NCBI GenBank assembly: GCA_019637395.1
Contig: JAHBVR010000010.1
Location: forward strand, 124,001 to 188,000
Direction of reading: 5' to 3'
Length of the DNA stretch: 64,000 nt
DNA from: Vulcanimicrobiota bacterium
Lineage (GTDB): Bacteria; Vulcanimicrobiota; Xenobia; Xenobiales; JADMJV01
In this document: positions 1 to 64,000 of the stretch, piece after piece
Layout: every line of letters begins with the position of its first letter
How positions within the stretch are numbered: position 1 is the first letter of the stretch
Notes under the pieces: model-generated
Database searches by the model: none
What the model saw: the letters and a program-made list of their open reading frames with translations, nothing else
What the model was told of the DNA's origin: nothing
Made by a program: the position numbers and the translations under genes

Positions 1-522
1 CGCGTGCGTGACGCTCACGCCTGGGTGGAAGTCTGGGACGGCAAAGCGTGGCGCACCCTCGATCCCACTCCACCCTCGGCCATTCAGCCTCCCCAAGGCT
101 GGGGCAGTTGGTTTGACAAAATGCGCGAAGCATTCAATTACTATACGCGCGACCTGGGCAAGCTCGATTGGCGGGCCGTGCTGGCCGCCCTCTGGGATCG
201 GCGCGCTTACTGGTTCTCTCTCCTTTTGCTCTATGTCTTGTGGCGAATCCGCAAGGCCGAGTGGTTCCCGCGCCTCCAGGGAAAGAGCGCCCAGACTCCC
301 CAATCCGAGTGGATCCGCACTCTCTCGCGAGTGTTGGAGGCCAAGAATCTGGCCCGCCATGAATGGGAGACCCTGCTGCATTGGGCTGAGCGTCTGGAGG
401 ATCAGGAAGCCTCCGATTGGTTACGAGATTATAGCGCCTATCGCTACGGCGGCGCTATCGAGAACAACCTGGCCGACCGGCTGAGGAACCTGGTTAAACG
501 TCTTCAAAATCCGACATCGTAG
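1..522 (+). CDS. Transglutaminase-like membrane protein, C-terminal part (TgpA/DUF4129 type)
   Basis: The frame is open to the left edge, so the N-terminus lies outside the window. The visible start DAHAWVEVWDG...WRTLDPTPP carries the catalytic His and Asp signatures of the transglutaminase core fold (HAWVEV and LDPT). One membrane segment follows (about residues 68-85 of the visible part, YWFSLLLLYVLW). A soluble tail with an SAYRYGG motif resembles the C-terminal DUF4129 domain of TgpA-type proteins. Those proteins have multispan N-termini with a periplasmic transglutaminase domain and usually sit beside MoxR/DUF58 genes, which would be upstream here. The last 29 nt overlap the convergent PilZ gene. 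The family call is good; the substrate is unknown. Confidence 0.8.
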   Translation, partial: RVRDAHAWVEVWDGKAWRTLDPTPPSAIQPPQGWGSWFDKMREAFNYYTRDLGKLDWRAVLAALWDRRAYWFSLLLLYVLWRIRKAEWFPRLQGKSAQTPQSEWIRTLSRVLEAKNLARHEWETLLHWAERLEDQEASDWLRDYSAYRYGGAIENNLADRLRNLVKRLQNPTS

Positions 523-1243
523 CAATGCGCCGCGAGTTGGAGCGAGCTCCCGTCAGTTGGTGATCGATGAAATCTTCCAACCGCGAGGTCACGCCCGCGT
601 CCAGCGGACTGAAGTGCAGTCCTATCACGTATTGGCCCAGGGTATTGGCTTCTTGCCAGGTCACGCGAGCGACCACTTCGATGGGCGGCTTATCATACTC
701 CAGCAAGATACGGAAAGGGATATCCACCTCTTCGGGCAGCGGATAATCGTGGCTGATCTTCATTCCCGTGGTGGAAATGTCGAGGGTGAAGACGCCGAAT
801 TTCTGCGAAGTGGAGCCGACCACCATCTCCACCACCAGAATGCGCTGCAGGCGCACGGAGGTGCGTTTGTTCTCGGGGGAATGCCGATCCAGGAAGGCTC
901 GAATTTCCTCCTGGGACTCGCCCGACACCTCCAGAAACTTGAGACCGGCCACATGCATGCCGCCGATCAACTCCTTTTGCCAGATGGCTTCCACGTTCAA
1001 GTCGATGGGACGATCGAGCAACAGGCGCAACGGTAAGGATTCCCCGGTGGGAAAGGAAAGATCAGTGTGGACCCGCATACCGGACTCGCTCAGGTCATAG
1101 ATATGCAGAAAACAGTTCTGAGGCGCCACCGGGCCTAGAATTTCGGCCGCAAAAATGCGTTGCACTTTGATTTTGCGGCGCCGCTCGCGTCGCCGTTCGG
1201 ATTCTACTGTCACGGAAAACCTTTCCCCGTCCGAGGAGCTCAC
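494..1243 (-). CDS. Double PilZ-domain protein (putative c-di-GMP effector)
   Basis: A 249-residue protein with two tandem PilZ-like units. The first has a very basic RRRERRRKIKVQR stretch followed by DLSESGM. The second has KRTSVRLQR followed by DISTTGM. These match the RxxxR and [D/N]xSxxG motifs that bind cyclic di-GMP in PilZ domains. There are no membrane segments, so it is probably a cytosolic c-di-GMP-responsive adaptor. The start codon is GTG with no obvious ribosome site. Only 24 bp separate it from the divergent gene at 1268, so their promoters must overlap the coding starts. The 3' end overlaps the upstream transglutaminase gene tail to tail. Confidence 0.8.
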   Translation of the reverse strand: MSSSDGERFSVTVESERRRERRRKIKVQRIFAAEILGPVAPQNCFLHIYDLSESGMRVHTDLSFPTGESLPLRLLLDRPIDLNVEAIWQKELIGGMHVAGLKFLEVSGESQEEIRAFLDRHSPENKRTSVRLQRILVVEMVVGSTSQKFGVFTLDISTTGMKISHDYPLPEEVDIPFRILLEYDKPPIEVVARVTWQEANTLGQYVIGLHFSPLDAGVTSRLEDFIDHQLTGARSNSRRIATMSDFEDV

Positions 1244-1267
1244 TCGACCGGGTCGAAACCTTCACCT

Positions 1268-1642
1268 ATGCACATCGTTCGCGCTCTGGCCCTCGCTGGC
1301 CTTGTTTTTCTACCGGCTCAAGCCGAATTCCATCGCCTCGACGGAACCAAGAAGGAAGTCGACATCGAGGCTCTGGTGATCCCCGAGCGGCATAACGTTT
1401 TTTGTTTTTACGCGGACAATAACACCATCTGCCGCGCCCTCTATCCCGACTTCGTGAAGCTGGGCAATCGCCGGCTCACCGAATTTCAACTCATCGACGT
1501 CGGCTCGGGGACCTCGCCCACCTCCAAGAAATACGCCCTTACCTCGGTGCCCTATTTCGTTATCTATAACAACCGCGGCAAACTGGTCAGCGAAGGCCCC
1601 CCCGCCTACAAACAGGTCACCGATTGGATCGCGGGTAAATAG
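1268..1642 (+). CDS. Secreted thioredoxin-fold protein lacking a CXXC pair
   Basis: I chose the ATG at 1268 because it begins a good signal peptide (MHIVRALALAGLVFLPAQA). The longer frame from 1160 runs into the neighbour's 5' region. The mature part of about 105 residues resembles thioredoxin. NVFCFYADNNTICRALYP aligns with the active-site strand and helix, and TSVPYFVIYNNRGKLV has the cis-proline and following strand. Where thioredoxins have CxxC this one has N-T-I-C (AAC codon, not TGA), so the nucleophilic Cys is missing. It is therefore probably not a dithiol oxidoreductase; a binding or monothiol role is possible. Confidence 0.65.
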   Translation: MHIVRALALAGLVFLPAQAEFHRLDGTKKEVDIEALVIPERHNVFCFYADNNTICRALYPDFVKLGNRRLTEFQLIDVGSGTSPTSKKYALTSVPYFVIYNNRGKLVSEGPPAYKQVTDWIAGK

Positions 1643-1644
1643 TT

Positions 1645-3069
1645 CTAAAGCTTTTGCTCGGCCTTGAGGTAGGCTGTTTTCGGGTTGCGCTCGTCAAACA
1701 GGTGAATCAGCCGATAGACAGCGGGAATCTGGCTGCGTAGCCGAGCAGCGACGTCCTCAGAAATGTTGGCCTTGCTGAAAGGCGTATTGCGCACATAGGC
1801 CAGATCCTGGCCGGCCGTGCGCCCATACTTGTAGTCGTAGGTGAAACGGCCGCCGTTGGCCTCCAATTGCACGCCCTTCACTTCGGGGTTGGGCACGGAA
1901 ATGAAGAACTCCGAGTTGTCTAAAGAACCGTTCTGGTTCTGCAGCCGAAAATCGTGCAGGTAAGTGTAGAGTTCGCGCGCGGTGTTCACCGAAGGATCGA
2001 TGAGCACGACCTGATCCGCGATCAGTCCCTGATAACGCTCCTGGCCGCGTAGTTCGTCGAGTACCTGGGCGATGGTCTTTTGCACGTAGGGATAATGAGT
2101 GCAGCCCAGGATGAGCGCCTTCAGAGGTTTGGCGCCGGGCGCTTTGCGCAGTTGCTCGACCAGCGAAACGATATGATAGCGAGCGTAGTTCTCGGAAGCG
2201 TTCAGTTGCAGGCAATCGCCCTCGCAGAGCATCTTGCCGTCGGCCTGATCGAAGCCGTAAAATGGCATCAAAGCTTTCTCGGGCGAGGGCCCGCGGTAAT
2301 TTTTACGCACCGCCCTGGCCTTATGGTCGACAAAGTCGGGTTCCTCGTCGATCGATTCGGCCAGACCCACGCCGCCCTGACCATAAATCTGCAGCTCGCC
2401 GGTATAACCCAACTGCTGGCGCAGCTTCTCGATCGAGCGCACATAGCCGTTGGACGCCACCGTGCCGGCCGTGGCAAAGATGCCGATACTGCCGTCCTCG
2501 TCGGGCTTGAAGCTGGCCAGGGCGGCCCGGGAGCCGGCGTCGATGACGCCGATCACCTTAAGGTCCGAAGGCGCCTGCTGTAACATGTCTTCAATCGAGG
2601 CCTTGCCGTAGGCGGTAGCGGTGTTGCAGGCGATGACCATCACTTTGACCGGCTTCTTGTCGCCCCTGGGAGCGTCACCGTAGTAGTGGCTACCCAAAAG
2701 GAACTGGGCGCATTTCAAAATGTGCTCGAGCAGAAGGTCGGTCTTGCCCACTCCGGGATAGTTGCCGTAAGGCATGTTGGCCTGATCGGCCAGGTAGATC
2801 ATGTCTTCGCGGGCGAAATCCGGCTGGCCGTCGGCTCCTTCAGCCCCGCTGCCGTTGTTATGCTCATCGTATTCCACGATGGCGTTGAGCACGGTCAGGC
2901 CACCCGTCCCCGAATCGAAAACGCCCACCGGCAGGCTGGGGTCGGCCTTGGGATAGTGGGAGAAGTCGACATAGTAAGGACTGTGCGGGTTGGAGAGGAT
3001 GGATTGGCGGACATCTTCGGCTGCGACCAGAGAAGTCAGACACAGCAACACAATCAGGCTCTTTTTCAT
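1645..3069 (-). CDS. Exported glutamate/aspartate racemase-family protein
   Basis: A 474-residue protein with a signal peptide (MKKSLIVLLCLTSLVAAED). The body matches cofactor-independent glutamate racemases (MurI family): GVFDSGTGGLTVL near residue 50, ACNTATAYG with the first catalytic Cys near residue 147, and LGCTHYPYV with the second near residue 320. Both catalytic cysteines are present. MurI normally has about 265-285 residues and is cytoplasmic, making D-Glu for peptidoglycan. Here the protein is about 190 residues longer, with insertions (including an acidic SGAEGADGQPDF segment) and an extra C-terminal region, and it appears to be exported. It may racemise extracytoplasmic amino acids or be a non-MurI member of the Asp/Glu racemase superfamily. 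Confidence 0.8.
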   Translation of the reverse strand: MKKSLIVLLCLTSLVAAEDVRQSILSNPHSPYYVDFSHYPKADPSLPVGVFDSGTGGLTVLNAIVEYDEHNNGSGAEGADGQPDFAREDMIYLADQANMPYGNYPGVGKTDLLLEHILKCAQFLLGSHYYGDAPRGDKKPVKVMVIACNTATAYGKASIEDMLQQAPSDLKVIGVIDAGSRAALASFKPDEDGSIGIFATAGTVASNGYVRSIEKLRQQLGYTGELQIYGQGGVGLAESIDEEPDFVDHKARAVRKNYRGPSPEKALMPFYGFDQADGKMLCEGDCLQLNASENYARYHIVSLVEQLRKAPGAKPLKALILGCTHYPYVQKTIAQVLDELRGQERYQGLIADQVVLIDPSVNTARELYTYLHDFRLQNQNGSLDNSEFFISVPNPEVKGVQLEANGGRFTYDYKYGRTAGQDLAYVRNTPFSKANISEDVAARLRSQIPAVYRLIHLFDERNPKTAYLKAEQKL

Positions 3070-3131
3070 AGCCCGGTTCTACCCGTACTCATATCAAGAG
3101 GAAACCCCCGATTGAATACAAAGTAGCCGCG

Positions 3132-3890
3132 GTGTCGAACCTCTACCTGGTGACCATGGGACCCAGTCCCTATTCCGAGAAGGCCCGCTGGGCTCTAGAC
3201 CTGCTGGGCCGCAGCTACACGGAAGAGCGCTGTATTCCCGGACTGCACCGCCCTGCTCTCAAGCGCATTCAGGCCGGCCTGACCTGTCCGGCTCTGGTGG
3301 TCAATAAGAAAGAGCTCTTTACGGATTCGTCCGATATTTTGCGCTGGGTGGACGGACAACTGCCCGGTCACCAGAAACTTTTTCCCGAGGACCCCATTCA
3401 GGGGTCGGTGGTCAAAGATTTTTGTCAGCGCTGCGACGCCAAGTTGGCTCCCGAGGTCATCGCCTTTGTGCAGACCTACCTGACGCGAGCACAATTTGTG
3501 GAATTGTGTAGCAAAGGGGCCGCCGAGGAGCAACTGAAGAAGTTCAAGTGGATGTCCTTCTTCATCCACCTGGGGGTGAAGTCCAAGCTGAAGCTGAACC
3601 CTTCCAATTTCAAGATGAGCGTCAAGCGCATCGGCCAGTTTTTTGAATCCGTCGACCACTTGCTGCACGGCGGCAAAAATTATCTGTACGGTGACAGACT
3701 CTCGGCCGCCGACATCGTCTTCGCTGCCTACGCCGGGGCGGCTTTGTGTATTCCCGAGTATGGAGGCAACGCTCTCAACTTTCAGGATGCTCCCGACGAG
3801 GTGCGCGAGGAAGTGAAGCGCTGGCGCGAGACGCCGGCCGGGAAATTTGTGCAAAGCCTGTATAAAGATTGGCGTAAGCGCCGCCTGTGA
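3132..3890 (+). CDS. Glutathione S-transferase-family protein
   Basis: A 252-residue cytosolic protein starting at GTG. The N-terminus (LYLVTMGPSPYSEKARWALDL) is a thioredoxin-like GST domain with the usual S-P-Y-S segment at the thiol-binding site. TCPALVV supplies the cis-Pro, and DSSDILRWVD is the ligand-binding Ser/Asp loop. The C-terminal half is helical, with AADIVFAAYAGA typical of the GST C-terminal domain. The substrate is unknown. The stop codon overlaps the start of the next gene (GTGA), so the two are probably translationally coupled. Confidence 0.75.
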   Translation: MSNLYLVTMGPSPYSEKARWALDLLGRSYTEERCIPGLHRPALKRIQAGLTCPALVVNKKELFTDSSDILRWVDGQLPGHQKLFPEDPIQGSVVKDFCQRCDAKLAPEVIAFVQTYLTRAQFVELCSKGAAEEQLKKFKWMSFFIHLGVKSKLKLNPSNFKMSVKRIGQFFESVDHLLHGGKNYLYGDRLSAADIVFAAYAGAALCIPEYGGNALNFQDAPDEVREEVKRWRETPAGKFVQSLYKDWRKRRL

Positions 3891-4783
3891 GGTGCCTCCT
3901 GTGGCTGGCCTTGAGCGCGCTCGCGCTGGCTCAGCCGAATCCGGACGGTGTCCCGCCCTGCGCCGGCATGATACCCTGGGGACCTTCCCGCTATCTGGTC
4001 GCTCACGACCTGAAAGTGGGCGAGGCGGGCAGCCGCCTGGGCCTGATCTCGACCCAGCCACACCTGGCCTACCAAAGGTTGTCGGTGGATTGGTCCAAGG
4101 TCGGCGGCGAAGCCAACGATCTCGAATCACTGGCGCCGGTGGAAGGTCAGCCGGGTCACTTCCTGGCCTGCGAATCCGGTTACGTCAAAGGTCAATATGG
4201 CCACCTTTACTGGCTGTCCGGCCAGCAAAGCAGCGTGGCGGTCGAGGCGCGCTATGCCATGCCCACCGGACTGACGCAGGAGATAGAGGGCTTGGCCACA
4301 CTGAGCCTGGATGACGGTAACCGCTGGATAGTTTTTTTGGGGGGTCGCGGAGGCCGCTCGGAGGAGCCCGGTCGCCTCTATTGGGGCATCCTGGACCGGG
4401 GCAAGAAGGCCATCGAATGGCCCAAGGAGGGGCTGCAGGGAGTGGAAATTCACCTGCCCCGGCGTCTCGGGCCCTTCGCCCGCACGCTGAGCGACATGTA
4501 TCTCGATGAGCAACACCGGCTGTTCGTCAGCTCCTGCAGCACGCCGAGCCGGCTTGGACCAAATCGTTCCTTGATTTTTCTGGCCGGTAGCCTCCACCAG
4601 AACCTCAAAGCCCCTTTCCATCGCGCTACCGAGAACCAGGATGTCTGGTGGATCGACGGCTGCAAAATCGAAGGGATCTGCCCCTGCGACCGACCCGGCT
4701 ACGGGCCCGCCTACGTCACCGATGATGACGAGCTTGGCGGACTATGGCGGGCCGTGCCCGCCAGCCCCAGCCTCAGTTATTGA
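3887..4783 (+). CDS. Secreted protein of unknown function, esterase-like-phytase/DUF6929-like
   Basis: A 298-residue protein beginning with GTG that overlaps the preceding stop by 4 nt. Residues 1-15 (MRCLLWLALSALALA) form a signal peptide. The mature part looks like a beta-propeller, with short repeats such as DLESLAPVEGQPGHFLACESG and IEGLATLSLDDGNRWIVFLGG. These resemble the LEG/IEG turns of esterase-like phytase or DUF6929 proteins. A second protein of this general type lies at 23289-24236. Several cysteines near the C-terminus (CKIEGICPCD) suggest disulfides. Function is not assignable. It ends in a 7-bp convergent overlap with the SGNH hydrolase gene. Confidence 0.6.
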   Translation: MRCLLWLALSALALAQPNPDGVPPCAGMIPWGPSRYLVAHDLKVGEAGSRLGLISTQPHLAYQRLSVDWSKVGGEANDLESLAPVEGQPGHFLACESGYVKGQYGHLYWLSGQQSSVAVEARYAMPTGLTQEIEGLATLSLDDGNRWIVFLGGRGGRSEEPGRLYWGILDRGKKAIEWPKEGLQGVEIHLPRRLGPFARTLSDMYLDEQHRLFVSSCSTPSRLGPNRSLIFLAGSLHQNLKAPFHRATENQDVWWIDGCKIEGICPCDRPGYGPAYVTDDDELGGLWRAVPASPSLSY

Positions 4784-5430
4784 TGCTTCTCCAGATAGCC
4801 GCGTAGGACCGGAATCCAGGCGGCGTAGCCGGAAAGATTCATGTGCAACAGATCCTCCCGATAGTATTCCACCTTGGGGCGGCCCTGCTCGTCGAGCAGC
4901 AACCGGCTGACATCGATATAGTCCAGGTTGGGCTCCTCGTCGCACAATTGCTTTAGTTTGCGGTTGGACTCCTCGTATTGGCGGGCGTATTGGGCTCGCG
5001 AGGGCGGCATGGCCATGGAGACATAGGCGACCCGGGTCTTGGGGAGTTGGCGGCGCAAATGGGCGAGCAAACATTCGAAGTCTGCCAGAATCTGCTCTGG
5101 GGAATGCCCCTCGGCCACATCATTGGTTCCGACGTACAAGACGATCAAATGAGGCTGGTAAGGAAAGCAGATGCGCTCCAAATAATGGTCAACCTCAAGA
5201 ATGGTGCTGCCGCCAAAACCCCGGTTCAGTGCGTGAAAGCGGGCAAATTCTCGCTCCAGGTCGTGTCCCCAGAGAGTAAAAGTGGAGCTTCCCAAAAACA
5301 AAGCTCCGCCAGGCTCCGGGGGCTTTAATTTATCGGCCGATTCGTAAGCGGCAATGTTGGATTCAAAACGGTCCAGGGGAACGGCCAGGAGGGGGAAGGC
5401 TAGCAAGAGCCACATGAGCCAGATACGCAT
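4777..5430 (-). CDS. Secreted SGNH/GDSL-family hydrolase
   Basis: A 217-residue protein with an N-terminal signal peptide (MRIWLMWLLLAFPLLAV). SGNH blocks are visible: FLGSSTFTLWG supplies the nucleophilic Ser, RGFGGSTI the block II Gly, VGTNDVAEG the block III Asn, and EDLLHMNLSGYAAW the block V Asp and His. The length is typical of single-domain SGNH esterases. These act on acyl or acetyl esters of lipids or glycans in the periplasm or outside the cell. Which ester is cleaved here cannot be told. Confidence 0.85.
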   Translation of the reverse strand: MRIWLMWLLLAFPLLAVPLDRFESNIAAYESADKLKPPEPGGALFLGSSTFTLWGHDLEREFARFHALNRGFGGSTILEVDHYLERICFPYQPHLIVLYVGTNDVAEGHSPEQILADFECLLAHLRRQLPKTRVAYVSMAMPPSRAQYARQYEESNRKLKQLCDEEPNLDYIDVSRLLLDEQGRPKVEYYREDLLHMNLSGYAAWIPVLRGYLEKHQ

Positions 5431-5525
5431 AGGACGTTTATGCCCCGTCTTAACGCAAGAAAACGTCTGTTAATTGACTCTTTCTTTACTAGGCCGCGCC
5501 AGGATGTCCATTTATACCGGAGAAA

Positions 5526-6857
5526 ATGCAGCGGCTGGCTATGCTGAGACACATTTGGATAGGTGCGTTGGTTCTGGCTCTACCGTGGTTCGCTTTGGCC
5601 CAACCTTCCGGTCCCGTCGCAGTTCCGCTGCAAGTCACTCCGCAGGAGCAACTGCCGTTGACGCTCGAGCAGGCCGTCAGCGAAGCTCTCAATCATAATC
5701 TCGAACTGCTGGCCAAACACTATGATCTAAATATCGCGGAAGCTCGCCAACTGACTGCCGCCATGCACCCGAATCCAACCTTGAGCTTGGGCGCGGACCA
5801 CCTGGACTTCGTGGGGACCGGTTTTAACGAGATCAACACGGCCGGCCCCAGTGAGTACTCAGGCCGCTTCGACTTCACCTTTGAAGGCGGCGGCAAAAGA
5901 GCGCGCCGTATGGAAGTAGCCGAACTGGCCCGCCAGGTGGCCGAGTTCCAACTGCGCGAAGCGGCCCGCCAGTTGATTCTGGAGGTGGACAATGCCTACA
6001 TCGAAGTACTGTTGGCCCGCGGCAACCTCTCGGTGGCCCAGCAGAATCGCAGCGCTTTCGCGCGCATTACGCGCATCAGTCGGGAACGGGTGCGCGCCGG
6101 GGATCTGGCTCGCGTCGAACTGATGCGCACTCAACTGGCCGAGCTACAGTACGACAACACCGTGATTCTCTCGGAGGCCCGCCTGCGCACGGCCAAACAG
6201 AAGTTGCTGCTGCTGATGGGAAGAAACAAGAACGTCCAGGAAGACATCGAACTGGAGGGCAGTCTGCCCCGGCCGCCCGTCAATCTGGCCATACCCGAGT
6301 TGGAGCAAATCGCTCTTACACAGCGACCCGACTACCTGGCCCTGATCCGCGACCAGAAGCGTTCCGAGGCCAGCATCCGCCTGGAAGAAGCCAACGGCAA
6401 GCCCAATTACATCGGCGGCTTCGAATACCGCCGCCAGCAAGGATTTGCCGGCAAGGGCAACATGCTCGGCTTCTTTTTTAGCATGCCGATACCGATTTTC
6501 GACACCAACGAGGGCGAGGTGCGGCGCGCCCGCCATGAATATGACCAGGTGATCGCCCGGGCGCGCGCTCTCGAGGCCGAAATCAAACAAGAACTGGCCT
6601 CGGCCAGCCAGCAACTGCAGGCCGCCGAGCGCACCGTGCGCCAGATCGAGAGCCACATGTTGACCCAGGCGCGCCAGGTGCTCGATACCATGGAATACTC
6701 CTATCGGGGAGGCCATGCCACACTGGTCGAATTGCTCGATGCCCAGCGTTCCTACAACGACATCATGGTCAGTTACAATGAGGCCCTGGCGGAATATGCG
6801 CGCAGCCGCTTCTTGCTCTACTCGATTACGGGCCAAGGAGGTTCTCTTGAAAAATAA
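5526..6857 (+). CDS. TolC-family outer membrane efflux channel
   Basis: A 443-residue protein with a signal peptide (IWIGALVLALPWFALA) and two outer-membrane-efflux-protein repeats. These start near LTLEQAVSEALNHNLELLA and the ALTQRPDYLALIRDQKRSE segment. Long Ala/Glu/Arg-rich helices form the periplasmic tunnel. The first ATG at 5526 follows a GGAG. It is first in an operon with the adaptor (11-nt overlap) and RND pump genes, giving a complete tripartite efflux system. The CzcC/CusC subgroup is likely because the pump is of the heavy-metal type. Confidence 0.9.
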   Translation: MQRLAMLRHIWIGALVLALPWFALAQPSGPVAVPLQVTPQEQLPLTLEQAVSEALNHNLELLAKHYDLNIAEARQLTAAMHPNPTLSLGADHLDFVGTGFNEINTAGPSEYSGRFDFTFEGGGKRARRMEVAELARQVAEFQLREAARQLILEVDNAYIEVLLARGNLSVAQQNRSAFARITRISRERVRAGDLARVELMRTQLAELQYDNTVILSEARLRTAKQKLLLLMGRNKNVQEDIELEGSLPRPPVNLAIPELEQIALTQRPDYLALIRDQKRSEASIRLEEANGKPNYIGGFEYRRQQGFAGKGNMLGFFFSMPIPIFDTNEGEVRRARHEYDQVIARARALEAEIKQELASASQQLQAAERTVRQIESHMLTQARQVLDTMEYSYRGGHATLVELLDAQRSYNDIMVSYNEALAEYARSRFLLYSITGQGGSLEK

Positions 6858-8136
6858 ACCGCACTGGATGCGTGGAGCTTTTGCCGGCCTGGCCGTCCTC
6901 TCGCTCTACGGGTGTAACCAGCCCGCCCACTCCGACCCCACGCCCAGCGAAACTCCCACCGTGGTGGCCTCTCCCACTCCCACCATCGTTCCACCGGTCC
7001 TCTCCTCGGCCGCCAAGATTTCCATTCCTCCCGGTTCGCCCAAACTCCAGTATATTCGGGTCGAGCCGGTGCTGAGCGCCTCCATGCCGGGGGCCGAAGT
7101 GACCGTTCCCGGCGACGTGGAAGCCAACCCCAACCTGATTTCCCACATTCACCTGCCGGTCAGCGGGCGCATTCGCCGGGTGCTGGTGCGCGAAGGCGAC
7201 TCGGTCCAGACCGGACAGGCGCTGGTCACCGTCGTGAGTCCGGAAGCAACTGAGGCTCAGGCCGCCCTGCGCGAAGCCGAGGCGAGTTTGCGCCAGCAGC
7301 AGGCCAGCGCCATCGAAGCCCGCGTGGGCGTGGCCAAAGCGCGCACCACTCTGCGCAAAGCCCAGCTGGACTGCCAGCGCGTGCGCGACCTTTTCAAGCA
7401 CGACGCCATCGCCAAGAAAGAAGTGCTGTGGGCGGAAACGGACTTGACTCAAGCTCGCTCCGACTTGGAAAATTCGCTGGCTCTGGTTTCCCAGGCCCAG
7501 GCGGGTATCGACAGCGCCGTGGCCGCCCGCGACCAGGCCGTGAATAAGCTGCGCATCCTGGAAGTGGGCGCCAATGATCCCGATCCGGAAATCGTGGTCC
7601 ACTCTCCCCTGACCGGCAAGATCTTGGAGATGAGCGTGGTGGCCGGCGAGTATCACTCCGATCTGGGCGCTTCGGTGATGACGGTTGCCGATCTCAGTTC
7701 GGTGTGGGTCATTTCCAACGTTCCCGAAGCGCAGATCCGCTGGATCAGCACGGGCGATCCGGTGCGCATTACGCTGGATGCCTATCCCGGCCAGCAATTT
7801 GACGGCAAAGTGGCGCGCCTGGCCGACGTGCTCGACCCCAAGACCCGCACCGTCAAAGTGATGACCACGCTGCCCAATCCCTTCGGCAAGTTCCGCCCCG
7901 AGATGTTCGGGCGCGTTCACCATCTTCACGATGAGCACAAGTTGGCGGTGATTCCGGCCGCGGCCGTGCTGCAAACCGGCGACGGCAAGAAGGTCGTTTA
8001 TGTGCAGGTGAGTCCCGGCACCTTTGTCCCGCGAACCGTCGATATCGGACAACGTCAGGGCGCCAATGTGGCCGTGCTGCGCGGCATCAGCCCCGGTGAA
8101 AGAGTGGTGGTGGATGGGGCCATGCTGCTGAGATGA
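6847..8136 (+). CDS. RND efflux periplasmic adaptor (membrane fusion) lipoprotein
   Basis: I place the start at TTG 6847, which has a strong AAGGAGG six bases upstream. It begins inside the last codons of the channel gene. The 429-residue product has a lipoprotein-type signal with Cys in SLYGCNQ, then a Pro/Thr-rich linker. Next comes a biotinyl-lipoyl-like half-motif (GRIRRVLVREGDSVQTGQALV), a long alpha-hairpin rich in Ala, Gln and Arg, and beta-barrel segments (VWVISNVPEAQIRWI, RTVKVMTTLPNPFGKFRPE). It bridges pump and channel. The C-terminus (GISPGERVVVDGAMLL) is the family's usual ending. Confidence 0.9.
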   Translation: MKNKPHWMRGAFAGLAVLSLYGCNQPAHSDPTPSETPTVVASPTPTIVPPVLSSAAKISIPPGSPKLQYIRVEPVLSASMPGAEVTVPGDVEANPNLISHIHLPVSGRIRRVLVREGDSVQTGQALVTVVSPEATEAQAALREAEASLRQQQASAIEARVGVAKARTTLRKAQLDCQRVRDLFKHDAIAKKEVLWAETDLTQARSDLENSLALVSQAQAGIDSAVAARDQAVNKLRILEVGANDPDPEIVVHSPLTGKILEMSVVAGEYHSDLGASVMTVADLSSVWVISNVPEAQIRWISTGDPVRITLDAYPGQQFDGKVARLADVLDPKTRTVKVMTTLPNPFGKFRPEMFGRVHHLHDEHKLAVIPAAAVLQTGDGKKVVYVQVSPGTFVPRTVDIGQRQGANVAVLRGISPGERVVVDGAMLLR

Positions 8137-8143
8137 GCGCTCG

Positions 8144-11100
8144 ATGCTGGTAAATTTCGCCTTCCGCAACAAGCTGCTGATCCTGGTCCTGACGCTGGTG
8201 CTCATCGGAGCCGGCGTGGCCGCCTTCAAATCTTTGCAGATCGTGGCCTATCCGGATATCTCGGACCCATCCGTGGTGGTCATTTCCACCTTTCCCGGCC
8301 AGGCGGCCGAGGAGATGGAGCAGCAGGTGACTATCCCGGTGGAGCGCGCTCTCAACAGTGTGCCCCGCGTTATTTCCCGCCGCTCGCGCACGATTTTCGG
8401 CCTCTCGGTGGTGGAACTCACCTTTGAAGACGGTACCGATGACTTTTTTGCCCGCCAACTGGTGCTGGAGAAGCTGCGCGACGCCGAGCTCCCGCCGGAA
8501 GTCATGCCCTCTCTCGGACCTCTAGTTTCCGGCATCTCGGAGTTTTACCGCTACACACTCAAGGGGGCGGGCAAATCCATACTCGAACTGCGCGAACTGC
8601 AGGACTGGGTGGTGGCGCCGCGGCTGCTGCAAGAGCCGGGCATGGCCGACGTCAGCGTTTTTGGCGGCCTGGTCAAACAAATGCAGGTGGAGATCGACCC
8701 GCTGGCACTGGAGGCCCGCGGTCTGACTATCGCCCAGGTGGCCACCGACATCGCCAACAACAACCGCAACGCCGGCGGGGCCATGCTCGACAACCAGCAG
8801 CAGTCGCTGGCCGTGCGCGGGATGGGCTTGATTCAAAACAGCCACGACCTGGAATCGATCGTGCTGGAGGCCGCCAACGGCGTGCCCGTCTATGTGCGCG
8901 ACGTAGCCAAGGTCAAAATCGGGGCGGCGCCCCCCACCGGAATTTATAGCTACACCGACCGCACAGGTGATCATATCGATCAGGTCGAGGGGATCTGCCT
9001 GATGCGCCGCTGGGAGAATCCCAGCACGGTGCTGGCCAACGTCAAAGAAGCCATCGAAGACCTCAATACCAACCGTCTTCCGAAAGGCGTGCGGCTGGAG
9101 CCCGTCTATGATCGGTCTTCGCTGGTCACCAACACGCTTTCGACCGTTTCTCACACGTTGATCGAGGGTTTTGTGGTAGTTTCCGCCGTGCTTCTGGTAA
9201 TGCTGGGAGATTTGCGCGCCGCCCTGCTCACGGCCATCACCATTCCGCTGGCCCTGCTCTTTGCTTTCTGTTGTATGAAGCTGCTGGGAGTGCCGGCCAA
9301 CCTTCTGTCGCTGGGAGCCTTTGACTTCGGCATCATCGTGGACGGCACGGTGGTGATGATCGAACGCATCGTTTACCGGGTCGATCTGGCTCGCCAGGAC
9401 GGTGCCGAAGGCGGCCCGGCCGGGGCCGTGCTGCTGGCCGCCCGCGAAGTAGCCCATCCGATCTTCGTATCGTTGCTGATCATTACCGCCGCTTACGTGC
9501 CCCTCTTTACCCTGGAGCGGGTAGAGCGCCGCATCTTCACTCCCATGGCTTCGACCATCTGTCTGGCCCTGATCGGGTCGATGCTGCTCACCCTGACCTT
9601 GATTCCCATCCTGGCCTCCTGGCTCTTCCGCGGCGACGCCAAGCACTGGGAGAATCCCGTCATACGCTGGCTATGCGACGTTTACGGCTGGATCGTGGGC
9701 ATCACCGTGCGCCGCTCCTTGCTGACCGTGTCGCTGGCCAGCTTGCTGGTACTGGGCGTTTTCGGACTGGGCGGCGGTTTGGGAACGGAATTTCTGCCGC
9801 AATTAGATGAAGGCGTGATCTGGATTCGTGCCAATCTGCCGGCCGGCGTGTCCCTCGACAAGTCCGCCCAAACCGCCAATAAGATTCGCCAGATCATTAT
9901 GACTTTTCCAGAAGTGGAAATCTGCATGTCGCAGAGCGGCCGCAACGATAGCGGCACCGACCCCTTTGGACCAAACCGCAACGAATTTCTCATCGACCTG
10001 CAGCCCTACAAGAGTTGGAAAAGCGGTTGGAGCAAGGCCAGATTGGTGGCCGAAATGTCCAAGAAACTGAACGACTCGGTTCCCGGCGTGACCTTTAACT
10101 TCACCCAGCCGATCGTGGATACTTCCACCGAAATAGCCACCGGCTCTTCAGCCGACCTGGCCGTGATCATCAGCGGGCCGGATCTGAAGAGACTGCGCGA
10201 AGTGGCCGAAAAAATGCTGGAGGTGGTCCGCCAGGTCCCAGGTGCAGCCGACACTTCCATCGAGCAGGAAGCCGATCAGCCGCAGTTGCGCATCGCCGTC
10301 AAGCGCAGCGAAGTGGCTCGCTACGGCATCAATGTTTCGGAGGTTCAGGATGTCATCGAGATGGCCATCGGCGGCCGGGGCGTGACCACCATTTTTGAGG
10401 GCGAGAAGCGCTTCGATGTGACCGTGCGCTACGTTCCCGAGGCGCGCGTGGACGCCGACGCCATCGGTCAGATTCTGGTAGCCACCCAGGACGGCGGCCG
10501 CGTGCCTTTGTCCCAGTTGGCCGACATTCGCGTCAGCAACGGCTCGAGCATCATCGCGCGCCGCGAGAACAAACGCCAGATGACGGTACGCACCAACATC
10601 CGCGGCCGTGACCAGGGAGGTTTCGTGGAAGAAGCCCAGGGCAAGCTCAAGGCGGCCGTGCCCTTGCCGGAAGGCTACAGTATCAGTTGGGGCGGCCAGT
10701 TCGAGAACCTGGCCCGGGCCGAAAAACGCCTGGGTTTCATTCTGCCGCTCACCATCGTGCTGATCTTCGGCCTGCTCTGGTCGGCCCTCGGCAACCCGCG
10801 CGACGCGGGCCTGGTGCTGATCACCGTGCCCTTCTCGCTGGTGGGGGGCATCCTGGCCCTGCTCTGGCGCGGCATTCCCCTCAGCGTCTCGGCTGCCGTC
10901 GGCTTCATTTCGGTGTTCGGCGTGGCCGTCATGTGCGGTCTGCTTTATATCGAAGAAATTGGACGCCGCCGCATGGTGGAAGGCATGCCTCTCCAGGAAG
11001 CCGTCATCTCCGGAGCCAAGGTGCAGATGCGCCCGCAACTGGTGCTCATCACCGTGGCCACCCTGGGCATGTTGCCGGCCGCCATGGCCACCGGCGTGGG

Positions 11101-11323
11101 TTCGGACGTGCAGCGCCCTCTGGCTACGGTGGTGGTGGGCGGCTTGATCTCCACCCTGTTTCTCACTCTGCTGACTTTGCCAGCCCTCTATTCCTTACTC
11201 GGCCGCAAGGATAAGCCGGCCGAGTTCCAACCTGTGCCCGAGGAGGTTCCCCCACCCCAGCCGGAAGTCGAGATTGCGGACCCACCGGAGCCTCTGCCCG
11301 AGGCTCCGGTAGAGGAAGGATAG
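8144..11323 (+). CDS. Heavy-metal-type RND efflux pump (CzcA/CusA-like)
   Basis: A 1059-residue RND permease of normal length with 12 predicted membrane segments in two halves. The fourth segment (GAFDFGIIVDGTVVMIE) is the HME-family signature containing the proton-relay Asp and Glu; drug-type AcrB pumps have a different TM4 motif. This favours export of divalent or monovalent metal ions, though HME-like pumps of unknown substrate are common. The C-terminal tail is Pro/Glu-rich (EEVPPPQPEVE) and presumably cytoplasmic. It starts 7 nt after the adaptor gene. Confidence 0.9.
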   Translation: MLVNFAFRNKLLILVLTLVLIGAGVAAFKSLQIVAYPDISDPSVVVISTFPGQAAEEMEQQVTIPVERALNSVPRVISRRSRTIFGLSVVELTFEDGTDDFFARQLVLEKLRDAELPPEVMPSLGPLVSGISEFYRYTLKGAGKSILELRELQDWVVAPRLLQEPGMADVSVFGGLVKQMQVEIDPLALEARGLTIAQVATDIANNNRNAGGAMLDNQQQSLAVRGMGLIQNSHDLESIVLEAANGVPVYVRDVAKVKIGAAPPTGIYSYTDRTGDHIDQVEGICLMRRWENPSTVLANVKEAIEDLNTNRLPKGVRLEPVYDRSSLVTNTLSTVSHTLIEGFVVVSAVLLVMLGDLRAALLTAITIPLALLFAFCCMKLLGVPANLLSLGAFDFGIIVDGTVVMIERIVYRVDLARQDGAEGGPAGAVLLAAREVAHPIFVSLLIITAAYVPLFTLERVERRIFTPMASTICLALIGSMLLTLTLIPILASWLFRGDAKHWENPVIRWLCDVYGWIVGITVRRSLLTVSLASLLVLGVFGLGGGLGTEFLPQLDEGVIWIRANLPAGVSLDKSAQTANKIRQIIMTFPEVEICMSQSGRNDSGTDPFGPNRNEFLIDLQPYKSWKSGWSKARLVAEMSKKLNDSVPGVTFNFTQPIVDTSTEIATGSSADLAVIISGPDLKRLREVAEKMLEVVRQVPGAADTSIEQEADQPQLRIAVKRSEVARYGINVSEVQDVIEMAIGGRGVTTIFEGEKRFDVTVRYVPEARVDADAIGQILVATQDGGRVPLSQLADIRVSNGSSIIARRENKRQMTVRTNIRGRDQGGFVEEAQGKLKAAVPLPEGYSISWGGQFENLARAEKRLGFILPLTIVLIFGLLWSALGNPRDAGLVLITVPFSLVGGILALLWRGIPLSVSAAVGFISVFGVAVMCGLLYIEEIGRRRMVEGMPLQEAVISGAKVQMRPQLVLITVATLGMLPAAMATGVGSDVQRPLATVVVGGLISTLFLTLLTLPALYSLLGRKDKPAEFQPVPEEVPPPQPEVEIADPPEPLPEAPVEEG

Positions 11324-11327
11324 CGCT

Positions 11328-12638
11328 GTGAACCGTGATTTGATTCAAGAAGACATTCGCAAGATCTGGGCCAGTCTGGATGGACCCCAGCGCCGCCAGA
11401 TGTTTGCCGAGCTGGACCAGGTGGATGCGGAAGAACTCTTTCTCGAGCTGGCTGCCGCCGACCAGTTGGAGCTGCTGGAAGCCAGACCCCTCTTGCAGAG
11501 GCGCAGTTGGATGCGGCTGCTCGCTCCCGACGACGCCGCCGACCTGGTGCAGTGCCTGGCGCCGTCCGAGCAGTCCGACTATCTAGGCTTGTTGGACGAA
11601 CCCACTCGGCGCGAAGTCGAGGCCTTGATGGCCTATGCCGAGGATCAGGCCGGCGGCCTGATGAGTCCGCGCTTCGCGCGCCTGCGCCCGGACATGACCG
11701 TCGATCATGCCGTCACCTACCTGCGCCGCCAACCGCTGCAGAGCTACGAGACCATCTATATCCTGTATGTGCTTGACCCTCAGCAGCGGCTGCTGGGCGT
11801 CCTTTCCCTGCGTGAGTTGCTGGCGGCCCGGCCGGACGCCCTGATTTCCGAGGTCATGGAGGCAGAACCCGTGACGGCCACGCCCGGGCTGGACCAGGAG
11901 GAACTGAGCCGGCTCTTTGCCGCTCACGATCTGAGCTCCGTGCCGGTGGTCGACGAAGAAGGCATCATGCAGGGGATCGTGACCATTGACGACATTGTGG
12001 ACGTGGTTCAAGAAGAGGCCACCGAAGACTTTCAGAAAGTCGGCGGCATGGAGGCATTGGACGCGCCCTACCTGCGCAGCGGGTTCGGGACGATGCTGCG
12101 CAAGCGGGCCGGTTGGTTGACCGCCCTGTTTCTCGGAGAAATGCTCACGGCCACGGCCATGGGACATTTTGAGGAGGAGATCGCCAGGGCGGTGGTGCTG
12201 GCGCTGTTCGTGCCGCTGATTATCTCCAGCGGGGGCAATTCGGGTTCGCAGGCTACCACGCTGGTGATCCGCGCCATGGCCCTGGGAGAAGTGCGCCTCA
12301 GCGATTGGTGGCGGGTCGCCCGGCGCGAGCTGGCCGCCGGATTATGCCTGGGCCTGGTCCTGGGATTGGTCGGGCTGCTGCGCATTTTGCTCTGGCAAAG
12401 CGTTTTCGCCACTTACGGCGCCCATTTTCTGGCTATCGGCATGACGGTGGCTTTTTCTCTGGTGGGAGTGGTCATGTTCGGCACTCTGGCCGGCTCCATG
12501 CTGCCTTTTGTCCTGCGCCGGGCCGGTTTCGATCCGGCCAGCGCTTCCGCCCCTTTTGTAGCCACGCTGGTGGACGTTACGGGCCTGGTCATCTACTTCA
12601 CCGTGGCCCGGCTGATTCTCAAAGGAGTGCTCCTCTAA
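11328..12638 (+). CDS. mgtE: MgtE magnesium transporter
   Basis: A 436-residue protein starting at GTG, 4 nt after the RND gene, so probably in the same transcript. An N-terminal alpha-helical superhelix (repeats such as FAELDQVDAEELFLELA) is followed by two CBS domains (about residues 135-250, including LISEVMEAEPVTA and GIVTIDDIVDVV). Then comes a five-helix membrane domain with the diagnostic PLIISSGGNSGSQATT. In MgtE the N and CBS domains sense cytosolic Mg2+ and close the pore. All parts are present and the length is normal. Confidence 0.95.
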   Translation: MNRDLIQEDIRKIWASLDGPQRRQMFAELDQVDAEELFLELAAADQLELLEARPLLQRRSWMRLLAPDDAADLVQCLAPSEQSDYLGLLDEPTRREVEALMAYAEDQAGGLMSPRFARLRPDMTVDHAVTYLRRQPLQSYETIYILYVLDPQQRLLGVLSLRELLAARPDALISEVMEAEPVTATPGLDQEELSRLFAAHDLSSVPVVDEEGIMQGIVTIDDIVDVVQEEATEDFQKVGGMEALDAPYLRSGFGTMLRKRAGWLTALFLGEMLTATAMGHFEEEIARAVVLALFVPLIISSGGNSGSQATTLVIRAMALGEVRLSDWWRVARRELAAGLCLGLVLGLVGLLRILLWQSVFATYGAHFLAIGMTVAFSLVGVVMFGTLAGSMLPFVLRRAGFDPASASAPFVATLVDVTGLVIYFTVARLILKGVLL

Positions 12639-12647
12639 CCAGGGAAC

Positions 12648-13763
12648 TTGCCACCCCTCGTTATGTGGAAAGTCATCAAGTCGCTACCCAAAATCTCGGT
12701 CCTGAGTCTGTGCGTCATTCCCTCTCTGATCATGCACTCGCTGCACATGGGCGAGGGAGTTCCACTCTTTTTGCTTTCCGCCCTGGGCATTCTCGGCACG
12801 GTCACGCTGATGGGACGTTCCACCGAAGAGATCTCCATCTACGCCGGACCTCTTTGGGGCGGACTCATCAACGCCACCTTCGGCAACGTAACCGAGCTGA
12901 TGATTGCGATTATGGCTCTGCAAAAGCTCGAACTGCACGACGTGGTGCGCTCTTCCATTACCGGCTCGATTTTAGGCAACCTGCTGCTGGTGTTGGGCGC
13001 CGCCATGGTGTATGGCGGTATGAAGTATCCCGTGCAAAAGTTTACGCGCACCGGAGCCAACGTCAACATCGGCATGCTCTGGGTGGCCATGATCTGCCTG
13101 CTGGTGCCAACCTTTGTACATCTGGTCTACAACTGGGATCCCAAGTTGAACAAGGCCAATTTTCCCATCTTGGAACATCAAATTTCCCTGGCGGCCGCCT
13201 GCGTGCTGCTCGGCCTCTACGCTCTGAGCCTGATTTTCTCGTTGCGCACCCACCGTTTTATGTTGATGCCGCACGAAGGCGAGCACGAGGAAGCCGAATG
13301 GTCCTTGAAGACGGCCGTGGGCATGTTGCTGGGCGGCACCCTGGTGGCGGCTTTTCTGAGTGAAGTCTTCGTCGACTCGATGAACCACATGCTGCATGTG
13401 CAGGGCATCGGTATCAGCGAAATGTTCGTGGGCGTGGTCATCGTGGCCGTGGTGGGCAATGCCTCCGAAGGTTCGGTGGCCATCTGGGTGGCCCGCGAGA
13501 ACAAGATGGAGTTGTCTTATCAGATCGCCATGGGCTCGTGCTTGCAGATCGCCCTCATGGTCGCCCCGGTGTTGGTGCTGGTCTCCCACGCCATCGGTAA
13601 ACCCATGAGCCTGGCCCTCAACCCTTTTGAGATGGTGGCTCTGCTGGCGGCCGTCCAGATCGCCACCACTTCCCTGCAGGACGGCGAAAGTAACTGGCTG
13701 GAGGGGGCGCTATTCCTGGCCACTTATGTCTTCTTTGCCTGCGTCTTCTGGTTCCATCCCTGA
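12648..13763 (+). CDS. Calcium/proton exchanger (CaCA superfamily, CAX type)
   Basis: A 371-residue membrane protein with about 11 hydrophobic segments. The two inverted alpha-repeats are clear: INATFGNVTELMIAIMALQ in the first half and VVGNASEGSVAIWVA in the second. They carry the G-N-x-[TS]-E motif that binds Ca2+. A His/Glu-rich loop between the halves (LMPHEGEHEEAEW) is typical of CAX proteins. The likely start is TTG 12648, just after AGGGA; an ATG at 12663 is an alternative. It follows mgtE by 9 nt. The last 54 nt overlap the convergent response regulator gene. Confidence 0.9.
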   Translation: MPPLVMWKVIKSLPKISVLSLCVIPSLIMHSLHMGEGVPLFLLSALGILGTVTLMGRSTEEISIYAGPLWGGLINATFGNVTELMIAIMALQKLELHDVVRSSITGSILGNLLLVLGAAMVYGGMKYPVQKFTRTGANVNIGMLWVAMICLLVPTFVHLVYNWDPKLNKANFPILEHQISLAAACVLLGLYALSLIFSLRTHRFMLMPHEGEHEEAEWSLKTAVGMLLGGTLVAAFLSEVFVDSMNHMLHVQGIGISEMFVGVVIVAVVGNASEGSVAIWVARENKMELSYQIAMGSCLQIALMVAPVLVLVSHAIGKPMSLALNPFEMVALLAAVQIATTSLQDGESNWLEGALFLATYVFFACVFWFHP

Positions 13764-14450
13764 GATGGGCTCCACCACCCGGTAGCCGATGCCCTGTTCG
13801 TTGATGAGGTAGCGGGGAGCCTCGCCGATCTCAAGCTTCTTGCGCAGATTGGAGATGTTGACGCGCAGCATGTGCGTGTCTTGCTCGTAACCGGGACCCC
13901 ACACTTCCTGGAGAAGCTGGCGATGGCTGACCAGCTTGCCCTGGCGTTGCATGAGGACCTGCAACACGGCAAACTCGTTCTTGGTCAGATTGACTCGCTC
14001 TTTGCCCACCAGCACTTCGCGCCCGTCCTGGTCGAGCACCAGCAAGCCACAGCGCAACCGACCCCCTTGTGGCAGGATGTGCTTGCGCCGCAAGGCGGCC
14101 CGCAGGCGGGCCATGAGTTCGTCGACGCTGAAGGGCTTGCACAGGTAGTCGTCAGCGCCGGCGTCAAAAGCCTCGATTTTGAGCCGTTCTTCCTCGTTGA
14201 CCGAGACGAAGAGAATGGGCACCCAGCTCCACATGCGCACCTGGCGGGTCACTTCCAGCCCGTCCAGGTCGGGTAGACCCTGATCGAGCAGGACTGCGTC
14301 CGGTTGTCGCTCGCGCACCAGCTCGATAGCCTGCTGTCCGGTGCTGGCTTCCAACACCTGGTAGCCCTCACCGGTGAGGGCGATGCGCAGGAATTTGCGG
14401 ATGGCATCCTCGTCATCCACGATCAGCAGCTTTTCGTTAGTGCGCGACAA
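13710..14450 (-). CDS. OmpR/KdpE-like response regulator
   Basis: A 246-residue protein starting at TTG with GAGG upstream. The receiver domain (residues about 7-120) has the acidic pair in LLIVDDED, the phospho-acceptor Asp in AVLLDQGLPD, and the Lys in DDYLCKPFS. The C-terminal winged helix (LTKNEFAVLQVLMQRQG, TDTHMLRVNISNLRKKLE-like) is of OmpR type. It resembles KdpE. Its start overlaps the end of the kinase gene by 14 nt, and its 3' end runs 54 nt into the calcium exchanger gene on the other strand. No kdpFABC is present, so the target operon is unknown. Confidence 0.88.
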   Translation of the reverse strand: MSRTNEKLLIVDDEDAIRKFLRIALTGEGYQVLEASTGQQAIELVRERQPDAVLLDQGLPDLDGLEVTRQVRMWSWVPILFVSVNEEERLKIEAFDAGADDYLCKPFSVDELMARLRAALRRKHILPQGGRLRCGLLVLDQDGREVLVGKERVNLTKNEFAVLQVLMQRQGKLVSHRQLLQEVWGPGYEQDTHMLRVNISNLRKKLEIGEAPRYLINEQGIGYRVVEPISGMEPEDAGKEDISGQE

Positions 14451-15729
14451 GAGCTACCTCCAACGGCAGAGTCACCGTAAAGCGACTGCCGCCGGCGGGC
14501 TCGGGATCGTAGCGCAGTCCGCCTGCATGCAATTCCACCACCCCGCGGCAAATGTTCAAGCCCAAGCCGCTACCAGGCACGGCCATCGGTGTGGTACCTC
14601 GAAAAAACTTCTCGAAAATCAACTCAACCTCATCCGGCTGCACGCCAACTCCGGTATCCTTGACGCTCACGCATACCGTGCCAGCCCGCTGGCAGCCGTC
14701 GATTTGCACCGCGCCCTGGCTGAATTTGAGCGCGTTATCGATCAGGTTGGCGAAAACCTGGCTGAGTAAAGTGAAGTCACCTTTCACCTCGGGAAAGTCA
14801 TCGGGCAACAGCAACTGGATACGGGCCGCCGCCTGCTTGGGGAAACGCCCTTTGACCACGGATAAAAGCTCCCCGATGTTGACCCAGGCGCGCGTGAAGC
14901 TCAGGCCGCCAGCCTCCATTTTGGAAAGGTTGAGGATATTCTTGACCAACTTTTCCAGGCGCATGATTTGCTCGGAGGCCAGCTGCAGTAATTCCTGGCG
15001 ATCCGCTCTGGAAAGCTTGTCCACCGATAGGCGCAGAGTATCCACAGTGCCCGCGATGGTACTCAGCGGCGTCTGCAGATCGTGGGAAATCGAGTTGATC
15101 AAGGTCGTCTGAAGCTTCTGGGTGGCCCGCAAAAGTTCGTCCTGGCGCAATCGCTCGCGGTGCTGCAGGCGCTCCTTGGCCAGGGCGCACTGCTCTTCCA
15201 TGGTTTTAACCACTTGCCGAGCCAGGCTGTCGGGTTGGTGGTATAGTTCGCTCGACTTCTTCAGCAGTTCATCCAATTGCGGGGCGGTTTCCAAAATGGT
15301 GCACTGTTCAGCGAAATGGCGCAAAATCTCCTCGGCCTTTTCCCGCCGCCGGGCCTGCCAGGCCTCGCGGCGGGCCTGGTCGGCGAAGCGGGCGATCTGG
15401 TCGGTGGCCAGCATGAAAAATGTAAAAGATATAAAGTATTGAAACCCCTGGGTCACCACCCGAAAGCCCGGGTGAATGTGAGCCACGTGCAGAACGAACA
15501 GGCACAATAACGAGGCCAGGCGGGCCGGTCCCCGACCGTAGTAGAGAGCGCCCACCATACCGCTGCCCAGATAGAAGAGCATCTCATTATCATCCGAGAC
15601 CAGGTCGCCGGCCACATAGAGAGGCCCGCCGATCATCAGCACCGTCAGCGCCGCCAGCAGATAGCGCTGGCCGGAGGAGGCTTTGTTCAGGCTCCAGGGG
15701 ATGGGCGCGAACAGGTCGGTAGAAGCCAT
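14437..15729 (-). CDS. KdpD-like sensor histidine kinase without the KdpD/Usp sensor domains
   Basis: I start this at ATG 15729 (MASTDLFAPIPW). The longer frame to 15798 would begin inside the terminator of the upstream peptidase gene. About 430 residues. Membrane segments (LLAALTVLMIGGPLYV, LGSGMVGALYY, FVLHVAHIHP region, FISFTFFMLATDQ) form a DUF4118-like module as in KdpD. A coiled region follows, then HisKA (INSISHDLQTPLSTIAG, His phosphorylation site) and HATPase (NLIDNALKFSQ, DTGVGV, GSGLGL). The large N-terminal KdpD and universal-stress domains of E. coli KdpD are absent, so potassium sensing by them is not expected. Confidence 0.88.
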   Translation of the reverse strand: MASTDLFAPIPWSLNKASSGQRYLLAALTVLMIGGPLYVAGDLVSDDNEMLFYLGSGMVGALYYGRGPARLASLLCLFVLHVAHIHPGFRVVTQGFQYFISFTFFMLATDQIARFADQARREAWQARRREKAEEILRHFAEQCTILETAPQLDELLKKSSELYHQPDSLARQVVKTMEEQCALAKERLQHRERLRQDELLRATQKLQTTLINSISHDLQTPLSTIAGTVDTLRLSVDKLSRADRQELLQLASEQIMRLEKLVKNILNLSKMEAGGLSFTRAWVNIGELLSVVKGRFPKQAAARIQLLLPDDFPEVKGDFTLLSQVFANLIDNALKFSQGAVQIDGCQRAGTVCVSVKDTGVGVQPDEVELIFEKFFRGTTPMAVPGSGLGLNICRGVVELHAGGLRYDPEPAGGSRFTVTLPLEVALVAH

Positions 15730-15796
15730 TGGCCCCGTTTTCGCCCCGCCGGGCCGATCCCTGGGCGGATTGACTCGATCTTGACTCAGGCACACC

Positions 15797-15830
15797 AAAA
15801 GACCCCGGCCTGGTCAGGCCGGAGTCTTCT
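15797..15830 (-). terminator. Rho-independent terminator of the clostripain-family gene
   Basis: Two 14-base arms (15799-15812 and 15815-15828) pair with one mismatch into a GC-rich hairpin. Read on the minus strand it is followed by TTTT. It lies 16 nt after the peptidase stop and upstream of the histidine kinase, which shows that the kinase needs its own promoter between here and 15729. Confidence 0.8.
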
Positions 15831-15845
15831 GTCGCCGGAGAAAGA

Positions 15846-17297
15846 TTATACCTCGGGCGGAGTCTCGGGCCGGGTTACGGTTTCGCCCTGGCCTTCGGCG
15901 CGGGCCTTGGCGTTGGCCACCAAGGCCTTATTCAACTGGCCGACGTAGTCGCCCCAGCCGGTTTCCTTGGTGAAGTCCAGAGCGCTGTATTCGGCCATCT
16001 TGGCACTCTTGACCAGCTTCTCGCTGAGCGGAGCGAAAACACTCAGGCCGTGGGAGTCGTAGGTTCCTTCGTAGATGCGCACATCTTTAAAGGTCTCCTT
16101 GCCGTCGAGGGTGCGGCCTTCGCCTTTCTCCTCATAGCGCTTGTAATCGTGGGCCAGGTTGTCGATGACGCTGGCGTCGACGGCCAGGCTGACAGCCTTG
16201 GCGGCGGCACGCACTTTCTTGTCGGAGATCAACTCGGCGTTGCTCAAGTTATCGGCCAGACCCTTGAGGTCGCGGATCTGGTCATAGAAAGGATAGACAC
16301 CTTCTTCGGTGATGCCGAAGTTTTGGGCACCCTGAATGGCGGCGGCCACGGCTTCGGGCTCAATCTTACTGGCCTTGAGCTGGTCGACCAGCACCTTGAA
16401 GGTCTCCTTGACGGCGGCCATTTTGGGCAGATCCACGGCCGACTTGGTTTTGAAGGCGTCTGGATTGTCGTCGTAAGTGTGCACGATGGTTTTGGCCAGA
16501 GTCTTGGGGGAGATAGGCTTGCCGCTCTGGCTGGCTGCGTCGATGCCGGCGATGATGGGACCGTAGTCGAAGGAGGCGGTAGTGCCGATCTCTTCCGAGG
16601 CCAGCAGATACTTGGCGCGGTCCTTCATCTGGTAGGCGACTTCGCTGGTGGCCATCAGGCAGGCCACCATGTCGACCACTTCGGGCTTCTTGCCGGTAGC
16701 CGTCTCGGCGATTTTGAAGGCGCTCGAAATCTGGTCGGGGGTCATGATGCTATGGCCCGAGGCCGAGGCGTCGCTGGTGAAGGCGCCCAGCCAACCGCCG
16801 CCGTGGTCGGCGAGCACGACCATGGTGTGCTTGGAGGGATAGTTCTTCATGCCGTAGACCAGGAAGTCGGCCAGCGAGGTGGCATCGGACATCTTTTTGT
16901 CGGTGGGCTTGCCGATGACCTTGGAGAGGATCTTATCGCCCTGCTCTTCGCTGCGATCCTGCTGGGTGACCAGGTAGCGGCGCATTCCCCCCCAGTCGCC
17001 GTCGATGCCGGTGGGCTCGTACTTGCGGCCCTGGCCTTCGTAAAGTTTTTTCAGGTCACCCTGCTCCATACGGCCCAGTTGCGCCACCACGTTGATGTTC
17101 TCGGTAGTTCCACACTTGTCTTCGATTTGCTGCATCATTCTGGCAGCGTAGGGCTCCAGGTCGTTGTCGCCGGCGATATACATCAGCACGGTCCAGTCTT
17201 TGATTTCCTGGCCTCCCTCTTCAGCGGCCGGTTTGGCCTTGGCGGGTTTCTTGGCGGTATGAGCTTGAGCGGCTTTGACTTGGTTACTGATGAGCAT
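15846..17297 (-). CDS. Clostripain-family (C11) cysteine peptidase
   Basis: A 483-residue protein with ATG and an AGGGG ribosome site nine bases upstream. After a Lys/Ala-rich N-terminus with no obvious signal peptide, the C11 fold begins at WTVLMYIAGDNDLEPYA. The catalytic dyad is visible as VLADHGGGWLGAF (His near residue 162) and VDMVACLMATSEVAYQ (Cys near residue 212). These enzymes cleave after Arg or Lys. They are often secreted by dedicated routes or mature by self-cleavage. The absence of a signal peptide leaves the site of action open. Confidence 0.88.
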   Translation of the reverse strand: MLISNQVKAAQAHTAKKPAKAKPAAEEGGQEIKDWTVLMYIAGDNDLEPYAARMMQQIEDKCGTTENINVVAQLGRMEQGDLKKLYEGQGRKYEPTGIDGDWGGMRRYLVTQQDRSEEQGDKILSKVIGKPTDKKMSDATSLADFLVYGMKNYPSKHTMVVLADHGGGWLGAFTSDASASGHSIMTPDQISSAFKIAETATGKKPEVVDMVACLMATSEVAYQMKDRAKYLLASEEIGTTASFDYGPIIAGIDAASQSGKPISPKTLAKTIVHTYDDNPDAFKTKSAVDLPKMAAVKETFKVLVDQLKASKIEPEAVAAAIQGAQNFGITEEGVYPFYDQIRDLKGLADNLSNAELISDKKVRAAAKAVSLAVDASVIDNLAHDYKRYEEKGEGRTLDGKETFKDVRIYEGTYDSHGLSVFAPLSEKLVKSAKMAEYSALDFTKETGWGDYVGQLNKALVANAKARAEGQGETVTRPETPPEV

Positions 17298-17508
17298 GAC
17301 TTAAACCCCTGTGTGTGTATTTTCGTGTCGTGTTGTTGACCTAACACTAACTGGTCTGATGGGTAGAACTAGTTAGAGATTTGTTAACTCAGGTACACAG
17401 GCTTCAGGATTCTTTCAGGGTCGTCGATGCGAGACAACCTGGACGCTCTGTTAAGTAAGGTTCTAAGATTGCGCAAGGCTCCTGAAAGCGAATAGCGAAT
17501 TTTGTGGG

Positions 17509-18219
17509 ATGCAACCAATTGGGGGAGGCCCGCAACCGAGCTACGAGCAGTTGTTGGCCGAAAATCGCAAGCTCAAGCAGCAGCTCAACGGCATCCATAT
17601 CAATCCCGGCCAGGATCAGGTGAGTCTGCGCGGCCTGCAGAGCGACGATTTGAAAATCGACGAGCTTCAGGTCAAGATGCCGGGCCTGGGCAAGCTGGTG
17701 CCCGAATTCCTTAATGTCAGCACCCTGAGCAATCCCAACGGCACCGTTCAATTGCCCGACCTGTCTCGTTTCGCCAGGTTTCCCATGCAGGTTCAGACCA
17801 TCGACATGAGCTTGAACGAGAAGGCCATCAACAAGGTGCTCTCCCGCCAGAAAGTGGAGGGAATGAGCGGCCTGCATCTGCAAATCGGCGAAGGCGGCAA
17901 GCTAAAACTGAGCGGTATCGCCAACAAGCTGATCGATGTCTCTTTTGAGGTGCAGGGGCGCGTCTCGGCCGCCGGCGGCACCAAAATGCGCTTCGACCTG
18001 GATAAGACCAAGGTGGGCGGCTGGTTGCCCGTGCCCAAGCTGATGACCAACCTCTTCGCTTCCCTGGCCGCCAACGAGATGGCCAGGATGAGTGTGAAAC
18101 AGGAAGAAGACGGTGCTTTCGTAATCGATATGAAAGGCTACCTACCCCCCAACATCGGCCTGACTATCGACGACGTGCGCACTGCGCCGGGTGTCATCCA
18201 GGTGCGCGGGGGCCGCTAA
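17509..18219 (+). CDS. Hypothetical protein, possible LmeA/DUF2993-like lipid-binding fold
   Basis: A 236-residue protein starting at ATG. It has a Gly/Pro/Gln-rich N-terminus, then a short coiled segment (YEQLLAENRKLKQQL). The second half alternates beta strands and short helices: LNEKAINKVLSRQ, GGKLKLSGIANKLIDVSFEV, DVRTAPGVIQVRGG. The pattern of strands with the closing VRTAPGVIQV segment recalls DUF2993/LmeA-type lipid-binding proteins, but no signal peptide is visible and I do not regard this as settled. It is transcribed divergently from the C11 peptidase and ends in a 4-bp convergent overlap with the next gene. Confidence 0.55.
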   Translation: MQPIGGGPQPSYEQLLAENRKLKQQLNGIHINPGQDQVSLRGLQSDDLKIDELQVKMPGLGKLVPEFLNVSTLSNPNGTVQLPDLSRFARFPMQVQTIDMSLNEKAINKVLSRQKVEGMSGLHLQIGEGGKLKLSGIANKLIDVSFEVQGRVSAAGGTKMRFDLDKTKVGGWLPVPKLMTNLFASLAANEMARMSVKQEEDGAFVIDMKGYLPPNIGLTIDDVRTAPGVIQVRGGR

Positions 18220-18644
18220 GCCTCGCTCTCGGCCTCTTTGATCTGAGAAGCCTCGAACTCGAAATCGTTGAACGAACGATCAGCCTGACCGGTCAGCTCA
18301 CAGGCCTCTTTCTCGGTTTCTTCGCTCAACTCGCCGGTGGCTTCCAGTTCGCGTCCCACCTTGCACAGTGCTTCCAAATAAAGCTGCAAGGCTCTCACGT
18401 AGTGTTCTCCGGCTTTCCCGTCGGGCGGCTCCTCCATTGCTTCCTGCACAATCATGCATTCCGACTGCAAGGCATAGAGGAGATCCGCCAGTTCGACCGC
18501 TCCCTCGACGAAATGCTCGTCCAGCGTCTTGCGCAGCTTTTGGGTCAAGGGGGACTGCGACGGATCGGATTGTGCGGCGAAAAACTGCTCTAACATGGGT
18601 CGCAGCTTTTCCGCAAGCCCGGGCAAACTCCCTGGGGATCTCAT
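18216..18644 (-). CDS. Small acidic helical hypothetical protein
   Basis: I start this at ATG 18644 (MRSPGSLPGLAEKL). The longer frame to 18707 would begin in the terminator at 18693-18728. The roughly 142-residue product is nearly all alpha-helical and acidic, with segments such as FVEGAVELADLLYALQSE and ALQLYLEALCKVGRELEA. The C-terminus is Glu-rich (EEETEKEACEL-like). No recognised family. It may be a small cytosolic adaptor or TPR-like helical protein. Confidence 0.55.
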   Translation of the reverse strand: MRSPGSLPGLAEKLRPMLEQFFAAQSDPSQSPLTQKLRKTLDEHFVEGAVELADLLYALQSECMIVQEAMEEPPDGKAGEHYVRALQLYLEALCKVGRELEATGELSEETEKEACELTGQADRSFNDFEFEASQIKEAESEA

Positions 18645-18692
18645 CGGCTCTTTGTAAACAAGCGAGACTGGAAGTGGCACCCGGCAGGCCAA

Positions 18693-18728
18693 ACGCAAAA
18701 AGCCCACCAGTTGGTGGGCTTTTTGCGT
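18693..18728. terminator. Bidirectional-looking rho-independent terminator
   Basis: Perfect 17-base arms around a 2-base spacer (ACGCAAAAAGCCCACCA then GT then the complement), giving an A-tract, GC stem and T-tract on both strands. It lies just after the stop of the Gly-rich gene at 18747 on the minus strand and should end that transcript before the helical protein gene. Confidence 0.88.
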
Positions 18729-18746
18729 CAGATTATGAGGACCTGA

Positions 18747-19262
18747 TTAGAAAGCTTGGGCGAAGGCTCCGTTGGGGGTGGCCACGGCGCGGGCGCCACC
18801 GCCGTTGCTGATAGCCGCCGAGATGGAAACGTTGCCGACACCGCTGACGGCCTGAGCTCCGGGAACGCCGCCGTTGAAGCCCTGCGGGCCAAAGCCGCCG
18901 CCGAAGCCGGGACCACCGAAGCCGCCCGGGCCGCCGAAGCCACCACCCATCTGCCGGCGGGCCATCGCCTCACCGGAAACATTGCCCATTCCGTTGGTGC
19001 GGAGGTGGTTCATCATGTGGCTGGCCTTGAACTTTTTCTGCATAATGGCCATCTTCTCTTGAGGGGTGACCACGCCGTCGAGCTTGGCCATCATCTCGGT
19101 CATCTTGGCGTCCATCACGGCGTGACCGGCGATACCGCGCTCACGTCCCACCAGGCTACCGTCCTGCATACCGCGGCCGAGCTGGCCCATCAGGCCGCCT
19201 CCACCACCGCCGGGCACACCTCCACCGAACTGGGGGTTCATCATCATCGGGTTGAAAGCCAT
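18747..19262 (-). CDS. Gly/Met-rich low-complexity hypothetical protein
   Basis: A 171-residue protein with ATG and an AGGGAGA-like site upstream. The N-terminus (MAFNPMMMNPQFGGG) and a central-to-C-terminal stretch of GGFGGPG repeats are low complexity. Between them is a short folded-looking helix region (DAKMTEMMAKLDGVVTPQEKMAIMQKK). No signal peptide and no known family. It has its own terminator. The intergenic stretch 19263-19392 downstream of the ClC gene probably holds its promoter, but I could not define it. Confidence 0.6.
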   Translation of the reverse strand: MAFNPMMMNPQFGGGVPGGGGGGLMGQLGRGMQDGSLVGRERGIAGHAVMDAKMTEMMAKLDGVVTPQEKMAIMQKKFKASHMMNHLRTNGMGNVSGEAMARRQMGGGFGGPGGFGGPGFGGGFGPQGFNGGVPGAQAVSGVGNVSISAAISNGGGARAVATPNGAFAQAF

Positions 19263-19392
19263 CGTAGTTAATCTCCCTTTACTGCATCTCTCTTGGACCT
19301 ATTGTGCCCGAGAGAGCAGGCGCATGCAGGGGGTCAGATCTGAAAAAATCCTGAATTTCGTAAACAGATCCTACTCGCTTTGTAAACTGTTG

Positions 19393-21084
19393 TTAACGGG
19401 CCGGCAGGCGTAAAAAGATCTGCCGGCGCCCTTCGGCGGCCAGCACGTTGGCCCGCGCCTTGAGCAGGTCGCGCAGCGAGATCAGGCCTAAGAAACCGTT
19501 ATTTCCGACCACGGGAAGGGTGGTCAGGCCCGACTCCGCCATCAATCGCTCCACGCGACGCAGAGGTTCCTGGGGCCCGACGGTGATCGGCTCGCGGACA
19601 ATCGCCGGCCTGACTCCACCATCGCGCCAACGCTGCCAGTCCGAGCGGCGCACCACCCCGTGCAACCGATTGTGTTCGTCCAACAGAGGAATCAACTGGT
19701 CATTCTCGCCGGGCCGCGCCTCCTCCAGCGTATGGCAGCGGTAGCACTGCGCCTGCATCGCCTCGCGGGCGAGCACGAACTCCAGCGGGTCGACGGCGTA
19801 TTCGCGCGAGATGTGATAGCCCCGCCGGGCCACTTTCTCGGTCATAATCGAGCGATCCAGCCACAGGCTCGAGAGCCCGTGGGCGGCGCAAGTGGCGATC
19901 AGCAGACCCAAGGCCGCCGGATAGTCGCGCGTCACTTCCAGGCAAAAAACCAGCGCCGTCAAAGGCGCGCTCAAACAACTGGAAAGCACCGCCCCCATGC
20001 TGAGCAAGGGCCAGAAGCCGGTTCCCATAGCCGGCAGAATGGCCGCTTCCAGGCATCCCAACGCCGCGCCGATCATCAAAACAGGTGCCAGGATACCACC
20101 CGAGGTGCCGGAGCCCAGGGCTACCAGCCAGACCAGCGTTTTCCAGAAGAGCACACCGACAATCAACCAGGCTCCGGGATTCTCCCCCAGCAGTCTCTGA
20201 ATCACGTCGTAGCCTACGCCCAGGCAGGGCGGAAAAAAGTAGCCGCCCACCCCGACCACCAACCCGCCCAGCGCCGGCCACCAGGCCCAATGAAGCGGGA
20301 GACGCCGGAATCCGTCTTCGACGGCGTAGAGAGCGTGGGTCAGCAAGGCTACGCACAGGGCGGCCAGCAGCGCGCACAGGAGGCATCCCAACAATCCGGC
20401 CGGACCCAATGAGGGGTGTTGAGACTCCATGGCAAAGGGAGCCGCATCCCCCAACCATAAGCGCCGGCACAGAGTGGCCGTGCCCGCCGCCAGAGCCACC
20501 GGCACCAGACTGGCCGGTCTCATTTCAAAGAGGAGCAGCTCCACGCCCAGCAGCGTGGCTGAAAGCGGTGAGTTGAAGACGGCCGCCATGCCGGCCGCCG
20601 CTCCCGAGACCAGTAGAGTCTTGCGCTCATTGCTGGTCAGGTTGCCGAATTGAGCCAGCACCGAGCCGACCGATCCACCCGTCATGATGATCGGGCCTTC
20701 CGCGCCAAAAGGACCTCCAGACCCGATGGAAATAGCTGCCGAGAGGGGCTTCAACCAGGCTACTCGCGGGTCCAATCGGCTGCCGCGTAAGAGAATTGAT
20801 TCGATGGCCTCGGGAATTCCATGGCCGCGGATTTTCTCCGAACCGAAGCGGGCCATCAACCCCACCAGCCCGGCGCCCACCGCCGGCACCAGAATCACCC
20901 AGGCTCCATAATGATTCTGCTGCGGTGAGGCGGCCTGGAAAAAGAGGCCGGTGCACAAAGCGATCAGCCAGAGCAAAAGGCGAGCCGCCAGAGTGCTCAG
21001 GATGCCTAATCCCAGGGCCAGGCCGGACATCAGAATCAACCGTGAGTCGCTGGAAAAATCCCGCAACTTATGCATGATCATCAT
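19393..21084 (-). CDS. ClC-family chloride channel/transporter with CBS pair
   Basis: About 563 residues from ATG 21084; ATG 21075 is equally possible, and both lie inside the end of the marR gene. The ClC core has GSGGPFGAEGPIIMTGG, where the gating Glu of the G-x-E-G-P motif is kept, and GSGTSGGILAPVLMIGA, the third selectivity motif. About 10-12 membrane segments precede two C-terminal CBS domains (near LARANVL and TLPVVGNNGFLGLISLRDLL), common in regulated ClC proteins. The conserved Glu allows either gating or Cl-/H+ exchange. It is translationally coupled to, and presumably regulated by, the MarR protein. Confidence 0.9.
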   Translation of the reverse strand: MMIMHKLRDFSSDSRLILMSGLALGLGILSTLAARLLLWLIALCTGLFFQAASPQQNHYGAWVILVPAVGAGLVGLMARFGSEKIRGHGIPEAIESILLRGSRLDPRVAWLKPLSAAISIGSGGPFGAEGPIIMTGGSVGSVLAQFGNLTSNERKTLLVSGAAAGMAAVFNSPLSATLLGVELLLFEMRPASLVPVALAAGTATLCRRLWLGDAAPFAMESQHPSLGPAGLLGCLLCALLAALCVALLTHALYAVEDGFRRLPLHWAWWPALGGLVVGVGGYFFPPCLGVGYDVIQRLLGENPGAWLIVGVLFWKTLVWLVALGSGTSGGILAPVLMIGAALGCLEAAILPAMGTGFWPLLSMGAVLSSCLSAPLTALVFCLEVTRDYPAALGLLIATCAAHGLSSLWLDRSIMTEKVARRGYHISREYAVDPLEFVLAREAMQAQCYRCHTLEEARPGENDQLIPLLDEHNRLHGVVRRSDWQRWRDGGVRPAIVREPITVGPQEPLRRVERLMAESGLTTLPVVGNNGFLGLISLRDLLKARANVLAAEGRRQIFLRLPAR

Positions 21085-21472
21085 CCAGCATGGCCAGCAA
21101 TTCACGAACCGGTTCTTTGAGACGCTGTAGTTCACGTCGGTGCACTTCGGTCAAGCTTTCCAGGAGGCGGGTTCCGTATTCCGAAACGGTCAGCAGGGTA
21201 CGTCGCCGGTCCTCCGGGTCCTCTCTGCGCTCCAGCAAGCCCGCTGTCTCCAGGCGGGAACTGAGTTCGGCCGCGCTGTGCGGCTTGATCTGCAGCCATT
21301 CAGCCAGAGCCCCCACCGTCACGCGGCGCTTTCCAGACGAGCGAGTAAAGAGCAGAGCCTGATGTTGCTGGGGCGACAGGCCTACGGCTCCGGCCGCTTC
21401 CTCGCTGAATTTGAGGAAGCGGCGCAGGGTATAACGAAAATTGGCCAATACTTCATAGTCACGGTCCTGCAT
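21068..21472 (-). CDS. MarR-family transcriptional regulator
   Basis: A 134-residue winged-helix protein. GLSPQQHQALLF, VTVGALAEWLQIKPHSAAELSSRLETAGLLER and REDPEDRRRTLLTVS are the MarR helix-turn-helix and wing, and the terminal helices form the dimer interface. The ATG has no ribosome site, and the palindromic operator begins only 9 nt upstream, so the mRNA may be nearly leaderless. It overlaps the start of the ClC gene, and the pair is probably autoregulated. The ligand is unknown. Confidence 0.88.
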   Translation of the reverse strand: MQDRDYEVLANFRYTLRRFLKFSEEAAGAVGLSPQQHQALLFTRSSGKRRVTVGALAEWLQIKPHSAAELSSRLETAGLLERREDPEDRRRTLLTVSEYGTRLLESLTEVHRRELQRLKEPVRELLAMLDDDHA

Positions 21473-21480
21473 GGGCAGGA

Positions 21481-21501
21481 TTATATCGCAATACGATATA
21501 A
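21481..21501. promoter_or_regulatory. Palindromic operator for the MarR regulator
   Basis: An inverted repeat TTATATCG-CAATA-CGATATAA with perfect 8-base arms lies in the divergent region between marR (start 21472) and mnmA (start 21557). Size, symmetry and position fit a MarR dimer site that would block the marR-clc promoter. Its AT-rich arms may overlap the -10 box. Confidence 0.75.
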
Positions 21502-21556
21502 AGGCAAGTCAAGAAAGTATCTTTTCAATTCCAACGCTCGCGGCTATACTGCGCAA

Positions 21557-22633
21557 ATGACCAGGCGGGTAGTGGTAGCCATGAGCGGGGGCGTGGATTC
21601 TTCAGTGGCGGCGGCCTTGATGCACAATCAGGGCTATGAAGTCATCGGCATTACCATGACCCTGTCCCCCAATGACAGCCAGGCCGCTCCGGCCGGACGC
21701 GGTTGCTGCTCCGTGTGGGACGTCAATGACGCGGAGAAGGTGGCCTGGAAGCTGGGAATCCGCCACTACGCCTTCAATCTGCGCGACGAATTTCAAAAGC
21801 ACGTTATCGATGATTTCGTGGCTGAGTATGCCCGCGGCCGGACCCCCAACCCCTGCCGCCGCTGCAATCAACACATCAAGTTCGATCATCTGCTGCAGCG
21901 AGCCAGGGAGCTGGGGGCCGACAAGGTGGTCACCGGCCACTACGCGCGCATCCGTTACGATGAAGCGGCCCGCACCCATCGCTTGCTGCGCGGGCTGGAC
22001 CAGAGCAAGGACCAGTCCTACGTGCTGGCTTCGCTCACCCAGGAGCAGCTCTCCCAGACGCTCTTCCCGGTGGGCGAACTGGCCAAGAGTGAGGTGCGCC
22101 GCCTGGCCCATGAGTATGGTCTCGCCAGCGTGGCCGATAAGCCCGAAAGTCAGGATCTGTGCTTCATTCCGGATGGGGATACGGTCGGATTCCTGCGTAA
22201 GAATCTGCCCAACGCCGACCAGCCCGGCGAGATCGTCGAAAGCGACGGCACCCGGCTGGGAGACCACCAGGGGCTGGGTTACTATACCGTCGGCCAGCGC
22301 AAGGGCCTGGGCATCGCCACCGGCAAGCCCCGCTACGTGCTGGAACTGCGCGTGGCCAGCAACCAGTTGGTGGTGGGCGACCCCGACGAGCTGCTGCGCT
22401 CCCAAATGGAAGTCGAAGAGCTGAACTGGATCCAGAGGGTGCCCGAGCGAGCCTGCGTCAAGTATCGCCACCAGACCCCCGGTGCTGACGCCACCCTGAC
22501 CCACATAAATCAAGACCGCCTGACGGTAAGCTTCGACACGCCTCAGCGCGCTCTCACGCCCGGTCAGGTTTCGGTCTTTTACGCCGGCGACGAGGTGCTG
22601 GGTGGAGGCACCATCGCCAGCATTCTAGGTTAA
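21557..22633 (+). CDS. mnmA: tRNA-specific 2-thiouridylase MnmA
   Basis: I chose ATG 21557 because the PP-loop motif should sit near the N-terminus (MTRRVVVAMSGGVDSS); the longer frame runs through the marR region. 358 residues, a normal length. MnmA adenylates and thiolates U34 of tRNA-Lys, Glu and Gln in the cytosol. NPCRRCN near residue 100 has the first catalytic Cys, and ESQDLCFIPDGD near residue 200 the second. C-terminal strands (GLGYYTVGQRKGLGI and the closing beta-barrel) complete the enzyme. An extra GRGCCSVWD cysteine pair is present after the PP-loop, as in some bacterial forms. Confidence 0.95.
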   Translation: MTRRVVVAMSGGVDSSVAAALMHNQGYEVIGITMTLSPNDSQAAPAGRGCCSVWDVNDAEKVAWKLGIRHYAFNLRDEFQKHVIDDFVAEYARGRTPNPCRRCNQHIKFDHLLQRARELGADKVVTGHYARIRYDEAARTHRLLRGLDQSKDQSYVLASLTQEQLSQTLFPVGELAKSEVRRLAHEYGLASVADKPESQDLCFIPDGDTVGFLRKNLPNADQPGEIVESDGTRLGDHQGLGYYTVGQRKGLGIATGKPRYVLELRVASNQLVVGDPDELLRSQMEVEELNWIQRVPERACVKYRHQTPGADATLTHINQDRLTVSFDTPQRALTPGQVSVFYAGDEVLGGGTIASILG

Positions 22634-22698
22634 GGACCCGTCGCTTGCGGGAGGGGCGCCTCTGGCACCGAAACGCCCATCTTACTAAACGCCGGGCC

Positions 22699-23310
22699 CT
22701 AAAACTCGGTGGAGTGGGCGTGAAACTGAATCTCCCCACCGGCAAAAGCGGTGGGATGGTTGGCGAACCCCTGGCGCAGGGAGGTGCTCAGGTAGTTGTT
22801 GCGCCCGGCCTGCATAATCTCGCAGCCCTCCTGCTCAACGCGCTCATCCGACCAATCGCTGGGAATGACGATGGCGATGTGGCCCGGTTTGTTGGCCACG
22901 GGATTGCGCCAGGAGGCCACCACCCACTGACCCTCGTTGGCGCGGTCGCGAGCGGCTCGCGCGTTTTCCACTCTCTCCCAGCCGGCATCCCGGCCCTCCG
23001 GACTGTTCAACCAGTCTTGCTGGGCGCTGGCCAGGAAAGTAGGCTTGTGCTCAGGAGGGCGCAGAATATAAATGCCCAGGCGCTCTCCGGCTGAGGCCAC
23101 AAAAGCGCTGCAATGGGTGCCCACTTTAGCGCGCGGGGGCAGCTTGGGATCTGGATCGCCGCTGCGCCAATCGATACGCTCCAAACCGGCCGTCCAGTGG
23201 TGCAGGACGTCCATCTGCCGGAGTTTTTCCAGCAGCAATCCAGGATTGCCGTCGCCCCAGGCCAGGGACGTCAGCAACCACCAGCAGATCAGGCGGTAAG
23301 GGAAAGCCAA
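22699..23310 (-). CDS. Secreted NlpC/P60- or CHAP-like cysteine hydrolase (putative)
   Basis: A 203-residue protein with a TTG start and a signal peptide (MAFPYRLICWWLLTSLAWG). GTHCSAFVASAGERLGIYI has the helix-capping Cys, and NKPGHIAIVIPS has the His of a papain-like NlpC/P60 or CHAP core. Such enzymes cut peptidoglycan stem peptides or amides in the periplasm. The spacing is consistent but the sequence is diverged, so the family call is tentative. It overlaps the end of the upstream DUF6929-like gene by 22 nt, so the two are probably co-transcribed. Confidence 0.6.
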   Translation of the reverse strand: MAFPYRLICWWLLTSLAWGDGNPGLLLEKLRQMDVLHHWTAGLERIDWRSGDPDPKLPPRAKVGTHCSAFVASAGERLGIYILRPPEHKPTFLASAQQDWLNSPEGRDAGWERVENARAARDRANEGQWVVASWRNPVANKPGHIAIVIPSDWSDERVEQEGCEIMQAGRNNYLSTSLRQGFANHPTAFAGGEIQFHAHSTEF

Positions 23311-24236
23311 GTCTGATAAACGGAGGCGCCGTGAGCCGGGTCATCGTTGTCGGTGACCACCAGTGCTTCCACGCCGCCCTCTTTCTCCAAGCCGGTGATG
23401 CCTTCCAGCTTCACTTTCTTGTCTACCTGGAAGATTTGCGAGACCCCGCCGTTGAGGTCCACCACGCCGATGCAAGAACCGAGCACTTCCCCATCATCGA
23501 AAGGATTGCTGGTATCTTCGGCGGCGGCCGTAAACAGGCAGCGGCCCTGGCTGAGCGGGGACAGGTCGGTGATGGTCAGCGGCACGGGCCCGTTGCTGCC
23601 GGTCAGGCTGGGCAACTGCAGGGGGCGCTGCTGGCGGATCAACTCGGGTCCCCAGGCTTTCCCGTCGCGGGCATTGGCGAAAGCTTTCTCGAGATCCAGG
23701 TCGATCAGCGAGTTGTCGACCTGGCTGCCGTTACCCCGTTGGGCCAGGCGCAGCCTACCTTGTTCGACGATGGGCGCGGTACCTTCGATGTTCAGTTCGG
23801 GGTGAGCTTTCTTGAGTTCGCCGTAGAGCGGCGTGAGATCGAATTCCACCGTGGATTGTGGCTCGCCGTCGACATTGAGACGGACACACACGCCTCTGTT
23901 GCGCTGTTCCGTCGAGCCCGATCCCAGACCCAGCCAGAAGGATTTCCCCTCATGTTGAAGCAGGCAGGAAGACTCCAGGTCGGGCTTGAGTTTTTTTCTT
24001 TCATGCTCATCCACTGGCAATGTGGGACGCTCAAAAAGGCGAAAAAGCTTGCCCGGATCCTGCGAGGTGCGGTCGAAGACTCCGAGTTCCAACGCATCGT
24101 CGGCTACCACGTGGAGGCGGTTGCCCACCTGGGTCAGTCCGCTACCGGCGGCCAGGTGCGCCGGCATGCCCTCGGCGCAGGGTCGTTCCAGCGAGAGCAT
24201 CCGGACCAGGGTCAGCGTCAATACATTCATACTCAT
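23289..24236 (-). CDS. DUF6929-like propeller protein
   Basis: A 315-residue protein starting at ATG with GGAGG four bases upstream. Propeller-like repeats such as QVGNRLHVVADDALELGVFD, FDLTPLYGELKKAHPELNIEG and LEGITGLEKEGGVEALVVTD match the pattern of DUF6929 and esterase-like-phytase proteins, which read the E/L-G turn as metal or ligand loops. No convincing signal peptide, unlike the related protein at 3887-4783. The biochemical role of the family is not established. It is coupled to the NlpC-like gene downstream. Confidence 0.65.
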   Translation of the reverse strand: MSMNVLTLTLVRMLSLERPCAEGMPAHLAAGSGLTQVGNRLHVVADDALELGVFDRTSQDPGKLFRLFERPTLPVDEHERKKLKPDLESSCLLQHEGKSFWLGLGSGSTEQRNRGVCVRLNVDGEPQSTVEFDLTPLYGELKKAHPELNIEGTAPIVEQGRLRLAQRGNGSQVDNSLIDLDLEKAFANARDGKAWGPELIRQQRPLQLPSLTGSNGPVPLTITDLSPLSQGRCLFTAAAEDTSNPFDDGEVLGSCIGVVDLNGGVSQIFQVDKKVKLEGITGLEKEGGVEALVVTDNDDPAHGASVYQTWLSLTA

Positions 24237-24291
24237 AGGACCTCCAGTTCAGCATAAGTCCATGAAATCCGGCTGAAAGGACCGAAAACAA

Positions 24292-26097
24292 ATGCAACTT
24301 CGCAAGAGCATCCTGGGGTTGGCCCTGCTGCTGTCCCCCCAAGTCCAGGCCGAACCGGCCCGGCTGGCTCTTTCCACCTGGCGCGCGCCGGTCCAGCTTC
24401 AGCCTCAGCAACGTTTCGAGCATTACCGGCGTATTCTCCTCAATTGCGGAGCCAGGCCGGCGCCGGGCGAACTCTGGGTGCTGGCCCTGCCCTCTCAGCT
24501 CAGCCCCAAGACCTGCTTCGTGGTGCTGACTCCTGAGGGACAGGTGCGAGAGTTCGAGGGCACCTCGAAACCTGACGGCCTGGCCGCCGGCACTTATGTC
24601 TTGGGCCAGGATCTCCAGGTGGTGGGTCAGCCCCAGGCAGAGACCGGGTTAGCTCTGGAGGATGAGGAGTTTCGCGCGCTGACGGGTCCGGGAGCCTTCC
24701 GCTTTGCCCTGGTCAACATCTGGCAGCCTCCGCCGGAGGTCCCCGCGGTGACGCCGAACGTCCCTTCTATCCCGGCCGCCTCCCTGGGTCTGGCCGAGCG
24801 TTTCAACTACTACCAGCGGCTGGTGCTGGCCCGGGGGGGCAAAATCACCCGGGGGACGACCGTTTTGGGACTGCGCGGACTCAGCCCGGACGGCCGGCGC
24901 CACCCTTCCTCCGACAACGTGGGCGCCTATGACGATACCTACGTGATCTTGCGCCGCGACGCCAAGGGGCAGCCGCAGGTCTATGAGTTCCTGGGCTCGA
25001 CTCACGCCGGCGACAGCAGCGACCCATCCGTGCCTCAAGGCGTGGCTCAACTTCGCCCCGGCCACTACAAAGCCCGGCCTTACGGACATCATCACCAGAT
25101 GCCGTGCTGGCTGGTGGTCAACCACCGGGGCAGCAAGCACGTGCGGGCCGCTCGCGATGTCGACGCCGACGGCAGCGTCTCCGCCGATGAGGTGCAGTTG
25201 GCTGAAGGCCGCGGCACCACCGCCAGCGACATTCTTTTCCACAATGGCATCTGGGAGGACCGCTGTGCCTCCATCGGTTGCCTGACCATGGCGCCGGCTA
25301 TCCATTCGGCCTTCGTGCATGCCCTGGGAGCGCGCACTCCCTTTGACTTTACTCTGGTGGACGCCAATGAACCGATCGACCTCAGTTGCTCCACCTACAC
25401 CCTGGGCCGCTCATCCCAGGGACGCCCGCTCAGCATGTACGTGCTCGGTTCCGGACCCAAGATCGCCCTGCTCTTCGGCAATATCCATGGCGACGAACCG
25501 GCCGGCCAGGATCTGCTGCTCCGGCTCAAGCGGTATTTGCAAGAGGATCCAGAGCGCCTCAACGGCTGGCAGGTGCGCATCATGCCTTGTCTCAATCCCG
25601 ACAACTCGGGCCGGGCCCGCACCAATCCTCGCGGAGTGGACCTCAATCGAAATTTTCCCGCCCTCTGGCAACTTTCCGCTCGCGATGACGAATATTCCGG
25701 ACCCGCGCCGCTGAGCGAGCCGGAAAGCCGATGTTTGCGCGATGCGACCTTAGGACTGGGCCTGGGCCCGGCCGGGCGCGTGCAGCGAATTCTCAGCCTT
25801 CATCAACACCGGGGCATCGCGGCCGGGCAGGGCATGCTGGACGGCGACGGCCCCAGCCAGCGAGTGGCCCCGCTGGTGGCGGCCATGCGGAATGCCGCCC
25901 CCGACCGTCTGACCGCTCAGAAGATCGCCGATTCCCACGGGCGAGTGCGCATTCCCGGGTCTTTCGGCAGCTGGGTGAGCTTACCAGAAATTTCGATTCC
26001 TACCGTAACCTATGAGCTAGCTCACGGTGACTCGCCGGAAGCCTCCTGGCAGTGGAACAAAGGGGTGCTGATGTCCTTCTTGACTACCGACCACTGA
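24292..26097 (+). CDS. Secreted two-enzyme cell-wall protein: YkuD-like cysteine domain fused to M14 zinc amidase
   Basis: A 601-residue protein with a signal peptide (MQLRKSILGLALLLSPQVQA). Residues about 40-150 and 165-290 are two copies of the same domain (compare ERFEHYRRILLNCG with ERFNYYQRLVLARGG, and AAGTYVLG with RPGHYKARP). Next comes ILFHNGIWEDRCASIGCLTM, with the His, Ser and Cys of an L,D-transpeptidase/YkuD or DUF5675-like site (Cys near residue 330). The last 230 residues are an M14 carboxypeptidase: NIHGDEPAG (zinc His and Glu), RGVDLNRNFP, LSLHQH (zinc His) and TYELAHG (catalytic Glu). MpaA-like murein peptide cleavage in the periplasm is the best guess. Confidence 0.75.
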   Translation: MQLRKSILGLALLLSPQVQAEPARLALSTWRAPVQLQPQQRFEHYRRILLNCGARPAPGELWVLALPSQLSPKTCFVVLTPEGQVREFEGTSKPDGLAAGTYVLGQDLQVVGQPQAETGLALEDEEFRALTGPGAFRFALVNIWQPPPEVPAVTPNVPSIPAASLGLAERFNYYQRLVLARGGKITRGTTVLGLRGLSPDGRRHPSSDNVGAYDDTYVILRRDAKGQPQVYEFLGSTHAGDSSDPSVPQGVAQLRPGHYKARPYGHHHQMPCWLVVNHRGSKHVRAARDVDADGSVSADEVQLAEGRGTTASDILFHNGIWEDRCASIGCLTMAPAIHSAFVHALGARTPFDFTLVDANEPIDLSCSTYTLGRSSQGRPLSMYVLGSGPKIALLFGNIHGDEPAGQDLLLRLKRYLQEDPERLNGWQVRIMPCLNPDNSGRARTNPRGVDLNRNFPALWQLSARDDEYSGPAPLSEPESRCLRDATLGLGLGPAGRVQRILSLHQHRGIAAGQGMLDGDGPSQRVAPLVAAMRNAAPDRLTAQKIADSHGRVRIPGSFGSWVSLPEISIPTVTYELAHGDSPEASWQWNKGVLMSFLTTDH

Positions 26098-26106
26098 GTT
26101 CGGTCC

Positions 26107-26907
26107 TCAGATTTCGCCGAGGTCGATCTCGTCCAGGTTGCCCTCCAGATCGAGATCGTCGAGCCCCTCAAGACCCTCGATGCCTTCCAGGTCCTCGAGG
26201 CCTTCCATATCGAGATCTTCCAGGGAAGCGTCGTCAAGTTCCAATTCACCCAGGTCCAGATCCTCATCCAATTCGGAGAGATCCAGGTCATCCAGGGAAA
26301 GATCTCCCAAGTCCTCGACGGTGGGCTCGGATTCAAGTGCGGGAGGGGCGGTCAGGGCGGGTGCCGCGGCCACCTCCACGGGGGGAGGGGCGGCCGGCGT
26401 GGTCGGTGGCTCGACCACTACCGGGACATCCACTGGTGGGGGGGCGGGACGGGCCGGAGCCGGCCGGGCCTGGCGAGTGGGTGCCGGCGGTGGTGGCGGC
26501 GCGGCGGCTCGGGGGGCCGGAGCCGGCGGGACCACGGAGCTGGTCAGCCGCTCCCCCGACGGAGTGGGCCTGACGATGGGCACCGTGCCCTCCATGGTGC
26601 GGTCCTGGCGGGAAAGCATCACCATCAAGTGGCGACCCGCCCAAAAAGCACTGTTAACCCGTTGCTGTTCGGCTATCTGAGTGCCGGCCCGGCGGGCCGG
26701 CTTGACGTGGCGGGAAATTTCCGCCAGCAACTGCTCGCAGTTTGCCTGCATACGGGGGCTCCAGTAAGGGGACAACTGCTGACGCTCGGCGTGGAAACGC
26801 TGCAACCAGAACTGAAATCGCTTGGCGGCGACCTCGTAGTCGCCAAAACCATAAGCGACCCACGCCTTGATCCAGGCCTGTTTAAGTTCTTCTGAAGTAC
26901 CAGTCAT
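26107..26907 (-). CDS. Pro-rich protein with acidic Leu/Asp-repeat tail
   Basis: I start this at ATG 26907 (MTGTSEELKQAWIKAW), preceded by a purine-rich GGGGG. The longer frame to 27111 would run through two terminator hairpins. About 266 residues. Residues 1-100 form a helical domain (YGFGDYEVAAKRFQFWLQRF). Then comes a long Pro/Ala linker, and about 70 residues of acidic repeats such as DLSLDDLDLSELDEDLDLG. No signal peptide or membrane segment. The helical domain resembles a small TPR-like module. Function unknown; the repeats could be a protein-binding or metal-binding tail. Confidence 0.65.
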   Translation of the reverse strand: MTGTSEELKQAWIKAWVAYGFGDYEVAAKRFQFWLQRFHAERQQLSPYWSPRMQANCEQLLAEISRHVKPARRAGTQIAEQQRVNSAFWAGRHLMVMLSRQDRTMEGTVPIVRPTPSGERLTSSVVPPAPAPRAAAPPPPPAPTRQARPAPARPAPPPVDVPVVVEPPTTPAAPPPVEVAAAPALTAPPALESEPTVEDLGDLSLDDLDLSELDEDLDLGELELDDASLEDLDMEGLEDLEGIEGLEGLDDLDLEGNLDEIDLGEI

Positions 26908-26982
26908 AGCCGTAGCCCCCTTCAATGGGCGGCCCCTTCGCGACAGAGTCCTGAGCACCTCGGCATATACCCGGCGCATACG

Positions 26983-27044
26983 AAAAAACGCCCGGGCCGT
27001 AAAGCCCGGACGTGAAACCTGTGGGAGCGCCTTCAGGCGCCCCC
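26983..27044 (-). terminator. Tandem hairpins terminating the Spy-like gene
   Basis: Just after the stop at 27051 the minus strand carries a hairpin with GGCGC arms (27023-27044, TTCA loop). A second hairpin follows (26989-27012), nine-base arms with one mismatch, and then TTTTTT. The second is a standard rho-independent terminator. Both lie upstream of the start I chose for the next gene. Confidence 0.75.
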
Positions 27045-27050
27045 AATTTT

Positions 27051-27581
27051 TTACTTGCCGCCCTCGGGGCGGGGACCGTGATGGCCGCGGCGGCCACCCT
27101 TCTCGGCCCAACGCTCCTTCATCTTGGCTTTCATTTCATTGTATTTGGTCATCTGCTCCGGGGTCAGAGTGGCCTGCAACTGCGAATCGATCTGGTTACG
27201 CTCGGCTTGCCAGGCGGACTTCTTGCCCTCGCGCTGAGACTGCCAGAAGCTCTTCATCTGAGCCTTCTGATCGTCGGTCAGGTTCAGGTCGCGAAATCCA
27301 CCGCGCTTGTGCTCTTTGCGAGCATCGGCCATCTTCTGCTGCTGTTCCGGCGTCAGAATGGTCTTCATCTTGGCTTCGAAAGCCTGGCGCTCGGCCTGAT
27401 GCTTCTGGCGGATGGAATCAAAGGTGGGCTGCAGTTTGGCGACCTGGTCATCACTCAGATTCAGCGAGCTTTTCAGATGGTCCAGCGGCGAACCACGATG
27501 ATGGCCCCGTTCGGCTGGGGCGGCAATAGCCAGTCCAACCAGGAGAGCTCCGCCGACCAGTAGGCTTGAAAGTTTGTTCAT
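27051..27581 (-). CDS. Spy/CpxP-family periplasmic protein
   Basis: A 176-residue protein with AAAGGA seven bases before ATG and a signal peptide (MNKLSSLLVGGALLVGLAIA). Helical repeats carry the family's LTxxQ motifs: LTPEQQQKM and LTPEQMTKY, plus LSDDQVAKL and LTDDQKAQM variants. The ends are rich in His, Arg and Gly (RGHHRGS, GGRRGHHGPRPEGGK). Spy and CpxP are envelope-stress chaperones or sensors under CpxAR or BaeSR control. The response regulator and kinase just upstream fit that arrangement. Confidence 0.85.
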   Translation of the reverse strand: MNKLSSLLVGGALLVGLAIAAPAERGHHRGSPLDHLKSSLNLSDDQVAKLQPTFDSIRQKHQAERQAFEAKMKTILTPEQQQKMADARKEHKRGGFRDLNLTDDQKAQMKSFWQSQREGKKSAWQAERNQIDSQLQATLTPEQMTKYNEMKAKMKERWAEKGGRRGHHGPRPEGGK

Positions 27582-27680
27582 CGTAAATTCCTTTCTTGGT
27601 TACCCCCGTTGAATTCACTATAGCGATCTTTTCTGAATTGAAAGATGGACTTTTCTGAAGATTCGCTAAGCTCGCAAGAA

Positions 27681-28352
27681 TTACCCGCCAAGAATATAAC
27701 CAGCGCCACGAATCGTGCGGATCAACTTACGATCGTTGTCTTGCAGTTTGGACCGTAAAGAACTTAGGTGGACTTCCACCACGTTGGCGTTGCCATCGTA
27801 ATCCCAGCCCCAAATGTGCGTGAGAAGCTGTTCGCGGGTGACCAGTTGGCGTGGGTTACGCATTAAATACTCGAGCAACTCGAACTCGCGGTGGGTTAAT
27901 TCCACCGGCTTCTCCTGGCGCAACAAGGTGCGGTTGGAGACGTTGAGATTCAGATCTCCAAAGGTCAGGGTGGAGCCGACGTCGCTGCCGGTGCGGCGCA
28001 ACACGGCCCGCATACGCGCCAGCAATTCCTGATACTTGAAGGGCTTGGCCAGGTAATCGTCGGCCCCGGCATCCAGCCCTTTTACCCGATCCTCCCACTC
28101 GCCCTTGGCGGTGAGCATCAAAATGGGCACGCTGGAGGCCTGGCGCAAACGCTGGCAGACCTGCAAGCCATCCAGGTCGGGCAGCATCCAATCCAGGATG
28201 ACCATTTGGGGGCGCTCTTCCTGATAGACGTCCAGAGCCTGGGTCCCGGTGGTGGCCGTCACCACCTGGTAACCATCGTGCTCCAGGGCCATCGTGATGA
28301 AGTCCAGGATCGACTCCTCATCGTCGACCACCAGCACCTTGGGTTTACTCAT
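27681..28352 (-). CDS. OmpR-family response regulator (CpxR-like context)
   Basis: A 223-residue regulator with GGAGG six bases before ATG. The receiver has VLVVDDEES, MVILDWMLPD (phospho-Asp) and DDYLAKPFK (Lys). The winged helix has LTHREFELLEYLMRNPRQ and VVEVHLSSLRSKLQ, DNA-binding OmpR type. ATGA overlap with the kinase gene downstream in the listing (upstream in transcription is the kinase at 28349-29797). Together with the adjacent Spy-like gene it makes a likely envelope-stress module. Confidence 0.92.
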   Translation of the reverse strand: MSKPKVLVVDDEESILDFITMALEHDGYQVVTATTGTQALDVYQEERPQMVILDWMLPDLDGLQVCQRLRQASSVPILMLTAKGEWEDRVKGLDAGADDYLAKPFKYQELLARMRAVLRRTGSDVGSTLTFGDLNLNVSNRTLLRQEKPVELTHREFELLEYLMRNPRQLVTREQLLTHIWGWDYDGNANVVEVHLSSLRSKLQDNDRKLIRTIRGAGYILGG

Positions 28353-29797
28353 TTGCGACCTCCAAACACCACTCGAAAGCAGCTTCCTTTGCCCACTTCG
28401 CTGGTCACGCTGACACGTCCGTTATGGCGGGCGGCAATCGACTGCACGATGGCCAGACCCAAACCGCTGCCGCCCGTCTTGCGGGCGCGCGAAGAATCGG
28501 GGCGATAGAATCTTTCGAAAAGAAAAGGCAGGTCGCGGGCTTCGATGCCCGGACCTTCATCGGCCACTTCCAAGACCACGCCTTCCTCGGCCAGACGCAG
28601 GGAGGCCCTGATACGGGCGCTGGCGGGTGTATAGGCGACGGCGTTATCGAGCAGGTTGCGCATCAAGCGGGTGAGTTCATCCCGGTTGCCCATCAAGTAG
28701 ATGTCCTTTTCCGCGTCTACCTCAATTTTGCGCTGAGGATGGAGGGTGCACAGCACATCCACCGTCTCCTCCAGAGTCTGCGTCAGCGAGAGATGTTCGA
28801 TGGTCTGTTCAGCCGGCTTCTGGCCCGCCTTGGAGAGAGTCAACAAATCGGCCACCAACTTGGACATACGATCGGTCTCGCGGGCGATGATGTCCACCGC
28901 CTTGCGCTGCTTCTCGGGATCCTGACCAAGTTTGAGCATGTCGGCCATGCCGCCGATAGCCGTCAGCGGGGTCTTGAGCTCGTGCGAGGCGTCAGCCACA
29001 AAACGGCGCTGGGTCTCCAGACTATACTCGACCGAGTCGGCCATTTCATCGAAAGCGGCCGACAACTGGAAGACTTCGTTGCGGCTGTTCACGCCACTCA
29101 GGCCGGTGCGGGCCTTGAAATCGCCTTTTTGTAGCTTCAGGGTGGCTTGCTGCAAGCGCTCGATCGGGACGGCCAGCCAGTGGGCCACCCACAAAGCTCC
29201 CATTCCGGAGACGAGCAAAGCCACCCCGGCGGCCACGCCGAGGTAGCCCAGCATGCGCAAGCTCAAGTCGCGTGGCTGAAAGCGCACGGAAGTGAATTGC
29301 AAAACGCCGACATCATGATGATTCTGACGGATGGGCAAAAGCAGGACCATGTACTCGAAACGCTTGTTGCGCCAGGTGTAAGCGATGTTTCGATTGCGGG
29401 TATCTTCGGGCAGAGAAAGAGCTTGATGCAGATGGTCCAGGTCCGCTTCGGGCACCTCGGGCGCATTGGCCGACTGAGCCAGCAAACGGCCGTTGGTATC
29501 AAAAATTCGCGCCGAGGTACCGCGGGAATCCAGAGCGGCCACCCGCGCGGGGGCGTCTTCCGGATAGCTGTCGGATACGGGCAGGCCGTTGCGGCTGCCC
29601 CACTCCGGCTCCTGCCCGGTCCAAACGATGCGCACCTGAGCCACCATACGATAAACCTGCGAATACCAGAGAAAGGTTTGGCCCAACCAGAACGCTCCCA
29701 AGGTCCAGACCAGCATGGAAACAATCAAGGTGGCCAGGGTAGCCCCCAGGATGACCCAACGGATCGGCAATCGTTGTATGAAATTGGCGCGCACCAT
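28349..29797 (-). CDS. Membrane sensor histidine kinase
   Basis: A 482-residue kinase. TM1 (WVILGATLATLIVSMLVW) is near residues 14-32, then comes an extracytoplasmic domain of about 145 residues, and TM2 (LGVAAGVALLVSGMGALWVA). A HAMP segment follows, then HisKA (DASHELKTPLTAIGGM, phospho-His) and HATPase (NLLDNAVAYTP, DEGPGIEARDL, FERFYRPDSS, GSGLGLAIVQ). It is transcribed first, overlapping the regulator by 4 nt (ATGA). The periplasmic domain presumably senses the Spy-like protein or misfolded proteins, by analogy with CpxA. Confidence 0.92.
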   Translation of the reverse strand: MVRANFIQRLPIRWVILGATLATLIVSMLVWTLGAFWLGQTFLWYSQVYRMVAQVRIVWTGQEPEWGSRNGLPVSDSYPEDAPARVAALDSRGTSARIFDTNGRLLAQSANAPEVPEADLDHLHQALSLPEDTRNRNIAYTWRNKRFEYMVLLLPIRQNHHDVGVLQFTSVRFQPRDLSLRMLGYLGVAAGVALLVSGMGALWVAHWLAVPIERLQQATLKLQKGDFKARTGLSGVNSRNEVFQLSAAFDEMADSVEYSLETQRRFVADASHELKTPLTAIGGMADMLKLGQDPEKQRKAVDIIARETDRMSKLVADLLTLSKAGQKPAEQTIEHLSLTQTLEETVDVLCTLHPQRKIEVDAEKDIYLMGNRDELTRLMRNLLDNAVAYTPASARIRASLRLAEEGVVLEVADEGPGIEARDLPFLFERFYRPDSSRARKTGGSGLGLAIVQSIAARHNGRVSVTSEVGKGSCFRVVFGGRK

Positions 29798-29838
29798 CGA
29801 GACTGTCCTTCTCGTCGATTTCCAGGGTGGCCTTGTGG

Positions 29839-29907
29839 ATAAAAAAGGGGGCCCCCAACGTAGCCAACCCTTGTCTTACAGGACCAGGTTGCACTGCGTC
29901 GGGGGCC
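29839..29907 (-). terminator. Probable terminator of the Asn/Tyr/Gly-rich protein gene
   Basis: Arms at 29850-29860 and 29897-29907 (11 bases, one mismatch) enclose about 36 bases. On the minus strand the structure is followed by CC and TTTTTT. The large loop makes this less typical than the other terminators in the window. It also sits only 42 nt upstream of the kinase gene start. Confidence 0.5.
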
Positions 29908-29949
29908 TGTGATCGGCGTGGGACCGACCTCCCTAACTTTGAGTGAGAC

Positions 29950-30594
29950 TTAGCGGAAACCGCCGTTGAACATCCCGTTCAGCAAGCCGCTATTGAGCAG
30001 ACCGCTGAGCACGCCGATGCCGATCTGGGCGGCATTGTTATAGCCATTGTTATAATAGCCATTGTTGTAGTAACCGTTGTTGTAGGGAACGTTGCCGGGA
30101 TAGTAGCCGGTGTTGTAGCCATTGTTGTAACCCGGATAATAACCGGTGTTGCCGTTGGCATAGGGGCTGGTGTAGACGACGCTGCCCGGGTTGTAATAGG
30201 GCTGGTTGTTGATATACGGCGAGCCGTTGTAGCCCGTATTGTTGTAGCCGTTATTATTGCAGGTGCCATTGGTGTTGCCGTTGGCGTAGCCGCCGTTGTA
30301 GCCATTGTGACGGCGATGGCGGCGCCCGCCGTTGCTGCCATCGCTATTGTACTGTTGATAGTACTGAGCCAACTGGTTCTGCTGCTGGGGAGTCAGAATC
30401 CCCATGATCTGCTGCTGAACCGCCGGGTCGGACATGTTGCCGCCTTTGGAAATGTTATACAACTGGCTGCGCTGCTCGGAGGTCAAGCCCAAGCTGTCGG
30501 CCGTCGGACAGTTCTGCGCACTGGCACCCAGGGACATCAATCCCACAATAGCTAGGCTAAAAGCGGGCTTGAGCAAGTTTGCGAGCTTCATCAT
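29950..30594 (-). CDS. Secreted Asn/Tyr/Gly-repeat protein with an N-terminal Spy-like segment
   Basis: I start this at ATG 30594 or 30591 (MKLANLLKPAFSLAIVGLMS, a signal peptide ending ASAQ). After a short helical part with LTSEQRSQLYN and LTPQQQNQLAQYYQQ, resembling the Spy/CpxP LTxxQ motif, the protein becomes about 120 residues of repeats built from NNGY, YNNGYYNNGY and NTGYYPGN. The C-terminus (IGVLSGLLNSGLLNGMFNGG) is hydrophobic and Gly-rich. Such repeats suggest an aggregating or adhesive surface protein. No known family. Its place next to the Spy-like module suggests envelope function. Confidence 0.7.
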   Translation of the reverse strand: MMKLANLLKPAFSLAIVGLMSLGASAQNCPTADSLGLTSEQRSQLYNISKGGNMSDPAVQQQIMGILTPQQQNQLAQYYQQYNSDGSNGGRRHRRHNGYNGGYANGNTNGTCNNNGYNNTGYNGSPYINNQPYYNPGSVVYTSPYANGNTGYYPGYNNGYNTGYYPGNVPYNNGYYNNGYYNNGYNNAAQIGIGVLSGLLNSGLLNGMFNGGFR

Positions 30595-30734
30595 TTGATT
30601 TCGTTGGTTCCTTTCGTTCGTGCAACTCATCCGTTTGCATGACTTAAGGTAACCAATGAAACTGAACCCAGTGGCCTGGATTTCTGAAGACTTGCTGAAG
30701 AATTTTTTCCTTTTAGGGGTTGCTAAAGAAGGAC

Positions 30735-33461
30735 TCAGGGTTGGCGGAGGAGGTTGACCAGGCTGGAATTCCTGTTGTAGACGGTTCCAAAGCCGCTGGC
30801 CTGGCCGGGCTGCGTTAGCGCCAGGGTGATGTCCATCCGGCCGTCCGCGTTGACGTCACGCAGCACCAGGTCGGCGCCGGAGCGGGTATTGGAGACCTGG
30901 ATTACCTGCTGGGGGCCAAACCCTTCGCTGCTTCCCGGGTGGATGGATACGCTGACGTCGCTGTCGGTGGCCAGGGTGCGCTGGCTTTTGCTTTGCACCG
31001 TGACCAGGTCGGCTCGACCGTCACCGGTCATGTCGGCCAGCCTGCTGGCGGAGATGCGAAAGCCGGTGGTGCCGCTGCGCACTCGGCCGAGCCCTCCCAG
31101 GCCGTCGCCGAAGGCCACCACCCAGTTGCGATTGCCGTAACCCTGGCTGTTCATATAGGTGACGTCGAGGTGATGGTCACCGTCGATGTCGCCCACTTGG
31201 AGGTGACCGGTTACCGAAATAGCCGCCAGCAACGGCCGGGCAGCGAAATTTCCGGCGCCGTCCCCCAGGAAAATCTGCAGCCCGCCGGGTCCGCCCACGA
31301 CCAGATCAACTTGTTGGTCTCCGTTAAAATCGCCCTGGCCAATCTGGCTGCCTGCGAATCCCAGAGGGGTCGTGGACTTTAATTCGCTGAGCGGTGTCGC
31401 ACCGGTGAGACGGATCAAGAGTTGACCGTCGATCACGAGGGCGGCGTCGGATTTGCCGTCCTCGTTGAAGTCGGCCACCACCGCGTCCTTCACGGCTCCA
31501 TCGTTGAACTCCGTATAGGTGATGGGGGGAAAGGGAAAGGGCGAGAGGCCACCCCTCTTCACGGCTACGGCGTAGTCCGCGCCGGTGATGCCCCAGCTGT
31601 GTCCGGCGTAAAAGATTTGCTGGGTTGAACCGTCGGTAAAGTTGCCAGCCGCCAGGGCGGTGATGTCGGTCGTGTTGGGATTGAGGCGGGACGGATTAAA
31701 GCCGAAACTGATCAGGTGATCATAGTCGACTCCGATCAGGCCGCCAGGGGAATTCTCGATAACCGTGCCGATCCCGGACTGCTCCGCCTGAGCGGCAAAG
31801 CTCAGCCCCAGCGGTTGATTCACCACGACCACCGCTTCTTCATAGGGGGCAGTAAAATAGTCCCGTTGGCGCGCGTTGAACTGGCTGGTGGCGTAGTAAC
31901 TGTAGCGGGCGGGGCCGGGCAGCACCGGCAAAGCGGGAAAAAGCGCTCGAAGCCGATCGACTCCGGGTTGCTGGGCGGTCAGCAGGTGTTGTCCGTTTAC
32001 GGCGGTGGAATTTCCCTGGACCTCGATGCTGACGTCTCCCCGATCGGTCTCCTGAGTTCCATCGGTGAGGGCCGTGAGCGTCTCCAGTTGCACTTGTCCT
32101 CCTACTTCCAGCACATGAGTCTGGATCGGGTTCACGCGCGCTTCGAAGGGCACCGGGTTGATGACGGTCAGCCAGGCCTCGGCGTTGAGCGATTCGAAAC
32201 TGGCGAAGATACGTGTGATTCCCAGGCCAACAGCGCGTACGTCGTTGTCATCGGGGGGAAAGAAGGGAGGGGGGTGTAGCGCAAACTGCCCGGGCAATCC
32301 GTTATAGGGGACGACGACCGGAGGGAGAGCTGGGGAAGGGAAGGCTTCTGCCACGCGGGCTACGTCCGTGTTTTCGGATTCCAAAGTGGTGCTGGAAGTC
32401 ACGTCGGTAGAGGTTCCGTCGGTGTAGCTGGCCTGGGCCGTGTAGCTGAGCGCCATCCCTTTGGGGACTTGAATCTGGGCGGGGGAAAGGAGCAGTTGGG
32501 TCAGGGTGTCACGGATGGCCACCGTCAAGGTGGCGTTGCTGGTCAGGCCGTCGTAGGAGGCCTGAATCCGGCATTCACCCGGCGTCAAGGCATGGGATTC
32601 CCCCTCGCTCGAAATGGTGGCCACCGAGTCCGGATGGCTACTCCAAATGGCGTCAGGAATGGGTTCCTGGCTGCCGTCCTCAAATTGTCCGATAACCTGG
32701 TAGGTGAGCCGGTCGCCTTCCAGCAAGTTGGCGTTGAGGGGCGAAATCTGCAGTTCTTGAAGTAAAGGCCTGCTGACCTGGACGCTGGCCTGGGAACTCA
32801 AACTGCCGACCGTGGCTGTCAGGGTGCAGCTGCCGATTCCCCGGGCCACCACGATTCCGCCGAAATTTTCGGCCACGTTGGTATTGCTGCTGGTCCACTC
32901 GGCCGCCTCCGTCACATCGCTGCTGGTGTTGTCCGCATAACTTCCCTGCACGCGTAATGGAGCGATTTGTCCGCGGCGCAGCTGCAAGGAGGTCGGGTCA
33001 AGCCGGATTTGCGTGAGCGCATAGGTGACATCGGTGAAATGGACGTCTTGAATTTGCGTGTCCTGGCTGGCGGAAACCTGCACGGGCTGGCTTGCCTTGC
33101 CACGCAGGACGCCATTTTGCAGGTAGTCAATTTCCAGCGTGCGCACGGCGATGGGTACATTTTCCAGCACGATGGTGGCCGCCCTGGCATGAAAGACCGG
33201 TCCGAAGACGCGCGTTCCCTGGGCGTCCAGGCCTCGAAAGCCGAGGGTATCGATAGTGTTGGGAATGGCTCTGGCCAGAACGCTGTTGAGTATGATGCGT
33301 CCCACCGTCGACGGCGGCGGGGGTGGGATGGAGACGCTGCTGGAACCGCCCGAGCCGGTCGAACCGGTGGTGGAGCCGCCGCCGCCTCCGCAGCCGGCCA
33401 GACAGAGCAGGGCCGCGACCAGGAATGGTTTTTGCCAGTGTGCCATAGCCGAAAAAATCAT
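30735..33461 (-). CDS. Lipoprotein with Big-2-like Ig domains and FG-GAP/VCBS repeats
   Basis: A 908-residue protein with a lipoprotein signal (FLVAALLCLAGCGGGGG); ATG 33446 is an alternative start. Residues about 140-440 hold Big-2-like Ig domains, recognised by LTQIRLDPTSLQLRRGQ, LQELQISPLNANLLEGDR and LTQLLLSPAQIQVPKGM. Residues about 590-900 hold FG-GAP or VCBS repeats with calcium-binding loops: DFNEDGKSDAA, DFNGDQQVDLV, DIDGDHHLDV, DMTGDGRADLV and DVNADGRMDI. An outer-surface protein, possibly a beta-propeller adhesin. It starts about 35 nt after the SGNH gene and may be the last gene of the pfa transcript. Confidence 0.8.
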   Translation of the reverse strand: MIFSAMAHWQKPFLVAALLCLAGCGGGGGSTTGSTGSGGSSSVSIPPPPPSTVGRIILNSVLARAIPNTIDTLGFRGLDAQGTRVFGPVFHARAATIVLENVPIAVRTLEIDYLQNGVLRGKASQPVQVSASQDTQIQDVHFTDVTYALTQIRLDPTSLQLRRGQIAPLRVQGSYADNTSSDVTEAAEWTSSNTNVAENFGGIVVARGIGSCTLTATVGSLSSQASVQVSRPLLQELQISPLNANLLEGDRLTYQVIGQFEDGSQEPIPDAIWSSHPDSVATISSEGESHALTPGECRIQASYDGLTSNATLTVAIRDTLTQLLLSPAQIQVPKGMALSYTAQASYTDGTSTDVTSSTTLESENTDVARVAEAFPSPALPPVVVPYNGLPGQFALHPPPFFPPDDNDVRAVGLGITRIFASFESLNAEAWLTVINPVPFEARVNPIQTHVLEVGGQVQLETLTALTDGTQETDRGDVSIEVQGNSTAVNGQHLLTAQQPGVDRLRALFPALPVLPGPARYSYYATSQFNARQRDYFTAPYEEAVVVVNQPLGLSFAAQAEQSGIGTVIENSPGGLIGVDYDHLISFGFNPSRLNPNTTDITALAAGNFTDGSTQQIFYAGHSWGITGADYAVAVKRGGLSPFPFPPITYTEFNDGAVKDAVVADFNEDGKSDAALVIDGQLLIRLTGATPLSELKSTTPLGFAGSQIGQGDFNGDQQVDLVVGGPGGLQIFLGDGAGNFAARPLLAAISVTGHLQVGDIDGDHHLDVTYMNSQGYGNRNWVVAFGDGLGGLGRVRSGTTGFRISASRLADMTGDGRADLVTVQSKSQRTLATDSDVSVSIHPGSSEGFGPQQVIQVSNTRSGADLVLRDVNADGRMDITLALTQPGQASGFGTVYNRNSSLVNLLRQP

Positions 33462-33494
33462 TCCGTTCAGCGAGCGGAAACCCTTGTGCAGTCT

Positions 33495-34397
33495 CTACCG
33501 CAGGATCTTTTGCCGGACCAGGTAGCGGGCGAAATGTTCGGCCGCGGCCACCCCCGGGTGCCAGCTGTCGCCGGGGCTTTCGGGGAGGTCGACGCCTTCT
33601 TTCAGAGCGGCCTCCATATCGGGGAACAGATCGTAAGTGGTGATGCCCTCTTCCTTCAGCAGCTCCAGGGCGTTCTGACGCGACCATTTTTCTTTGTTGG
33701 TCCATTGCTCGTAGGGCTTCAGGATGGGCAAAAGGATGACCGAAAACGGGACCTTTTGCTGGCTGGTGATCTGGCGGAAACCGGCCAGGGCTTCTTTGAC
33801 GGCCGCCCGCTGGCGGGCTCGGTCCAGGTTTCCCAGGCTCAAGCCGGTCAGCCAGCGATAGAGATAGCTGTGGGAGAAAAGCCAGGCGTTGATGTGCTGG
33901 CCGTCGCGCCGCATAAAGTGGATTTGCAGTTCGCCGTTTTCACGGAAGACCAGCGGTGTATCCTGGAAATCGTTGTTGTGAAAGGTCAAAATGACCTGGT
34001 CCGGCTTGAGCTGGGAGTTGACGCGCCGATAAAAGACCAGCTCTTGCATGGTGTTGAAGCTCTCCACGCCCGCGTTCCAGTATTCATAATCCTGCTTTCC
34101 GTAGTGCTTCTCCAGGGCGTCCTGAATGCGCCCGCGGCGAGTCACCGAATCGCCTACGAAAAGAATTCGTTTCCCTTGCCGCGGTTGGCTGCCGTCGCGA
34201 TCGGGCAGGCGCCGGCCCTTCTCATCGTAACGGTCCACCCGGCAACCGAACCGGTCATAAGCAGCGTTGCCCAGAACCGGGATATAGCCGCACTCCGGGT
34301 CGGCCTGGAAGTTGGCGCGCTCACCCGCACGAAACTGCAGTTGCGAACCGGCCCCCATGACCATGCCGGGGAAAAACCAGCGTAGGGCCAGCTCCAT
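33495..34397 (-). CDS. Membrane-anchored SGNH hydrolase-family protein linked to the pfa operon
   Basis: The 300 residues from ATG 34397 include ILFVGDSVTRRG (nucleophile Ser), FHNNDFQ (block III Asn) and DSWHPGVAAAEHFA (Asp/His), an SGNH or GDSL fold. The reading frame is open upstream to 34494 but has no ATG, GTG or TTG there. A CTG at 34460 overlaps the pfaC stop (CTGA). Starting at that CTG would give LNKWFKRLALLGLGLAIGLL, a complete membrane anchor, whereas ATG 34397 cuts the helix. I think translation couples from pfaC with the CTG start. It may hydrolyse or transfer an acyl ester of the pfa product. Confidence 0.75.
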   Translation of the reverse strand: MELALRWFFPGMVMGAGSQLQFRAGERANFQADPECGYIPVLGNAAYDRFGCRVDRYDEKGRRLPDRDGSQPRQGKRILFVGDSVTRRGRIQDALEKHYGKQDYEYWNAGVESFNTMQELVFYRRVNSQLKPDQVILTFHNNDFQDTPLVFRENGELQIHFMRRDGQHINAWLFSHSYLYRWLTGLSLGNLDRARQRAAVKEALAGFRQITSQQKVPFSVILLPILKPYEQWTNKEKWSRQNALELLKEEGITTYDLFPDMEAALKEGVDLPESPGDSWHPGVAAAEHFARYLVRQKILR

Positions 34398-34456
34398 TCC
34401 CAGCAGACCGATGGCCAGGCCCAGGCCAAGCAGGGCCAGGCGCTTGAACCATTTGT

Positions 34457-37400
34457 TCAGGCGCGCACCAGGCGCATGGCGAAGTCGGTCATTTCATAGA
34501 TGGGTTTGCCGTCCACCACCAGGAAGCCGTTGGCCGTGACCACCGGTTCGTCGCCCTCTTCCACCCTGGTCACCCAGGCTTCCACTTCCACGATCTTGTT
34601 GGTGGGAATGACCTGGCCGCGATAGCCCCAGGTATGGGGCCGGTTGGTGGCGATGCACTCGAAGCGGTGGGTGTCGGCCAGTTGCGGCCAGCGATCCAGC
34701 ATGAGCACCTTGAGCAACTGCAGGAAGGCCTCCAGGCCGAGCGATCCCGGCCAGACCGGATCCATATAAAAATGGGCCTGAAAGAACCACTCGTCGGGAT
34801 TGACCTGCTTGATACCGTGGATATAGCCCAGTCCATGGGGCCCACCGTCCCGAACATAGAGATCGGCCTCATCCATCATCTGCATGGCCCCACCGGGCAT
34901 ACAGGCGCTGGTGCCCGCCTGATACTGGCTATCTTCGGGAGTGAGCGGATGCTGGCGGGGCAGAGCCACCCGGCGGCCGCGCGCTTTCTCCTGCGCGCTC
35001 GGTTGATAGCGTTTGGCTTCGCGAATGCCCACCTGGTTGTCGAGCGCGGCCTTGGAAAAGAAACCGAAATAGGTAGTGCCTTCGTAGACCATGGTATCGC
35101 CCTGCAACACCTGCATGTCGAAGTTCTCGATGATCATACCGCCGGCTTCCGAAACTTTGGACATACGCACGCGAATGCGCAGCATGCCGGCCTGATCGGT
35201 GAGCTCGCGGAAGAGGGTGGCCGTGCCGCCCAGGTTGCGGAATTTCAGGTCCTCGTTGCTGCGCAGGGCCGAGCCGGCGTAAGCGGCCAGCCAGCCACAG
35301 GGCTGCAGGGCGATTTCCAGCAAAATTGCGAAAGCCATGGTGGGCTGGCGGTTGGCGGCGAAATACCATTCGCGTTCGGGCACGAAGTAGTGGGCTTCGA
35401 TCCAGCCGCCGGCCTGCAGCACCCAGGGCTCCTGATTCACTTCCACTACCCGGTCCATAAAGGCGTAGGGGGGCCGGGGCAGGCGCGCGATGCGCCGGCC
35501 TTCATCGAAGATCTTGTATTTATCGCCAAAGGCCAGACTGGGCTTGCCGTAGGCGAACTGCATGATGCTCTCCCGATCGTAGAGAGCTTTCACGCCGTCC
35601 TCTGCGGCGGCAGGGGGCCAGAGCGATTCGAGTTGGGCCTGCGTGAGTCCGACCAGGCGCATGGACATGCCTACGAAGCGCACGATGCACTTGCCGTCGG
35701 CATACATCAGCGCGTCCGCGATCACGTAGGGCTCGGGGCCGTAGCCAACTTCCTTGATCTCGACTTCGTATTGCACTTTCTTGGTCTCGACCGTGACCGG
35801 GCCGCGGCAGCGCAACACGGCCGGCACGCCGATCTTCGGCTCATAGGTGACCTGGTCGGCTTCCCCCACCCAGCCCATGCGCAACAGTAAAAAGCGCAGG
35901 GTATGAGCGCAGCATTCGTACATCAAGGTGCCGGGCATCACCATGTCGTCCACAAAGTGGCAGGTCAAGAACCAGTCGTCGGGATGCACGTCCGCTTCGG
36001 CGCGCACCCGGCCCAGTCCAAAACGCCCCCCCTTGGGGTCCACCTCTAAAACACGGTCGTAGAGCTTCATGCGGCCCGAGGGGAGATGGGGCGGGTTGGT
36101 GATGGGCAGTTGGGCGAAGGCGGCTCCGAAGCAGCCACCCAGGTCGCCCACGCGCAGGCAGTTGACCTGGGCGTCGCTATAGCTTTCCTTTTTCGTGAAG
36201 GGCGCCAGAGGACGGTAGCCCACCACTTTGCCGGCTACCTTTTGCGTCTCTTCAGGAGTGAGAATGATCCCTTTGGAATTGCGGATTTCATCATCTTCAA
36301 AAAAGCCGGCGCAGCCGTTGCGCATGGTGATCATGGGCTGGCCGTCGATGGTGCCGTCAAACTCGAAGAAGAAGAGATAGGTCTCGCCCTGGCGCACGAA
36401 GCGGTCGATGCGGATGTCATAAGCAATCGTTTCCCCGACCGTCGGCAGTTGCCGGTGGAAACTGACGGTGGCATCGAGCAGACGGTAGGTGCGCTGACCT
36501 TTGGTCTGCAGGTCGATGCCTAAATAACCGGAGAGGAAAAGGTCCGCCTGACCCGCCTCGACGGTCACGCACACGGGCATGCGCCCATTGTCCAGATACC
36601 AGGCGCCCGGCTGCACGTCGTGCTCGGTCACCACCTTGCCGCCGGTCATGGAACCGGGTTCGCCCACGATTTCGGTGATGCGGTGTACCAGCATCAGCGG
36701 ATCATCGGGCAGCCGCACCCGGGTGGGGTAGGTGTCGACATCTTTGAACATGGGCCCGAGCACTTTGGCGATCGATCCGATGGCGAATTCCATGCACTGG
36801 TCATAGTCGAGCACGCAGGGTTTTTTGACGGGCACGATGGGCTGCAAGTTGTGGTCGCAGAACGGGTAATACTTGCCTGTCGGGGGCGCGGCCACGTTGC
36901 CGCCCATCTGTTGCAGCAGCGTAATTCCTTCGGCCAGTTGGGCGACCGCCTGTTGGTGCAGCTCCAGGAATTTCTGGTGGGCCCGGCTGCCGGCCTGGGC
37001 CGAAGCCAGAATCTGAGACTGCAGGGCGGGCAGTTTCACGCGTTGCTTGTCCATGGAGTCTATCTCCCAATCGTCGATTTCAAATTCCAGGTTCAGTTCA
37101 AATTCGTCTTCGCTGAGCTGCACGACAGCAGAGGGCTGCACGACCGGTGCGGGCGGGGCAATCGGCATTGTCGGTTTGGGTCGGGGCGGGGCGGGCTGGG
37201 GAGCGAGCTTCTCCGGCAGTTGCCTGACCTGAGGCAGCAGCGCACCCAGCCGGATGGTGACGCTTTTACCGGCTTTCCTCGGGGGCGGTCCTTCCACGGC
37301 CGGGTAGAGTGCGGATAACGACAAGCCCGGGCATTCCTCGGCCAGCAAGCCGGCCCACAGGTGGAGCAGGCCGGCCCACTCGCCGCGGTGGCTGGAATTG

Positions 37401-40400
37401 AGGGCCAGCGCTCGTTGCGGCTGGCCGTGCAGAATCTGCTCCACCATACGGGTGCAGGAATTGCCCGGTCCGATCTCCACGAAGTAGCGGATGCCGTCGG
37501 CATAAGCGCGCCGGATTACCTTGGTGAAGTCCAGCCCGTGCACGGCCTGTTCCACGATGCTGCGGGCCGAATTCTCGCTGGTCATCTCATACGGTTCGGC
37601 TCGATAGGCGCTGTAGTAGGTCAGGCCCGGCGGTGAGGCCACGCGCACGTGGTGCAGGTCAAAGTACTCCTGGGCCACCTGCTCCACCGCCTGGCTGTGC
37701 ACCGTGGGCACGGCTTCCAGATAGACGGCCTGACAACCTAATTGCTCGATGAGGCTCGCCAGATCGGGAGCGTCACCACCCACCACACATTCCTTGTCGG
37801 TATTGACGATCAGCAGCTCCAGCTTGCCCTGCAGACGCGGACGCACTTCCTCGGCCGGCCGGGTGAGCACGGCCACCCGCCACTCGAAGGGCTGTCCCTC
37901 GGGCACCTTCCAGAAGCGCCGCGCCGCCAGGCACGGCCCGCCCAGTTGCCGGCGGAACAAGTCGCTGGCCTGCATGCGATCGTGAATTTCTTCGCGGCCC
38001 GGCCAGGCCCGCAAGGACATCAACGCGGCCGACTCGCCCAGCGAGTAACCGATAGCCGCCTCGGGTTTGAGCCCGTAGCTCTGCACGATGTCGCTGGCCA
38101 GCAGCCCGAACATCACCTGTCCGAAAATGGAGCGGTGCAGGTCGGAGGCGATCTCCCCGGCCGAGCGCCGGGTCCAATCGGCCGGCCAATCCTGACGATA
38201 GGGCACGGTCCAGCGGGCCGCCATGTAGCTGCGCAGATGGTCGGATTCTTCATCCAGACGATCGACCACTTCGGGATGCAGCAAAGCCAGCTCGCGGCCC
38301 ATGCCCGCGTAGTGGTTGCCCGAACCGGGATACAAGAAAGCCACTTTGCCGGCCGCGCGCAACGGCGAGCGGCTGAAATAGAGCCCGCCCTGACCCTGGC
38401 CCGGACCCTGCAGCAGGGCCTCCAGATGCTGCAGGCTCTGCTGCAGTTGAGCCCGATCCTCAGCCACCAGGTAGGCCTGGGGTTTCTGGCCCGGATGCTG
38501 CTGGGACCAGCGGCGGGCCGTCTCATGCAAACTCTCGTGGGAAGCTTCAATGAACTCGCGCAATCCCGGAAAAATGCCGAAAAGTCCGCCCTGGGGCTGG
38601 CGCAGCCATAGTCGCTGGCGCTGCGGTCCTTGCTCCAGCACCAGATGGACGGCGTTGCCCTCGCTGGACAAACAATGCACGGCGGCCTGCCGCGGTCCCT
38701 GGCTGCGATCGCGCAACCAGGCCGAAGCTTTTATGGGCACGTGCAGGCGGCCGGCGCTCAGATCGGCCAGCGGTTTTTCAAACTGGGGCAGCGGAGGCAG
38801 GCGGCGAGTGGCCAGGGCCGCCGCCGCTTTGGCCAGGCTCAGCAGTCCTGAGCAGGCGCCGGTCAGACCGCTTTGCGAAGTCAGGCTGCCCAGCGCGCAG
38901 GGCGCTTCACCCGGACCATACCAGGCCTGTAGCACGGCCAGTTCTTGCTCATCCTCGGCGGACACGCCGCTGCCGCAAGCTTCGACATAGCTCACCTGGG
39001 TGGGATGGCTGCCGGCTTCCTGGTGGGCTCGGAAGACGGCCAGGCCCTGAGCCTCGGGAGAAGGCGTGGGATCTTGCGGTCGGCCGCCGGTGGCCGCGCC
39101 GTAGCCCCGGATGATGGCGTAAACCTTGTCATCGGCGGTGCAGTCTTCAAGGCGCTTGAGCACCACCGCCACCGCTCCTTCGCCGCAGGCGCTGCCGGTG
39201 CTGGCCGGATCAAACGGGCGCGGTTCGCCCTGAGGGCGCAGCAGGTTGGCCTGACTGCGCGGATCGCCCTGCAGGTCGATGGCCGTCACCAGAGCGGTAT
39301 CCATCTCGTTTTGCTGCAGCGCGCGCAGGGCCACCTCGAGGGCCTTCAGGCCGGACGCTTCTTCGGCGGAAATGGCGAAGCTGGGGCCGCCGAAGTTGAA
39401 CTCGCGGGCCAGACGGCTGGCCACGATACTGCCCAGCGCTCCCAGGGTCCGGGTGGAATCGAGAGGCTTGGAGGCCAGGTCGCGCAGCTCGGCCAGCCGC
39501 GAAGCATCGTGGCCCCAGTTGCGCAACGCTTCGGGCAGGGCCCAGCGCAGGTGGAAGTCGGTGGTGTCCATGTCCAGGCTGATGCCGATCAGGGCGCCGG
39601 CCCGGGGACGGCGCTGCTGACGGTCCAGGCCGGCGTCGGCGGCCGCCTGGGCGGCCACACGCAACATCAGGGTCTGCTGCGGCAGCACCTCGGGCATTTC
39701 CATGGGCGGAATTTTGAAGGCGCCGATCTCCAGGTCGAAATCCTGGATAAAAGCGCCGGCCGGTCCTTTTTCACCGTTCCAGCGGTCCGGCGGGCTTTCC
39801 AGCAGCAACGAGTGGCCGGCGAAGACGGTGTCCAGCCAGGCTTTCAGATCGGGGGCGCTGCCCACTTCGGCGGCCAGACCCACAATGGCAACCGGCCGAG
39901 CCGGCAGGGCCGGCACCGAGTGCAGCTGGCGCCGGGGTTGGTATTCCTCCACCAGCACGTGGGCGTTGACGCCGCCGAAACCGAAGGCGCTGACGGCGGC
40001 CCGCTTGATGTCTGCCTTCCATTCCTCCGCTTGCTGCTGAATGCGGAAAGGACTGCCGTGCAGTTGCAACTGCGGGTTGGGGTTTTCGCAATTCAAGCTG
40101 GGCGGCAGCACACCGTGCTGCATGCCCAGCAGCACCTTGATCATCCCCGCTCCGCCGGCGCCCGTGAGCAAGTGGCCGATGGTCGATTTTACGCTGCCGA
40201 TGGCGCACTGACCCGGTTCAAAGGGCAGGCCTTGCCATAAGCCGATGAGGCTTTTGACCTCGATACGGTCCCCCATGGGAGTGCCCGTGCCGTGACATTC
40301 GATGAGCTGGACCTCATTGGGCTTCCAGCCGGCCTGTTGGTAGGACTGGTGCATGGCCCGCAGCTGGCCTTCGGTATCGGGAGCCAGCAGGCTGCCGCCG

Positions 40401-41260
40401 ATATCGTTGGATAACCCGATGCCGCGAATGACACCGTAGATTTTGTCGCCCTGGGCCTCGGCGTCGGAGAGTCGCTTGAGCAGCAGCACACCGGCCCCTT
40501 CGCCCACCACCAGACCGTCGCCGCCTTTGTCGAAAGGCGCGCAGCGGCCCGAAGGCGAGAGCGCGCCCAGGGCGGTGAAGCCCATCTGAGTGTAAAGACT
40601 ATCGGGACGACTGACGCCGCCGGCCAGCATGGCGTCGGCTCGCCGGGCCTGCAGTTCATCGCAGGCCAACTTGATCGAATACAGGCTGGAGGCACAGGCG
40701 GCATCTAAGGTATAGCTACCGCCGCCCAGCCCCAGAGCGCGAGCCACGATGGAAGCCGGCAGGCCCGTCACCTGGCGATTCCAGGGGCTGGTCTGCCGGC
40801 GAGTGGATTCGGCCTGAGCGCCCACCCTGGCGGCCAGTCGCGCCTGATAGCGATTCCAGGTTAAAGCCGAAGAACCATCGGTGGGCAAGGCGATGGCGGC
40901 CAGAATGACTCCCACCCGCGAGCGCTCCAGCGACTCGTGCCGTCCGTCTAAAAACGCCTGGCGGGAAGCCTGCAGAGCCACTTTATAAAGGGGATCCAGA
41001 TCTTTCAGCCACTCCTTGTCGACCAGCAATCCGGCCGGGTCCAGTTCGAACGGATCGAGAAAGAAGCCGCGCTTGGAAATGACGTGGTCGCTGCTGCCGC
41101 GCGGATCGTAGGCCAGCTCGGGAGGCAGAACCCAGCGACCGGCCGGGGCTTCCCGGCTGACATCGACTTTTTGAATGAGGTTGGACCAGAACTGGTCTAA
41201 GGAAAAGGCGCCCGGGAGCATCGCCCCCAGGCCCACCACCGCAATGGGTTCTCTATGCAT
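34457..41260 (-). CDS. pfaC: PUFA-synthase-type megasynthase subunit PfaC (KS-CLF-AT-DH-DH)
   Basis: 2267 residues. KS (1-445) has the catalytic Cys in TLDAACASSLY near residue 188, His in ECHGTGTPMGD and GSVKSTIGHL. A chain-length-factor KS (about 450-870) lacks the Cys, which is replaced in ISAEEASGLKAL. An AT follows (about 965-1280) with FLYPGSGNHYAGMG and IGYSLGESAALM, the nucleophile Ser. A Pro-rich linker and a long helical spacer lead to two double-hotdog FabA-like dehydratases; their active-site His motifs are CHFVDDMVMPG near 1766 and AHFYMDPVWPG near 2162. PfaC of marine bacteria lacks the AT. The ATG directly follows the pfaA stop (TAAATG). It condenses, sets chain length and dehydrates. 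Confidence 0.92.
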   Translation of the reverse strand: MHREPIAVVGLGAMLPGAFSLDQFWSNLIQKVDVSREAPAGRWVLPPELAYDPRGSSDHVISKRGFFLDPFELDPAGLLVDKEWLKDLDPLYKVALQASRQAFLDGRHESLERSRVGVILAAIALPTDGSSALTWNRYQARLAARVGAQAESTRRQTSPWNRQVTGLPASIVARALGLGGGSYTLDAACASSLYSIKLACDELQARRADAMLAGGVSRPDSLYTQMGFTALGALSPSGRCAPFDKGGDGLVVGEGAGVLLLKRLSDAEAQGDKIYGVIRGIGLSNDIGGSLLAPDTEGQLRAMHQSYQQAGWKPNEVQLIECHGTGTPMGDRIEVKSLIGLWQGLPFEPGQCAIGSVKSTIGHLLTGAGGAGMIKVLLGMQHGVLPPSLNCENPNPQLQLHGSPFRIQQQAEEWKADIKRAAVSAFGFGGVNAHVLVEEYQPRRQLHSVPALPARPVAIVGLAAEVGSAPDLKAWLDTVFAGHSLLLESPPDRWNGEKGPAGAFIQDFDLEIGAFKIPPMEMPEVLPQQTLMLRVAAQAAADAGLDRQQRRPRAGALIGISLDMDTTDFHLRWALPEALRNWGHDASRLAELRDLASKPLDSTRTLGALGSIVASRLAREFNFGGPSFAISAEEASGLKALEVALRALQQNEMDTALVTAIDLQGDPRSQANLLRPQGEPRPFDPASTGSACGEGAVAVVLKRLEDCTADDKVYAIIRGYGAATGGRPQDPTPSPEAQGLAVFRAHQEAGSHPTQVSYVEACGSGVSAEDEQELAVLQAWYGPGEAPCALGSLTSQSGLTGACSGLLSLAKAAAALATRRLPPLPQFEKPLADLSAGRLHVPIKASAWLRDRSQGPRQAAVHCLSSEGNAVHLVLEQGPQRQRLWLRQPQGGLFGIFPGLREFIEASHESLHETARRWSQQHPGQKPQAYLVAEDRAQLQQSLQHLEALLQGPGQGQGGLYFSRSPLRAAGKVAFLYPGSGNHYAGMGRELALLHPEVVDRLDEESDHLRSYMAARWTVPYRQDWPADWTRRSAGEIASDLHRSIFGQVMFGLLASDIVQSYGLKPEAAIGYSLGESAALMSLRAWPGREEIHDRMQASDLFRRQLGGPCLAARRFWKVPEGQPFEWRVAVLTRPAEEVRPRLQGKLELLIVNTDKECVVGGDAPDLASLIEQLGCQAVYLEAVPTVHSQAVEQVAQEYFDLHHVRVASPPGLTYYSAYRAEPYEMTSENSARSIVEQAVHGLDFTKVIRRAYADGIRYFVEIGPGNSCTRMVEQILHGQPQRALALNSSHRGEWAGLLHLWAGLLAEECPGLSLSALYPAVEGPPPRKAGKSVTIRLGALLPQVRQLPEKLAPQPAPPRPKPTMPIAPPAPVVQPSAVVQLSEDEFELNLEFEIDDWEIDSMDKQRVKLPALQSQILASAQAGSRAHQKFLELHQQAVAQLAEGITLLQQMGGNVAAPPTGKYYPFCDHNLQPIVPVKKPCVLDYDQCMEFAIGSIAKVLGPMFKDVDTYPTRVRLPDDPLMLVHRITEIVGEPGSMTGGKVVTEHDVQPGAWYLDNGRMPVCVTVEAGQADLFLSGYLGIDLQTKGQRTYRLLDATVSFHRQLPTVGETIAYDIRIDRFVRQGETYLFFFEFDGTIDGQPMITMRNGCAGFFEDDEIRNSKGIILTPEETQKVAGKVVGYRPLAPFTKKESYSDAQVNCLRVGDLGGCFGAAFAQLPITNPPHLPSGRMKLYDRVLEVDPKGGRFGLGRVRAEADVHPDDWFLTCHFVDDMVMPGTLMYECCAHTLRFLLLRMGWVGEADQVTYEPKIGVPAVLRCRGPVTVETKKVQYEVEIKEVGYGPEPYVIADALMYADGKCIVRFVGMSMRLVGLTQAQLESLWPPAAAEDGVKALYDRESIMQFAYGKPSLAFGDKYKIFDEGRRIARLPRPPYAFMDRVVEVNQEPWVLQAGGWIEAHYFVPEREWYFAANRQPTMAFAILLEIALQPCGWLAAYAGSALRSNEDLKFRNLGGTATLFRELTDQAGMLRIRVRMSKVSEAGGMIIENFDMQVLQGDTMVYEGTTYFGFFSKAALDNQVGIREAKRYQPSAQEKARGRRVALPRQHPLTPEDSQYQAGTSACMPGGAMQMMDEADLYVRDGGPHGLGYIHGIKQVNPDEWFFQAHFYMDPVWPGSLGLEAFLQLLKVLMLDRWPQLADTHRFECIATNRPHTWGYRGQVIPTNKIVEVEAWVTRVEEGDEPVVTANGFLVVDGKPIYEMTDFAMRLVRA

Positions 41261-44200
41261 TTATCTAGGGCTCGATACGGGTTCTTTCGTAAAAGCTTGT
41301 TTCAGACTGGCGTCGGCCGTCCATTCCACATCGCTGAGGCGAGCCACCAGGGTCCCCTGGTTGTCGACAAAATCGACCGAAGCCACGATCTTGCTGGGGC
41401 TGGACTTCTCCACCCAGAGACGCGCTTCCACGCCGCCGCGCGGGAATTTGCGTTGAAATTGCTGGTAGCCGCCCACCACCATCGGCAGGGAGGGTTTCCC
41501 CAGCGCTTCGATACCCCAGAGGATGCCCAGTTGCAGAGCCGCGTCCACCGCCAGCGGATCGGCCAGCCAGTCGGAACGCAACGGCTGTTTGATCCAATCG
41601 CTGACTTTGGGCAGGGTGCCGACCTGGGCCACGATGCCGTGCGAGGACCAACCGCGCACGCTTTTCACGGCCTGGAAGTGCGGCCCGTGGAAGAGATGGT
41701 CTTTGTAGATGACGGGGTTGCTGTGCGGGTAGGTCTGCTGGGCCAATCCGTTGACGCTGGCCAGCGAGGGGGGCTCGGGCAGCTCGCTGCCCAGGTCGAC
41801 CGAGGCGCGGCTGTGCACCTGGCCGGTCTGAGCGTTGCGCAGTTCGAAGACGTCGCCGTTTTGCACCACCTGCAGGGTCACGTCGCCGTTTTCCAGCGAG
41901 ATGGGGCGCAGGATCTGCAGTTGGCGCAGGCCGCGGAAACGTTGGCCCACCTGGGCAGCCGTGGCCGCCTGGGCAAACCATTCGATCTGCAGGGCCACCG
42001 GCACCACCGGACGGCCACCCACCTGGTGCGATTCCAGGCAGGGGAATTCTTCCACGGAAGCCACCACCTGGAGTAAACCACCGGAGGGCTTGTCGCTGCC
42101 GGGCGGGGCCGGGAAGCCGTCACCGTAGAGGATTTCCACGGCACCGCCGGGAGCGGCCGAGAGTTCGCGCACCATCGCTTCGGCGCCGGCGTCCAGCTCG
42201 ATCAGTCCCACACCCAGCCGCTGGAATTCTTTCTTGAGGCCTTCGGTGACCATACCGCCGCCCCACGGGCCCCAATTCAAGGAAACCACCCGGCAACCGG
42301 GACGGCGCTGGGCTTCCAGTTGAGCGGTTTTGTTGAGCAGGTCGTTGGCCATGCAGTAGTCCACCTGGCCGGGCCGGCCGAAGCGGGCCGTCACCGAGGA
42401 GAAGAGCACGATGGCTTTCAACCTGGCGTCTTGGAGCGGCTGCAGCAGGTGCTTGAGGCCGGTGATCTTGGTGGAGAAGACCGAATCGAACATCTCGTCG
42501 GTCTTTTCCTCAATCTTTTTATCGGCCAGCACGCCGGCGCCGTGCACGATGCCCTGGATGGGCCCCAGGCTGGAGCTGATCTCGTGGATCATATTGGAGA
42601 CGGCCTGCTGGTCACGCACGTCCAGCGAACGGTATTCCACCTTGGAGCCGGCCTGACGGATGGCTTCCAGGTTGCCGTGGACTTCGCGCTGGGCCTGCAG
42701 GGCCTTGAAGCGGGCTTCAATGTCCTTGGGCGAGGCTTTGCCGTTGAACTCGTGCTGCAGGATGGCTTTCTTGAGCGCGCCGTCCTGGGTCAGTCCGCGC
42801 GCCCAGGCCGGTTCTTCCGCCGGCAGCGGCGAGCGGCCCAGCAGCACCAGAGTGGGCTGGCACGAGCGGGCCAGAGCGATGACGGTGGCGGCCGTCACTC
42901 CGCGAGCGCCACCGGTAACCAGCACCACATCCCCTTTTTTGAAGAGAGGTTTGGTGACGGTCACTTCCTCCAGCGGAGTCTCGAGGGCAAAACGCTGGCC
43001 GGCCGTCAGGCCCAATTCCAGCGGACCGCCGTGAGAGATTTCCTGGATGAGCTTCCGGGCCACCGCCTGGTCGTCGCGGAAAGCGTTATCCACGTCGAAG
43101 GCGCGGCAGGTCACTTCCGGCCATTCGTGGGCGGCCGTCTTGGGCAGGCCGGTCAGGGCACCGCTTTCGGGCGCCGGGAAGTTCCCGGTCAATCCGAAGC
43201 GTCCGTCCAGGCGGGCGACGCTCACCAACAGCCCCTTCTGAGCGCGCAGAGCGGTGGCCGCGCTACGCACCGTCTGGAAGCTCTCGCGCAAGGGGCTATC
43301 CACCAGGAAAAGGCCGGCCAGGTCTGGAGCGACTTCGTGGACGACTTTGAGACCGAGTTCCTGCAGTTCTTTCTCCAGCGCTTGCGCCAGACTGTTGCCC
43401 TGGGAGGCAAAGACCATCACCCTGGCGCCTTTGCCCAGTGGGAACGGCTTGCCGTTATTGAGGGGAGGCTGGGCGGTGGCCAACAGGATGCGGCGTTCCA
43501 ACTTGCTGGTGCTGGCTACGGGCGCCGGAGCCAGCACCGGCGTGGGAGCCGCGGTGGGCAGGCCGATGGCTTCGACAATCTGGCGCAGGGTGCGCAGGCT
43601 GCCCACCCGATCCGCCGGCAGGGAACCGGCTTCAGGCACCGCCGCCAGAATTTCCACGCGCTTGATGCTATCCACACCCAGGTCGGCTTCCAGGTCCATA
43701 TCCAGATTGAGCATTTCTACGGGGTAGCCGGTTTTTTCCGCGACAATGGCCAGGAGGTTCCCGTTGGTCTGAGGAGCGGCTACGGGCGCGGGCGCAGCGG
43801 TGGCGCCGAAAGCGCTGACGATCTGACCCAGAGTCCGCAAGGACCCCATCTGATCCGAGGCCACCTTGGGAAGTCCCGGCACCTTCTCTTCGATGGCGGC
43901 CAGGATTTCCACCCGCTTGATCGAGTCGATGCCCAAATCGGCTTCCAGGTCCATCTCCAGGTTGAGCATCTCCACCGGGTAACCGGTCTTTTCCGCCACC
44001 ACCTGCATCAGGGCCTGGGAAACGTTGCCGCTCGGGGCGGCCGGTGCCGGAGCCGGGCTGGCGCTGGCGCCAAAGGCGCCGACGATCTGACCGAGAGTCC
44101 GCAGGGACCCCATCTGATCGGGGGCGACTTTGGGTAATCCCGGCACCTTCTCTTCGATAGCGGCCAGGATTTCCACCCGCTTGATGGAGTCGATACCCAG

Positions 44201-47200
44201 GTCGGCCTCGAGATCCATTTCCAGGTTGAGCATTTCCACCGGGTAGCCGGTTTTTTCGGCGACTACTTCGAGCAAAGCTTTGGAAACGCCGGGAACGGGA
44301 GCAGCCGCTGCCACGGGCGCGGTATCGACCGCTCCAAAAGCTCCCACGATTTGCCCCAAAGTCCTGAGAGACCCCATCTGGTCGGGGGCGACTTTGGGAA
44401 GTCCCGGCACTTTCTCTTCGATAGCGGCCAGGATCTCCACGCGCTTGATGGAGTCGATGCCCAGGTCGGCCTCGAGATCCATTTCCAGATTGAGCATCTC
44501 CACCGGATAGCCGGTTTTGTCAGCGACCACTTCCAACAAAGCTTTGGAAACGCCGGGAACGGGAGCAGTTGCTGCCACGGGAGCAGCCGTTACCGCACCA
44601 AAAGCTCCAACAATCTGACCGAGAGTCCGCAAGGACCCCATCTGATCGGGGGCGACTTTGGGCAATCCCGGCACCTTCTCTTCGATAGCGGCCAGGATTT
44701 CCACGCGCTTGATGGAGTCGATGCCCAGGTCGGCCTCGAGATCCATGTCGAGGTTGAGCATCTCCACCGGATAGCCGGTTTTGTCGGCCACCACTTCGAG
44801 CAGCGCCTTGGACACTCCGGGAGCGGGAGCGGCGGCCACGGGAGCAGCCACCGCGCCAAAAGCGCCGACAACCTCCCGCAGAGTTCTCAAAGACCCCATC
44901 TGATCCGAGGGAACAGCAGCCAGATCGGGCATTTTTTCCTGCACGGCGGCCAGAATTTCCACGCGCTTGATGGAGTCGATGCCCAGGTCCGCTTCCAGAT
45001 CCATGTCCAGGTTGAGCATCTCGACCGGATAGCCGGTTTTATCAGCTACCACGGCCATGACCGCGTTCCCCACCGCCGGTTGCGCCGGAGCGGCCGGAGC
45101 CGGGACGACCGGAGCGGGCTTGGGAGCCACCGCAGTGACCCTGGCTACGGGAGCCGCAGCCGGCGCGGGCGGAACGAAAGCGGCCGGAGGCGGAGCCGGG
45201 GCCAGCGCCGGAGCGGGCACGTGCACGGCCGCCGGAGCCTGGCCACCCTGCAGGCGCGACATCAGCGCCTGCTGGTTCTGCACCAGCGTCTGGAAAGTTT
45301 TCATGGTGGTTTCCTGGGTTTCCAGGAAGCGCTGGTGAGCCTGCGCGGCCTGCTGCTGCAGGGCCTGGATGGCCAGCATGCTGGCCTGCACCTGCTGCAC
45401 GGCTTCCGGAGACACCACCGGCTGCTGCGTAACCACCGGAGCCACCGGCCTGGCGGCCACCGGAGCGGGCGCGGCCACTGGAGCCGGAGGGGTCTTGCTC
45501 ACCGCCGGCTGCGAGCCGGCCGGCGGCAATACGTTGACGCTTCCAGCCGGACGCACGTTGCTGGATTTCTTGGTCTGAGGCGAGCGGTAGTTGGCGCCGG
45601 TCAGTTCCACCGTCATCTTGCGCTGGCGACCCTCGGCCGGAGCGGTTTCCCACTGGCCCAGGTGCACGGGCAGGCCGAGGGCGGCCAGTTGGGCCAGACC
45701 CTGAGCCAGGTCGGCCAGACCGTGTTTGCCGGTCGAAGCGTCCAGCGGCACGGCCTTGAAGTCCTTGCCCTTGAGGATGGCGCCCACCAGTTTGGTGAGC
45801 ACGTTTTTCGGACCAACCTCGACGAAGGTGCGGGCACCGCGGTGATAGAGTTCCTCCACTTGAGCCACCCAGTTGACCTGGGAAACCAGTTGATTGGCCA
45901 GCAAATCCTTCATTTTTTTGGCTTCGCCCGGGTAATCCTGAGCGGTTTTATTGGCCACGACCGGCAGGCTGGTTTTGGCGAATTTCACCTCGTCCAGGCC
46001 CTTGCGGAAAGGAGCCTCGGCGCTGGCCACCAGCGGGCTGTGAAAAGCCGCGCCAACCTGCAGAGGAATGGCCCGCATGCCGTGTTCTTTCAGTTTGGCG
46101 GTGGCTTCCCTGACCGCTTCCTTGCTACCCGAAAGCACGCACTGGCCGGGGCTGTTACGGTTGGCGATGACCACATCCTTGAGTTCGGGTAACAGCGCTT
46201 CCACTTTTTCCAGCGGAGCGGTGACGGCCGCCATGGCGCCGCGGCCGCCGTCGCCCCGGGCCATCAACTCACCGCGCAGGAAGGAAACCTTGCACAGCGC
46301 GTCGGCGTCATATACGCCGGCCGCATACAGGGCGCACAGCTCACCGTAGCTGTGACCGCAAGTGAAGTCGGGGGTCAGGCCAAAGCGCTGACTCAAAATC
46401 TCGTAAATACCGCGGTTCAGCGCACCTAGAGCGGGCTGGGCGGCGTCGGTGGCCGTCAGCGCCTCTTCGCGAGCCTTCTTGAGCTCGTCGTTGAAGGTGG
46501 GCGGCGGGTACATCTTGGCGCTGAGCGGCTCGCCCTGGGGCGAATGGGCGTCGCTGCGTTCGATGGATTCCAGCACCTCGGGGAAGATGCAGGCCAACTC
46601 ACGCCCCATGTTCACATACTGGGAACCCTGGCCGGGGAACATAAAGACGACCTTGCCGGCTTCCACGCCGGGGGCATAGAAGATCTCGGGACCCTCGCTG
46701 GCCTTGCCGTCATGCACCTGCTGAGCCGCCTGCAGCAGCAGGTCTTTTAGCGAATTCTCGGTGTTCCACACGATCACGCAACGGGCCGGGGCTTTGAAGT
46801 CGAACTCGGCGCTGCGCTGATGGGCCAGGCGAGCCTGTTCGGCCAGTTCAACGGGCAGCTTGTCGGCGCTGGTCTTGAGCGCCTGGGCCAGCAGAGCGGG
46901 CGTGGTGTTGGATTCGGCCCAGATGCGCAGGCTGCCGTCCCAGGCCACTTCCGGGCGCTCGGATTGGGCTTCTTCCAGCACCATGTGAAAGTTCGAACCG
47001 CCAAAGCCGAAGCTGGAAAGGGCGGCGCGGCGCGGTTGGCCCGGCTCGCTCACCCAGGGACGAGCTTCGTTATTGATGTAGAAGGGGCTCTCCTCGATGT
47101 TCATCTTGGGATTGGGCTTCTCCACGCCCAGCGTGGGCGGGAATACCTTGTAATACAGGGCCAGAGCGGCCTTGATCAGGCTGGCTGAGCCAGCCGCCGC

Positions 47201-48364
47201 CTTGGTGTGACCGACCTGTGATTTGACCGTGCCCAGAGCCACATATTGCTTGCGCTCGCCGCTGGCCGGCGCGTAGACGCTGCGCAGGCCCTCGAATTCG
47301 ACCACATCACCGACCTTGGTGCCGGTGCCGTGAGCTTCCACCAGGCGAATCTGGTTGGGCGAAACGCCGGCTCTCTCATAGGCGTCGCGCAGAGCGCGGG
47401 CCTGGCCTTTGGAGTCGGGGGCGTAGACGGCGCCGGAGTTGCCGTCGGAGGCCGTGCCCACGCCTTTGATCACGGCGTAGATACGGTCGCCGTCGGCCCT
47501 AGCGTCGGACAAACGCTTGAGTACCACCATGCCCAGGCCTTCGCCGATCAGGGTCCCGTCGGAGGCTTCCGAAAACGGCCGGATCTTGCCGCTGGGAGAC
47601 AGGGCCGGGGTTTTGGAAAAACACATATACATGAAGATGTCGTTAAACGTATCGGCGCCGCCGGTGATGACCATATCGGCCTTACCGGTGACCAGCTCCA
47701 GCATGGCCAGGTGGGCGGCCGACAGCGAACTGGCGCAGGCGGCGTCGACCACGCAGTTGGTTCCGTGCAGGTCCAGGCGGTTGGCGATGCGGCCGGCCAC
47801 CACGTTGCCGAGCAGACCGGGGAATGAGTTTTCCTGCCAGGGTACATAGCCCTCCGCGATGCGGCCCATGACCTCTTCGACCAGTTCGGGAGCCAGGCCG
47901 GATTCCACCAGAGCTTTGCGCCAGATGGGGTGACCGAGGCGGGCGCCCAGGGGAACGACCAGTTCCAGCGTGCCGGTCACGCCCAGGATGACGCTGGTGG
48001 TGTCCCGCTTGAATTCCTTATTGGGCCCGTAGCCGGCATCTTCCAAGGCCGCCTTGGCCACGACCAGGCCGAGCAACTGACTGGTATCGGTGGCTTCGAG
48101 CACCGTGGGCGGCAGCGAGAACTCGGTGGGATCGAAGCGGTGAGCGGGCAGAAAGCCGCCGCGCTGACAGTAGGTCATGTCCGGTGCTTTCTGGTTGGCG
48201 TCAAAGTAGTCTTCGGGACGCCAGTGAGTCTGGGGGATCTCGGTGATGCCGTCCACTCCGGCCCGAATCAGGTGCCAAAAGCCCTTTAAATCCGGTGATT
48301 TCGGATACATCGCGGCCATACCCACAATGGCGATGGCGTCGGCGGTGTTGTTTTTCTTACTCAT
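41261..48364 (-). CDS. pfaA: PUFA-synthase-type megasynthase subunit PfaA (KS-AT-6xACP-KR-DH)
   Basis: 2367 residues. KS (1-450): VVDAACASSLSA (Cys), VEAHGTGTKVGD and GTVKSQVGHTKAA (His). AT (about 565-870): MFPGQGSQYVNMG and CGHSYGELCALY (Ser). After a Pro/Ala linker come six tandem acyl carrier proteins (about 1100-1600), each with LEADLG[IV]DSIKRVEIL, whose Ser carries phosphopantetheine. KR (about 1810-2050): VVLVTGGARGVTAAT and FSSVTARFGRPGQVDY (Ser and Tyr). A polyketide-type DH closes the protein, with HQVGGRPVVP and LAVDAALQLG supplying His and Asp. It starts 9 nt after pfaD with AAGGGA upstream. It loads, elongates and reduces the acyl chain. Confidence 0.94.
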   Translation of the reverse strand: MSKKNNTADAIAIVGMAAMYPKSPDLKGFWHLIRAGVDGITEIPQTHWRPEDYFDANQKAPDMTYCQRGGFLPAHRFDPTEFSLPPTVLEATDTSQLLGLVVAKAALEDAGYGPNKEFKRDTTSVILGVTGTLELVVPLGARLGHPIWRKALVESGLAPELVEEVMGRIAEGYVPWQENSFPGLLGNVVAGRIANRLDLHGTNCVVDAACASSLSAAHLAMLELVTGKADMVITGGADTFNDIFMYMCFSKTPALSPSGKIRPFSEASDGTLIGEGLGMVVLKRLSDARADGDRIYAVIKGVGTASDGNSGAVYAPDSKGQARALRDAYERAGVSPNQIRLVEAHGTGTKVGDVVEFEGLRSVYAPASGERKQYVALGTVKSQVGHTKAAAGSASLIKAALALYYKVFPPTLGVEKPNPKMNIEESPFYINNEARPWVSEPGQPRRAALSSFGFGGSNFHMVLEEAQSERPEVAWDGSLRIWAESNTTPALLAQALKTSADKLPVELAEQARLAHQRSAEFDFKAPARCVIVWNTENSLKDLLLQAAQQVHDGKASEGPEIFYAPGVEAGKVVFMFPGQGSQYVNMGRELACIFPEVLESIERSDAHSPQGEPLSAKMYPPPTFNDELKKAREEALTATDAAQPALGALNRGIYEILSQRFGLTPDFTCGHSYGELCALYAAGVYDADALCKVSFLRGELMARGDGGRGAMAAVTAPLEKVEALLPELKDVVIANRNSPGQCVLSGSKEAVREATAKLKEHGMRAIPLQVGAAFHSPLVASAEAPFRKGLDEVKFAKTSLPVVANKTAQDYPGEAKKMKDLLANQLVSQVNWVAQVEELYHRGARTFVEVGPKNVLTKLVGAILKGKDFKAVPLDASTGKHGLADLAQGLAQLAALGLPVHLGQWETAPAEGRQRKMTVELTGANYRSPQTKKSSNVRPAGSVNVLPPAGSQPAVSKTPPAPVAAPAPVAARPVAPVVTQQPVVSPEAVQQVQASMLAIQALQQQAAQAHQRFLETQETTMKTFQTLVQNQQALMSRLQGGQAPAAVHVPAPALAPAPPPAAFVPPAPAAAPVARVTAVAPKPAPVVPAPAAPAQPAVGNAVMAVVADKTGYPVEMLNLDMDLEADLGIDSIKRVEILAAVQEKMPDLAAVPSDQMGSLRTLREVVGAFGAVAAPVAAAPAPGVSKALLEVVADKTGYPVEMLNLDMDLEADLGIDSIKRVEILAAIEEKVPGLPKVAPDQMGSLRTLGQIVGAFGAVTAAPVAATAPVPGVSKALLEVVADKTGYPVEMLNLEMDLEADLGIDSIKRVEILAAIEEKVPGLPKVAPDQMGSLRTLGQIVGAFGAVDTAPVAAAAPVPGVSKALLEVVAEKTGYPVEMLNLEMDLEADLGIDSIKRVEILAAIEEKVPGLPKVAPDQMGSLRTLGQIVGAFGASASPAPAPAAPSGNVSQALMQVVAEKTGYPVEMLNLEMDLEADLGIDSIKRVEILAAIEEKVPGLPKVASDQMGSLRTLGQIVSAFGATAAPAPVAAPQTNGNLLAIVAEKTGYPVEMLNLDMDLEADLGVDSIKRVEILAAVPEAGSLPADRVGSLRTLRQIVEAIGLPTAAPTPVLAPAPVASTSKLERRILLATAQPPLNNGKPFPLGKGARVMVFASQGNSLAQALEKELQELGLKVVHEVAPDLAGLFLVDSPLRESFQTVRSAATALRAQKGLLVSVARLDGRFGLTGNFPAPESGALTGLPKTAAHEWPEVTCRAFDVDNAFRDDQAVARKLIQEISHGGPLELGLTAGQRFALETPLEEVTVTKPLFKKGDVVLVTGGARGVTAATVIALARSCQPTLVLLGRSPLPAEEPAWARGLTQDGALKKAILQHEFNGKASPKDIEARFKALQAQREVHGNLEAIRQAGSKVEYRSLDVRDQQAVSNMIHEISSSLGPIQGIVHGAGVLADKKIEEKTDEMFDSVFSTKITGLKHLLQPLQDARLKAIVLFSSVTARFGRPGQVDYCMANDLLNKTAQLEAQRRPGCRVVSLNWGPWGGGMVTEGLKKEFQRLGVGLIELDAGAEAMVRELSAAPGGAVEILYGDGFPAPPGSDKPSGGLLQVVASVEEFPCLESHQVGGRPVVPVALQIEWFAQAATAAQVGQRFRGLRQLQILRPISLENGDVTLQVVQNGDVFELRNAQTGQVHSRASVDLGSELPEPPSLASVNGLAQQTYPHSNPVIYKDHLFHGPHFQAVKSVRGWSSHGIVAQVGTLPKVSDWIKQPLRSDWLADPLAVDAALQLGILWGIEALGKPSLPMVVGGYQQFQRKFPRGGVEARLWVEKSSPSKIVASVDFVDNQGTLVARLSDVEWTADASLKQAFTKEPVSSPR
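43560..45065 (-). repeat. Six tandem ACP-coding repeats in pfaA
   Basis: The six ACP units start about every 260-270 nt; their phosphopantetheine Ser codons are near 44978, 44711, 44450, 44185, 43925 and 43655. Units 2 to 4 are near-identical in protein (PVEMLNL[DE]MDLEADLG and the closing QMGSLRTLGQIVGAFG). The first and sixth units differ more, and the sixth is shorter (VPEAGSLPADRVGS). Alternating Ala/Pro linkers separate them. ACP number is known to raise product yield in Pfa systems; the similarity of the inner copies suggests recent duplication or gene conversion. Confidence 0.92.
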
Positions 48365-48373
48365 CTGTTTCCC

Positions 48374-49996
48374 TTATGCTCCCAAGTAGGCACTGATTTG
48401 GTCTTTGGTCATCGGTTGAAAAGCGGTGGCGCTGTCGGGCAGATCGGCGCCCTGCTGGCGCAGGTAGTTGGCCCGGGTCAGCACGGCCGCGCCCAACATC
48501 AAATTGTGGGCAACCAAGCCGGCCCGGCGATTCTCGGCCTTCTCAAGCTCGGAGCCCTTGGCCCACTCGTTGAAGGCGCCCATGGCCGGGCCGCACCAGA
48601 TTTGGAAGTCCACCTTGCGGTCTTCCAGGCCGGAATTAGCCCAGCGCGAGGCCCGTCCCAGATAGGAGCGGAAGACCAGCGCCATTTTGTGCTTGGGATC
48701 CTTGTCGGCGCGCTCGTTCTGGCGCGGATCCCGTTGCGTGAAGAAGGCGCGGGTATTTTCCCATTCCTGCTCGAGGGTGGTGCGGAAGTAATCTTTCTCC
48801 AGAGTCTGGCGTTCGGCCGCCGGAATGGCTTCCAGACTGTCATAGCGCCGATAGATCTCATACAGCTTCTTGGCGCGCACCGGGAACATGGTGCCCCACT
48901 TGAGCACCTGCACGTTGACGCCCATTTCGAACATATCGGCGGCCGGAGCCATGGCCACGTCGGCCTGGCGAGCCTGAGCCAGCATACCCCGAACAATATC
49001 GGAGCTACCCGACTCCAGACAGCTCTGATTGACCGAACCGGTGACCACGAAGCCGGCGCCCATGGCGAAGGCAGCGCACACCGAGTAAGGAGTTGCGAAC
49101 CCCCCGGCGGCGCCCACGCGCGGCTTGCGGGCATACTGGAATTTGGCCTGCAGTTGGTCGCGCAGGGCGATCATGGTGGGGATCAAGCAGACGGCCGGCC
49201 GATTGTCGGTGTGTCCACCGGAATCGGCTTCGGCGGTGATGTCCTCCGCGACGGGAATTTGGGCGGCCAATTCCGCCTGATCGGTGGTAAGAAAACCTTG
49301 CTCGACCAGTTGGGCCAACATCTTGTCCGGAGCCGGGGTAAGAAATTTGGTGGCCACCTCGACGCGCGAAATTTTGGCGAAGACCTGGTTGGGGGTGACT
49401 ATGGAGCCGTCCGGGCCGCGATGAATGCCGGCCAGGCGGTATTTCACCAGCGGCAGGGTCAGGCCCAGGAAGGCGGCCGCTTCAATGCGGCGGATACCCC
49501 GCTTGATATAGAGGTCGGCGATGGCCGCTTCCAGGTCCGGCTCGGAAGGGCTGTGGATAAAGTTAAAGCCGAAGGGCCGGTCGCCCAGACTGCCCTGCAG
49601 GCGGTCGATGGCTTTCTCGACGCGCTTGGGGTCGAGTCCAGCGGCTCCGAAGAAGCCCAGTCCGCCGGCGGCACAGGTCGCTTCCACCAGTTCTTCGCTG
49701 GCGATGCCGTTGGCCATGGCGCCCTGCACGTAAGCGTATTGCAGGCCGTGGATGCGGCGAAATTCCTGATCTCCCAGAGCTGAGGGATGGAGAGCGGGGG
49801 CAAAAGCCAGGATTTTCTTGCCCTTCCCCTGGGCCGAGAAGGTGACCGAGCCGCCCTGAGCGACCTTGAGGTCTTCCAAAAGGAACACCGGTTGGCTGAC
49901 GTTCAGCAAAGCTTGAGCCAGATCGCTCGATTCTGTTCCATTGTCTTGTGCTTGCCACCAGCCCTGACTCGCGGTCTGGGTCATTGTTGTCGTCAT
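48374..49996 (-). CDS. pfaD: PUFA-synthase enoyl reductase PfaD
   Basis: I chose ATG 49996, six bases after GGAGG; the longer frame to 50044 has no such site. About 540 residues. It is an FMN-dependent enoyl reductase of the 2-nitropropane dioxygenase-like fold. HGLQYAYVQGAMANGIAS, CAAGGLGFFGAAGLDP and GAAGGFATPYSVCAAFAMGA are the TIM-barrel and FMN-binding stretches, and GFVVTGSVNQSCLESG is the family-specific segment of PfaD. It reduces the double bonds that are not kept in the final chain. First gene of the pfa operon; its promoter must lie in 49997-50213, shared with the divergent ATP-grasp gene. Confidence 0.93.
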   Translation of the reverse strand: MTTTMTQTASQGWWQAQDNGTESSDLAQALLNVSQPVFLLEDLKVAQGGSVTFSAQGKGKKILAFAPALHPSALGDQEFRRIHGLQYAYVQGAMANGIASEELVEATCAAGGLGFFGAAGLDPKRVEKAIDRLQGSLGDRPFGFNFIHSPSEPDLEAAIADLYIKRGIRRIEAAAFLGLTLPLVKYRLAGIHRGPDGSIVTPNQVFAKISRVEVATKFLTPAPDKMLAQLVEQGFLTTDQAELAAQIPVAEDITAEADSGGHTDNRPAVCLIPTMIALRDQLQAKFQYARKPRVGAAGGFATPYSVCAAFAMGAGFVVTGSVNQSCLESGSSDIVRGMLAQARQADVAMAPAADMFEMGVNVQVLKWGTMFPVRAKKLYEIYRRYDSLEAIPAAERQTLEKDYFRTTLEQEWENTRAFFTQRDPRQNERADKDPKHKMALVFRSYLGRASRWANSGLEDRKVDFQIWCGPAMGAFNEWAKGSELEKAENRRAGLVAHNLMLGAAVLTRANYLRQQGADLPDSATAFQPMTKDQISAYLGA

Positions 49997-50213
49997 CTCC
50001 GGCCTCCATGCTTGGTCCCGCGCCCGCCTCGGGCACAGGGTCAAGCGCTATTACCCGCATGGCGCGGTACAAAACCGTTACTTTTTCGGGCAAGCATGAA
50101 GCATAACGGAACCGATTGCCCTTTTATTGCATGACCGGGAAAGTTTTTTCAGAAGGTTCCCCTGGGCCGGGAGCAAAGACTCGGGCCAAACAATCGCCCG
50201 GAGGTTTTTCACT

Positions 50214-51395
50214 GTGACGGTATTGTGCGTCGCCAGTTTCTATAAAGGATGGAAGTTTCTCGAGGAACTTGCCCGGTTGGGTTGCCACATCGTGCTGGTT
50301 ACCACCCAGGAGGTCTACAACGAACCCTGGCCGGCCTGTGTCAATGAACGCTTTTGTGTGCACAAGATCGATAATTTCGAGGAAGTTCGCAAAGCCGTCG
50401 GTTACCTGGCCCGCTCCCGCGATTTCGGCGCTATTTTGCCGATCGATGAGTACGTGGTCGATATTTGCGCCCAATTGCGCGAACATTTTCGCATTCCCGG
50501 GATCGGAGTCAGCGATGCCGCGCGCTTCCGCGACAAGTTGTTGATGCGCATCGAGGCCGACAAAGCGGGCGTGCCGGTGCCGGCCTTCTCGGCGGTGCTG
50601 CCTCATTCCAGGCTCAAGGAGTTCTGCCGGCAAGTGCCCGCCCCGTGGATTCTCAAGCCTCGCGCCGAGTCCGGCTCGGTCAAGATGCGCAAACTGGAAA
50701 ACGAGCGCGAACTGTGGGCGGCCGTCGAAGAATTGGGCGATGACCAGTCCCATTATCTGGTGGAGCGCTTTGTCAAGGGCAATATCCTGCACGTGGACGG
50801 CGTCGTCTGGAAGGGCAAGCTGGTTTTCTCTTCAGCCCACCGTTACGGCAAGACGCCCTTCTCCATCTGGCGCGACGGCGGCGTTTTCTCATCCCGTACC
50901 ATCGAAAAGAAAGATCCCACCTACGCCAGGGTCCACAAGCTGAATGAAGAGTTGATCAAAGCCCTGCGTCTGGAACATGGCGTTACTCACGCCGAATACA
51001 TCGAGGCCGAGGACGGCTCCATCTACTTCCTGGAAATCGCTGCCCGCGTGGGCGGCGCTCATATTGACGCCCTGGTCAAAGAGACGCGCGGAGTGGATCT
51101 GTGGGTGGAATGGGCCCGGGTGGAGCTGGCCGCCGCCGCCGGCAAGCCCTACAAGGTCAAGGCCTCCAAAGACCTTCAAGGGGGTCTGTTTGTCTGTCTC
51201 ACCCGCCAGAAAACCCCCGACCTCTCGGAATACGATGACGAGGAAGTCACCTGGAGCCATGTCTGGGACTACCACTTGGCCATGACCGTGGCCAGCAAGG
51301 ACAGCAAACGCGTCGACCGCCTGCTGGAGGCCTACCAGCACCGTTTTGCCGATGACTTCCTGGCCATCGGCACCGGCGGAGATCGCCCAGCTTAG
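50214..51395 (+). CDS. ATP-grasp carboxylate-amine ligase-like protein
   Basis: I start this at GTG 50214, nine bases after GGAGG; the frame from 50127 lacks such a site. 393 residues. An N-terminal Rossmann-like domain (VLCVASFYKGWKFLEELA) precedes an ATP-grasp core. PWILKPRAESGS binds ATP, HYLVERFVKGNI is the central strand, and YFLEIAARVGG carries the Mg2+-binding Glu and Arg near the C-terminus. The family links a carboxylate to an amine or thiol through an acyl phosphate. It is divergent from pfaD, so a role in activating or decorating the pfa product is possible but unproven. Confidence 0.78.
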   Translation: MTVLCVASFYKGWKFLEELARLGCHIVLVTTQEVYNEPWPACVNERFCVHKIDNFEEVRKAVGYLARSRDFGAILPIDEYVVDICAQLREHFRIPGIGVSDAARFRDKLLMRIEADKAGVPVPAFSAVLPHSRLKEFCRQVPAPWILKPRAESGSVKMRKLENERELWAAVEELGDDQSHYLVERFVKGNILHVDGVVWKGKLVFSSAHRYGKTPFSIWRDGGVFSSRTIEKKDPTYARVHKLNEELIKALRLEHGVTHAEYIEAEDGSIYFLEIAARVGGAHIDALVKETRGVDLWVEWARVELAAAAGKPYKVKASKDLQGGLFVCLTRQKTPDLSEYDDEEVTWSHVWDYHLAMTVASKDSKRVDRLLEAYQHRFADDFLAIGTGGDRPA

Positions 51396-52405
51396 AGCGG
51401 CAGGGGGCCGACCGGTTCCGGCCGGTGTTCCGGCTGGATCAATAAGGACTGGCTGGTGGGGTCGATGAGCGACTCGATCAGGCGGGGAAACCAGGGCCAG
51501 TTCTGCTGGCCCTGTTTGCTGAGCCAGAGGCAGTCGCGGCGCCAGGGATGGTACCCCATGGCGGCCTGATCCACCCGCAATTCGTAGGTAGCCACATCAT
51601 TGACGGCGCAGCGCAGCCAGCGCTCGGGAATGCCGCGCAAAAAAGTTTCCTCGTTCGGCTCCGCCTCGTGCAGGCGCGTCCAACCCCAACTCGAGGAGCC
51701 CGGCCACAGATAGACAGGGGCTTTGGCATAGTGAATCCACAGGGCCGGGCGGGGTAGCGGCCGCCGATCCTCCAGTTCCGGCTGCCCCTGCAGCCAATAT
51801 TGCTGAATCGAATGCTTTTCCTGATGAAACAGGCTGGGGGCCGTCAGAATCAGGCGCCTGGCCCGGAAAATCGTGTCCCGGCTCACAGCTGTCGGCCACT
51901 CGTGTTCCCAGTCGATCTGGCGGACCTCGGTGTCGGCATATGGATTCGCCCCTGCCCGTTGTAGTTCGAGCCAAAGCCGTTCGGTCAGGCCGGACACATC
52001 CAGGCTGGGCAGTTTCTCCATATAAATGGAGCCGATTTCGCCGCTCAGTTTGAATTCGCGAAACAGTCCTGCCTCAAGGGGCGGTCCCTTGACTCGATGA
52101 CTTTCCTGCAGCTCCACCAATCGTTCCCAGGAAGGGCTCTCGCGTGGAGCCAGGGCCGCGCCGTCGTGAAAACTCAGACCGCCTTCCTCTTCCCAAAAGG
52201 CCTGGCTATCGCGAATCCACTGCCATTGAGCGGCGCTGTACAAGAAGGGTGAACAGACCCAGCGGTCATAGGGGGTATCCGGGTCGCGCGGCCGGCCTTT
52301 CTCCAGAAGCAATACCTTCTGTCCCGAGCGATGCAGAGCACGCGCGATCAGGGCACCCTCCAGGGAGCCTCCAATCACCAGTACGTCGCCTTTTTGGATA
52401 AGCAT
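51392..52405 (-). CDS. FAD-dependent oxidoreductase
   Basis: I choose ATG 52405 (MLIQKGDVLVIGGSLEG); TTG 52423 is an alternative. About 337 residues. The N-terminal FAD-binding Rossmann motif is VLVIGGSLEGALIARALHR followed by the acidic KVLLLEKGRPRD, as in DAO-type and monooxygenase-type flavoproteins. The middle has few recognisable motifs. The C-terminal AMGYHPWRRDCLWLS segment resembles the FAD-contact region of amino-acid or polyketide oxidases. It overlaps the ATP-grasp gene by 4 nt tail to tail. Substrate unknown. Confidence 0.7.
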   Translation of the reverse strand: MLIQKGDVLVIGGSLEGALIARALHRSGQKVLLLEKGRPRDPDTPYDRWVCSPFLYSAAQWQWIRDSQAFWEEEGGLSFHDGAALAPRESPSWERLVELQESHRVKGPPLEAGLFREFKLSGEIGSIYMEKLPSLDVSGLTERLWLELQRAGANPYADTEVRQIDWEHEWPTAVSRDTIFRARRLILTAPSLFHQEKHSIQQYWLQGQPELEDRRPLPRPALWIHYAKAPVYLWPGSSSWGWTRLHEAEPNEETFLRGIPERWLRCAVNDVATYELRVDQAAMGYHPWRRDCLWLSKQGQQNWPWFPRLIESLIDPTSQSLLIQPEHRPEPVGPLPL

Positions 52406-52423
52406 GGGCCTGGTTTCGTGCAA

Positions 52424-52450
52424 TAAAAAAGGTGCCCTTCAGGACACCTT
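52424..52450 (-). terminator. Terminator after tRNA-Ser
   Basis: Arms AAGGTG and CACCTT plus inner CCT/AGG pairs form a hairpin just past the tRNA CCA end, followed on the minus strand by TTTTTT. It ends the tRNA transcript before the flavoprotein gene. Confidence 0.8.
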
Positions 52451-52451
52451 G

Positions 52452-52541
52452 TGGCGGAGTGACAGGGATTCGAACCCTGGCGGGCCTTGTGGACCCTCAC
52501 GCTTAGCAGGCGTGCGCCTTAAACCGCTCGGCCATCACTCC
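52452..52541 (-). tRNA. tRNA-Ser (anticodon GCU)
   Basis: The minus strand begins GGAGTGATGGCCGAG, the typical tRNA-Ser start. The acceptor pairs with CACTCC, followed by discriminator G and an encoded CCA (52452-52454). The anticodon loop CTGCTAA inside CACGC/GCGTG gives anticodon GCU for AGC and AGU codons. A long variable arm and the T-loop GGTTCGAATCCC complete the 90-nt gene. Confidence 0.96.
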
Positions 52542-52558
52542 TGGTTCAGGCCACCGGT

Positions 52559-52587
52559 AGTATAGTGGGATGTCTCGACCTTGTCCA
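52559..52587 (-). promoter_or_regulatory. Sigma-70-type promoter of tRNA-Ser
   Basis: On the minus strand TGGACA (52582-52587) and TATACT (52559-52564) are separated by 17 bases. They match TTGACA and TATAAT in 5 of 6 positions each. The -10 ends 18 nt before the tRNA 5' end. This supports a housekeeping sigma factor with E. coli-like preferences in this organism. Confidence 0.72.
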
Positions 52588-52668
52588 GAGGGTAGGGGTT
52601 TTCCCAGAAGGAACTGCCTGGCTGTGTGCGTAGGACAGGCCCGAAGCAAATGTTCGCCTGGAGGACCC

Positions 52669-54246
52669 GTGGCCAAAATCTTAGTCAGTGACCCATTGCC
52701 GCAAGACATCGTCGATAGCCTGCGTAAAGAAGCCGAAGTGGAAGTGGCTACCGGTCTTAAACCGGCTGAATTGGCCGCCAAATTGGTTGGCTTTGACGCT
52801 CTGATCGTGCGCAGCCAATCGAAAGTAACCAAAGAGGTTATCGAGGGAGCGACTCAACTCCGCGTCATCGGACGAGCCGGTGTAGGCGTCGACAATATCG
52901 ACGTGGAGGCGGCCACCAACAAAGGGATCATGGTCATCAACTCGCCGGAAGGCAATACCATCTCGGCTGCGGAGCATACCTTCGGCCTGCTGCTGGCCGC
53001 CGCCCGTTGGGTTCCCCAGGCTCAAGCTTCCATGCGAGCCGGGGAATGGGATCGCAAGACCTTTACCGGCTTTGAACTTTACAATAAGACTCTGGGTATC
53101 GTGGGCTTCGGCCGCATCGGTCGCGAAGTCGGCGAACGCGCGGCTGCCTTCCGTATGAAGATCCTGGCCTACGATCCCTTCATCAGCGAAGAATTCGCCA
53201 AAGAACGCGGTGCCGAGAAGGTCGAACTCGACGAGCTGCTCAAGCGCAGCGATTTTATTACGCTGCACATGCCCAAGACCGCCGAAACCGACGGTTTGAT
53301 CAACGCGACTCGGCTGGCCATGCTCAAACCGACGGCGATTCTGGTCAACTGCGCCCGCGGCGGCATCGTGGACGAGAACGCTCTCTACGAGGCTCTCAAA
53401 GCCAGGAAACTGGCCGCGGCCGCCCTGGACGTTTACGCTCAGGAGCCGGTCGGACCCACACCTTTGCTGGAGTTACTCAACTTCGTCTCCACTCCGCACC
53501 TGGCCGCCTCGACCCATGAAGCGCAGGAGCGTGTGGCCGTCGATGTGGCCGAACAAATTTTGGAAGTTTTGCGGGGCGGAGCTCCGCGGAGCGCGGTCAA
53601 CATTCCCTACGTCCCGCCCGAGGCGATGAGCTTCCTCAAGCCTTACCTGGGCCTGGCCGAACGCATGGGCAAGTTCGCGCAGTCTCTGGTATCCGGTCCG
53701 GTGACCGCCGTTACGGTCAATTATCGTGGCGAAGTCGCCGAAACCGACACGCGCTTCCTGACCAAGGCTCTACTGAGAGGGCTGTTGGCCGCCGGTTCGC
53801 CCGAAACCGTCAACTACGTCAACGCCGCCGTGGTGGCGCGCAATCGTGGCATCAACGTCAGCGAGGGCAGCACCAGTGGTCATTCCACCTACTCCAGTCT
53901 GGTGGAAGTGACCGTGCGCTCAGCCCAACGCTCCTGCACTCTGGGGGGCACCGTCTTCGGCACCAGCGAAGCCCGGGTGGTGGAAATGGATGGACACGCC
54001 ATTTCGGTGGTGCTTTCGGGCACCAAGCTGATCACCTGGCAGACCGACCGGCCCGGTGTGATGGGCAGCGTGGGCAGCCTGCTGGGGAAAAGCGACATCA
54101 ATATCGCCGAAATGCAGTTGGGTCGCAGTCAGCCTCGCACCCACGCCGTCATGGTGATGTCCATTGATGAAACTCCCAGCGATGCCGTCATGGGGGAGAT
54201 CAAGGCGCTGGACGGAATTGAGGATGCGCGTTTGGTCCAGTTGTAA
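52669..54246 (+). CDS. serA: D-3-phosphoglycerate dehydrogenase SerA
   Basis: I chose GTG 52669 (MAKILVSDPLPQ), which has GGAGGA four bases upstream; the frame from 52570 adds unrelated residues. 525 residues is the long-form PHGDH length. Oxidises 3-phosphoglycerate with NAD+ as the first step of serine synthesis. GFGRIGREVG binds NAD (near residue 145), NCARGGIVDENAL carries the catalytic Arg, and HLAASTHEAQERV the catalytic His. An intervening allosteric domain (about 320-450) and a C-terminal ACT domain (LITWQTDRPGVMGSV and DIKALD-like end) allow serine feedback control. Confidence 0.96.
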   Translation: MAKILVSDPLPQDIVDSLRKEAEVEVATGLKPAELAAKLVGFDALIVRSQSKVTKEVIEGATQLRVIGRAGVGVDNIDVEAATNKGIMVINSPEGNTISAAEHTFGLLLAAARWVPQAQASMRAGEWDRKTFTGFELYNKTLGIVGFGRIGREVGERAAAFRMKILAYDPFISEEFAKERGAEKVELDELLKRSDFITLHMPKTAETDGLINATRLAMLKPTAILVNCARGGIVDENALYEALKARKLAAAALDVYAQEPVGPTPLLELLNFVSTPHLAASTHEAQERVAVDVAEQILEVLRGGAPRSAVNIPYVPPEAMSFLKPYLGLAERMGKFAQSLVSGPVTAVTVNYRGEVAETDTRFLTKALLRGLLAAGSPETVNYVNAAVVARNRGINVSEGSTSGHSTYSSLVEVTVRSAQRSCTLGGTVFGTSEARVVEMDGHAISVVLSGTKLITWQTDRPGVMGSVGSLLGKSDINIAEMQLGRSQPRTHAVMVMSIDETPSDAVMGEIKALDGIEDARLVQL

Positions 54247-54286
54247 GCGGGGAATATTTCCAGGCCATTTTGAGGAGAGAACCAGT

Positions 54287-54817
54287 ATGAGTAACAGCCA
54301 AATTGATTTGCGCCGCATTGCCGAGCAGATCGACGTCGTCCTGACGGAAATCTATGCCGAATACGTCGCCAAGGGATCGCCCACCAAGCTCGGTGGTCTG
54401 CGTTTCCTGGACGTGCAGAGCGCCAAGACCTTCGCCTTCGAAAAGAGCACCGTCATTGGTGAAGGCAACGGTCTGGTGGTCTCCGCCCCCTATTCCGAAA
54501 ACAAAGAAGTCATCGAAGGGAAGCTGAAGGAAGGCCCCCACGTCGACCTGCTGCGTGACATTCAGGTGCGCAACAGCCCCGACGCCGGCAAAAAGAACAA
54601 GTATTTCTTCGAAGCCGCTTACTATATCGACTCCAAGAAATGGCTCACCGATGAAGCCATCTCCGCCGTCGTCACCCGCTTCGAGTGCACGGGTAACCAG
54701 GCCGTCGCCCGTCTGCTCAAAGAAAACGTGCTGCCCATCGCTCGTCAGATCATGGAGTACTTCATCCAGATTGTGCGCGAGGACGAAAAGAAGCCGGACG
54801 TCGTTCTCTTCAGTTAG
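54287..54817 (+). CDS. Conserved-looking hypothetical protein
   Basis: A 176-residue protein with GAGGAG nine bases before ATG, 40 nt after serA and probably in its operon. It opens with a helix (QIDLRRIAEQIDVVLTEIYA) and continues with a beta-rich centre (VVSAPYSENKEVIEGKL, KYFFEAAYYIDSKKW). The end is helical (LLKENVLPIARQIMEYF and EDEKKPDVVLFS). No signal peptide, no membrane segment and no known motif. I do not recognise the family. A strong terminator follows, so this is the end of the transcript. Confidence 0.65.
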   Translation: MSNSQIDLRRIAEQIDVVLTEIYAEYVAKGSPTKLGGLRFLDVQSAKTFAFEKSTVIGEGNGLVVSAPYSENKEVIEGKLKEGPHVDLLRDIQVRNSPDAGKKNKYFFEAAYYIDSKKWLTDEAISAVVTRFECTGNQAVARLLKENVLPIARQIMEYFIQIVREDEKKPDVVLFS

Positions 54818-54836
54818 ACTGCGAAGAGCCGAAGGA

Positions 54837-54865
54837 AAACGAGAGTCCTCAGAGACTCTCGTTTT
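54837..54865. terminator. Bidirectional terminator between the serA unit and the ECF sigma gene
   Basis: The arms AAAACGAGAGTC (54837-54847 with flanks) and GACTCTCGTTTT (54854-54865) form an 11-base stem with a CTCAGA loop, giving T-runs on both strands. The last codons and stop of the sigma factor gene (54849-54851) lie inside the hairpin. Confidence 0.85.
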
Positions 54866-55463
54866 GCTTTTCTGGACTTTCTTTGTCGCGCTTGACCAGC
54901 AAGTCGGGGTGATTCTCCTGCACGTAGCCCAGCAGCATCTGCTGCAGGCGGGTGCGGGCGCGATTGAGTCGGGAACGCACCGTGCCGATGGGGATATCGA
55001 GAATGTCGGCGATCTCCTGGTAGGCGAAGCCTTCCACATCACACAGGATAATGGCTGAGCGGTATTCTTCGGGCAACTTGGCCATGGCCTCGACGATTTC
55101 TTTGGACCAATTTTGCTCGAAGAAGCGTTTCTCGGGACTGTCGTCTTTGAGAGCCTCCGGATCGTGCAGTTTGCCGTAGAGTGACCACTCCTCGGTATCC
55201 TCGAGCGAATCGCTGACCAGGTTGCGCGCCTTGCTCTGAGCCCGGTTGATGCTCAGGTTGCGCATGATACGAAAAAGCCAGGCCTTGCAGTTGGTGCCCT
55301 TCTGATACTGATGCCAGAAACGCAGGGCGCGCAGGAATGTCTCCTGCAGCAAGTCCTCGCCTTCGCGGGCGTCGTTGGTCAGGCGCCGCGCGTAACGGTA
55401 GAGGGCATCCGTATGAACCAGGGCTTCTTCTTGGAAATCCTGATACTGTTCCGGAGAGACCAC
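54849..55463 (-). CDS. ECF-type RNA polymerase sigma factor
   Basis: I start this at GTG 55463 (MVSPEQYQDFQEEAL), with AGGAGA about 11 bases upstream. The open frame to 55673 would pass through the tRNA-Sec gene. About 205 residues. Region 2 is DALYRYARRLTNDAREGEDLLQETF with FLRALRFWHQY. Region 4 is PEEYRSAIILCDVEGFAYQEIADIL with TVRSRLNRARTRLQQ. Binds core RNA polymerase to read stress promoters. No anti-sigma gene is adjacent, so control may be by transcription or by a distant partner. Confidence 0.9.
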   Translation of the reverse strand: MVSPEQYQDFQEEALVHTDALYRYARRLTNDAREGEDLLQETFLRALRFWHQYQKGTNCKAWLFRIMRNLSINRAQSKARNLVSDSLEDTEEWSLYGKLHDPEALKDDSPEKRFFEQNWSKEIVEAMAKLPEEYRSAIILCDVEGFAYQEIADILDIPIGTVRSRLNRARTRLQQMLLGYVQENHPDLLVKRDKESPEKQNESL

Positions 55464-55547
55464 TCTTAGTCTACTCTCCTCATGTCGAGCGGCCGTTTCT
55501 TGACCGGATCCCAGGAACCCTGTGTTGGCGATGCGAAATCCACTTGC

Positions 55548-55639
55548 GGGAGTGGATGGGGCCCGGTGGCTTCCACAGTCTTCAAAATTGATGTGACTCG
55601 CAAGGGTCAGGAGGGTTCGACTCCTTCCCATTCCCGCCA
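55548..55639 (+). tRNA. selC: tRNA-Sec (anticodon UCA)
   Basis: GGGAGTGG pairs with CCATTCCC to give the 8-bp acceptor stem typical of bacterial tRNA-Sec, followed by discriminator G and an encoded CCA (55637-55639). The D-arm loop is CGGTG. The anticodon loop CTTCAAA contains UCA; its stem has one G-U pair and one A-A mismatch. A long variable arm (TGACTC-GCAA-GGGTCA) and a 5-bp T-stem with loop TTCGACT follow. 92 nt. The organism should insert selenocysteine at UGA, although selA, selB and selD are not in the window. The accessory region begins directly downstream. Confidence 0.88.
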
Positions 55640-56018
55640 CTGCGCTTTCCGGTGCTAACGTCGTAGTGCTCATGTCTCGATAGTAAGCGGGGATCTTGAA
55701 GACGGCCTCGGGGATCTCTGAAGAAATTCTGAAGGGTTACCTCGGGCAACTTCGGGCCCAGCTTTCGAGCTTGGACACCGTCTGGACACCGGCAGCGAAA
55801 AACACGCAGGAGCCCCCTGGCCGAGACCGACCAGAGGGCGACCTGGTCCACTCCGTCCGGGGTCCCATTCCCGGCGGAGGGCATTCAGCTGTCAAAGACG
55901 GCGCGAGCGGCTCCCGAGCTTTCCAGGGCGATAAGGGGCCGCTCTTTTTGTTGGTGAGATTGGAACGGAAGTTCCCGACCAGGCAGGCCGCCCCTCCCGC
56001 AAGCGCGTTCGACTGCCA

Positions 56019-56049
56019 GCGAGGGGCAGAATCCAGTTCTGCCCCTCGC
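56019..56049. repeat. Intergenic hairpin A (13-bp stem, 5-nt loop)
   Basis: Perfect 13-base arms ending in AA/TT around loop TCCAG, at the end of the operon after the HTH gene (56115-56537). On the minus strand the core reads AACTGGATT, shared with hairpins at 56056 and 56600 and (reverse complement) 56912. Possibly a terminator, but no T-run follows. Confidence 0.7.
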
Positions 56050-56055
56050 AATAGG

Positions 56056-56082
56056 AAGGATGGCAATCCAATTGCCATCCTT
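56056..56082. repeat. Intergenic hairpin B (11-bp stem, 5-nt loop)
   Basis: AAGGATGGCAA and TTGCCATCCTT enclose TCCAA. The minus-strand core AATTGGATT matches that of hairpin A. It follows the HTH gene on the minus strand. Confidence 0.75.
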
Positions 56083-56114
56083 TGGACAGGACGTGATTTG
56101 GAATCACACCGCAG

Positions 56115-56537
56115 CTATCGCGGGCAGCCCGAGCCAACCCACTCCAGAAACTCGCGCTCTTTGACCCGCAGGCGGCGGCCCATGCGGACAAGGAATTTCT
56201 CGGGCACGCTCTTGAGAAAGTTGTAGACGCCACCGAGCGGCATCTTCAGCGGGCCAACCAGGTCTTCCGCTCTCACCAACCGCGGCATATCCTCCAGGGT
56301 GGGCAGCCCGGGATTCGCCTCGGGCTTGGGCCTGGGAGCCCTGTCGGGCACGCTGTGAGCGCCCGGCTCGGAACTCGCTGCTTTGAGGGCGGCCTGCAGG
56401 CTTTCGACAAGGGCTTGTGCAGCTGCGACGGTCATTCGGCCGAAGCACTCGTCTCGCTGGAACAGCTGGATGTGGAGCTTGGATCCACTGTGGTGGGAGT
56501 ATTTGGCCCAGAACAGGTCTGGGGAGTCTTTGGACAT
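56115..56537 (-). CDS. Small protein with C-terminal excisionase/MerR-like HTH
   Basis: A 140-residue protein. The first half (MSKDSPDLFWAKYSHHSG, then ALVESLQAALKAASS) is unrecognised and is followed by a Pro-rich linker. The last 60 residues (LVRAEDLVGPLKMPLGGVYNFL and VRMGRRLRVKEREFLEWV) look like the winged helix-turn-helix of excisionases, with the GRRLR wing. It is probably the last gene of the minus-strand operon, ahead of the hairpins at 56019-56082. Could regulate excision or element genes. Confidence 0.6.
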   Translation of the reverse strand: MSKDSPDLFWAKYSHHSGSKLHIQLFQRDECFGRMTVAAAQALVESLQAALKAASSEPGAHSVPDRAPRPKPEANPGLPTLEDMPRLVRAEDLVGPLKMPLGGVYNFLKSVPEKFLVRMGRRLRVKEREFLEWVGSGCPR

Positions 56538-56599
56538 GGTGCCCTCCTTTGATTCTACTCCCGTTCCTGTTATTTTAATTTACACAAACCCTTGTTCGA

Positions 56600-56614
56600 G
56601 TGAACTGGATTCAC
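56600..56614. repeat. Short hairpin C between the coiled-coil and HTH genes
   Basis: GTGAA-CTGGA-TTCAC, containing AACTGGATT, lies in the 120-nt gap between the coiled-coil gene (56658) and the HTH gene (start 56537). An outer CGAGT/ACTCG pair at 56597-56636 could extend it. Confidence 0.6.
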
Positions 56615-56657
56615 ATGATTTGAACTCGCGCGTAGGGCGAAGCCCAGCCCGGTTTCC

Positions 56658-56891
56658 TTACTCTACGCCAGAGTAAAGCTGATCCAAAATGCGTTGAGCG
56701 GTTGCACTGGCCTCCGCCAGTCCGTCGTCAATGTCTGCGAGGTAGGCCACGGCCTCCAGCAGCTGGGCGAGAGCCGACCGGGCGGCCTGTTCGCGGGCCT
56801 GGGCGACTGCCAGTTGGTCCCGAAGCGCGGCCACTTGGTCCTCGATACCCGCCAGGGCATGCTGCACAGCGGCGAAGTCCGGCTCGATCAT
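56658..56891 (-). CDS. 77-residue coiled-coil protein
   Basis: Starts at ATG with a strong GGAGGTAAA directly upstream. Nearly all of it is a heptad-type helix (VQHALAGIEDQVAALRDQLA, AREQAARSALAQLLEAVA), so it should form a coiled-coil dimer. No signal peptide. A hairpin separates it from the IrrE-like gene upstream. Function unknown. Confidence 0.65.
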   Translation of the reverse strand: MIEPDFAAVQHALAGIEDQVAALRDQLAVAQAREQAARSALAQLLEAVAYLADIDDGLAEASATAQRILDQLYSGVE

Positions 56892-56911
56892 TTTACCTCC
56901 AAGCTTTGGAA

Positions 56912-56934
56912 AGGGTGGAATTGGATTCCACCCT
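56912..56934. terminator. Hairpin D between IrrE-like and coiled-coil genes
   Basis: Nine-base arms AGGGTGGAA and TTCCACCCT around loop TTGGA. Core AATTGGATT, the same as in hairpin B but in the other orientation. On the minus strand it follows the stop of the gene at 56963 and is followed by TTTCC, so weak termination or mRNA processing is possible. Confidence 0.65.
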
Positions 56935-56962
56935 CAGGGGGAACGGCAGGGCCGGAGCAACA

Positions 56963-58075
56963 TCAGGCCGCTTCCACTCGCTCAGACTGAAAGCCGAGGG
57001 ACTCAAGCCGGGCCTTGGCCAATCGCTTCGGTACGAAGAATTCACGGGCAACGGTCTGCACCAGCCGGCCCGGGGTGAGGTTGCTCCACTCTTTCACCGC
57101 CGCGCGCATGTCAGCTTCGGGGAGTAGCAATTCAAACACGTAGTCGGACATCTGCCGCTGCACTGCGGCCAGGTTTTCGCCTGAGTTCAGGTCGTAGAGG
57201 CAAAGCCGGATGAGCGCGATGGCCCGGGCCTTGGCGTAGGTCCGCTCGCCGGAGTCCAGGCCTGTGGCCAAGGTTACCACCCTGCGCCTGGTGTCGACTA
57301 CGAAGTTGCAGTCGAAACCCAAGTTGCCATCCACAACCTCGAAACCCATCAAACGCAACATGTCGTGCATAAGCAGAGAGCGCTTGTGTGCTTTGCGTCC
57401 GCGCCAATATCCCGACTCCGCTGCGTCCGCCATCTTTTGTGCATCCCGCTTTAGAATCATCGACATGCCAGCTTCATCTTCCGGGCTGGCCGCGGGAGCT
57501 CCCCGGTCCAGGTAGTCCACCAAGCGGCGGATCTCCCCGCGGTAGGCAGTGGCCACCGCGTGCACCAGCCGGCCGTTCCCCAAGTCGTTGTCTGTGATGT
57601 GCTCGTGAAGTTCGGTCAAAGCCTCATTCAGGTGCTCAAGCGCGAGCCCGCGCCGGCTCTCCTCACGCTCGTGCGGCTTGGGGTATTCCTTGTGAAGCGA
57701 CTCGTGACGCAGACTGAAGTCGTGGGGCACCCAGTTCAGGTATGGATCCTGGAGGTCACCAGTGAGAGGGTTCCGGATCCAGATTTGGTCCGCCAAGTTG
57801 AATTTGGAAAGGTAGCGTCGTACGGGGAGTCTTACCTCTGACAAGTCTTCGAAGCTGCCGGACAAATCAAGTTCCGGATTCAAGAGATAACGGGCAATCT
57901 GAAGCGCTCCAGGCTCATCGTCTTCGATCTCCTCCGGGCGGGTCAGCGGTGCCGTCGGAGGCGCGAAGGCGTGTAGGCGGGCGGGAGCGTCCGGGTCGAA
58001 GCGGCCCACCAGCTTCTCGGCTTCTTGCTCGAACTCGGCGGCGGTCGGGGCGGGACTGGGTTTCAGCGTCGTCAC
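56963..58075 (-). CDS. ImmA/IrrE-like protein lacking the HExxH zinc motif
   Basis: A 370-residue protein whose N-terminal 200 residues are unrecognised. The C-terminal part follows the ImmA/IrrE plan. RRRVVTLATGLDSGERTYAK corresponds to the strand and turn before the metal helix. MSDYVFELLLPEADM matches the A-x-x-LLMP segment, and LVQTVAREFFVPKRLAKARL the closing F-x-VS...RL helix. Where HELGH should stand the sequence is AIALIRLCLYDL, so metallopeptidase activity is not expected. Active relatives cleave phage or ICE repressors. It may be a decoy, sensor or repressor-binding version. Confidence 0.55.
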   Translation of the reverse strand: MTTLKPSPAPTAAEFEQEAEKLVGRFDPDAPARLHAFAPPTAPLTRPEEIEDDEPGALQIARYLLNPELDLSGSFEDLSEVRLPVRRYLSKFNLADQIWIRNPLTGDLQDPYLNWVPHDFSLRHESLHKEYPKPHEREESRRGLALEHLNEALTELHEHITDNDLGNGRLVHAVATAYRGEIRRLVDYLDRGAPAASPEDEAGMSMILKRDAQKMADAAESGYWRGRKAHKRSLLMHDMLRLMGFEVVDGNLGFDCNFVVDTRRRVVTLATGLDSGERTYAKARAIALIRLCLYDLNSGENLAAVQRQMSDYVFELLLPEADMRAAVKEWSNLTPGRLVQTVAREFFVPKRLAKARLESLGFQSERVEAA

Positions 58076-58168
58076 AGGGAATGGGCTCCTTTGCTGGTGT
58101 TGATGGTGGAATGAGACATAGAACCTCCTTGTTTTTTGGGCATGGCAAAGCCAAGGTGGGGAAAGGGA

Positions 58169-58183
58169 TGGACTTCAAGTCCA
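58169..58183. terminator. Hairpin E downstream of the 95-residue protein gene
   Basis: TGGAC-TTCAA-GTCCA hairpin 5 nt after the stop at 58188 on the minus strand; its flanks are GGGA and TCCC-like. Same 5-nt-loop design as the other element hairpins but a different core. Confidence 0.55.
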
Positions 58184-58187
58184 GGGC

Positions 58188-58475
58188 TTAGTCGGGCAGA
58201 TCGAGTCCGAGGGCGCAAGCGCCGGCGCGAAGATTGTCCTCCAGCTGCTGGCCCTCGAGCGCCCAGCGGAGAACGGCCTGGTCCTGCTGGTCAGGTGTCA
58301 GGCCAGGCAAAATGGCCTCCAGGGCCTGGCCTTCGAGGTCGTGCTGGCGGGCGCGCCAAAGGTTGATCCGGTGCGCTGCTTCAGCAGCTGGCAGCCCGAT
58401 ACTCACCAGCATCGCCACCACCTGCTCTTCGATGGCCTCGAGCTTCGCCGGCTGCCGCGGCGAGTCGGCTTTCAC
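58188..58475 (-). CDS. 95-residue protein coupled to the serine recombinase
   Basis: I start this at GTG 58475, which overlaps the recombinase stop (GTGA); the longer frame to 58727 is the recombinase read in another frame. The product is helical (AKLEAIEEQVVAMLVSIGL, AAEAAHRINLWRARQHD and PGLTPDQQDQAVLRWALE). The gene order and overlap suggest it is made together with the recombinase and could be an accessory or directionality factor. No known family. Confidence 0.6.
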   Translation of the reverse strand: MKADSPRQPAKLEAIEEQVVAMLVSIGLPAAEAAHRINLWRARQHDLEGQALEAILPGLTPDQQDQAVLRWALEGQQLEDNLRAGACALGLDLPD

Positions 58476-59107
58476 GTGGGCACCGCTTCCCGCTTGAGAA
58501 TCTTCTGCACAGTGAACGGGTGCCAGGCGCCGCCCCGTTTCGTGGCATAACCCTCGGCGGTGAGCGCCTGGGCGATGAGAGGTAGCGACAAGCCCTGGCT
58601 GCGCAGATCGCGGATGCGGCCGATGGTGGCCTCGTCCAGCAGGGCGGGCGGGCCCAGCTTGGCGCCCTGCGCTTTCTTGTGCTGGAGAGCGGCGCTGGTC
58701 CGCTCTCCGATGACCTCCCGCTCCCACTGCGAGACGCTAATCAGCAGGTTGAGGACGAGGCGGCCGCCAGCGGTGGAAGTGTCGGTCTGCTCCATCACGC
58801 TCAGCAGCGCGTGCTTCTGGAAGTAGGTCTCGAGCAGGTGGCCGAGGTCGCGCACCGAGCGTGTGAGGCGGTCGAGTTTGAGGATGACGACGCCTTCCAC
58901 CTGGTTGGCCTCCAGCGCGCCGAGCACCCGGGCCAAGCCCGGCCGATCTAGTGTCTTTGCACTGGCGCCAGCGTCCACGATGACTTCGACCAAGTCGTGT
59001 CCATAGAGGTCGGCGTAGGCGCGCACTTTTGCCTCTTGTGCGGCCAAGCTGACCCCCTGGGAGGCCTGTTCCTCAGTGCTGACCCTGCAATACGCAACGA
59101 TTTTCAC
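58472..59107 (-). CDS. Small serine recombinase/resolvase
   Basis: A 211-residue resolvase-family protein. The catalytic Ser is in YCRVSTEEQASQGVS (Ser10), with the conserved LVEVIVDAGASAKTLDRPGL and VVILKLDRLTRSVRDLG segments and QWEREVIGERTSAAL, the usual arginines. The C-terminal part has a helix-turn-helix for site choice (LPLIAQALTAEGYATKR, WHPFTVQKILKRE). The length fits a small resolvase/invertase, not a large serine integrase. It may invert a segment or resolve the element, or assist its integration. Confidence 0.85.
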   Translation of the reverse strand: MKIVAYCRVSTEEQASQGVSLAAQEAKVRAYADLYGHDLVEVIVDAGASAKTLDRPGLARVLGALEANQVEGVVILKLDRLTRSVRDLGHLLETYFQKHALLSVMEQTDTSTAGGRLVLNLLISVSQWEREVIGERTSAALQHKKAQGAKLGPPALLDEATIGRIRDLRSQGLSLPLIAQALTAEGYATKRGGAWHPFTVQKILKREAVPT

Positions 59108-59134
59108 GGTATTTCTCCCCTTGGTGTGTGCATA

Positions 59135-59159
59135 AGGGTGTGCGTTTAACGCACACCCT
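59135..59159. terminator. Hairpin F after the SWIM-protein gene
   Basis: Ten-base arms AGGGTGTGCG and CGCACACCCT around loop TTTAA, just past the stop at 59167 on the minus strand. It shares TTAACGCA with the direct repeats at 59555 and 59578, so it could double as a regulator site. Confidence 0.65.
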
Positions 59160-59166
59160 GTGGTAG

Positions 59167-59511
59167 CTAGGCGATTTTGAACAGCGCCTCGAGCTCGGCC
59201 TTGTCGGCAGCCAGGCGAGCCTGGGCGTCGGCCTGCATCTTGGCCAGGCCAGCGTTGAGGACGGCGGCCAGCGGGGCGACAGCCGCCTGGTTCTCAGGAG
59301 TGGCCGCCTGGACGGCGAGGACGTGGGAGCACGGGCCGCGGTGGGCGCAGGTCACACCCCACTTGCAGTTGCAGCGCCAGCGGCCACCAAACTGCTGCAC
59401 GTCGTAAGTGCCGGAATCGCCGATGACCATCGCCCGAAAGGTCGACAGCATCACAACTCGGTTGCCCTGGTTCAGACGCTGAGCCTTGCTGGAAACGAAA
59501 TGCGAAGCCAT
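59167..59511 (-). CDS. SWIM zinc-finger protein
   Basis: I chose ATG 59511, nine bases after GGAGGG; the frame to 59577 would include the operator region. About 114 residues. WRCNCKWGVTCAHRGPCSHVLAVQ gives CxC, then C-x-H (CSH), the SWIM motif, embedded in beta strands. The C-terminal helix is Ala/Gln-rich (AGLAKMQADAQARLAADK). SWIM domains bind DNA or protein partners. It is the first gene of the minus-strand operon whose promoter lies at 59548-59577. Confidence 0.75.
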   Translation of the reverse strand: MASHFVSSKAQRLNQGNRVVMLSTFRAMVIGDSGTYDVQQFGGRWRCNCKWGVTCAHRGPCSHVLAVQAATPENQAAVAPLAAVLNAGLAKMQADAQARLAADKAELEALFKIA

Positions 59512-59547
59512 TTTCGATTGCCCTCCACTACTGCTTGGTGTAAGCTC

Positions 59548-59593
59548 ATAATAGTATGTGTTAACGCAAACTGTCAATATGTGTTAACGCAAA
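59548..59593. promoter_or_regulatory. Operator-promoter: two 16-bp direct repeats in a divergent control region
   Basis: TATGTGTTAACGCAAA occurs at 59555-59570 and 59578-59593, starts 23 bp apart. On the minus strand TTGACA (59572-59577) and TATTAT (59548-59553) are 18 bases apart, so the first repeat fills the promoter spacer of the SWIM-operon. The second lies just upstream of that -35 and before the plus-strand gene at 59605. A DNA-binding protein bound here would repress the operon, and the divergent RHH-like protein is the natural candidate. Confidence 0.8.
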
Positions 59594-59604
59594 TTTTGGA
59601 GGCG

Positions 59605-59922
59605 ATGTTGCCAGAAGAAAAAGGCCCTGGTCGACCCCGGGTCTACCCGAAGAGAAGCGATCACGACCGTGGCGCGCCGTTGCTCGGTCTGCGTTTGGAG
59701 CCAGCCATATATGAGCACGTCAAGAATCACCCGGAAGGGGCTCGTCCTTACGTTCAGCGCCTGGTCAAAGAAGATATCGAAAGGCACGGTTCGTTCGCCA
59801 GTTCTTCATTTGCCACCAAGGGCGGCCCACTGGCCGACCATGGGATTCATAAGCCCGTGGTCGAGGAGACCAGTGGCGACCTCCCACTGACGGGCGAGGC
59901 CGAGCAGGCGGCAGAAGCGTGA
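59605..59922 (+). CDS. Small basic protein, possible ribbon-helix-helix-type regulator
   Basis: About 105 residues starting at ATG 59605 or TTG 59608, after GGAGG. The N-terminus is basic (GPGRPRVYPKRSDHDRG). GLRLEPAIYEHVKNHP, then ARPYVQRLVKEDIERHG, give a strand followed by two helices, the ribbon-helix-helix layout. A disordered tail follows. It is divergent from the SWIM operon with two direct-repeat operators between, and probably controls both. The next gene starts 18 nt after its stop, so the two form a transcript. Confidence 0.6.
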   Translation: MLPEEKGPGRPRVYPKRSDHDRGAPLLGLRLEPAIYEHVKNHPEGARPYVQRLVKEDIERHGSFASSSFATKGGPLADHGIHKPVVEETSGDLPLTGEAEQAAEA

Positions 59923-59939
59923 CTAGATCTGGAGGTAGT

Positions 59940-60593
59940 GTGGATAAAACAGCTGTGATAGGACAACTTGATCGAGCTATTCGCCGAGTCGGTGAGGCTT
60001 TGTCACGAGTTCGTCAAGGTGGTGAGTATGGAGACGTATTCGCCATCGCCAAAACCTTGGGTGTGGAAACGGTCCGCCGTATGAGTCCCAGGGACAGCGG
60101 ATACCTATCCGCTGCAAAGGCAGCGCTCAAGTCAGGCTTTGAAGACCTTGCCCTGGAGAGCTTGGTCGGCGTATTGAAGGCCTTGAGGGAAGATTATAGT
60201 GACGACTGCCTGGATTCGGTGGAGAGCCTACTGAGAGCCGAGGTCGCTGGCGATTATCTCGAACAAGCGGATGAACTTCTTTCGAACGGATACAAGGATG
60301 CAGCGGCAGTGATGATTGGAGCCGTGTTGGAGCAGCACCTTAAGTCCCTGGCCACAAAGAACGGTATCGAGATTGAGAAGCCCGACGGGTCGGCGAAGAA
60401 AGCAGATGGGCTGAATGCCGAACTAGCTTCGGCTACGGCAGCGGTTTACGACAAGACTGAGCAGAAAAACGTCACTTACTTGTTGGGTCTCCGAAATGAC
60501 GCGGCGCACGGGCATTATACGAAGTATGACAAAGCCAAAATCGAGGTCATGCTGGCCTCAGTCCGTCTGTTTGTTCGAACCTACCCGACCTGA
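59940..60593 (+). CDS. HEPN-like protein with R-x4-H motif
   Basis: I chose GTG 59940 with GGAGG four bases upstream; GTG 59919 overlaps the previous stop and is possible. About 217 residues, all helical. The C-terminal domain (VMIGAVLEQHLKSLATKNGIEI, then NVTYLLGLRNDAAHGHYTKYDK) has R-N-D-A-A-H (Arg near residue 184), the RNase motif R-x4-6-H of HEPN proteins and resembling DUF4145-like members. Such proteins are toxins or RNA-degrading effectors in phage defence. A separate small antitoxin is not obvious, though the upstream protein could serve. Confidence 0.65.
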   Translation: MDKTAVIGQLDRAIRRVGEALSRVRQGGEYGDVFAIAKTLGVETVRRMSPRDSGYLSAAKAALKSGFEDLALESLVGVLKALREDYSDDCLDSVESLLRAEVAGDYLEQADELLSNGYKDAAAVMIGAVLEQHLKSLATKNGIEIEKPDGSAKKADGLNAELASATAAVYDKTEQKNVTYLLGLRNDAAHGHYTKYDKAKIEVMLASVRLFVRTYPT

Positions 60594-60783
60594 AGACTAC
60601 ACACGTGCTATTAGAAAATGGTAGGCTGGAGAAGTCCCATTTCGATGGGGCCCGCCAGCGACTCAGCGATGAGGCGCGGCGTGGCACGGAGGGTGACGGG
60701 TCCCTTAAAACCCGCAAATAGCCCCAACGGGTGCCCGATGGGGAGCTGAGACCTGGATGGCAATAAGCCCGAAAGGTCCCAAA

Positions 60784-60948
60784 ATGAAAAAGCAACCTCG
60801 TTCCCGCTTCGGCCAGGTGGCCAACTGTGAGCCCTCAACTCAGAGAGCCTCAGAATTGGTTGCCAGGCCCCCACTGTTGGATGTAGCGACAAAGCCCCCG
60901 TTGGCGGAGTTGGTTGCTCCTACCGTGGAAGCAGACCAGCCTGGTTAA
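60784..60948 (+). CDS. 54-residue small protein (uncertain)
   Basis: Begins at ATG 60784 with AGG upstream (frame open from 60757). The basic N-terminus MKKQPRSRFGQVAN is followed by an unordered, Pro/Ala-rich tail. Supported by a strong terminator starting at the stop codon. I see no family. It may be a regulatory peptide or not expressed. Confidence 0.35.
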   Translation: MKKQPRSRFGQVANCEPSTQRASELVARPPLLDVATKPPLAELVAPTVEADQPG

Positions 60949-60979
60949 AAAAGAGCCCGGATAACTGCCGGGCTCTTTT
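60949..60979. terminator. Rho-independent terminator, active on both strands
   Basis: AAAAGAGCCCGG and CCGGGCTCTTTT enclose a 7-nt loop. T-runs of four to six follow on each strand. It serves the small plus-strand gene and the minus-strand protease gene. Confidence 0.88.
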
Positions 60980-60995
60980 CATTTGCCGAGGCCGG

Positions 60996-61023
60996 CTTCA
61001 ACGAAACGTCCGTTTCGTTGAAG
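60996..61023. repeat. 13-bp palindrome after the protease gene
   Basis: CTTCAACGAAACG-TC-CGTTTCGTTGAAG, perfect arms, 5 nt after the protease stop (61028). Too short a spacer for a normal loop and no T-run, so it could be a protein-binding site or a processing hairpin; the adjacent terminator does the terminating. Confidence 0.6.
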
Positions 61024-61027
61024 GCCG

Positions 61028-61912
61028 CTACACTTCTGCAGACATTACATAGCTGCAGCCCTTTTGGTTTTCAATGATTTTGAAGGCGTTGCTGGACGTG
61101 AGCGTTAGCAAAGAAGCGTGATGCACAGACAGGACTTTGTCTTGCAGGTCGTTGTCGGCTTCCAGTGGCTCGACTTTGACTTGAAGCGCTTGCAACCGAT
61201 TGATGTCGATATGTCTACCGTGATTTTTCGTGAGTTCGTGACTACCAAGCTCTTTGACAATATTGTCTGCTAGCGCTTCTTTCACGACTGCGTCAGACAG
61301 CATTCGGCTTTGCAGCCGATCCTTCACTATTTCTTCGGCCCAGGCGATGGATTTCGTGCACTCACAGATCAGAGCCGGGGTATACTTCCGTAAGATGGGT
61401 TCCCATACGTGGAAAAGGTTGGGATTGGAGATGATGTCTGCCCGAGCCTTGTTCCAGTCTTCGAGGATGGCATGAGCGGGAAGGCCGTTGACCTGAGGAT
61501 CAATTGGCCCCAAACTCGAGTGCTTACCCATCAGGATCGAATCGCAGGACAAAGAAAGCATGGTCCCTGCCGACATGGCCAGTTGCGGAACGATGGCACG
61601 AATGTCTTCGAACATCGAGCAAAGATACTTGATGATCGCTTCCACTGCCGCGAGACTGCCTCCCGGTGTGTGCAAGATCAGATCCAGTCCCTTGTCCCGC
61701 TCCAGACCGTGGATACAAGCCATGAAGCCATTCATGTCGGAGTCATTGATACCAAAGTCAACTGGAAGGCCATCCTTTTGCAGCCAACCGCTGTAGTACG
61801 TAATCACGTTTCGCTTGGTATAGCCCGCCATCTCGCCAATCAACCGACGGCGTAGAATGTCTTTGGTGCTTCCCAGGTTATGAGCCTCGTTAAGAACCTC
61901 TTGCCAATTCAT
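61028..61912 (-). CDS. ClpP-fold serine protease of the SDH/SppA-like type
   Basis: A 294-residue protein. LILHTPGGSLAAVEAIIKYL holds the oxyanion strand, and IVPQLAMSAGTMLSLSCD the nucleophile Ser (near residue 114). GKHSSLGPIDPQVNG is the family's substrate-site loop of serine dehydrogenase proteinase (SDH) and related ClpP/S49 enzymes. No signal peptide, so probably cytosolic or peripheral. The ATG directly follows the stop of the 60-residue gene (TAGATG), so the pair is co-translated. It may cleave the partner or a regulator. Confidence 0.8.
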   Translation of the reverse strand: MNWQEVLNEAHNLGSTKDILRRRLIGEMAGYTKRNVITYYSGWLQKDGLPVDFGINDSDMNGFMACIHGLERDKGLDLILHTPGGSLAAVEAIIKYLCSMFEDIRAIVPQLAMSAGTMLSLSCDSILMGKHSSLGPIDPQVNGLPAHAILEDWNKARADIISNPNLFHVWEPILRKYTPALICECTKSIAWAEEIVKDRLQSRMLSDAVVKEALADNIVKELGSHELTKNHGRHIDINRLQALQVKVEPLEADNDLQDKVLSVHHASLLTLTSSNAFKIIENQKGCSYVMSAEV

Positions 61913-62095
61913 CTAGGTGCGATTGCCGAGTTTAACAACCACGACTGGCTTTGACTTCTGATCCTGGCCCGAATTTGATTGACCTTGGTTGTGCTGATGC
62001 ATGAGATTAAAGACATACTCAGGTGTGAGTTGTTCCTCCGGCACCCTGAGCATTTCCGTGACATTGTGAGAAAGACCGCTGTTCCGAGTTTCCAT
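61913..62095 (-). CDS. 60-residue protein coupled to the SDH-type protease
   Basis: ATG 62095 with AGGAGG six bases upstream (frame open to 62149). METRNSGLSHNVTEMLRVPE is followed by QLTPEYVFNLMHQHNQGQSN, which is Gln/Asn-rich, and a basic KSKPVVVVKLGNRT end. No membrane segment. The stop touches the protease start. It could be substrate, inhibitor or adaptor of that protease. Confidence 0.6.
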   Translation of the reverse strand: METRNSGLSHNVTEMLRVPEEQLTPEYVFNLMHQHNQGQSNSGQDQKSKPVVVVKLGNRT

Positions 62096-62289
62096 GGCAA
62101 CCTCCTGGCGAACTATTAGTCCACCGTCTTCACAATACCTGGTACACAAAATTTTTTAAAGTGAACACAGTCCCAGCAAGCTAAGGACCCGAATATCCCA
62201 TCACCTTTGATTAATAAGTCCCGGACCAGCCAGAAACCCAAACAGATGCAGGCATTGGTAGAATCTATCTTGCCAATCTCAAATTCAGC

Positions 62290-62775
62290 TTAGTTACCGC
62301 TGCTGCCACCCTGAGAATACTCCACAACCAGCTTCACCACAGACTGGACGACGGGGCAGCAATTCTCGAAGGTGACCAGGTCAAGCACGTCAGAGCCCAA
62401 GGCGCGGATGACATCGGCCAGCAGTGCGTGCACGAAACCCTGAGTAGCCATCTCCACCCCGGCGAAGTCAATGGTCAGCCGCTGGCCCGATGTGAGCGCC
62501 GGCCGGACGGCATCCTCGCGGAGCTGGGCGGCCACTTCCTTGTTCTCAGCGAACTCGCCCGTAAAGCCGCGGACCGATATGAACACCGAGTTCATCTCTG
62601 CAGCCAGCTGGCTGAATGGGACGGCCGGCTCCCCTGCCTCCTTAAACTCCTGGAGGCCTATATGCGCGTCGAGGCTGTCCTCCAGGTATTCCATCCGGTC
62701 AAGGATTTGGGCCATCTTCTCGCGCAGGTTCGCGTTCTCGGCCTCCAGGGCGGCCAGTCGGTCCGTTACGTCCAT
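62290..62775 (-). CDS. Coiled-coil protein with STAS-like DUF4325 domain
   Basis: A 161-residue protein. The N-terminus is a coiled coil (LAALEAENANLREKMAQILD). The C-terminal 95 residues (FTGEFAENKEVAAQLREDAV, LTIDFAGVEMATQGFVHALL and DLVTFENCCPVVQSVVKLVV) match the STAS-like DUF4325 fold, with the D-F-x-G-V strand, the helix that follows, and the closing F-E-N helix. DUF4325 domains occur in bacterial and phage-like loci next to ATPases or restriction-type genes. Its partner here is unknown. Confidence 0.7.
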   Translation of the reverse strand: MDVTDRLAALEAENANLREKMAQILDRMEYLEDSLDAHIGLQEFKEAGEPAVPFSQLAAEMNSVFISVRGFTGEFAENKEVAAQLREDAVRPALTSGQRLTIDFAGVEMATQGFVHALLADVIRALGSDVLDLVTFENCCPVVQSVVKLVVEYSQGGSSGN

Positions 62776-63073
62776 ATTGTCAATGTTACCAGGGGATACT
62801 CAGGGAAAGCAAAGGTTCACAGGCACCTCCGTGGTAACTGGAAAAGAGCCTCCCGGCTGCGACCGGGAGACTCAGGGTGTTATCCGCTGCTATCCTTTAA
62901 TATGCCGGTTGGCTTATTAAAGGCTGAAGACAACTACGAGTACCAGTCGCAGGAACGTCTACATCGGGACTTCCTTCCGTGGGCCGGCAGGTGACACTGC
63001 CGGCCTATGGTTTTCACTGGAGGTTCTACTAGACAGCCCTGGGGAAGCTGACCGCTGGCAGGGTAGGTCAGCG
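62776..63073. other. Divergent gene-free region with two GC-rich hairpins
   Basis: Between the DUF4325 gene and the HTH gene, both of which read away from it. CTCCCGG/CCGGGAG at 62850-62869 and GGCCGGCAG/CTGCCGGCC at 62982-63005 could be ends of a small RNA. A 30-codon frame (62902-62994) overlaps the second hairpin and is not convincing. Promoters for both flanking genes should be here. Confidence 0.45.
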
Positions 63074-63319
63074 GTGGCGGGCAATCGTCGAACGGTGAGC
63101 ATCCCGGCGGCCGCCAGGTCAAACAAGACAGTGCGATGCCTGCATATCCTGAAGCTGCTGGCGGAAGAGCCCTTGCACGTCTCCGAGCTGGCCATCCTGT
63201 TCGACGTGTCGGAGCGGGCCATCCAACGGGACATCCTGACACTGAAAGAGGCCGGGGCCGTGATCGATAGCAGCGGGCGGGGCTACCACCTGCGCGGCCG
63301 CTGCCGGATGCCGTTTTAG
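63074..63319 (+). CDS. 81-residue HTH regulator (DeoR/HTH_11-like)
   Basis: GTG start. VRCLHILKLLAEEPLHVSELA, then ILFDVSERAIQRDILTLKEA and VIDSSGRGYHL form a winged helix-turn-helix as in DeoR or WYL-type regulators but without an effector domain. Possible element repressor. The N-terminal 20 residues are basic. Operator sites would be expected in the gene-free stretch just upstream. Confidence 0.65.
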   Translation: MAGNRRTVSIPAAARSNKTVRCLHILKLLAEEPLHVSELAILFDVSERAIQRDILTLKEAGAVIDSSGRGYHLRGRCRMPF

Positions 63320-63335
63320 GACGGGCCCGGTCGCT

Positions 63336-63617
63336 CTACGGGTCTTCGGGTGGCGGAGTGTGGGTTGTGCGAGGAGCGTAGTAGCCGCCCGCACCGATCG
63401 CCGTGCGACCGTTGCCACACGGCATGGTGAGTAGAGAGACGCCTGTTGGGACTCGTCCTCCGACAACCCGCGGCACGTTGGCCGACCCCTGGCCGTTCAC
63501 GACGGCGCCTGTGCTCCCCTCGGTGCTTCCAAGCTTAGATGGAGCGCGGCGGCGACTGTCGTCCCTTTCGCTTGGGCGCTGGTCGTAAAGCATTTTCAGT
63601 TCGTCATTGAAAAGCAT
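63336..63617 (-). CDS. 93-residue hypothetical, possible phage-type protein
   Basis: ATG 63617 with GGAG about 11 bases upstream, and 6 nt after the stop of the next gene. The first 30 residues are charged and helical (MLFNDELKMLYDQRPSERD); the rest is Gly/Thr/Pro-rich and disordered-looking. No family. Its place right after a tape-measure-like gene suggests a tail-related or low-complexity accessory protein. Confidence 0.45.
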   Translation of the reverse strand: MLFNDELKMLYDQRPSERDDSRRRAPSKLGSTEGSTGAVVNGQGSANVPRVVGGRVPTGVSLLTMPCGNGRTAIGAGGYYAPRTTHTPPPEDP

Positions 63618-63623
63618 CTTTTA

Positions 63624-64000
63624 TCATACTCCGTATTTGAACTTGGCCTCACCGTGAGCCCGTTTGATAACCGTGATGACGGCATCTCTGAACCTGCTGT
63701 CACTGGCGCTGATCTGTGTGCCATTCACGGTGGCGTTGTAGTTGATCGTCTGACGGCCGCCCTGCCCCTGTTGTCCGCGCGTTCCCTGGGCACCCCTGGA
63801 TGCGCCCTCTTGCAGTGCTTCCTTCTTGGCCCTCTCGGCCTGGTTGATTTGGTCGCTCAGTTGCTGGGGCGGGGTGAAGTTCCGCCGAGCGTCGTTCCTG
63901 ATCTGCGAGAGCCGGGTCTCTGGGACTTCGGTTTTTGGCAGCCTGGTCGGCTGGCTATTCAACCTGGGGAAAAGGGTCGGGCGTTTGCGGACTGGAGCCT
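63624..64000 (-). CDS. C-terminal fragment of a phage tail-like (tape-measure-type) protein
   Basis: The frame is open to the right edge, so only the C-terminal part is seen. A Lys/Gln-rich helix (QLSDQINQAERAKKEALQEG), then a Gly/Gln-rich stretch, ends with INYNATVNGTQISASDSRFR and DAVITVIKRAHGEAK. That last portion resembles the C-termini of tail tape-measure proteins, with the I-N-N/Y-x-x-V-N-G motif and a final helix. Weak on its own, but consistent with other phage-like genes here. Confidence 0.5.
   Translation of the reverse strand, partial: APVRKRPTLFPRLNSQPTRLPKTEVPETRLSQIRNDARRNFTPPQQLSDQINQAERAKKEALQEGASRGAQGTRGQQGQGGRQTINYNATVNGTQISASDSRFRDAVITVIKRAHGEAKFKYGV

Follow-up and report, generated by a model that had tools for sequence, protein, structure and literature searches.

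Genes in which pfaB and pfaC are fused were reported in 2011 by Shulse & Allen, who found them in several types, including C, D, I and K (PMC3098273). Stand-alone PfaB has been shown to transfer long acyl groups and to determine the final product, and it is told apart from malonyl acyltransferases (ATs) by its motifs: malonyl ATs carry GHSxG and AFH, while PfaB carries GYSxG, with Tyr in the place of the malonyl-AT His, and the invariant tryptophans W501 and W511, as described with the PfaB structure of Shewanella baltica, 9ry8 (PMC12895367). Possession of these genes does not fix the end product. Full or nearly full pfa sets may yield little or no long-chain polyunsaturated fatty acid (PUFA), as in Psychromonas (PMC3098273) and Sorangium (PMC8436480), and in some bacteria the acyl chain is diverted into hydrocarbons. 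The ole genes responsible may be linked to pfa or lie elsewhere in the genome (Shulse & Allen, PMC3098273). In Shewanella, a C31 polyene is made via OleA, which takes 16:4 off the Pfa ACPs (PMC6463001); the same route is thought to operate in Geobacter bemidjiensis, where pfa and ole stand in tandem and a C31:9 hydrocarbon is produced (PMC4882568, PMC3098273).

Here we describe a pfa locus from the phylum Candidatus Eremiobacterota (Vulcanimicrobiota), a group for which our search of the open-licence literature found no paper making a link to polyunsaturated lipids. The locus lies in a stretch of 64,000 nucleotides, hereafter the window. We consider it likely that the locus encodes an iterative synthase of the PUFA ('secondary lipid') type, complete in its parts, whose pfaB is merged with pfaC and whose product is a polyunsaturated acyl chain.

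Domains and active sites of the locus

The three genes pfaD, pfaA and pfaC run head-to-tail on the minus strand, separated by 9 nt (pfaD/pfaA) and 0 nt (pfaA/pfaC), and each frame is uninterrupted. Their features, with motif positions in residues, are as follows.

48374..49996, minus strand: pfaD, FMN enoyl reductase; TIGR02814 at 627 bits (cut-off 449); closest solved structures the PfaD chains 6lkc (1e-177) and 4yx6
41261..48364, minus strand: pfaA, KS-MAT-6xACP-KR-PS-DH, 2367 aa; TIGR02813 at 1926 bits (cut-off 1010), Pfam domains, six LG[IV]DS motifs
46937..48340, minus strand: PfaA KS; DAACASS 207, EAHGTGT 343, GHTKAA 385; placed by the KS tree among the PfaA KS
45575..46654, minus strand: malonyl-type AT of PfaA; GHSYG 670, AAFH 772
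43535..45076, minus strand: six tandem ACPs of PfaA; six PP-binding stretches, Ser motifs at 1127-1562
42245..43387, minus strand: PfaA KR; PF08659, GGARG 1818, YCMAN 2003
41285..42112, minus strand: PKS-type DH of PfaA (PS-DH); PF14765 and PF21089, HQVGGRPVVP 2113, DAALQ 2274
34457..41260, minus strand: pfaC (fused pfaBC), KS-CLF-AT-DH'DH-DH'DH, 2267 aa, without AGPAT
39926..41251, minus strand: PfaC KS; Cys/His/His kept, aligns to 6riw
38621..39898, minus strand: chain length factor (CLF); KS-like, Glu replaces Cys, SAEEAS 631
37337..38386, minus strand: embedded PfaB-like AT; GYSLG 1071, TVHS 1186, W1117, W1127
35591..36823, minus strand: first FabA-like DH'-DH pair; PF07977, FabA structures as relatives, active half CHFVDDMVMPG 1767
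34460..35590, minus strand: second FabA-like DH'-DH pair; PF07977, active half AHFYMDPVWPG 2162
33495..34397, minus strand: SGNH/GDSL-type hydrolase, 300 aa, 59 nt past pfaC

The start of pfaD is taken as the ATG at 49996; an alternative TTG would lengthen the frame to 50044. GC content is 64% at the pfa locus and 59-61% in its flanks, a mild difference. The only PF01648 match in the genome, an Sfp-like phosphopantetheinyl transferase (PPTase), lies on another contig (C10), unlinked to pfa. A further ORF at 50124-50792 on the minus strand looked conserved in the genus; it was dropped because the plus strand there carries an ATP-grasp ORF, to which it is antisense.

A preliminary description of this DNA had proposed a PUFA-synthase-type locus of three abutting genes, and the frames and gaps are as it gave them. 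Both family models are exceeded well beyond their cut-offs, and both KS domains fall in Pfa clades. The domain strings it proposed also hold by Pfam, which recovers KS, AT, six PP-binding stretches, KR and PS-DH in PfaA, and two KS-type stretches, one AT and four FabA-type stretches in PfaC. Two amendments are needed: besides the second possible start of pfaD, each of the two domains of PfaC that had been called a DH is a double hotdog, the four FabA stretches forming two DH'-DH pairs with the catalytic histidine motif in the second half of each only. Past the last DH, the Pfam domain search found no AGPAT domain.

The key catalytic residues are intact, and none of those sought has been lost, which settles the active-site check that had been proposed for the locus. 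Catalytic Cys/His/His is kept in both active KS domains (PfaA and PfaC), Ser/His in both ATs, and the attachment Ser in all six ACPs of PfaA. The combination of these domain strings with intact motifs is far above chance. Residues 4-816 of PfaC, spanning KS and CLF, align at 1.4e-117 to the KS-CLF structure 6riw, labelled in the PDB only as ORF10, which we take to be Moritella marina PfaC.

The two ATs are of different kinds. That of PfaA is of malonyl type, since it carries GHSYG and AFH. That of PfaC resembles PfaB: its best solved relative is 9ry8 (2.9e-26; the next-best structure reaches 2e-12), its motif carries the PfaB Tyr, and W1117 and W1127 align with the PfaB tryptophan pair. Its score against the NCBIfam PfaB family TIGR02816 is 81.5 bits, under the cut-off of 144.3. 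The same marks recur in relatives, the Tyr in 80/80 and the two tryptophans in 78/80 and 80/80. We also mapped two malonyl-binding positions of PfaB onto this AT; they were dropped as variable or mis-indexed in relatives.

No separate pfaB was found among the neighbouring ORFs scanned around the locus, as the preliminary description had stated in placing the AT inside PfaC. The absence of a separate gene is explained by the PfaB-like character of the AT within PfaC: judged by its sequence, pfaB is not missing but fused into pfaC. By analogy, the fused domain would act as stand-alone PfaB does.

Relatives and phylogeny

Using an alignment of five full PfaC rows as query, we scanned approximately 85,000 species genomes. 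Of the 567 matches to the pattern, 532 proved related, and from these related stretches 80 loci were kept. Every one of the 80 has the KS-CLF-AT-DH-DH fusion, and they come from Desulfobacterota, Geobacteraceae, Planctomycetota and others. The preliminary description had held that the organism could not be assigned to a known Pfa group. This view is not borne out, given the universality of the fusion among the kept loci and the description of Types C, D, I and K in 2011. An AT within PfaC is thus a broad bacterial form, rather than a myxobacterial or thraustochytrid oddity, and the present locus adds a phylum with few cultured members to the range of PUFA-type synthases.

The nearest relatives of the window's PfaC are metagenome-assembled genomes, and two of these carry the label Candidatus Eremiobacterota. 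Outside the phylum, identity is 41-48% over the full length. Within the genus, the pfaD-pfaA-pfaC set occurs in four other species, with PfaC identities of 80-92%. Most relatives with enough upstream sequence have pfaD and pfaA upstream of pfaC in the same order; nine kept loci had no pfaA in the 8-10 kb upstream of pfaC, so gene order varies among relatives. Across the phylum, PfaD exceeds its cut-off in 20/149 genomes. An even draw from the gammaproteobacterial class yielded no recognisable Type A/B locus with a stand-alone PfaB, and the marine references in our comparisons are solved structures only.

In a maximum-likelihood KS tree, the PfaC KS of the window joins the KS of 6riw and other PfaC KS domains (100/99). 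The PfaA KS falls in a second clade (99/94), which also includes a Type P KS. Cyanobacterial, Agrobacterium and own-genome PKS rows lie outside both Pfa clades (100/100), the cyanobacterial rows being plasmid KSs that are not proven HglE. Loci lacking pfaA enter the same KS twice in this tree, under both labels, which leaves the placements cited here unaffected. The phylogenetic check that had been proposed therefore places the locus with Moritella PfaC and away from PKS and cyanobacterial KS, and the PUFA reading stands.

A clade of 21 rows (99/96) unites the window's PfaC KS with those of Desulfosudis, Planctomycetota and an acidobacterium, with Geobacteraceae apart, in a tree built without lettered reference rows. 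The phylum itself holds two pfa lineages: one genome of family f6 (G005) sits near Geobacteraceae and a planctomycete, and the window's class is placed elsewhere.

The probable acyl product and its possible fate

From characterised Pfa systems, the reaction order, polyunsaturation and chain length may be proposed by analogy; domain content, residues and kinship are observed directly. The AT of PfaA (GHSYG) would load malonyl onto the six ACPs, which would have been activated by the unlinked Sfp-type PPTase. Condensation would be carried out by the PfaA KS and by the KS-CLF pair of PfaC, and the resulting ketoacyl units would be reduced by the KR and dehydrated by the PS-DH of PfaA. The two FabA-type DH'-DH pairs of PfaC would then dehydrate and isomerise, giving methylene-interrupted cis double bonds, with the remaining enoyl bonds reduced by PfaD. 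Chain growth may be terminated by the PfaB-like AT of PfaC, which would transfer the long acyl group from the ACP. This scheme accords with the earlier suggestion that the product is perhaps polyunsaturated, which, by comparison with characterised Pfa systems, is probably correct. In the last and least certain step, the acyl product would more likely enter a lipid, or be used by the SGNH enzyme encoded beside pfaC, than follow a dedicated Ole pathway to a C31 polyene.

The alternative fate is a C31 polyene: a C16 polyunsaturated acyl-ACP from the synthase would be condensed head to head by the genome's own, unlinked OleA and then converted by OleBCD. Precedent for this comes from Shewanella OleA, with its use of 16:4 from Pfa ACPs, and from the C31:9 of G. 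bemidjiensis. Gene order in most relatives speaks for it as well. Outside the phylum, 55 relatives have 2.5 kb or more of sequence past pfaC; ole genes lie directly downstream of pfaC in 44 of them, and oleA in 41. The run is oleABCD, and the NCBIfam names of the Geomonas edaphica genes agree. The window's own genome is also equipped, with an OleA-like gene on contig C31 (294222-295223) in which the residues invariant across the OleA alignment (E97, C123, H274 and N304) are present, and with oleBCD on contig C3 at about 79-82.5 kb. A hydrocarbon end product is therefore conceivable, but several observations make it unlikely. No ole genes were found past pfaC in any of four loci of the window's class (10 kb each), or in the window, and the OleA and oleBCD of this genome are on different contigs, neither near pfa. 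In the OleA tree, all pfa-linked OleA proteins form one clade, which includes those of Eremiobacterota families f5 and f6. A long branch (100/100) splits this clade from Xanthomonas OleA and from the OleA proteins of the window's class, which are unlinked to pfa. The OleA of the window's genome also lacks an extra stretch found in the pfa-linked form. A species of the same genus (G135) has oleBCD, but its OleA matches are only of FabH grade, although an assembly gap may be responsible. Because the genome lacks the pfa-linked type of OleA, its acyl product would more likely end in a lipid or reach the SGNH enzyme than feed an Ole pathway dedicated to it.

A locus from the same family as the window (G139) retains oleBCD past pfaC without oleA, which suggests that the linkage between pfa and ole was lost stepwise. 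Between pfaC and oleBCD in this locus is an ORF of 1021 aa, which matches no Pfam family and shows no evident connection with lipid chemistry.

The hydrolase gene past pfaC has homologues in all four further species of the genus, where they either follow pfaC immediately or lie no more than 2 kb from it, and none near pfaC in any locus fetched from outside the genus. The patterns GDSVTRR, HNNDF and DxWHP are invariant among these homologues. The AlphaFold model of the hydrolase, whose confidence is modest (pLDDT 61, pTM 0.63), matches SGNH esterases and the E. coli thioesterase TesA. That the enzyme is linked to the pfa pathway or to product release is only a guess. It is doubtful, and in our estimation a small chance, that the pfa cluster of this genus has been re-plumbed, such that the dedicated OleA was lost and the SGNH hydrolase at the operon end now serves to release or transfer the polyunsaturated chain, with a lipid end product unlike that of Geobacter-type loci.

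Related secondary lipid synthases make saturated, hydroxylated or keto chains (Types F and P; PMC3098273), and the product here could in principle be a long-chain lipid of this kind, resembling a heterocyst glycolipid or phenolic lipid, instead of a polyunsaturated one. The paired FabA-like DH domains, absent from Type F, are present and intact in this locus, and its KS groups with PfaC apart from the cyanobacterial plasmid KSs in the tree, making such a product very improbable. A silent or decayed cluster with no product would be compatible with genome-level evidence, but can hardly be credited given the intact frames and active sites and the persistence of the set in four further species.

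We therefore favour the PUFA-type synthase with a polyunsaturated acyl product. Setting relatives with linked pfa and ole against this unlinked genus would be a natural way to ask whether synthases with a fused AT serve membranes or hydrocarbons.

Comparison with known synthases

Paired DH/I domains are absent from the heterocyst glycolipid synthase (Type F), whereas PfaC of the window has two intact DH'-DH pairs. In Schizochytrium (Type E), the AT is carried together with KS-CLF. That PUFA synthase has three subunits and the same set of domains as the window's (PMC3098273), but it has two ER domains where the window has one ER gene, and in the window the DH pairs remain with KS-CLF-AT. The marine Type A/B pfaABCDE loci of Shewanella and Moritella share the same catalytic domains, and their PfaB is homologous to the window's AT; in the window, by contrast, this AT has no gene of its own and pfaD comes first.

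Closer in layout are Pfa1-Pfa2-Pfa3 of Aetherobacter and Minicystis, which have the order pfaD-pfaA-pfaC, the AT in the middle of Pfa3 and the PPTase elsewhere, as here (PMC8436480, PMC4882568). Their Pfa3 differs in its C-terminal AGPAT domain, which the window's PfaC lacks. Psychroflexus torquis (Type D), which makes ARA and EPA, has the same KS-CLF-AT-DH2 fusion (PMC3098273), but its pfaA is divided into two genes, where the window's is one. This fusion is also shared with Types C (Desulfatibacillum), I (Geobacter, Pelobacter and Gemmata) and K (Desulfococcus oleovorans), and relatives in Geobacteraceae and Desulfosudis have the same gene order. The window differs from Types C, I and K in lacking downstream oleABCD, in belonging to another phylum and in forming its own well-supported clade, to which a letter is not formally assigned. 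The placement of an AT in PfaC was thus already known from Types C, D, I and K and from Aetherobacter and Minicystis; what this data set adds is the phylum, the lack of an Ole partner in the window's class and the split between the OleA clades.

Genes flanking the Pfa set

33495-34397, minus strand: SGNH/GDSL-type hydrolase, 59 nt past pfaC
30735-33461, minus strand: surface-type protein, 908 aa, with Ig-like (Big_2) and FG-GAP repeats
50127-51395, plus strand: ATP-grasp ligase-type gene

Among the fetched loci compared, the SGNH/GDSL-type hydrolase gene is kept next to pfaC within the genus only, and its product had no match when searched against Pfam by sequence. The gene for the surface-type protein follows immediately, and no such protein was seen in the loci of relatives. 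On the upstream side, pfaD is adjoined by the ATP-grasp ligase-type gene in divergent orientation.

Other genes in the window and genome

5526-11323, plus strand: outer membrane efflux protein, membrane fusion protein and AcrB-type pump, consecutive
15846-17297, minus strand: clostripain-family (C11) cysteine peptidase
C1:52849-54093, window's genome G000 (L001, L146): type I PKS-like frame, 2066 aa, strong KS

The first two frames of the efflux run, as called, overlap. The PKS-like frame is separate from the Pfa set of the same genome, and its KS lies outside the Pfa KS clades.

The ole genes

L143 8220-9236 (G000 contig C31): OleA
L176 5058-8565 (G000 contig C3): oleBCD
L177 10354-13419 (G139, same family, contig C84): ORF, 1021 aa, internal repeats and membrane end

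The window's genome carries OleA and oleBCD on different contigs, and its OleA belongs to a clade separate from the pfa-linked OleA. In G135, of the same genus, oleBCD is present and no OleA-grade match was found. In G139 the place between pfaC and oleBCD at which one would look for oleA is taken by the 1021-aa ORF, which has no match in Pfam.

Eight loci of relatives, most of these gammaproteobacterial (L078, L088, L091, L093, L103, L104, L119 and L130), show an insertion of some 50 residues in OleA: the match covers 399 alignment columns instead of 347.
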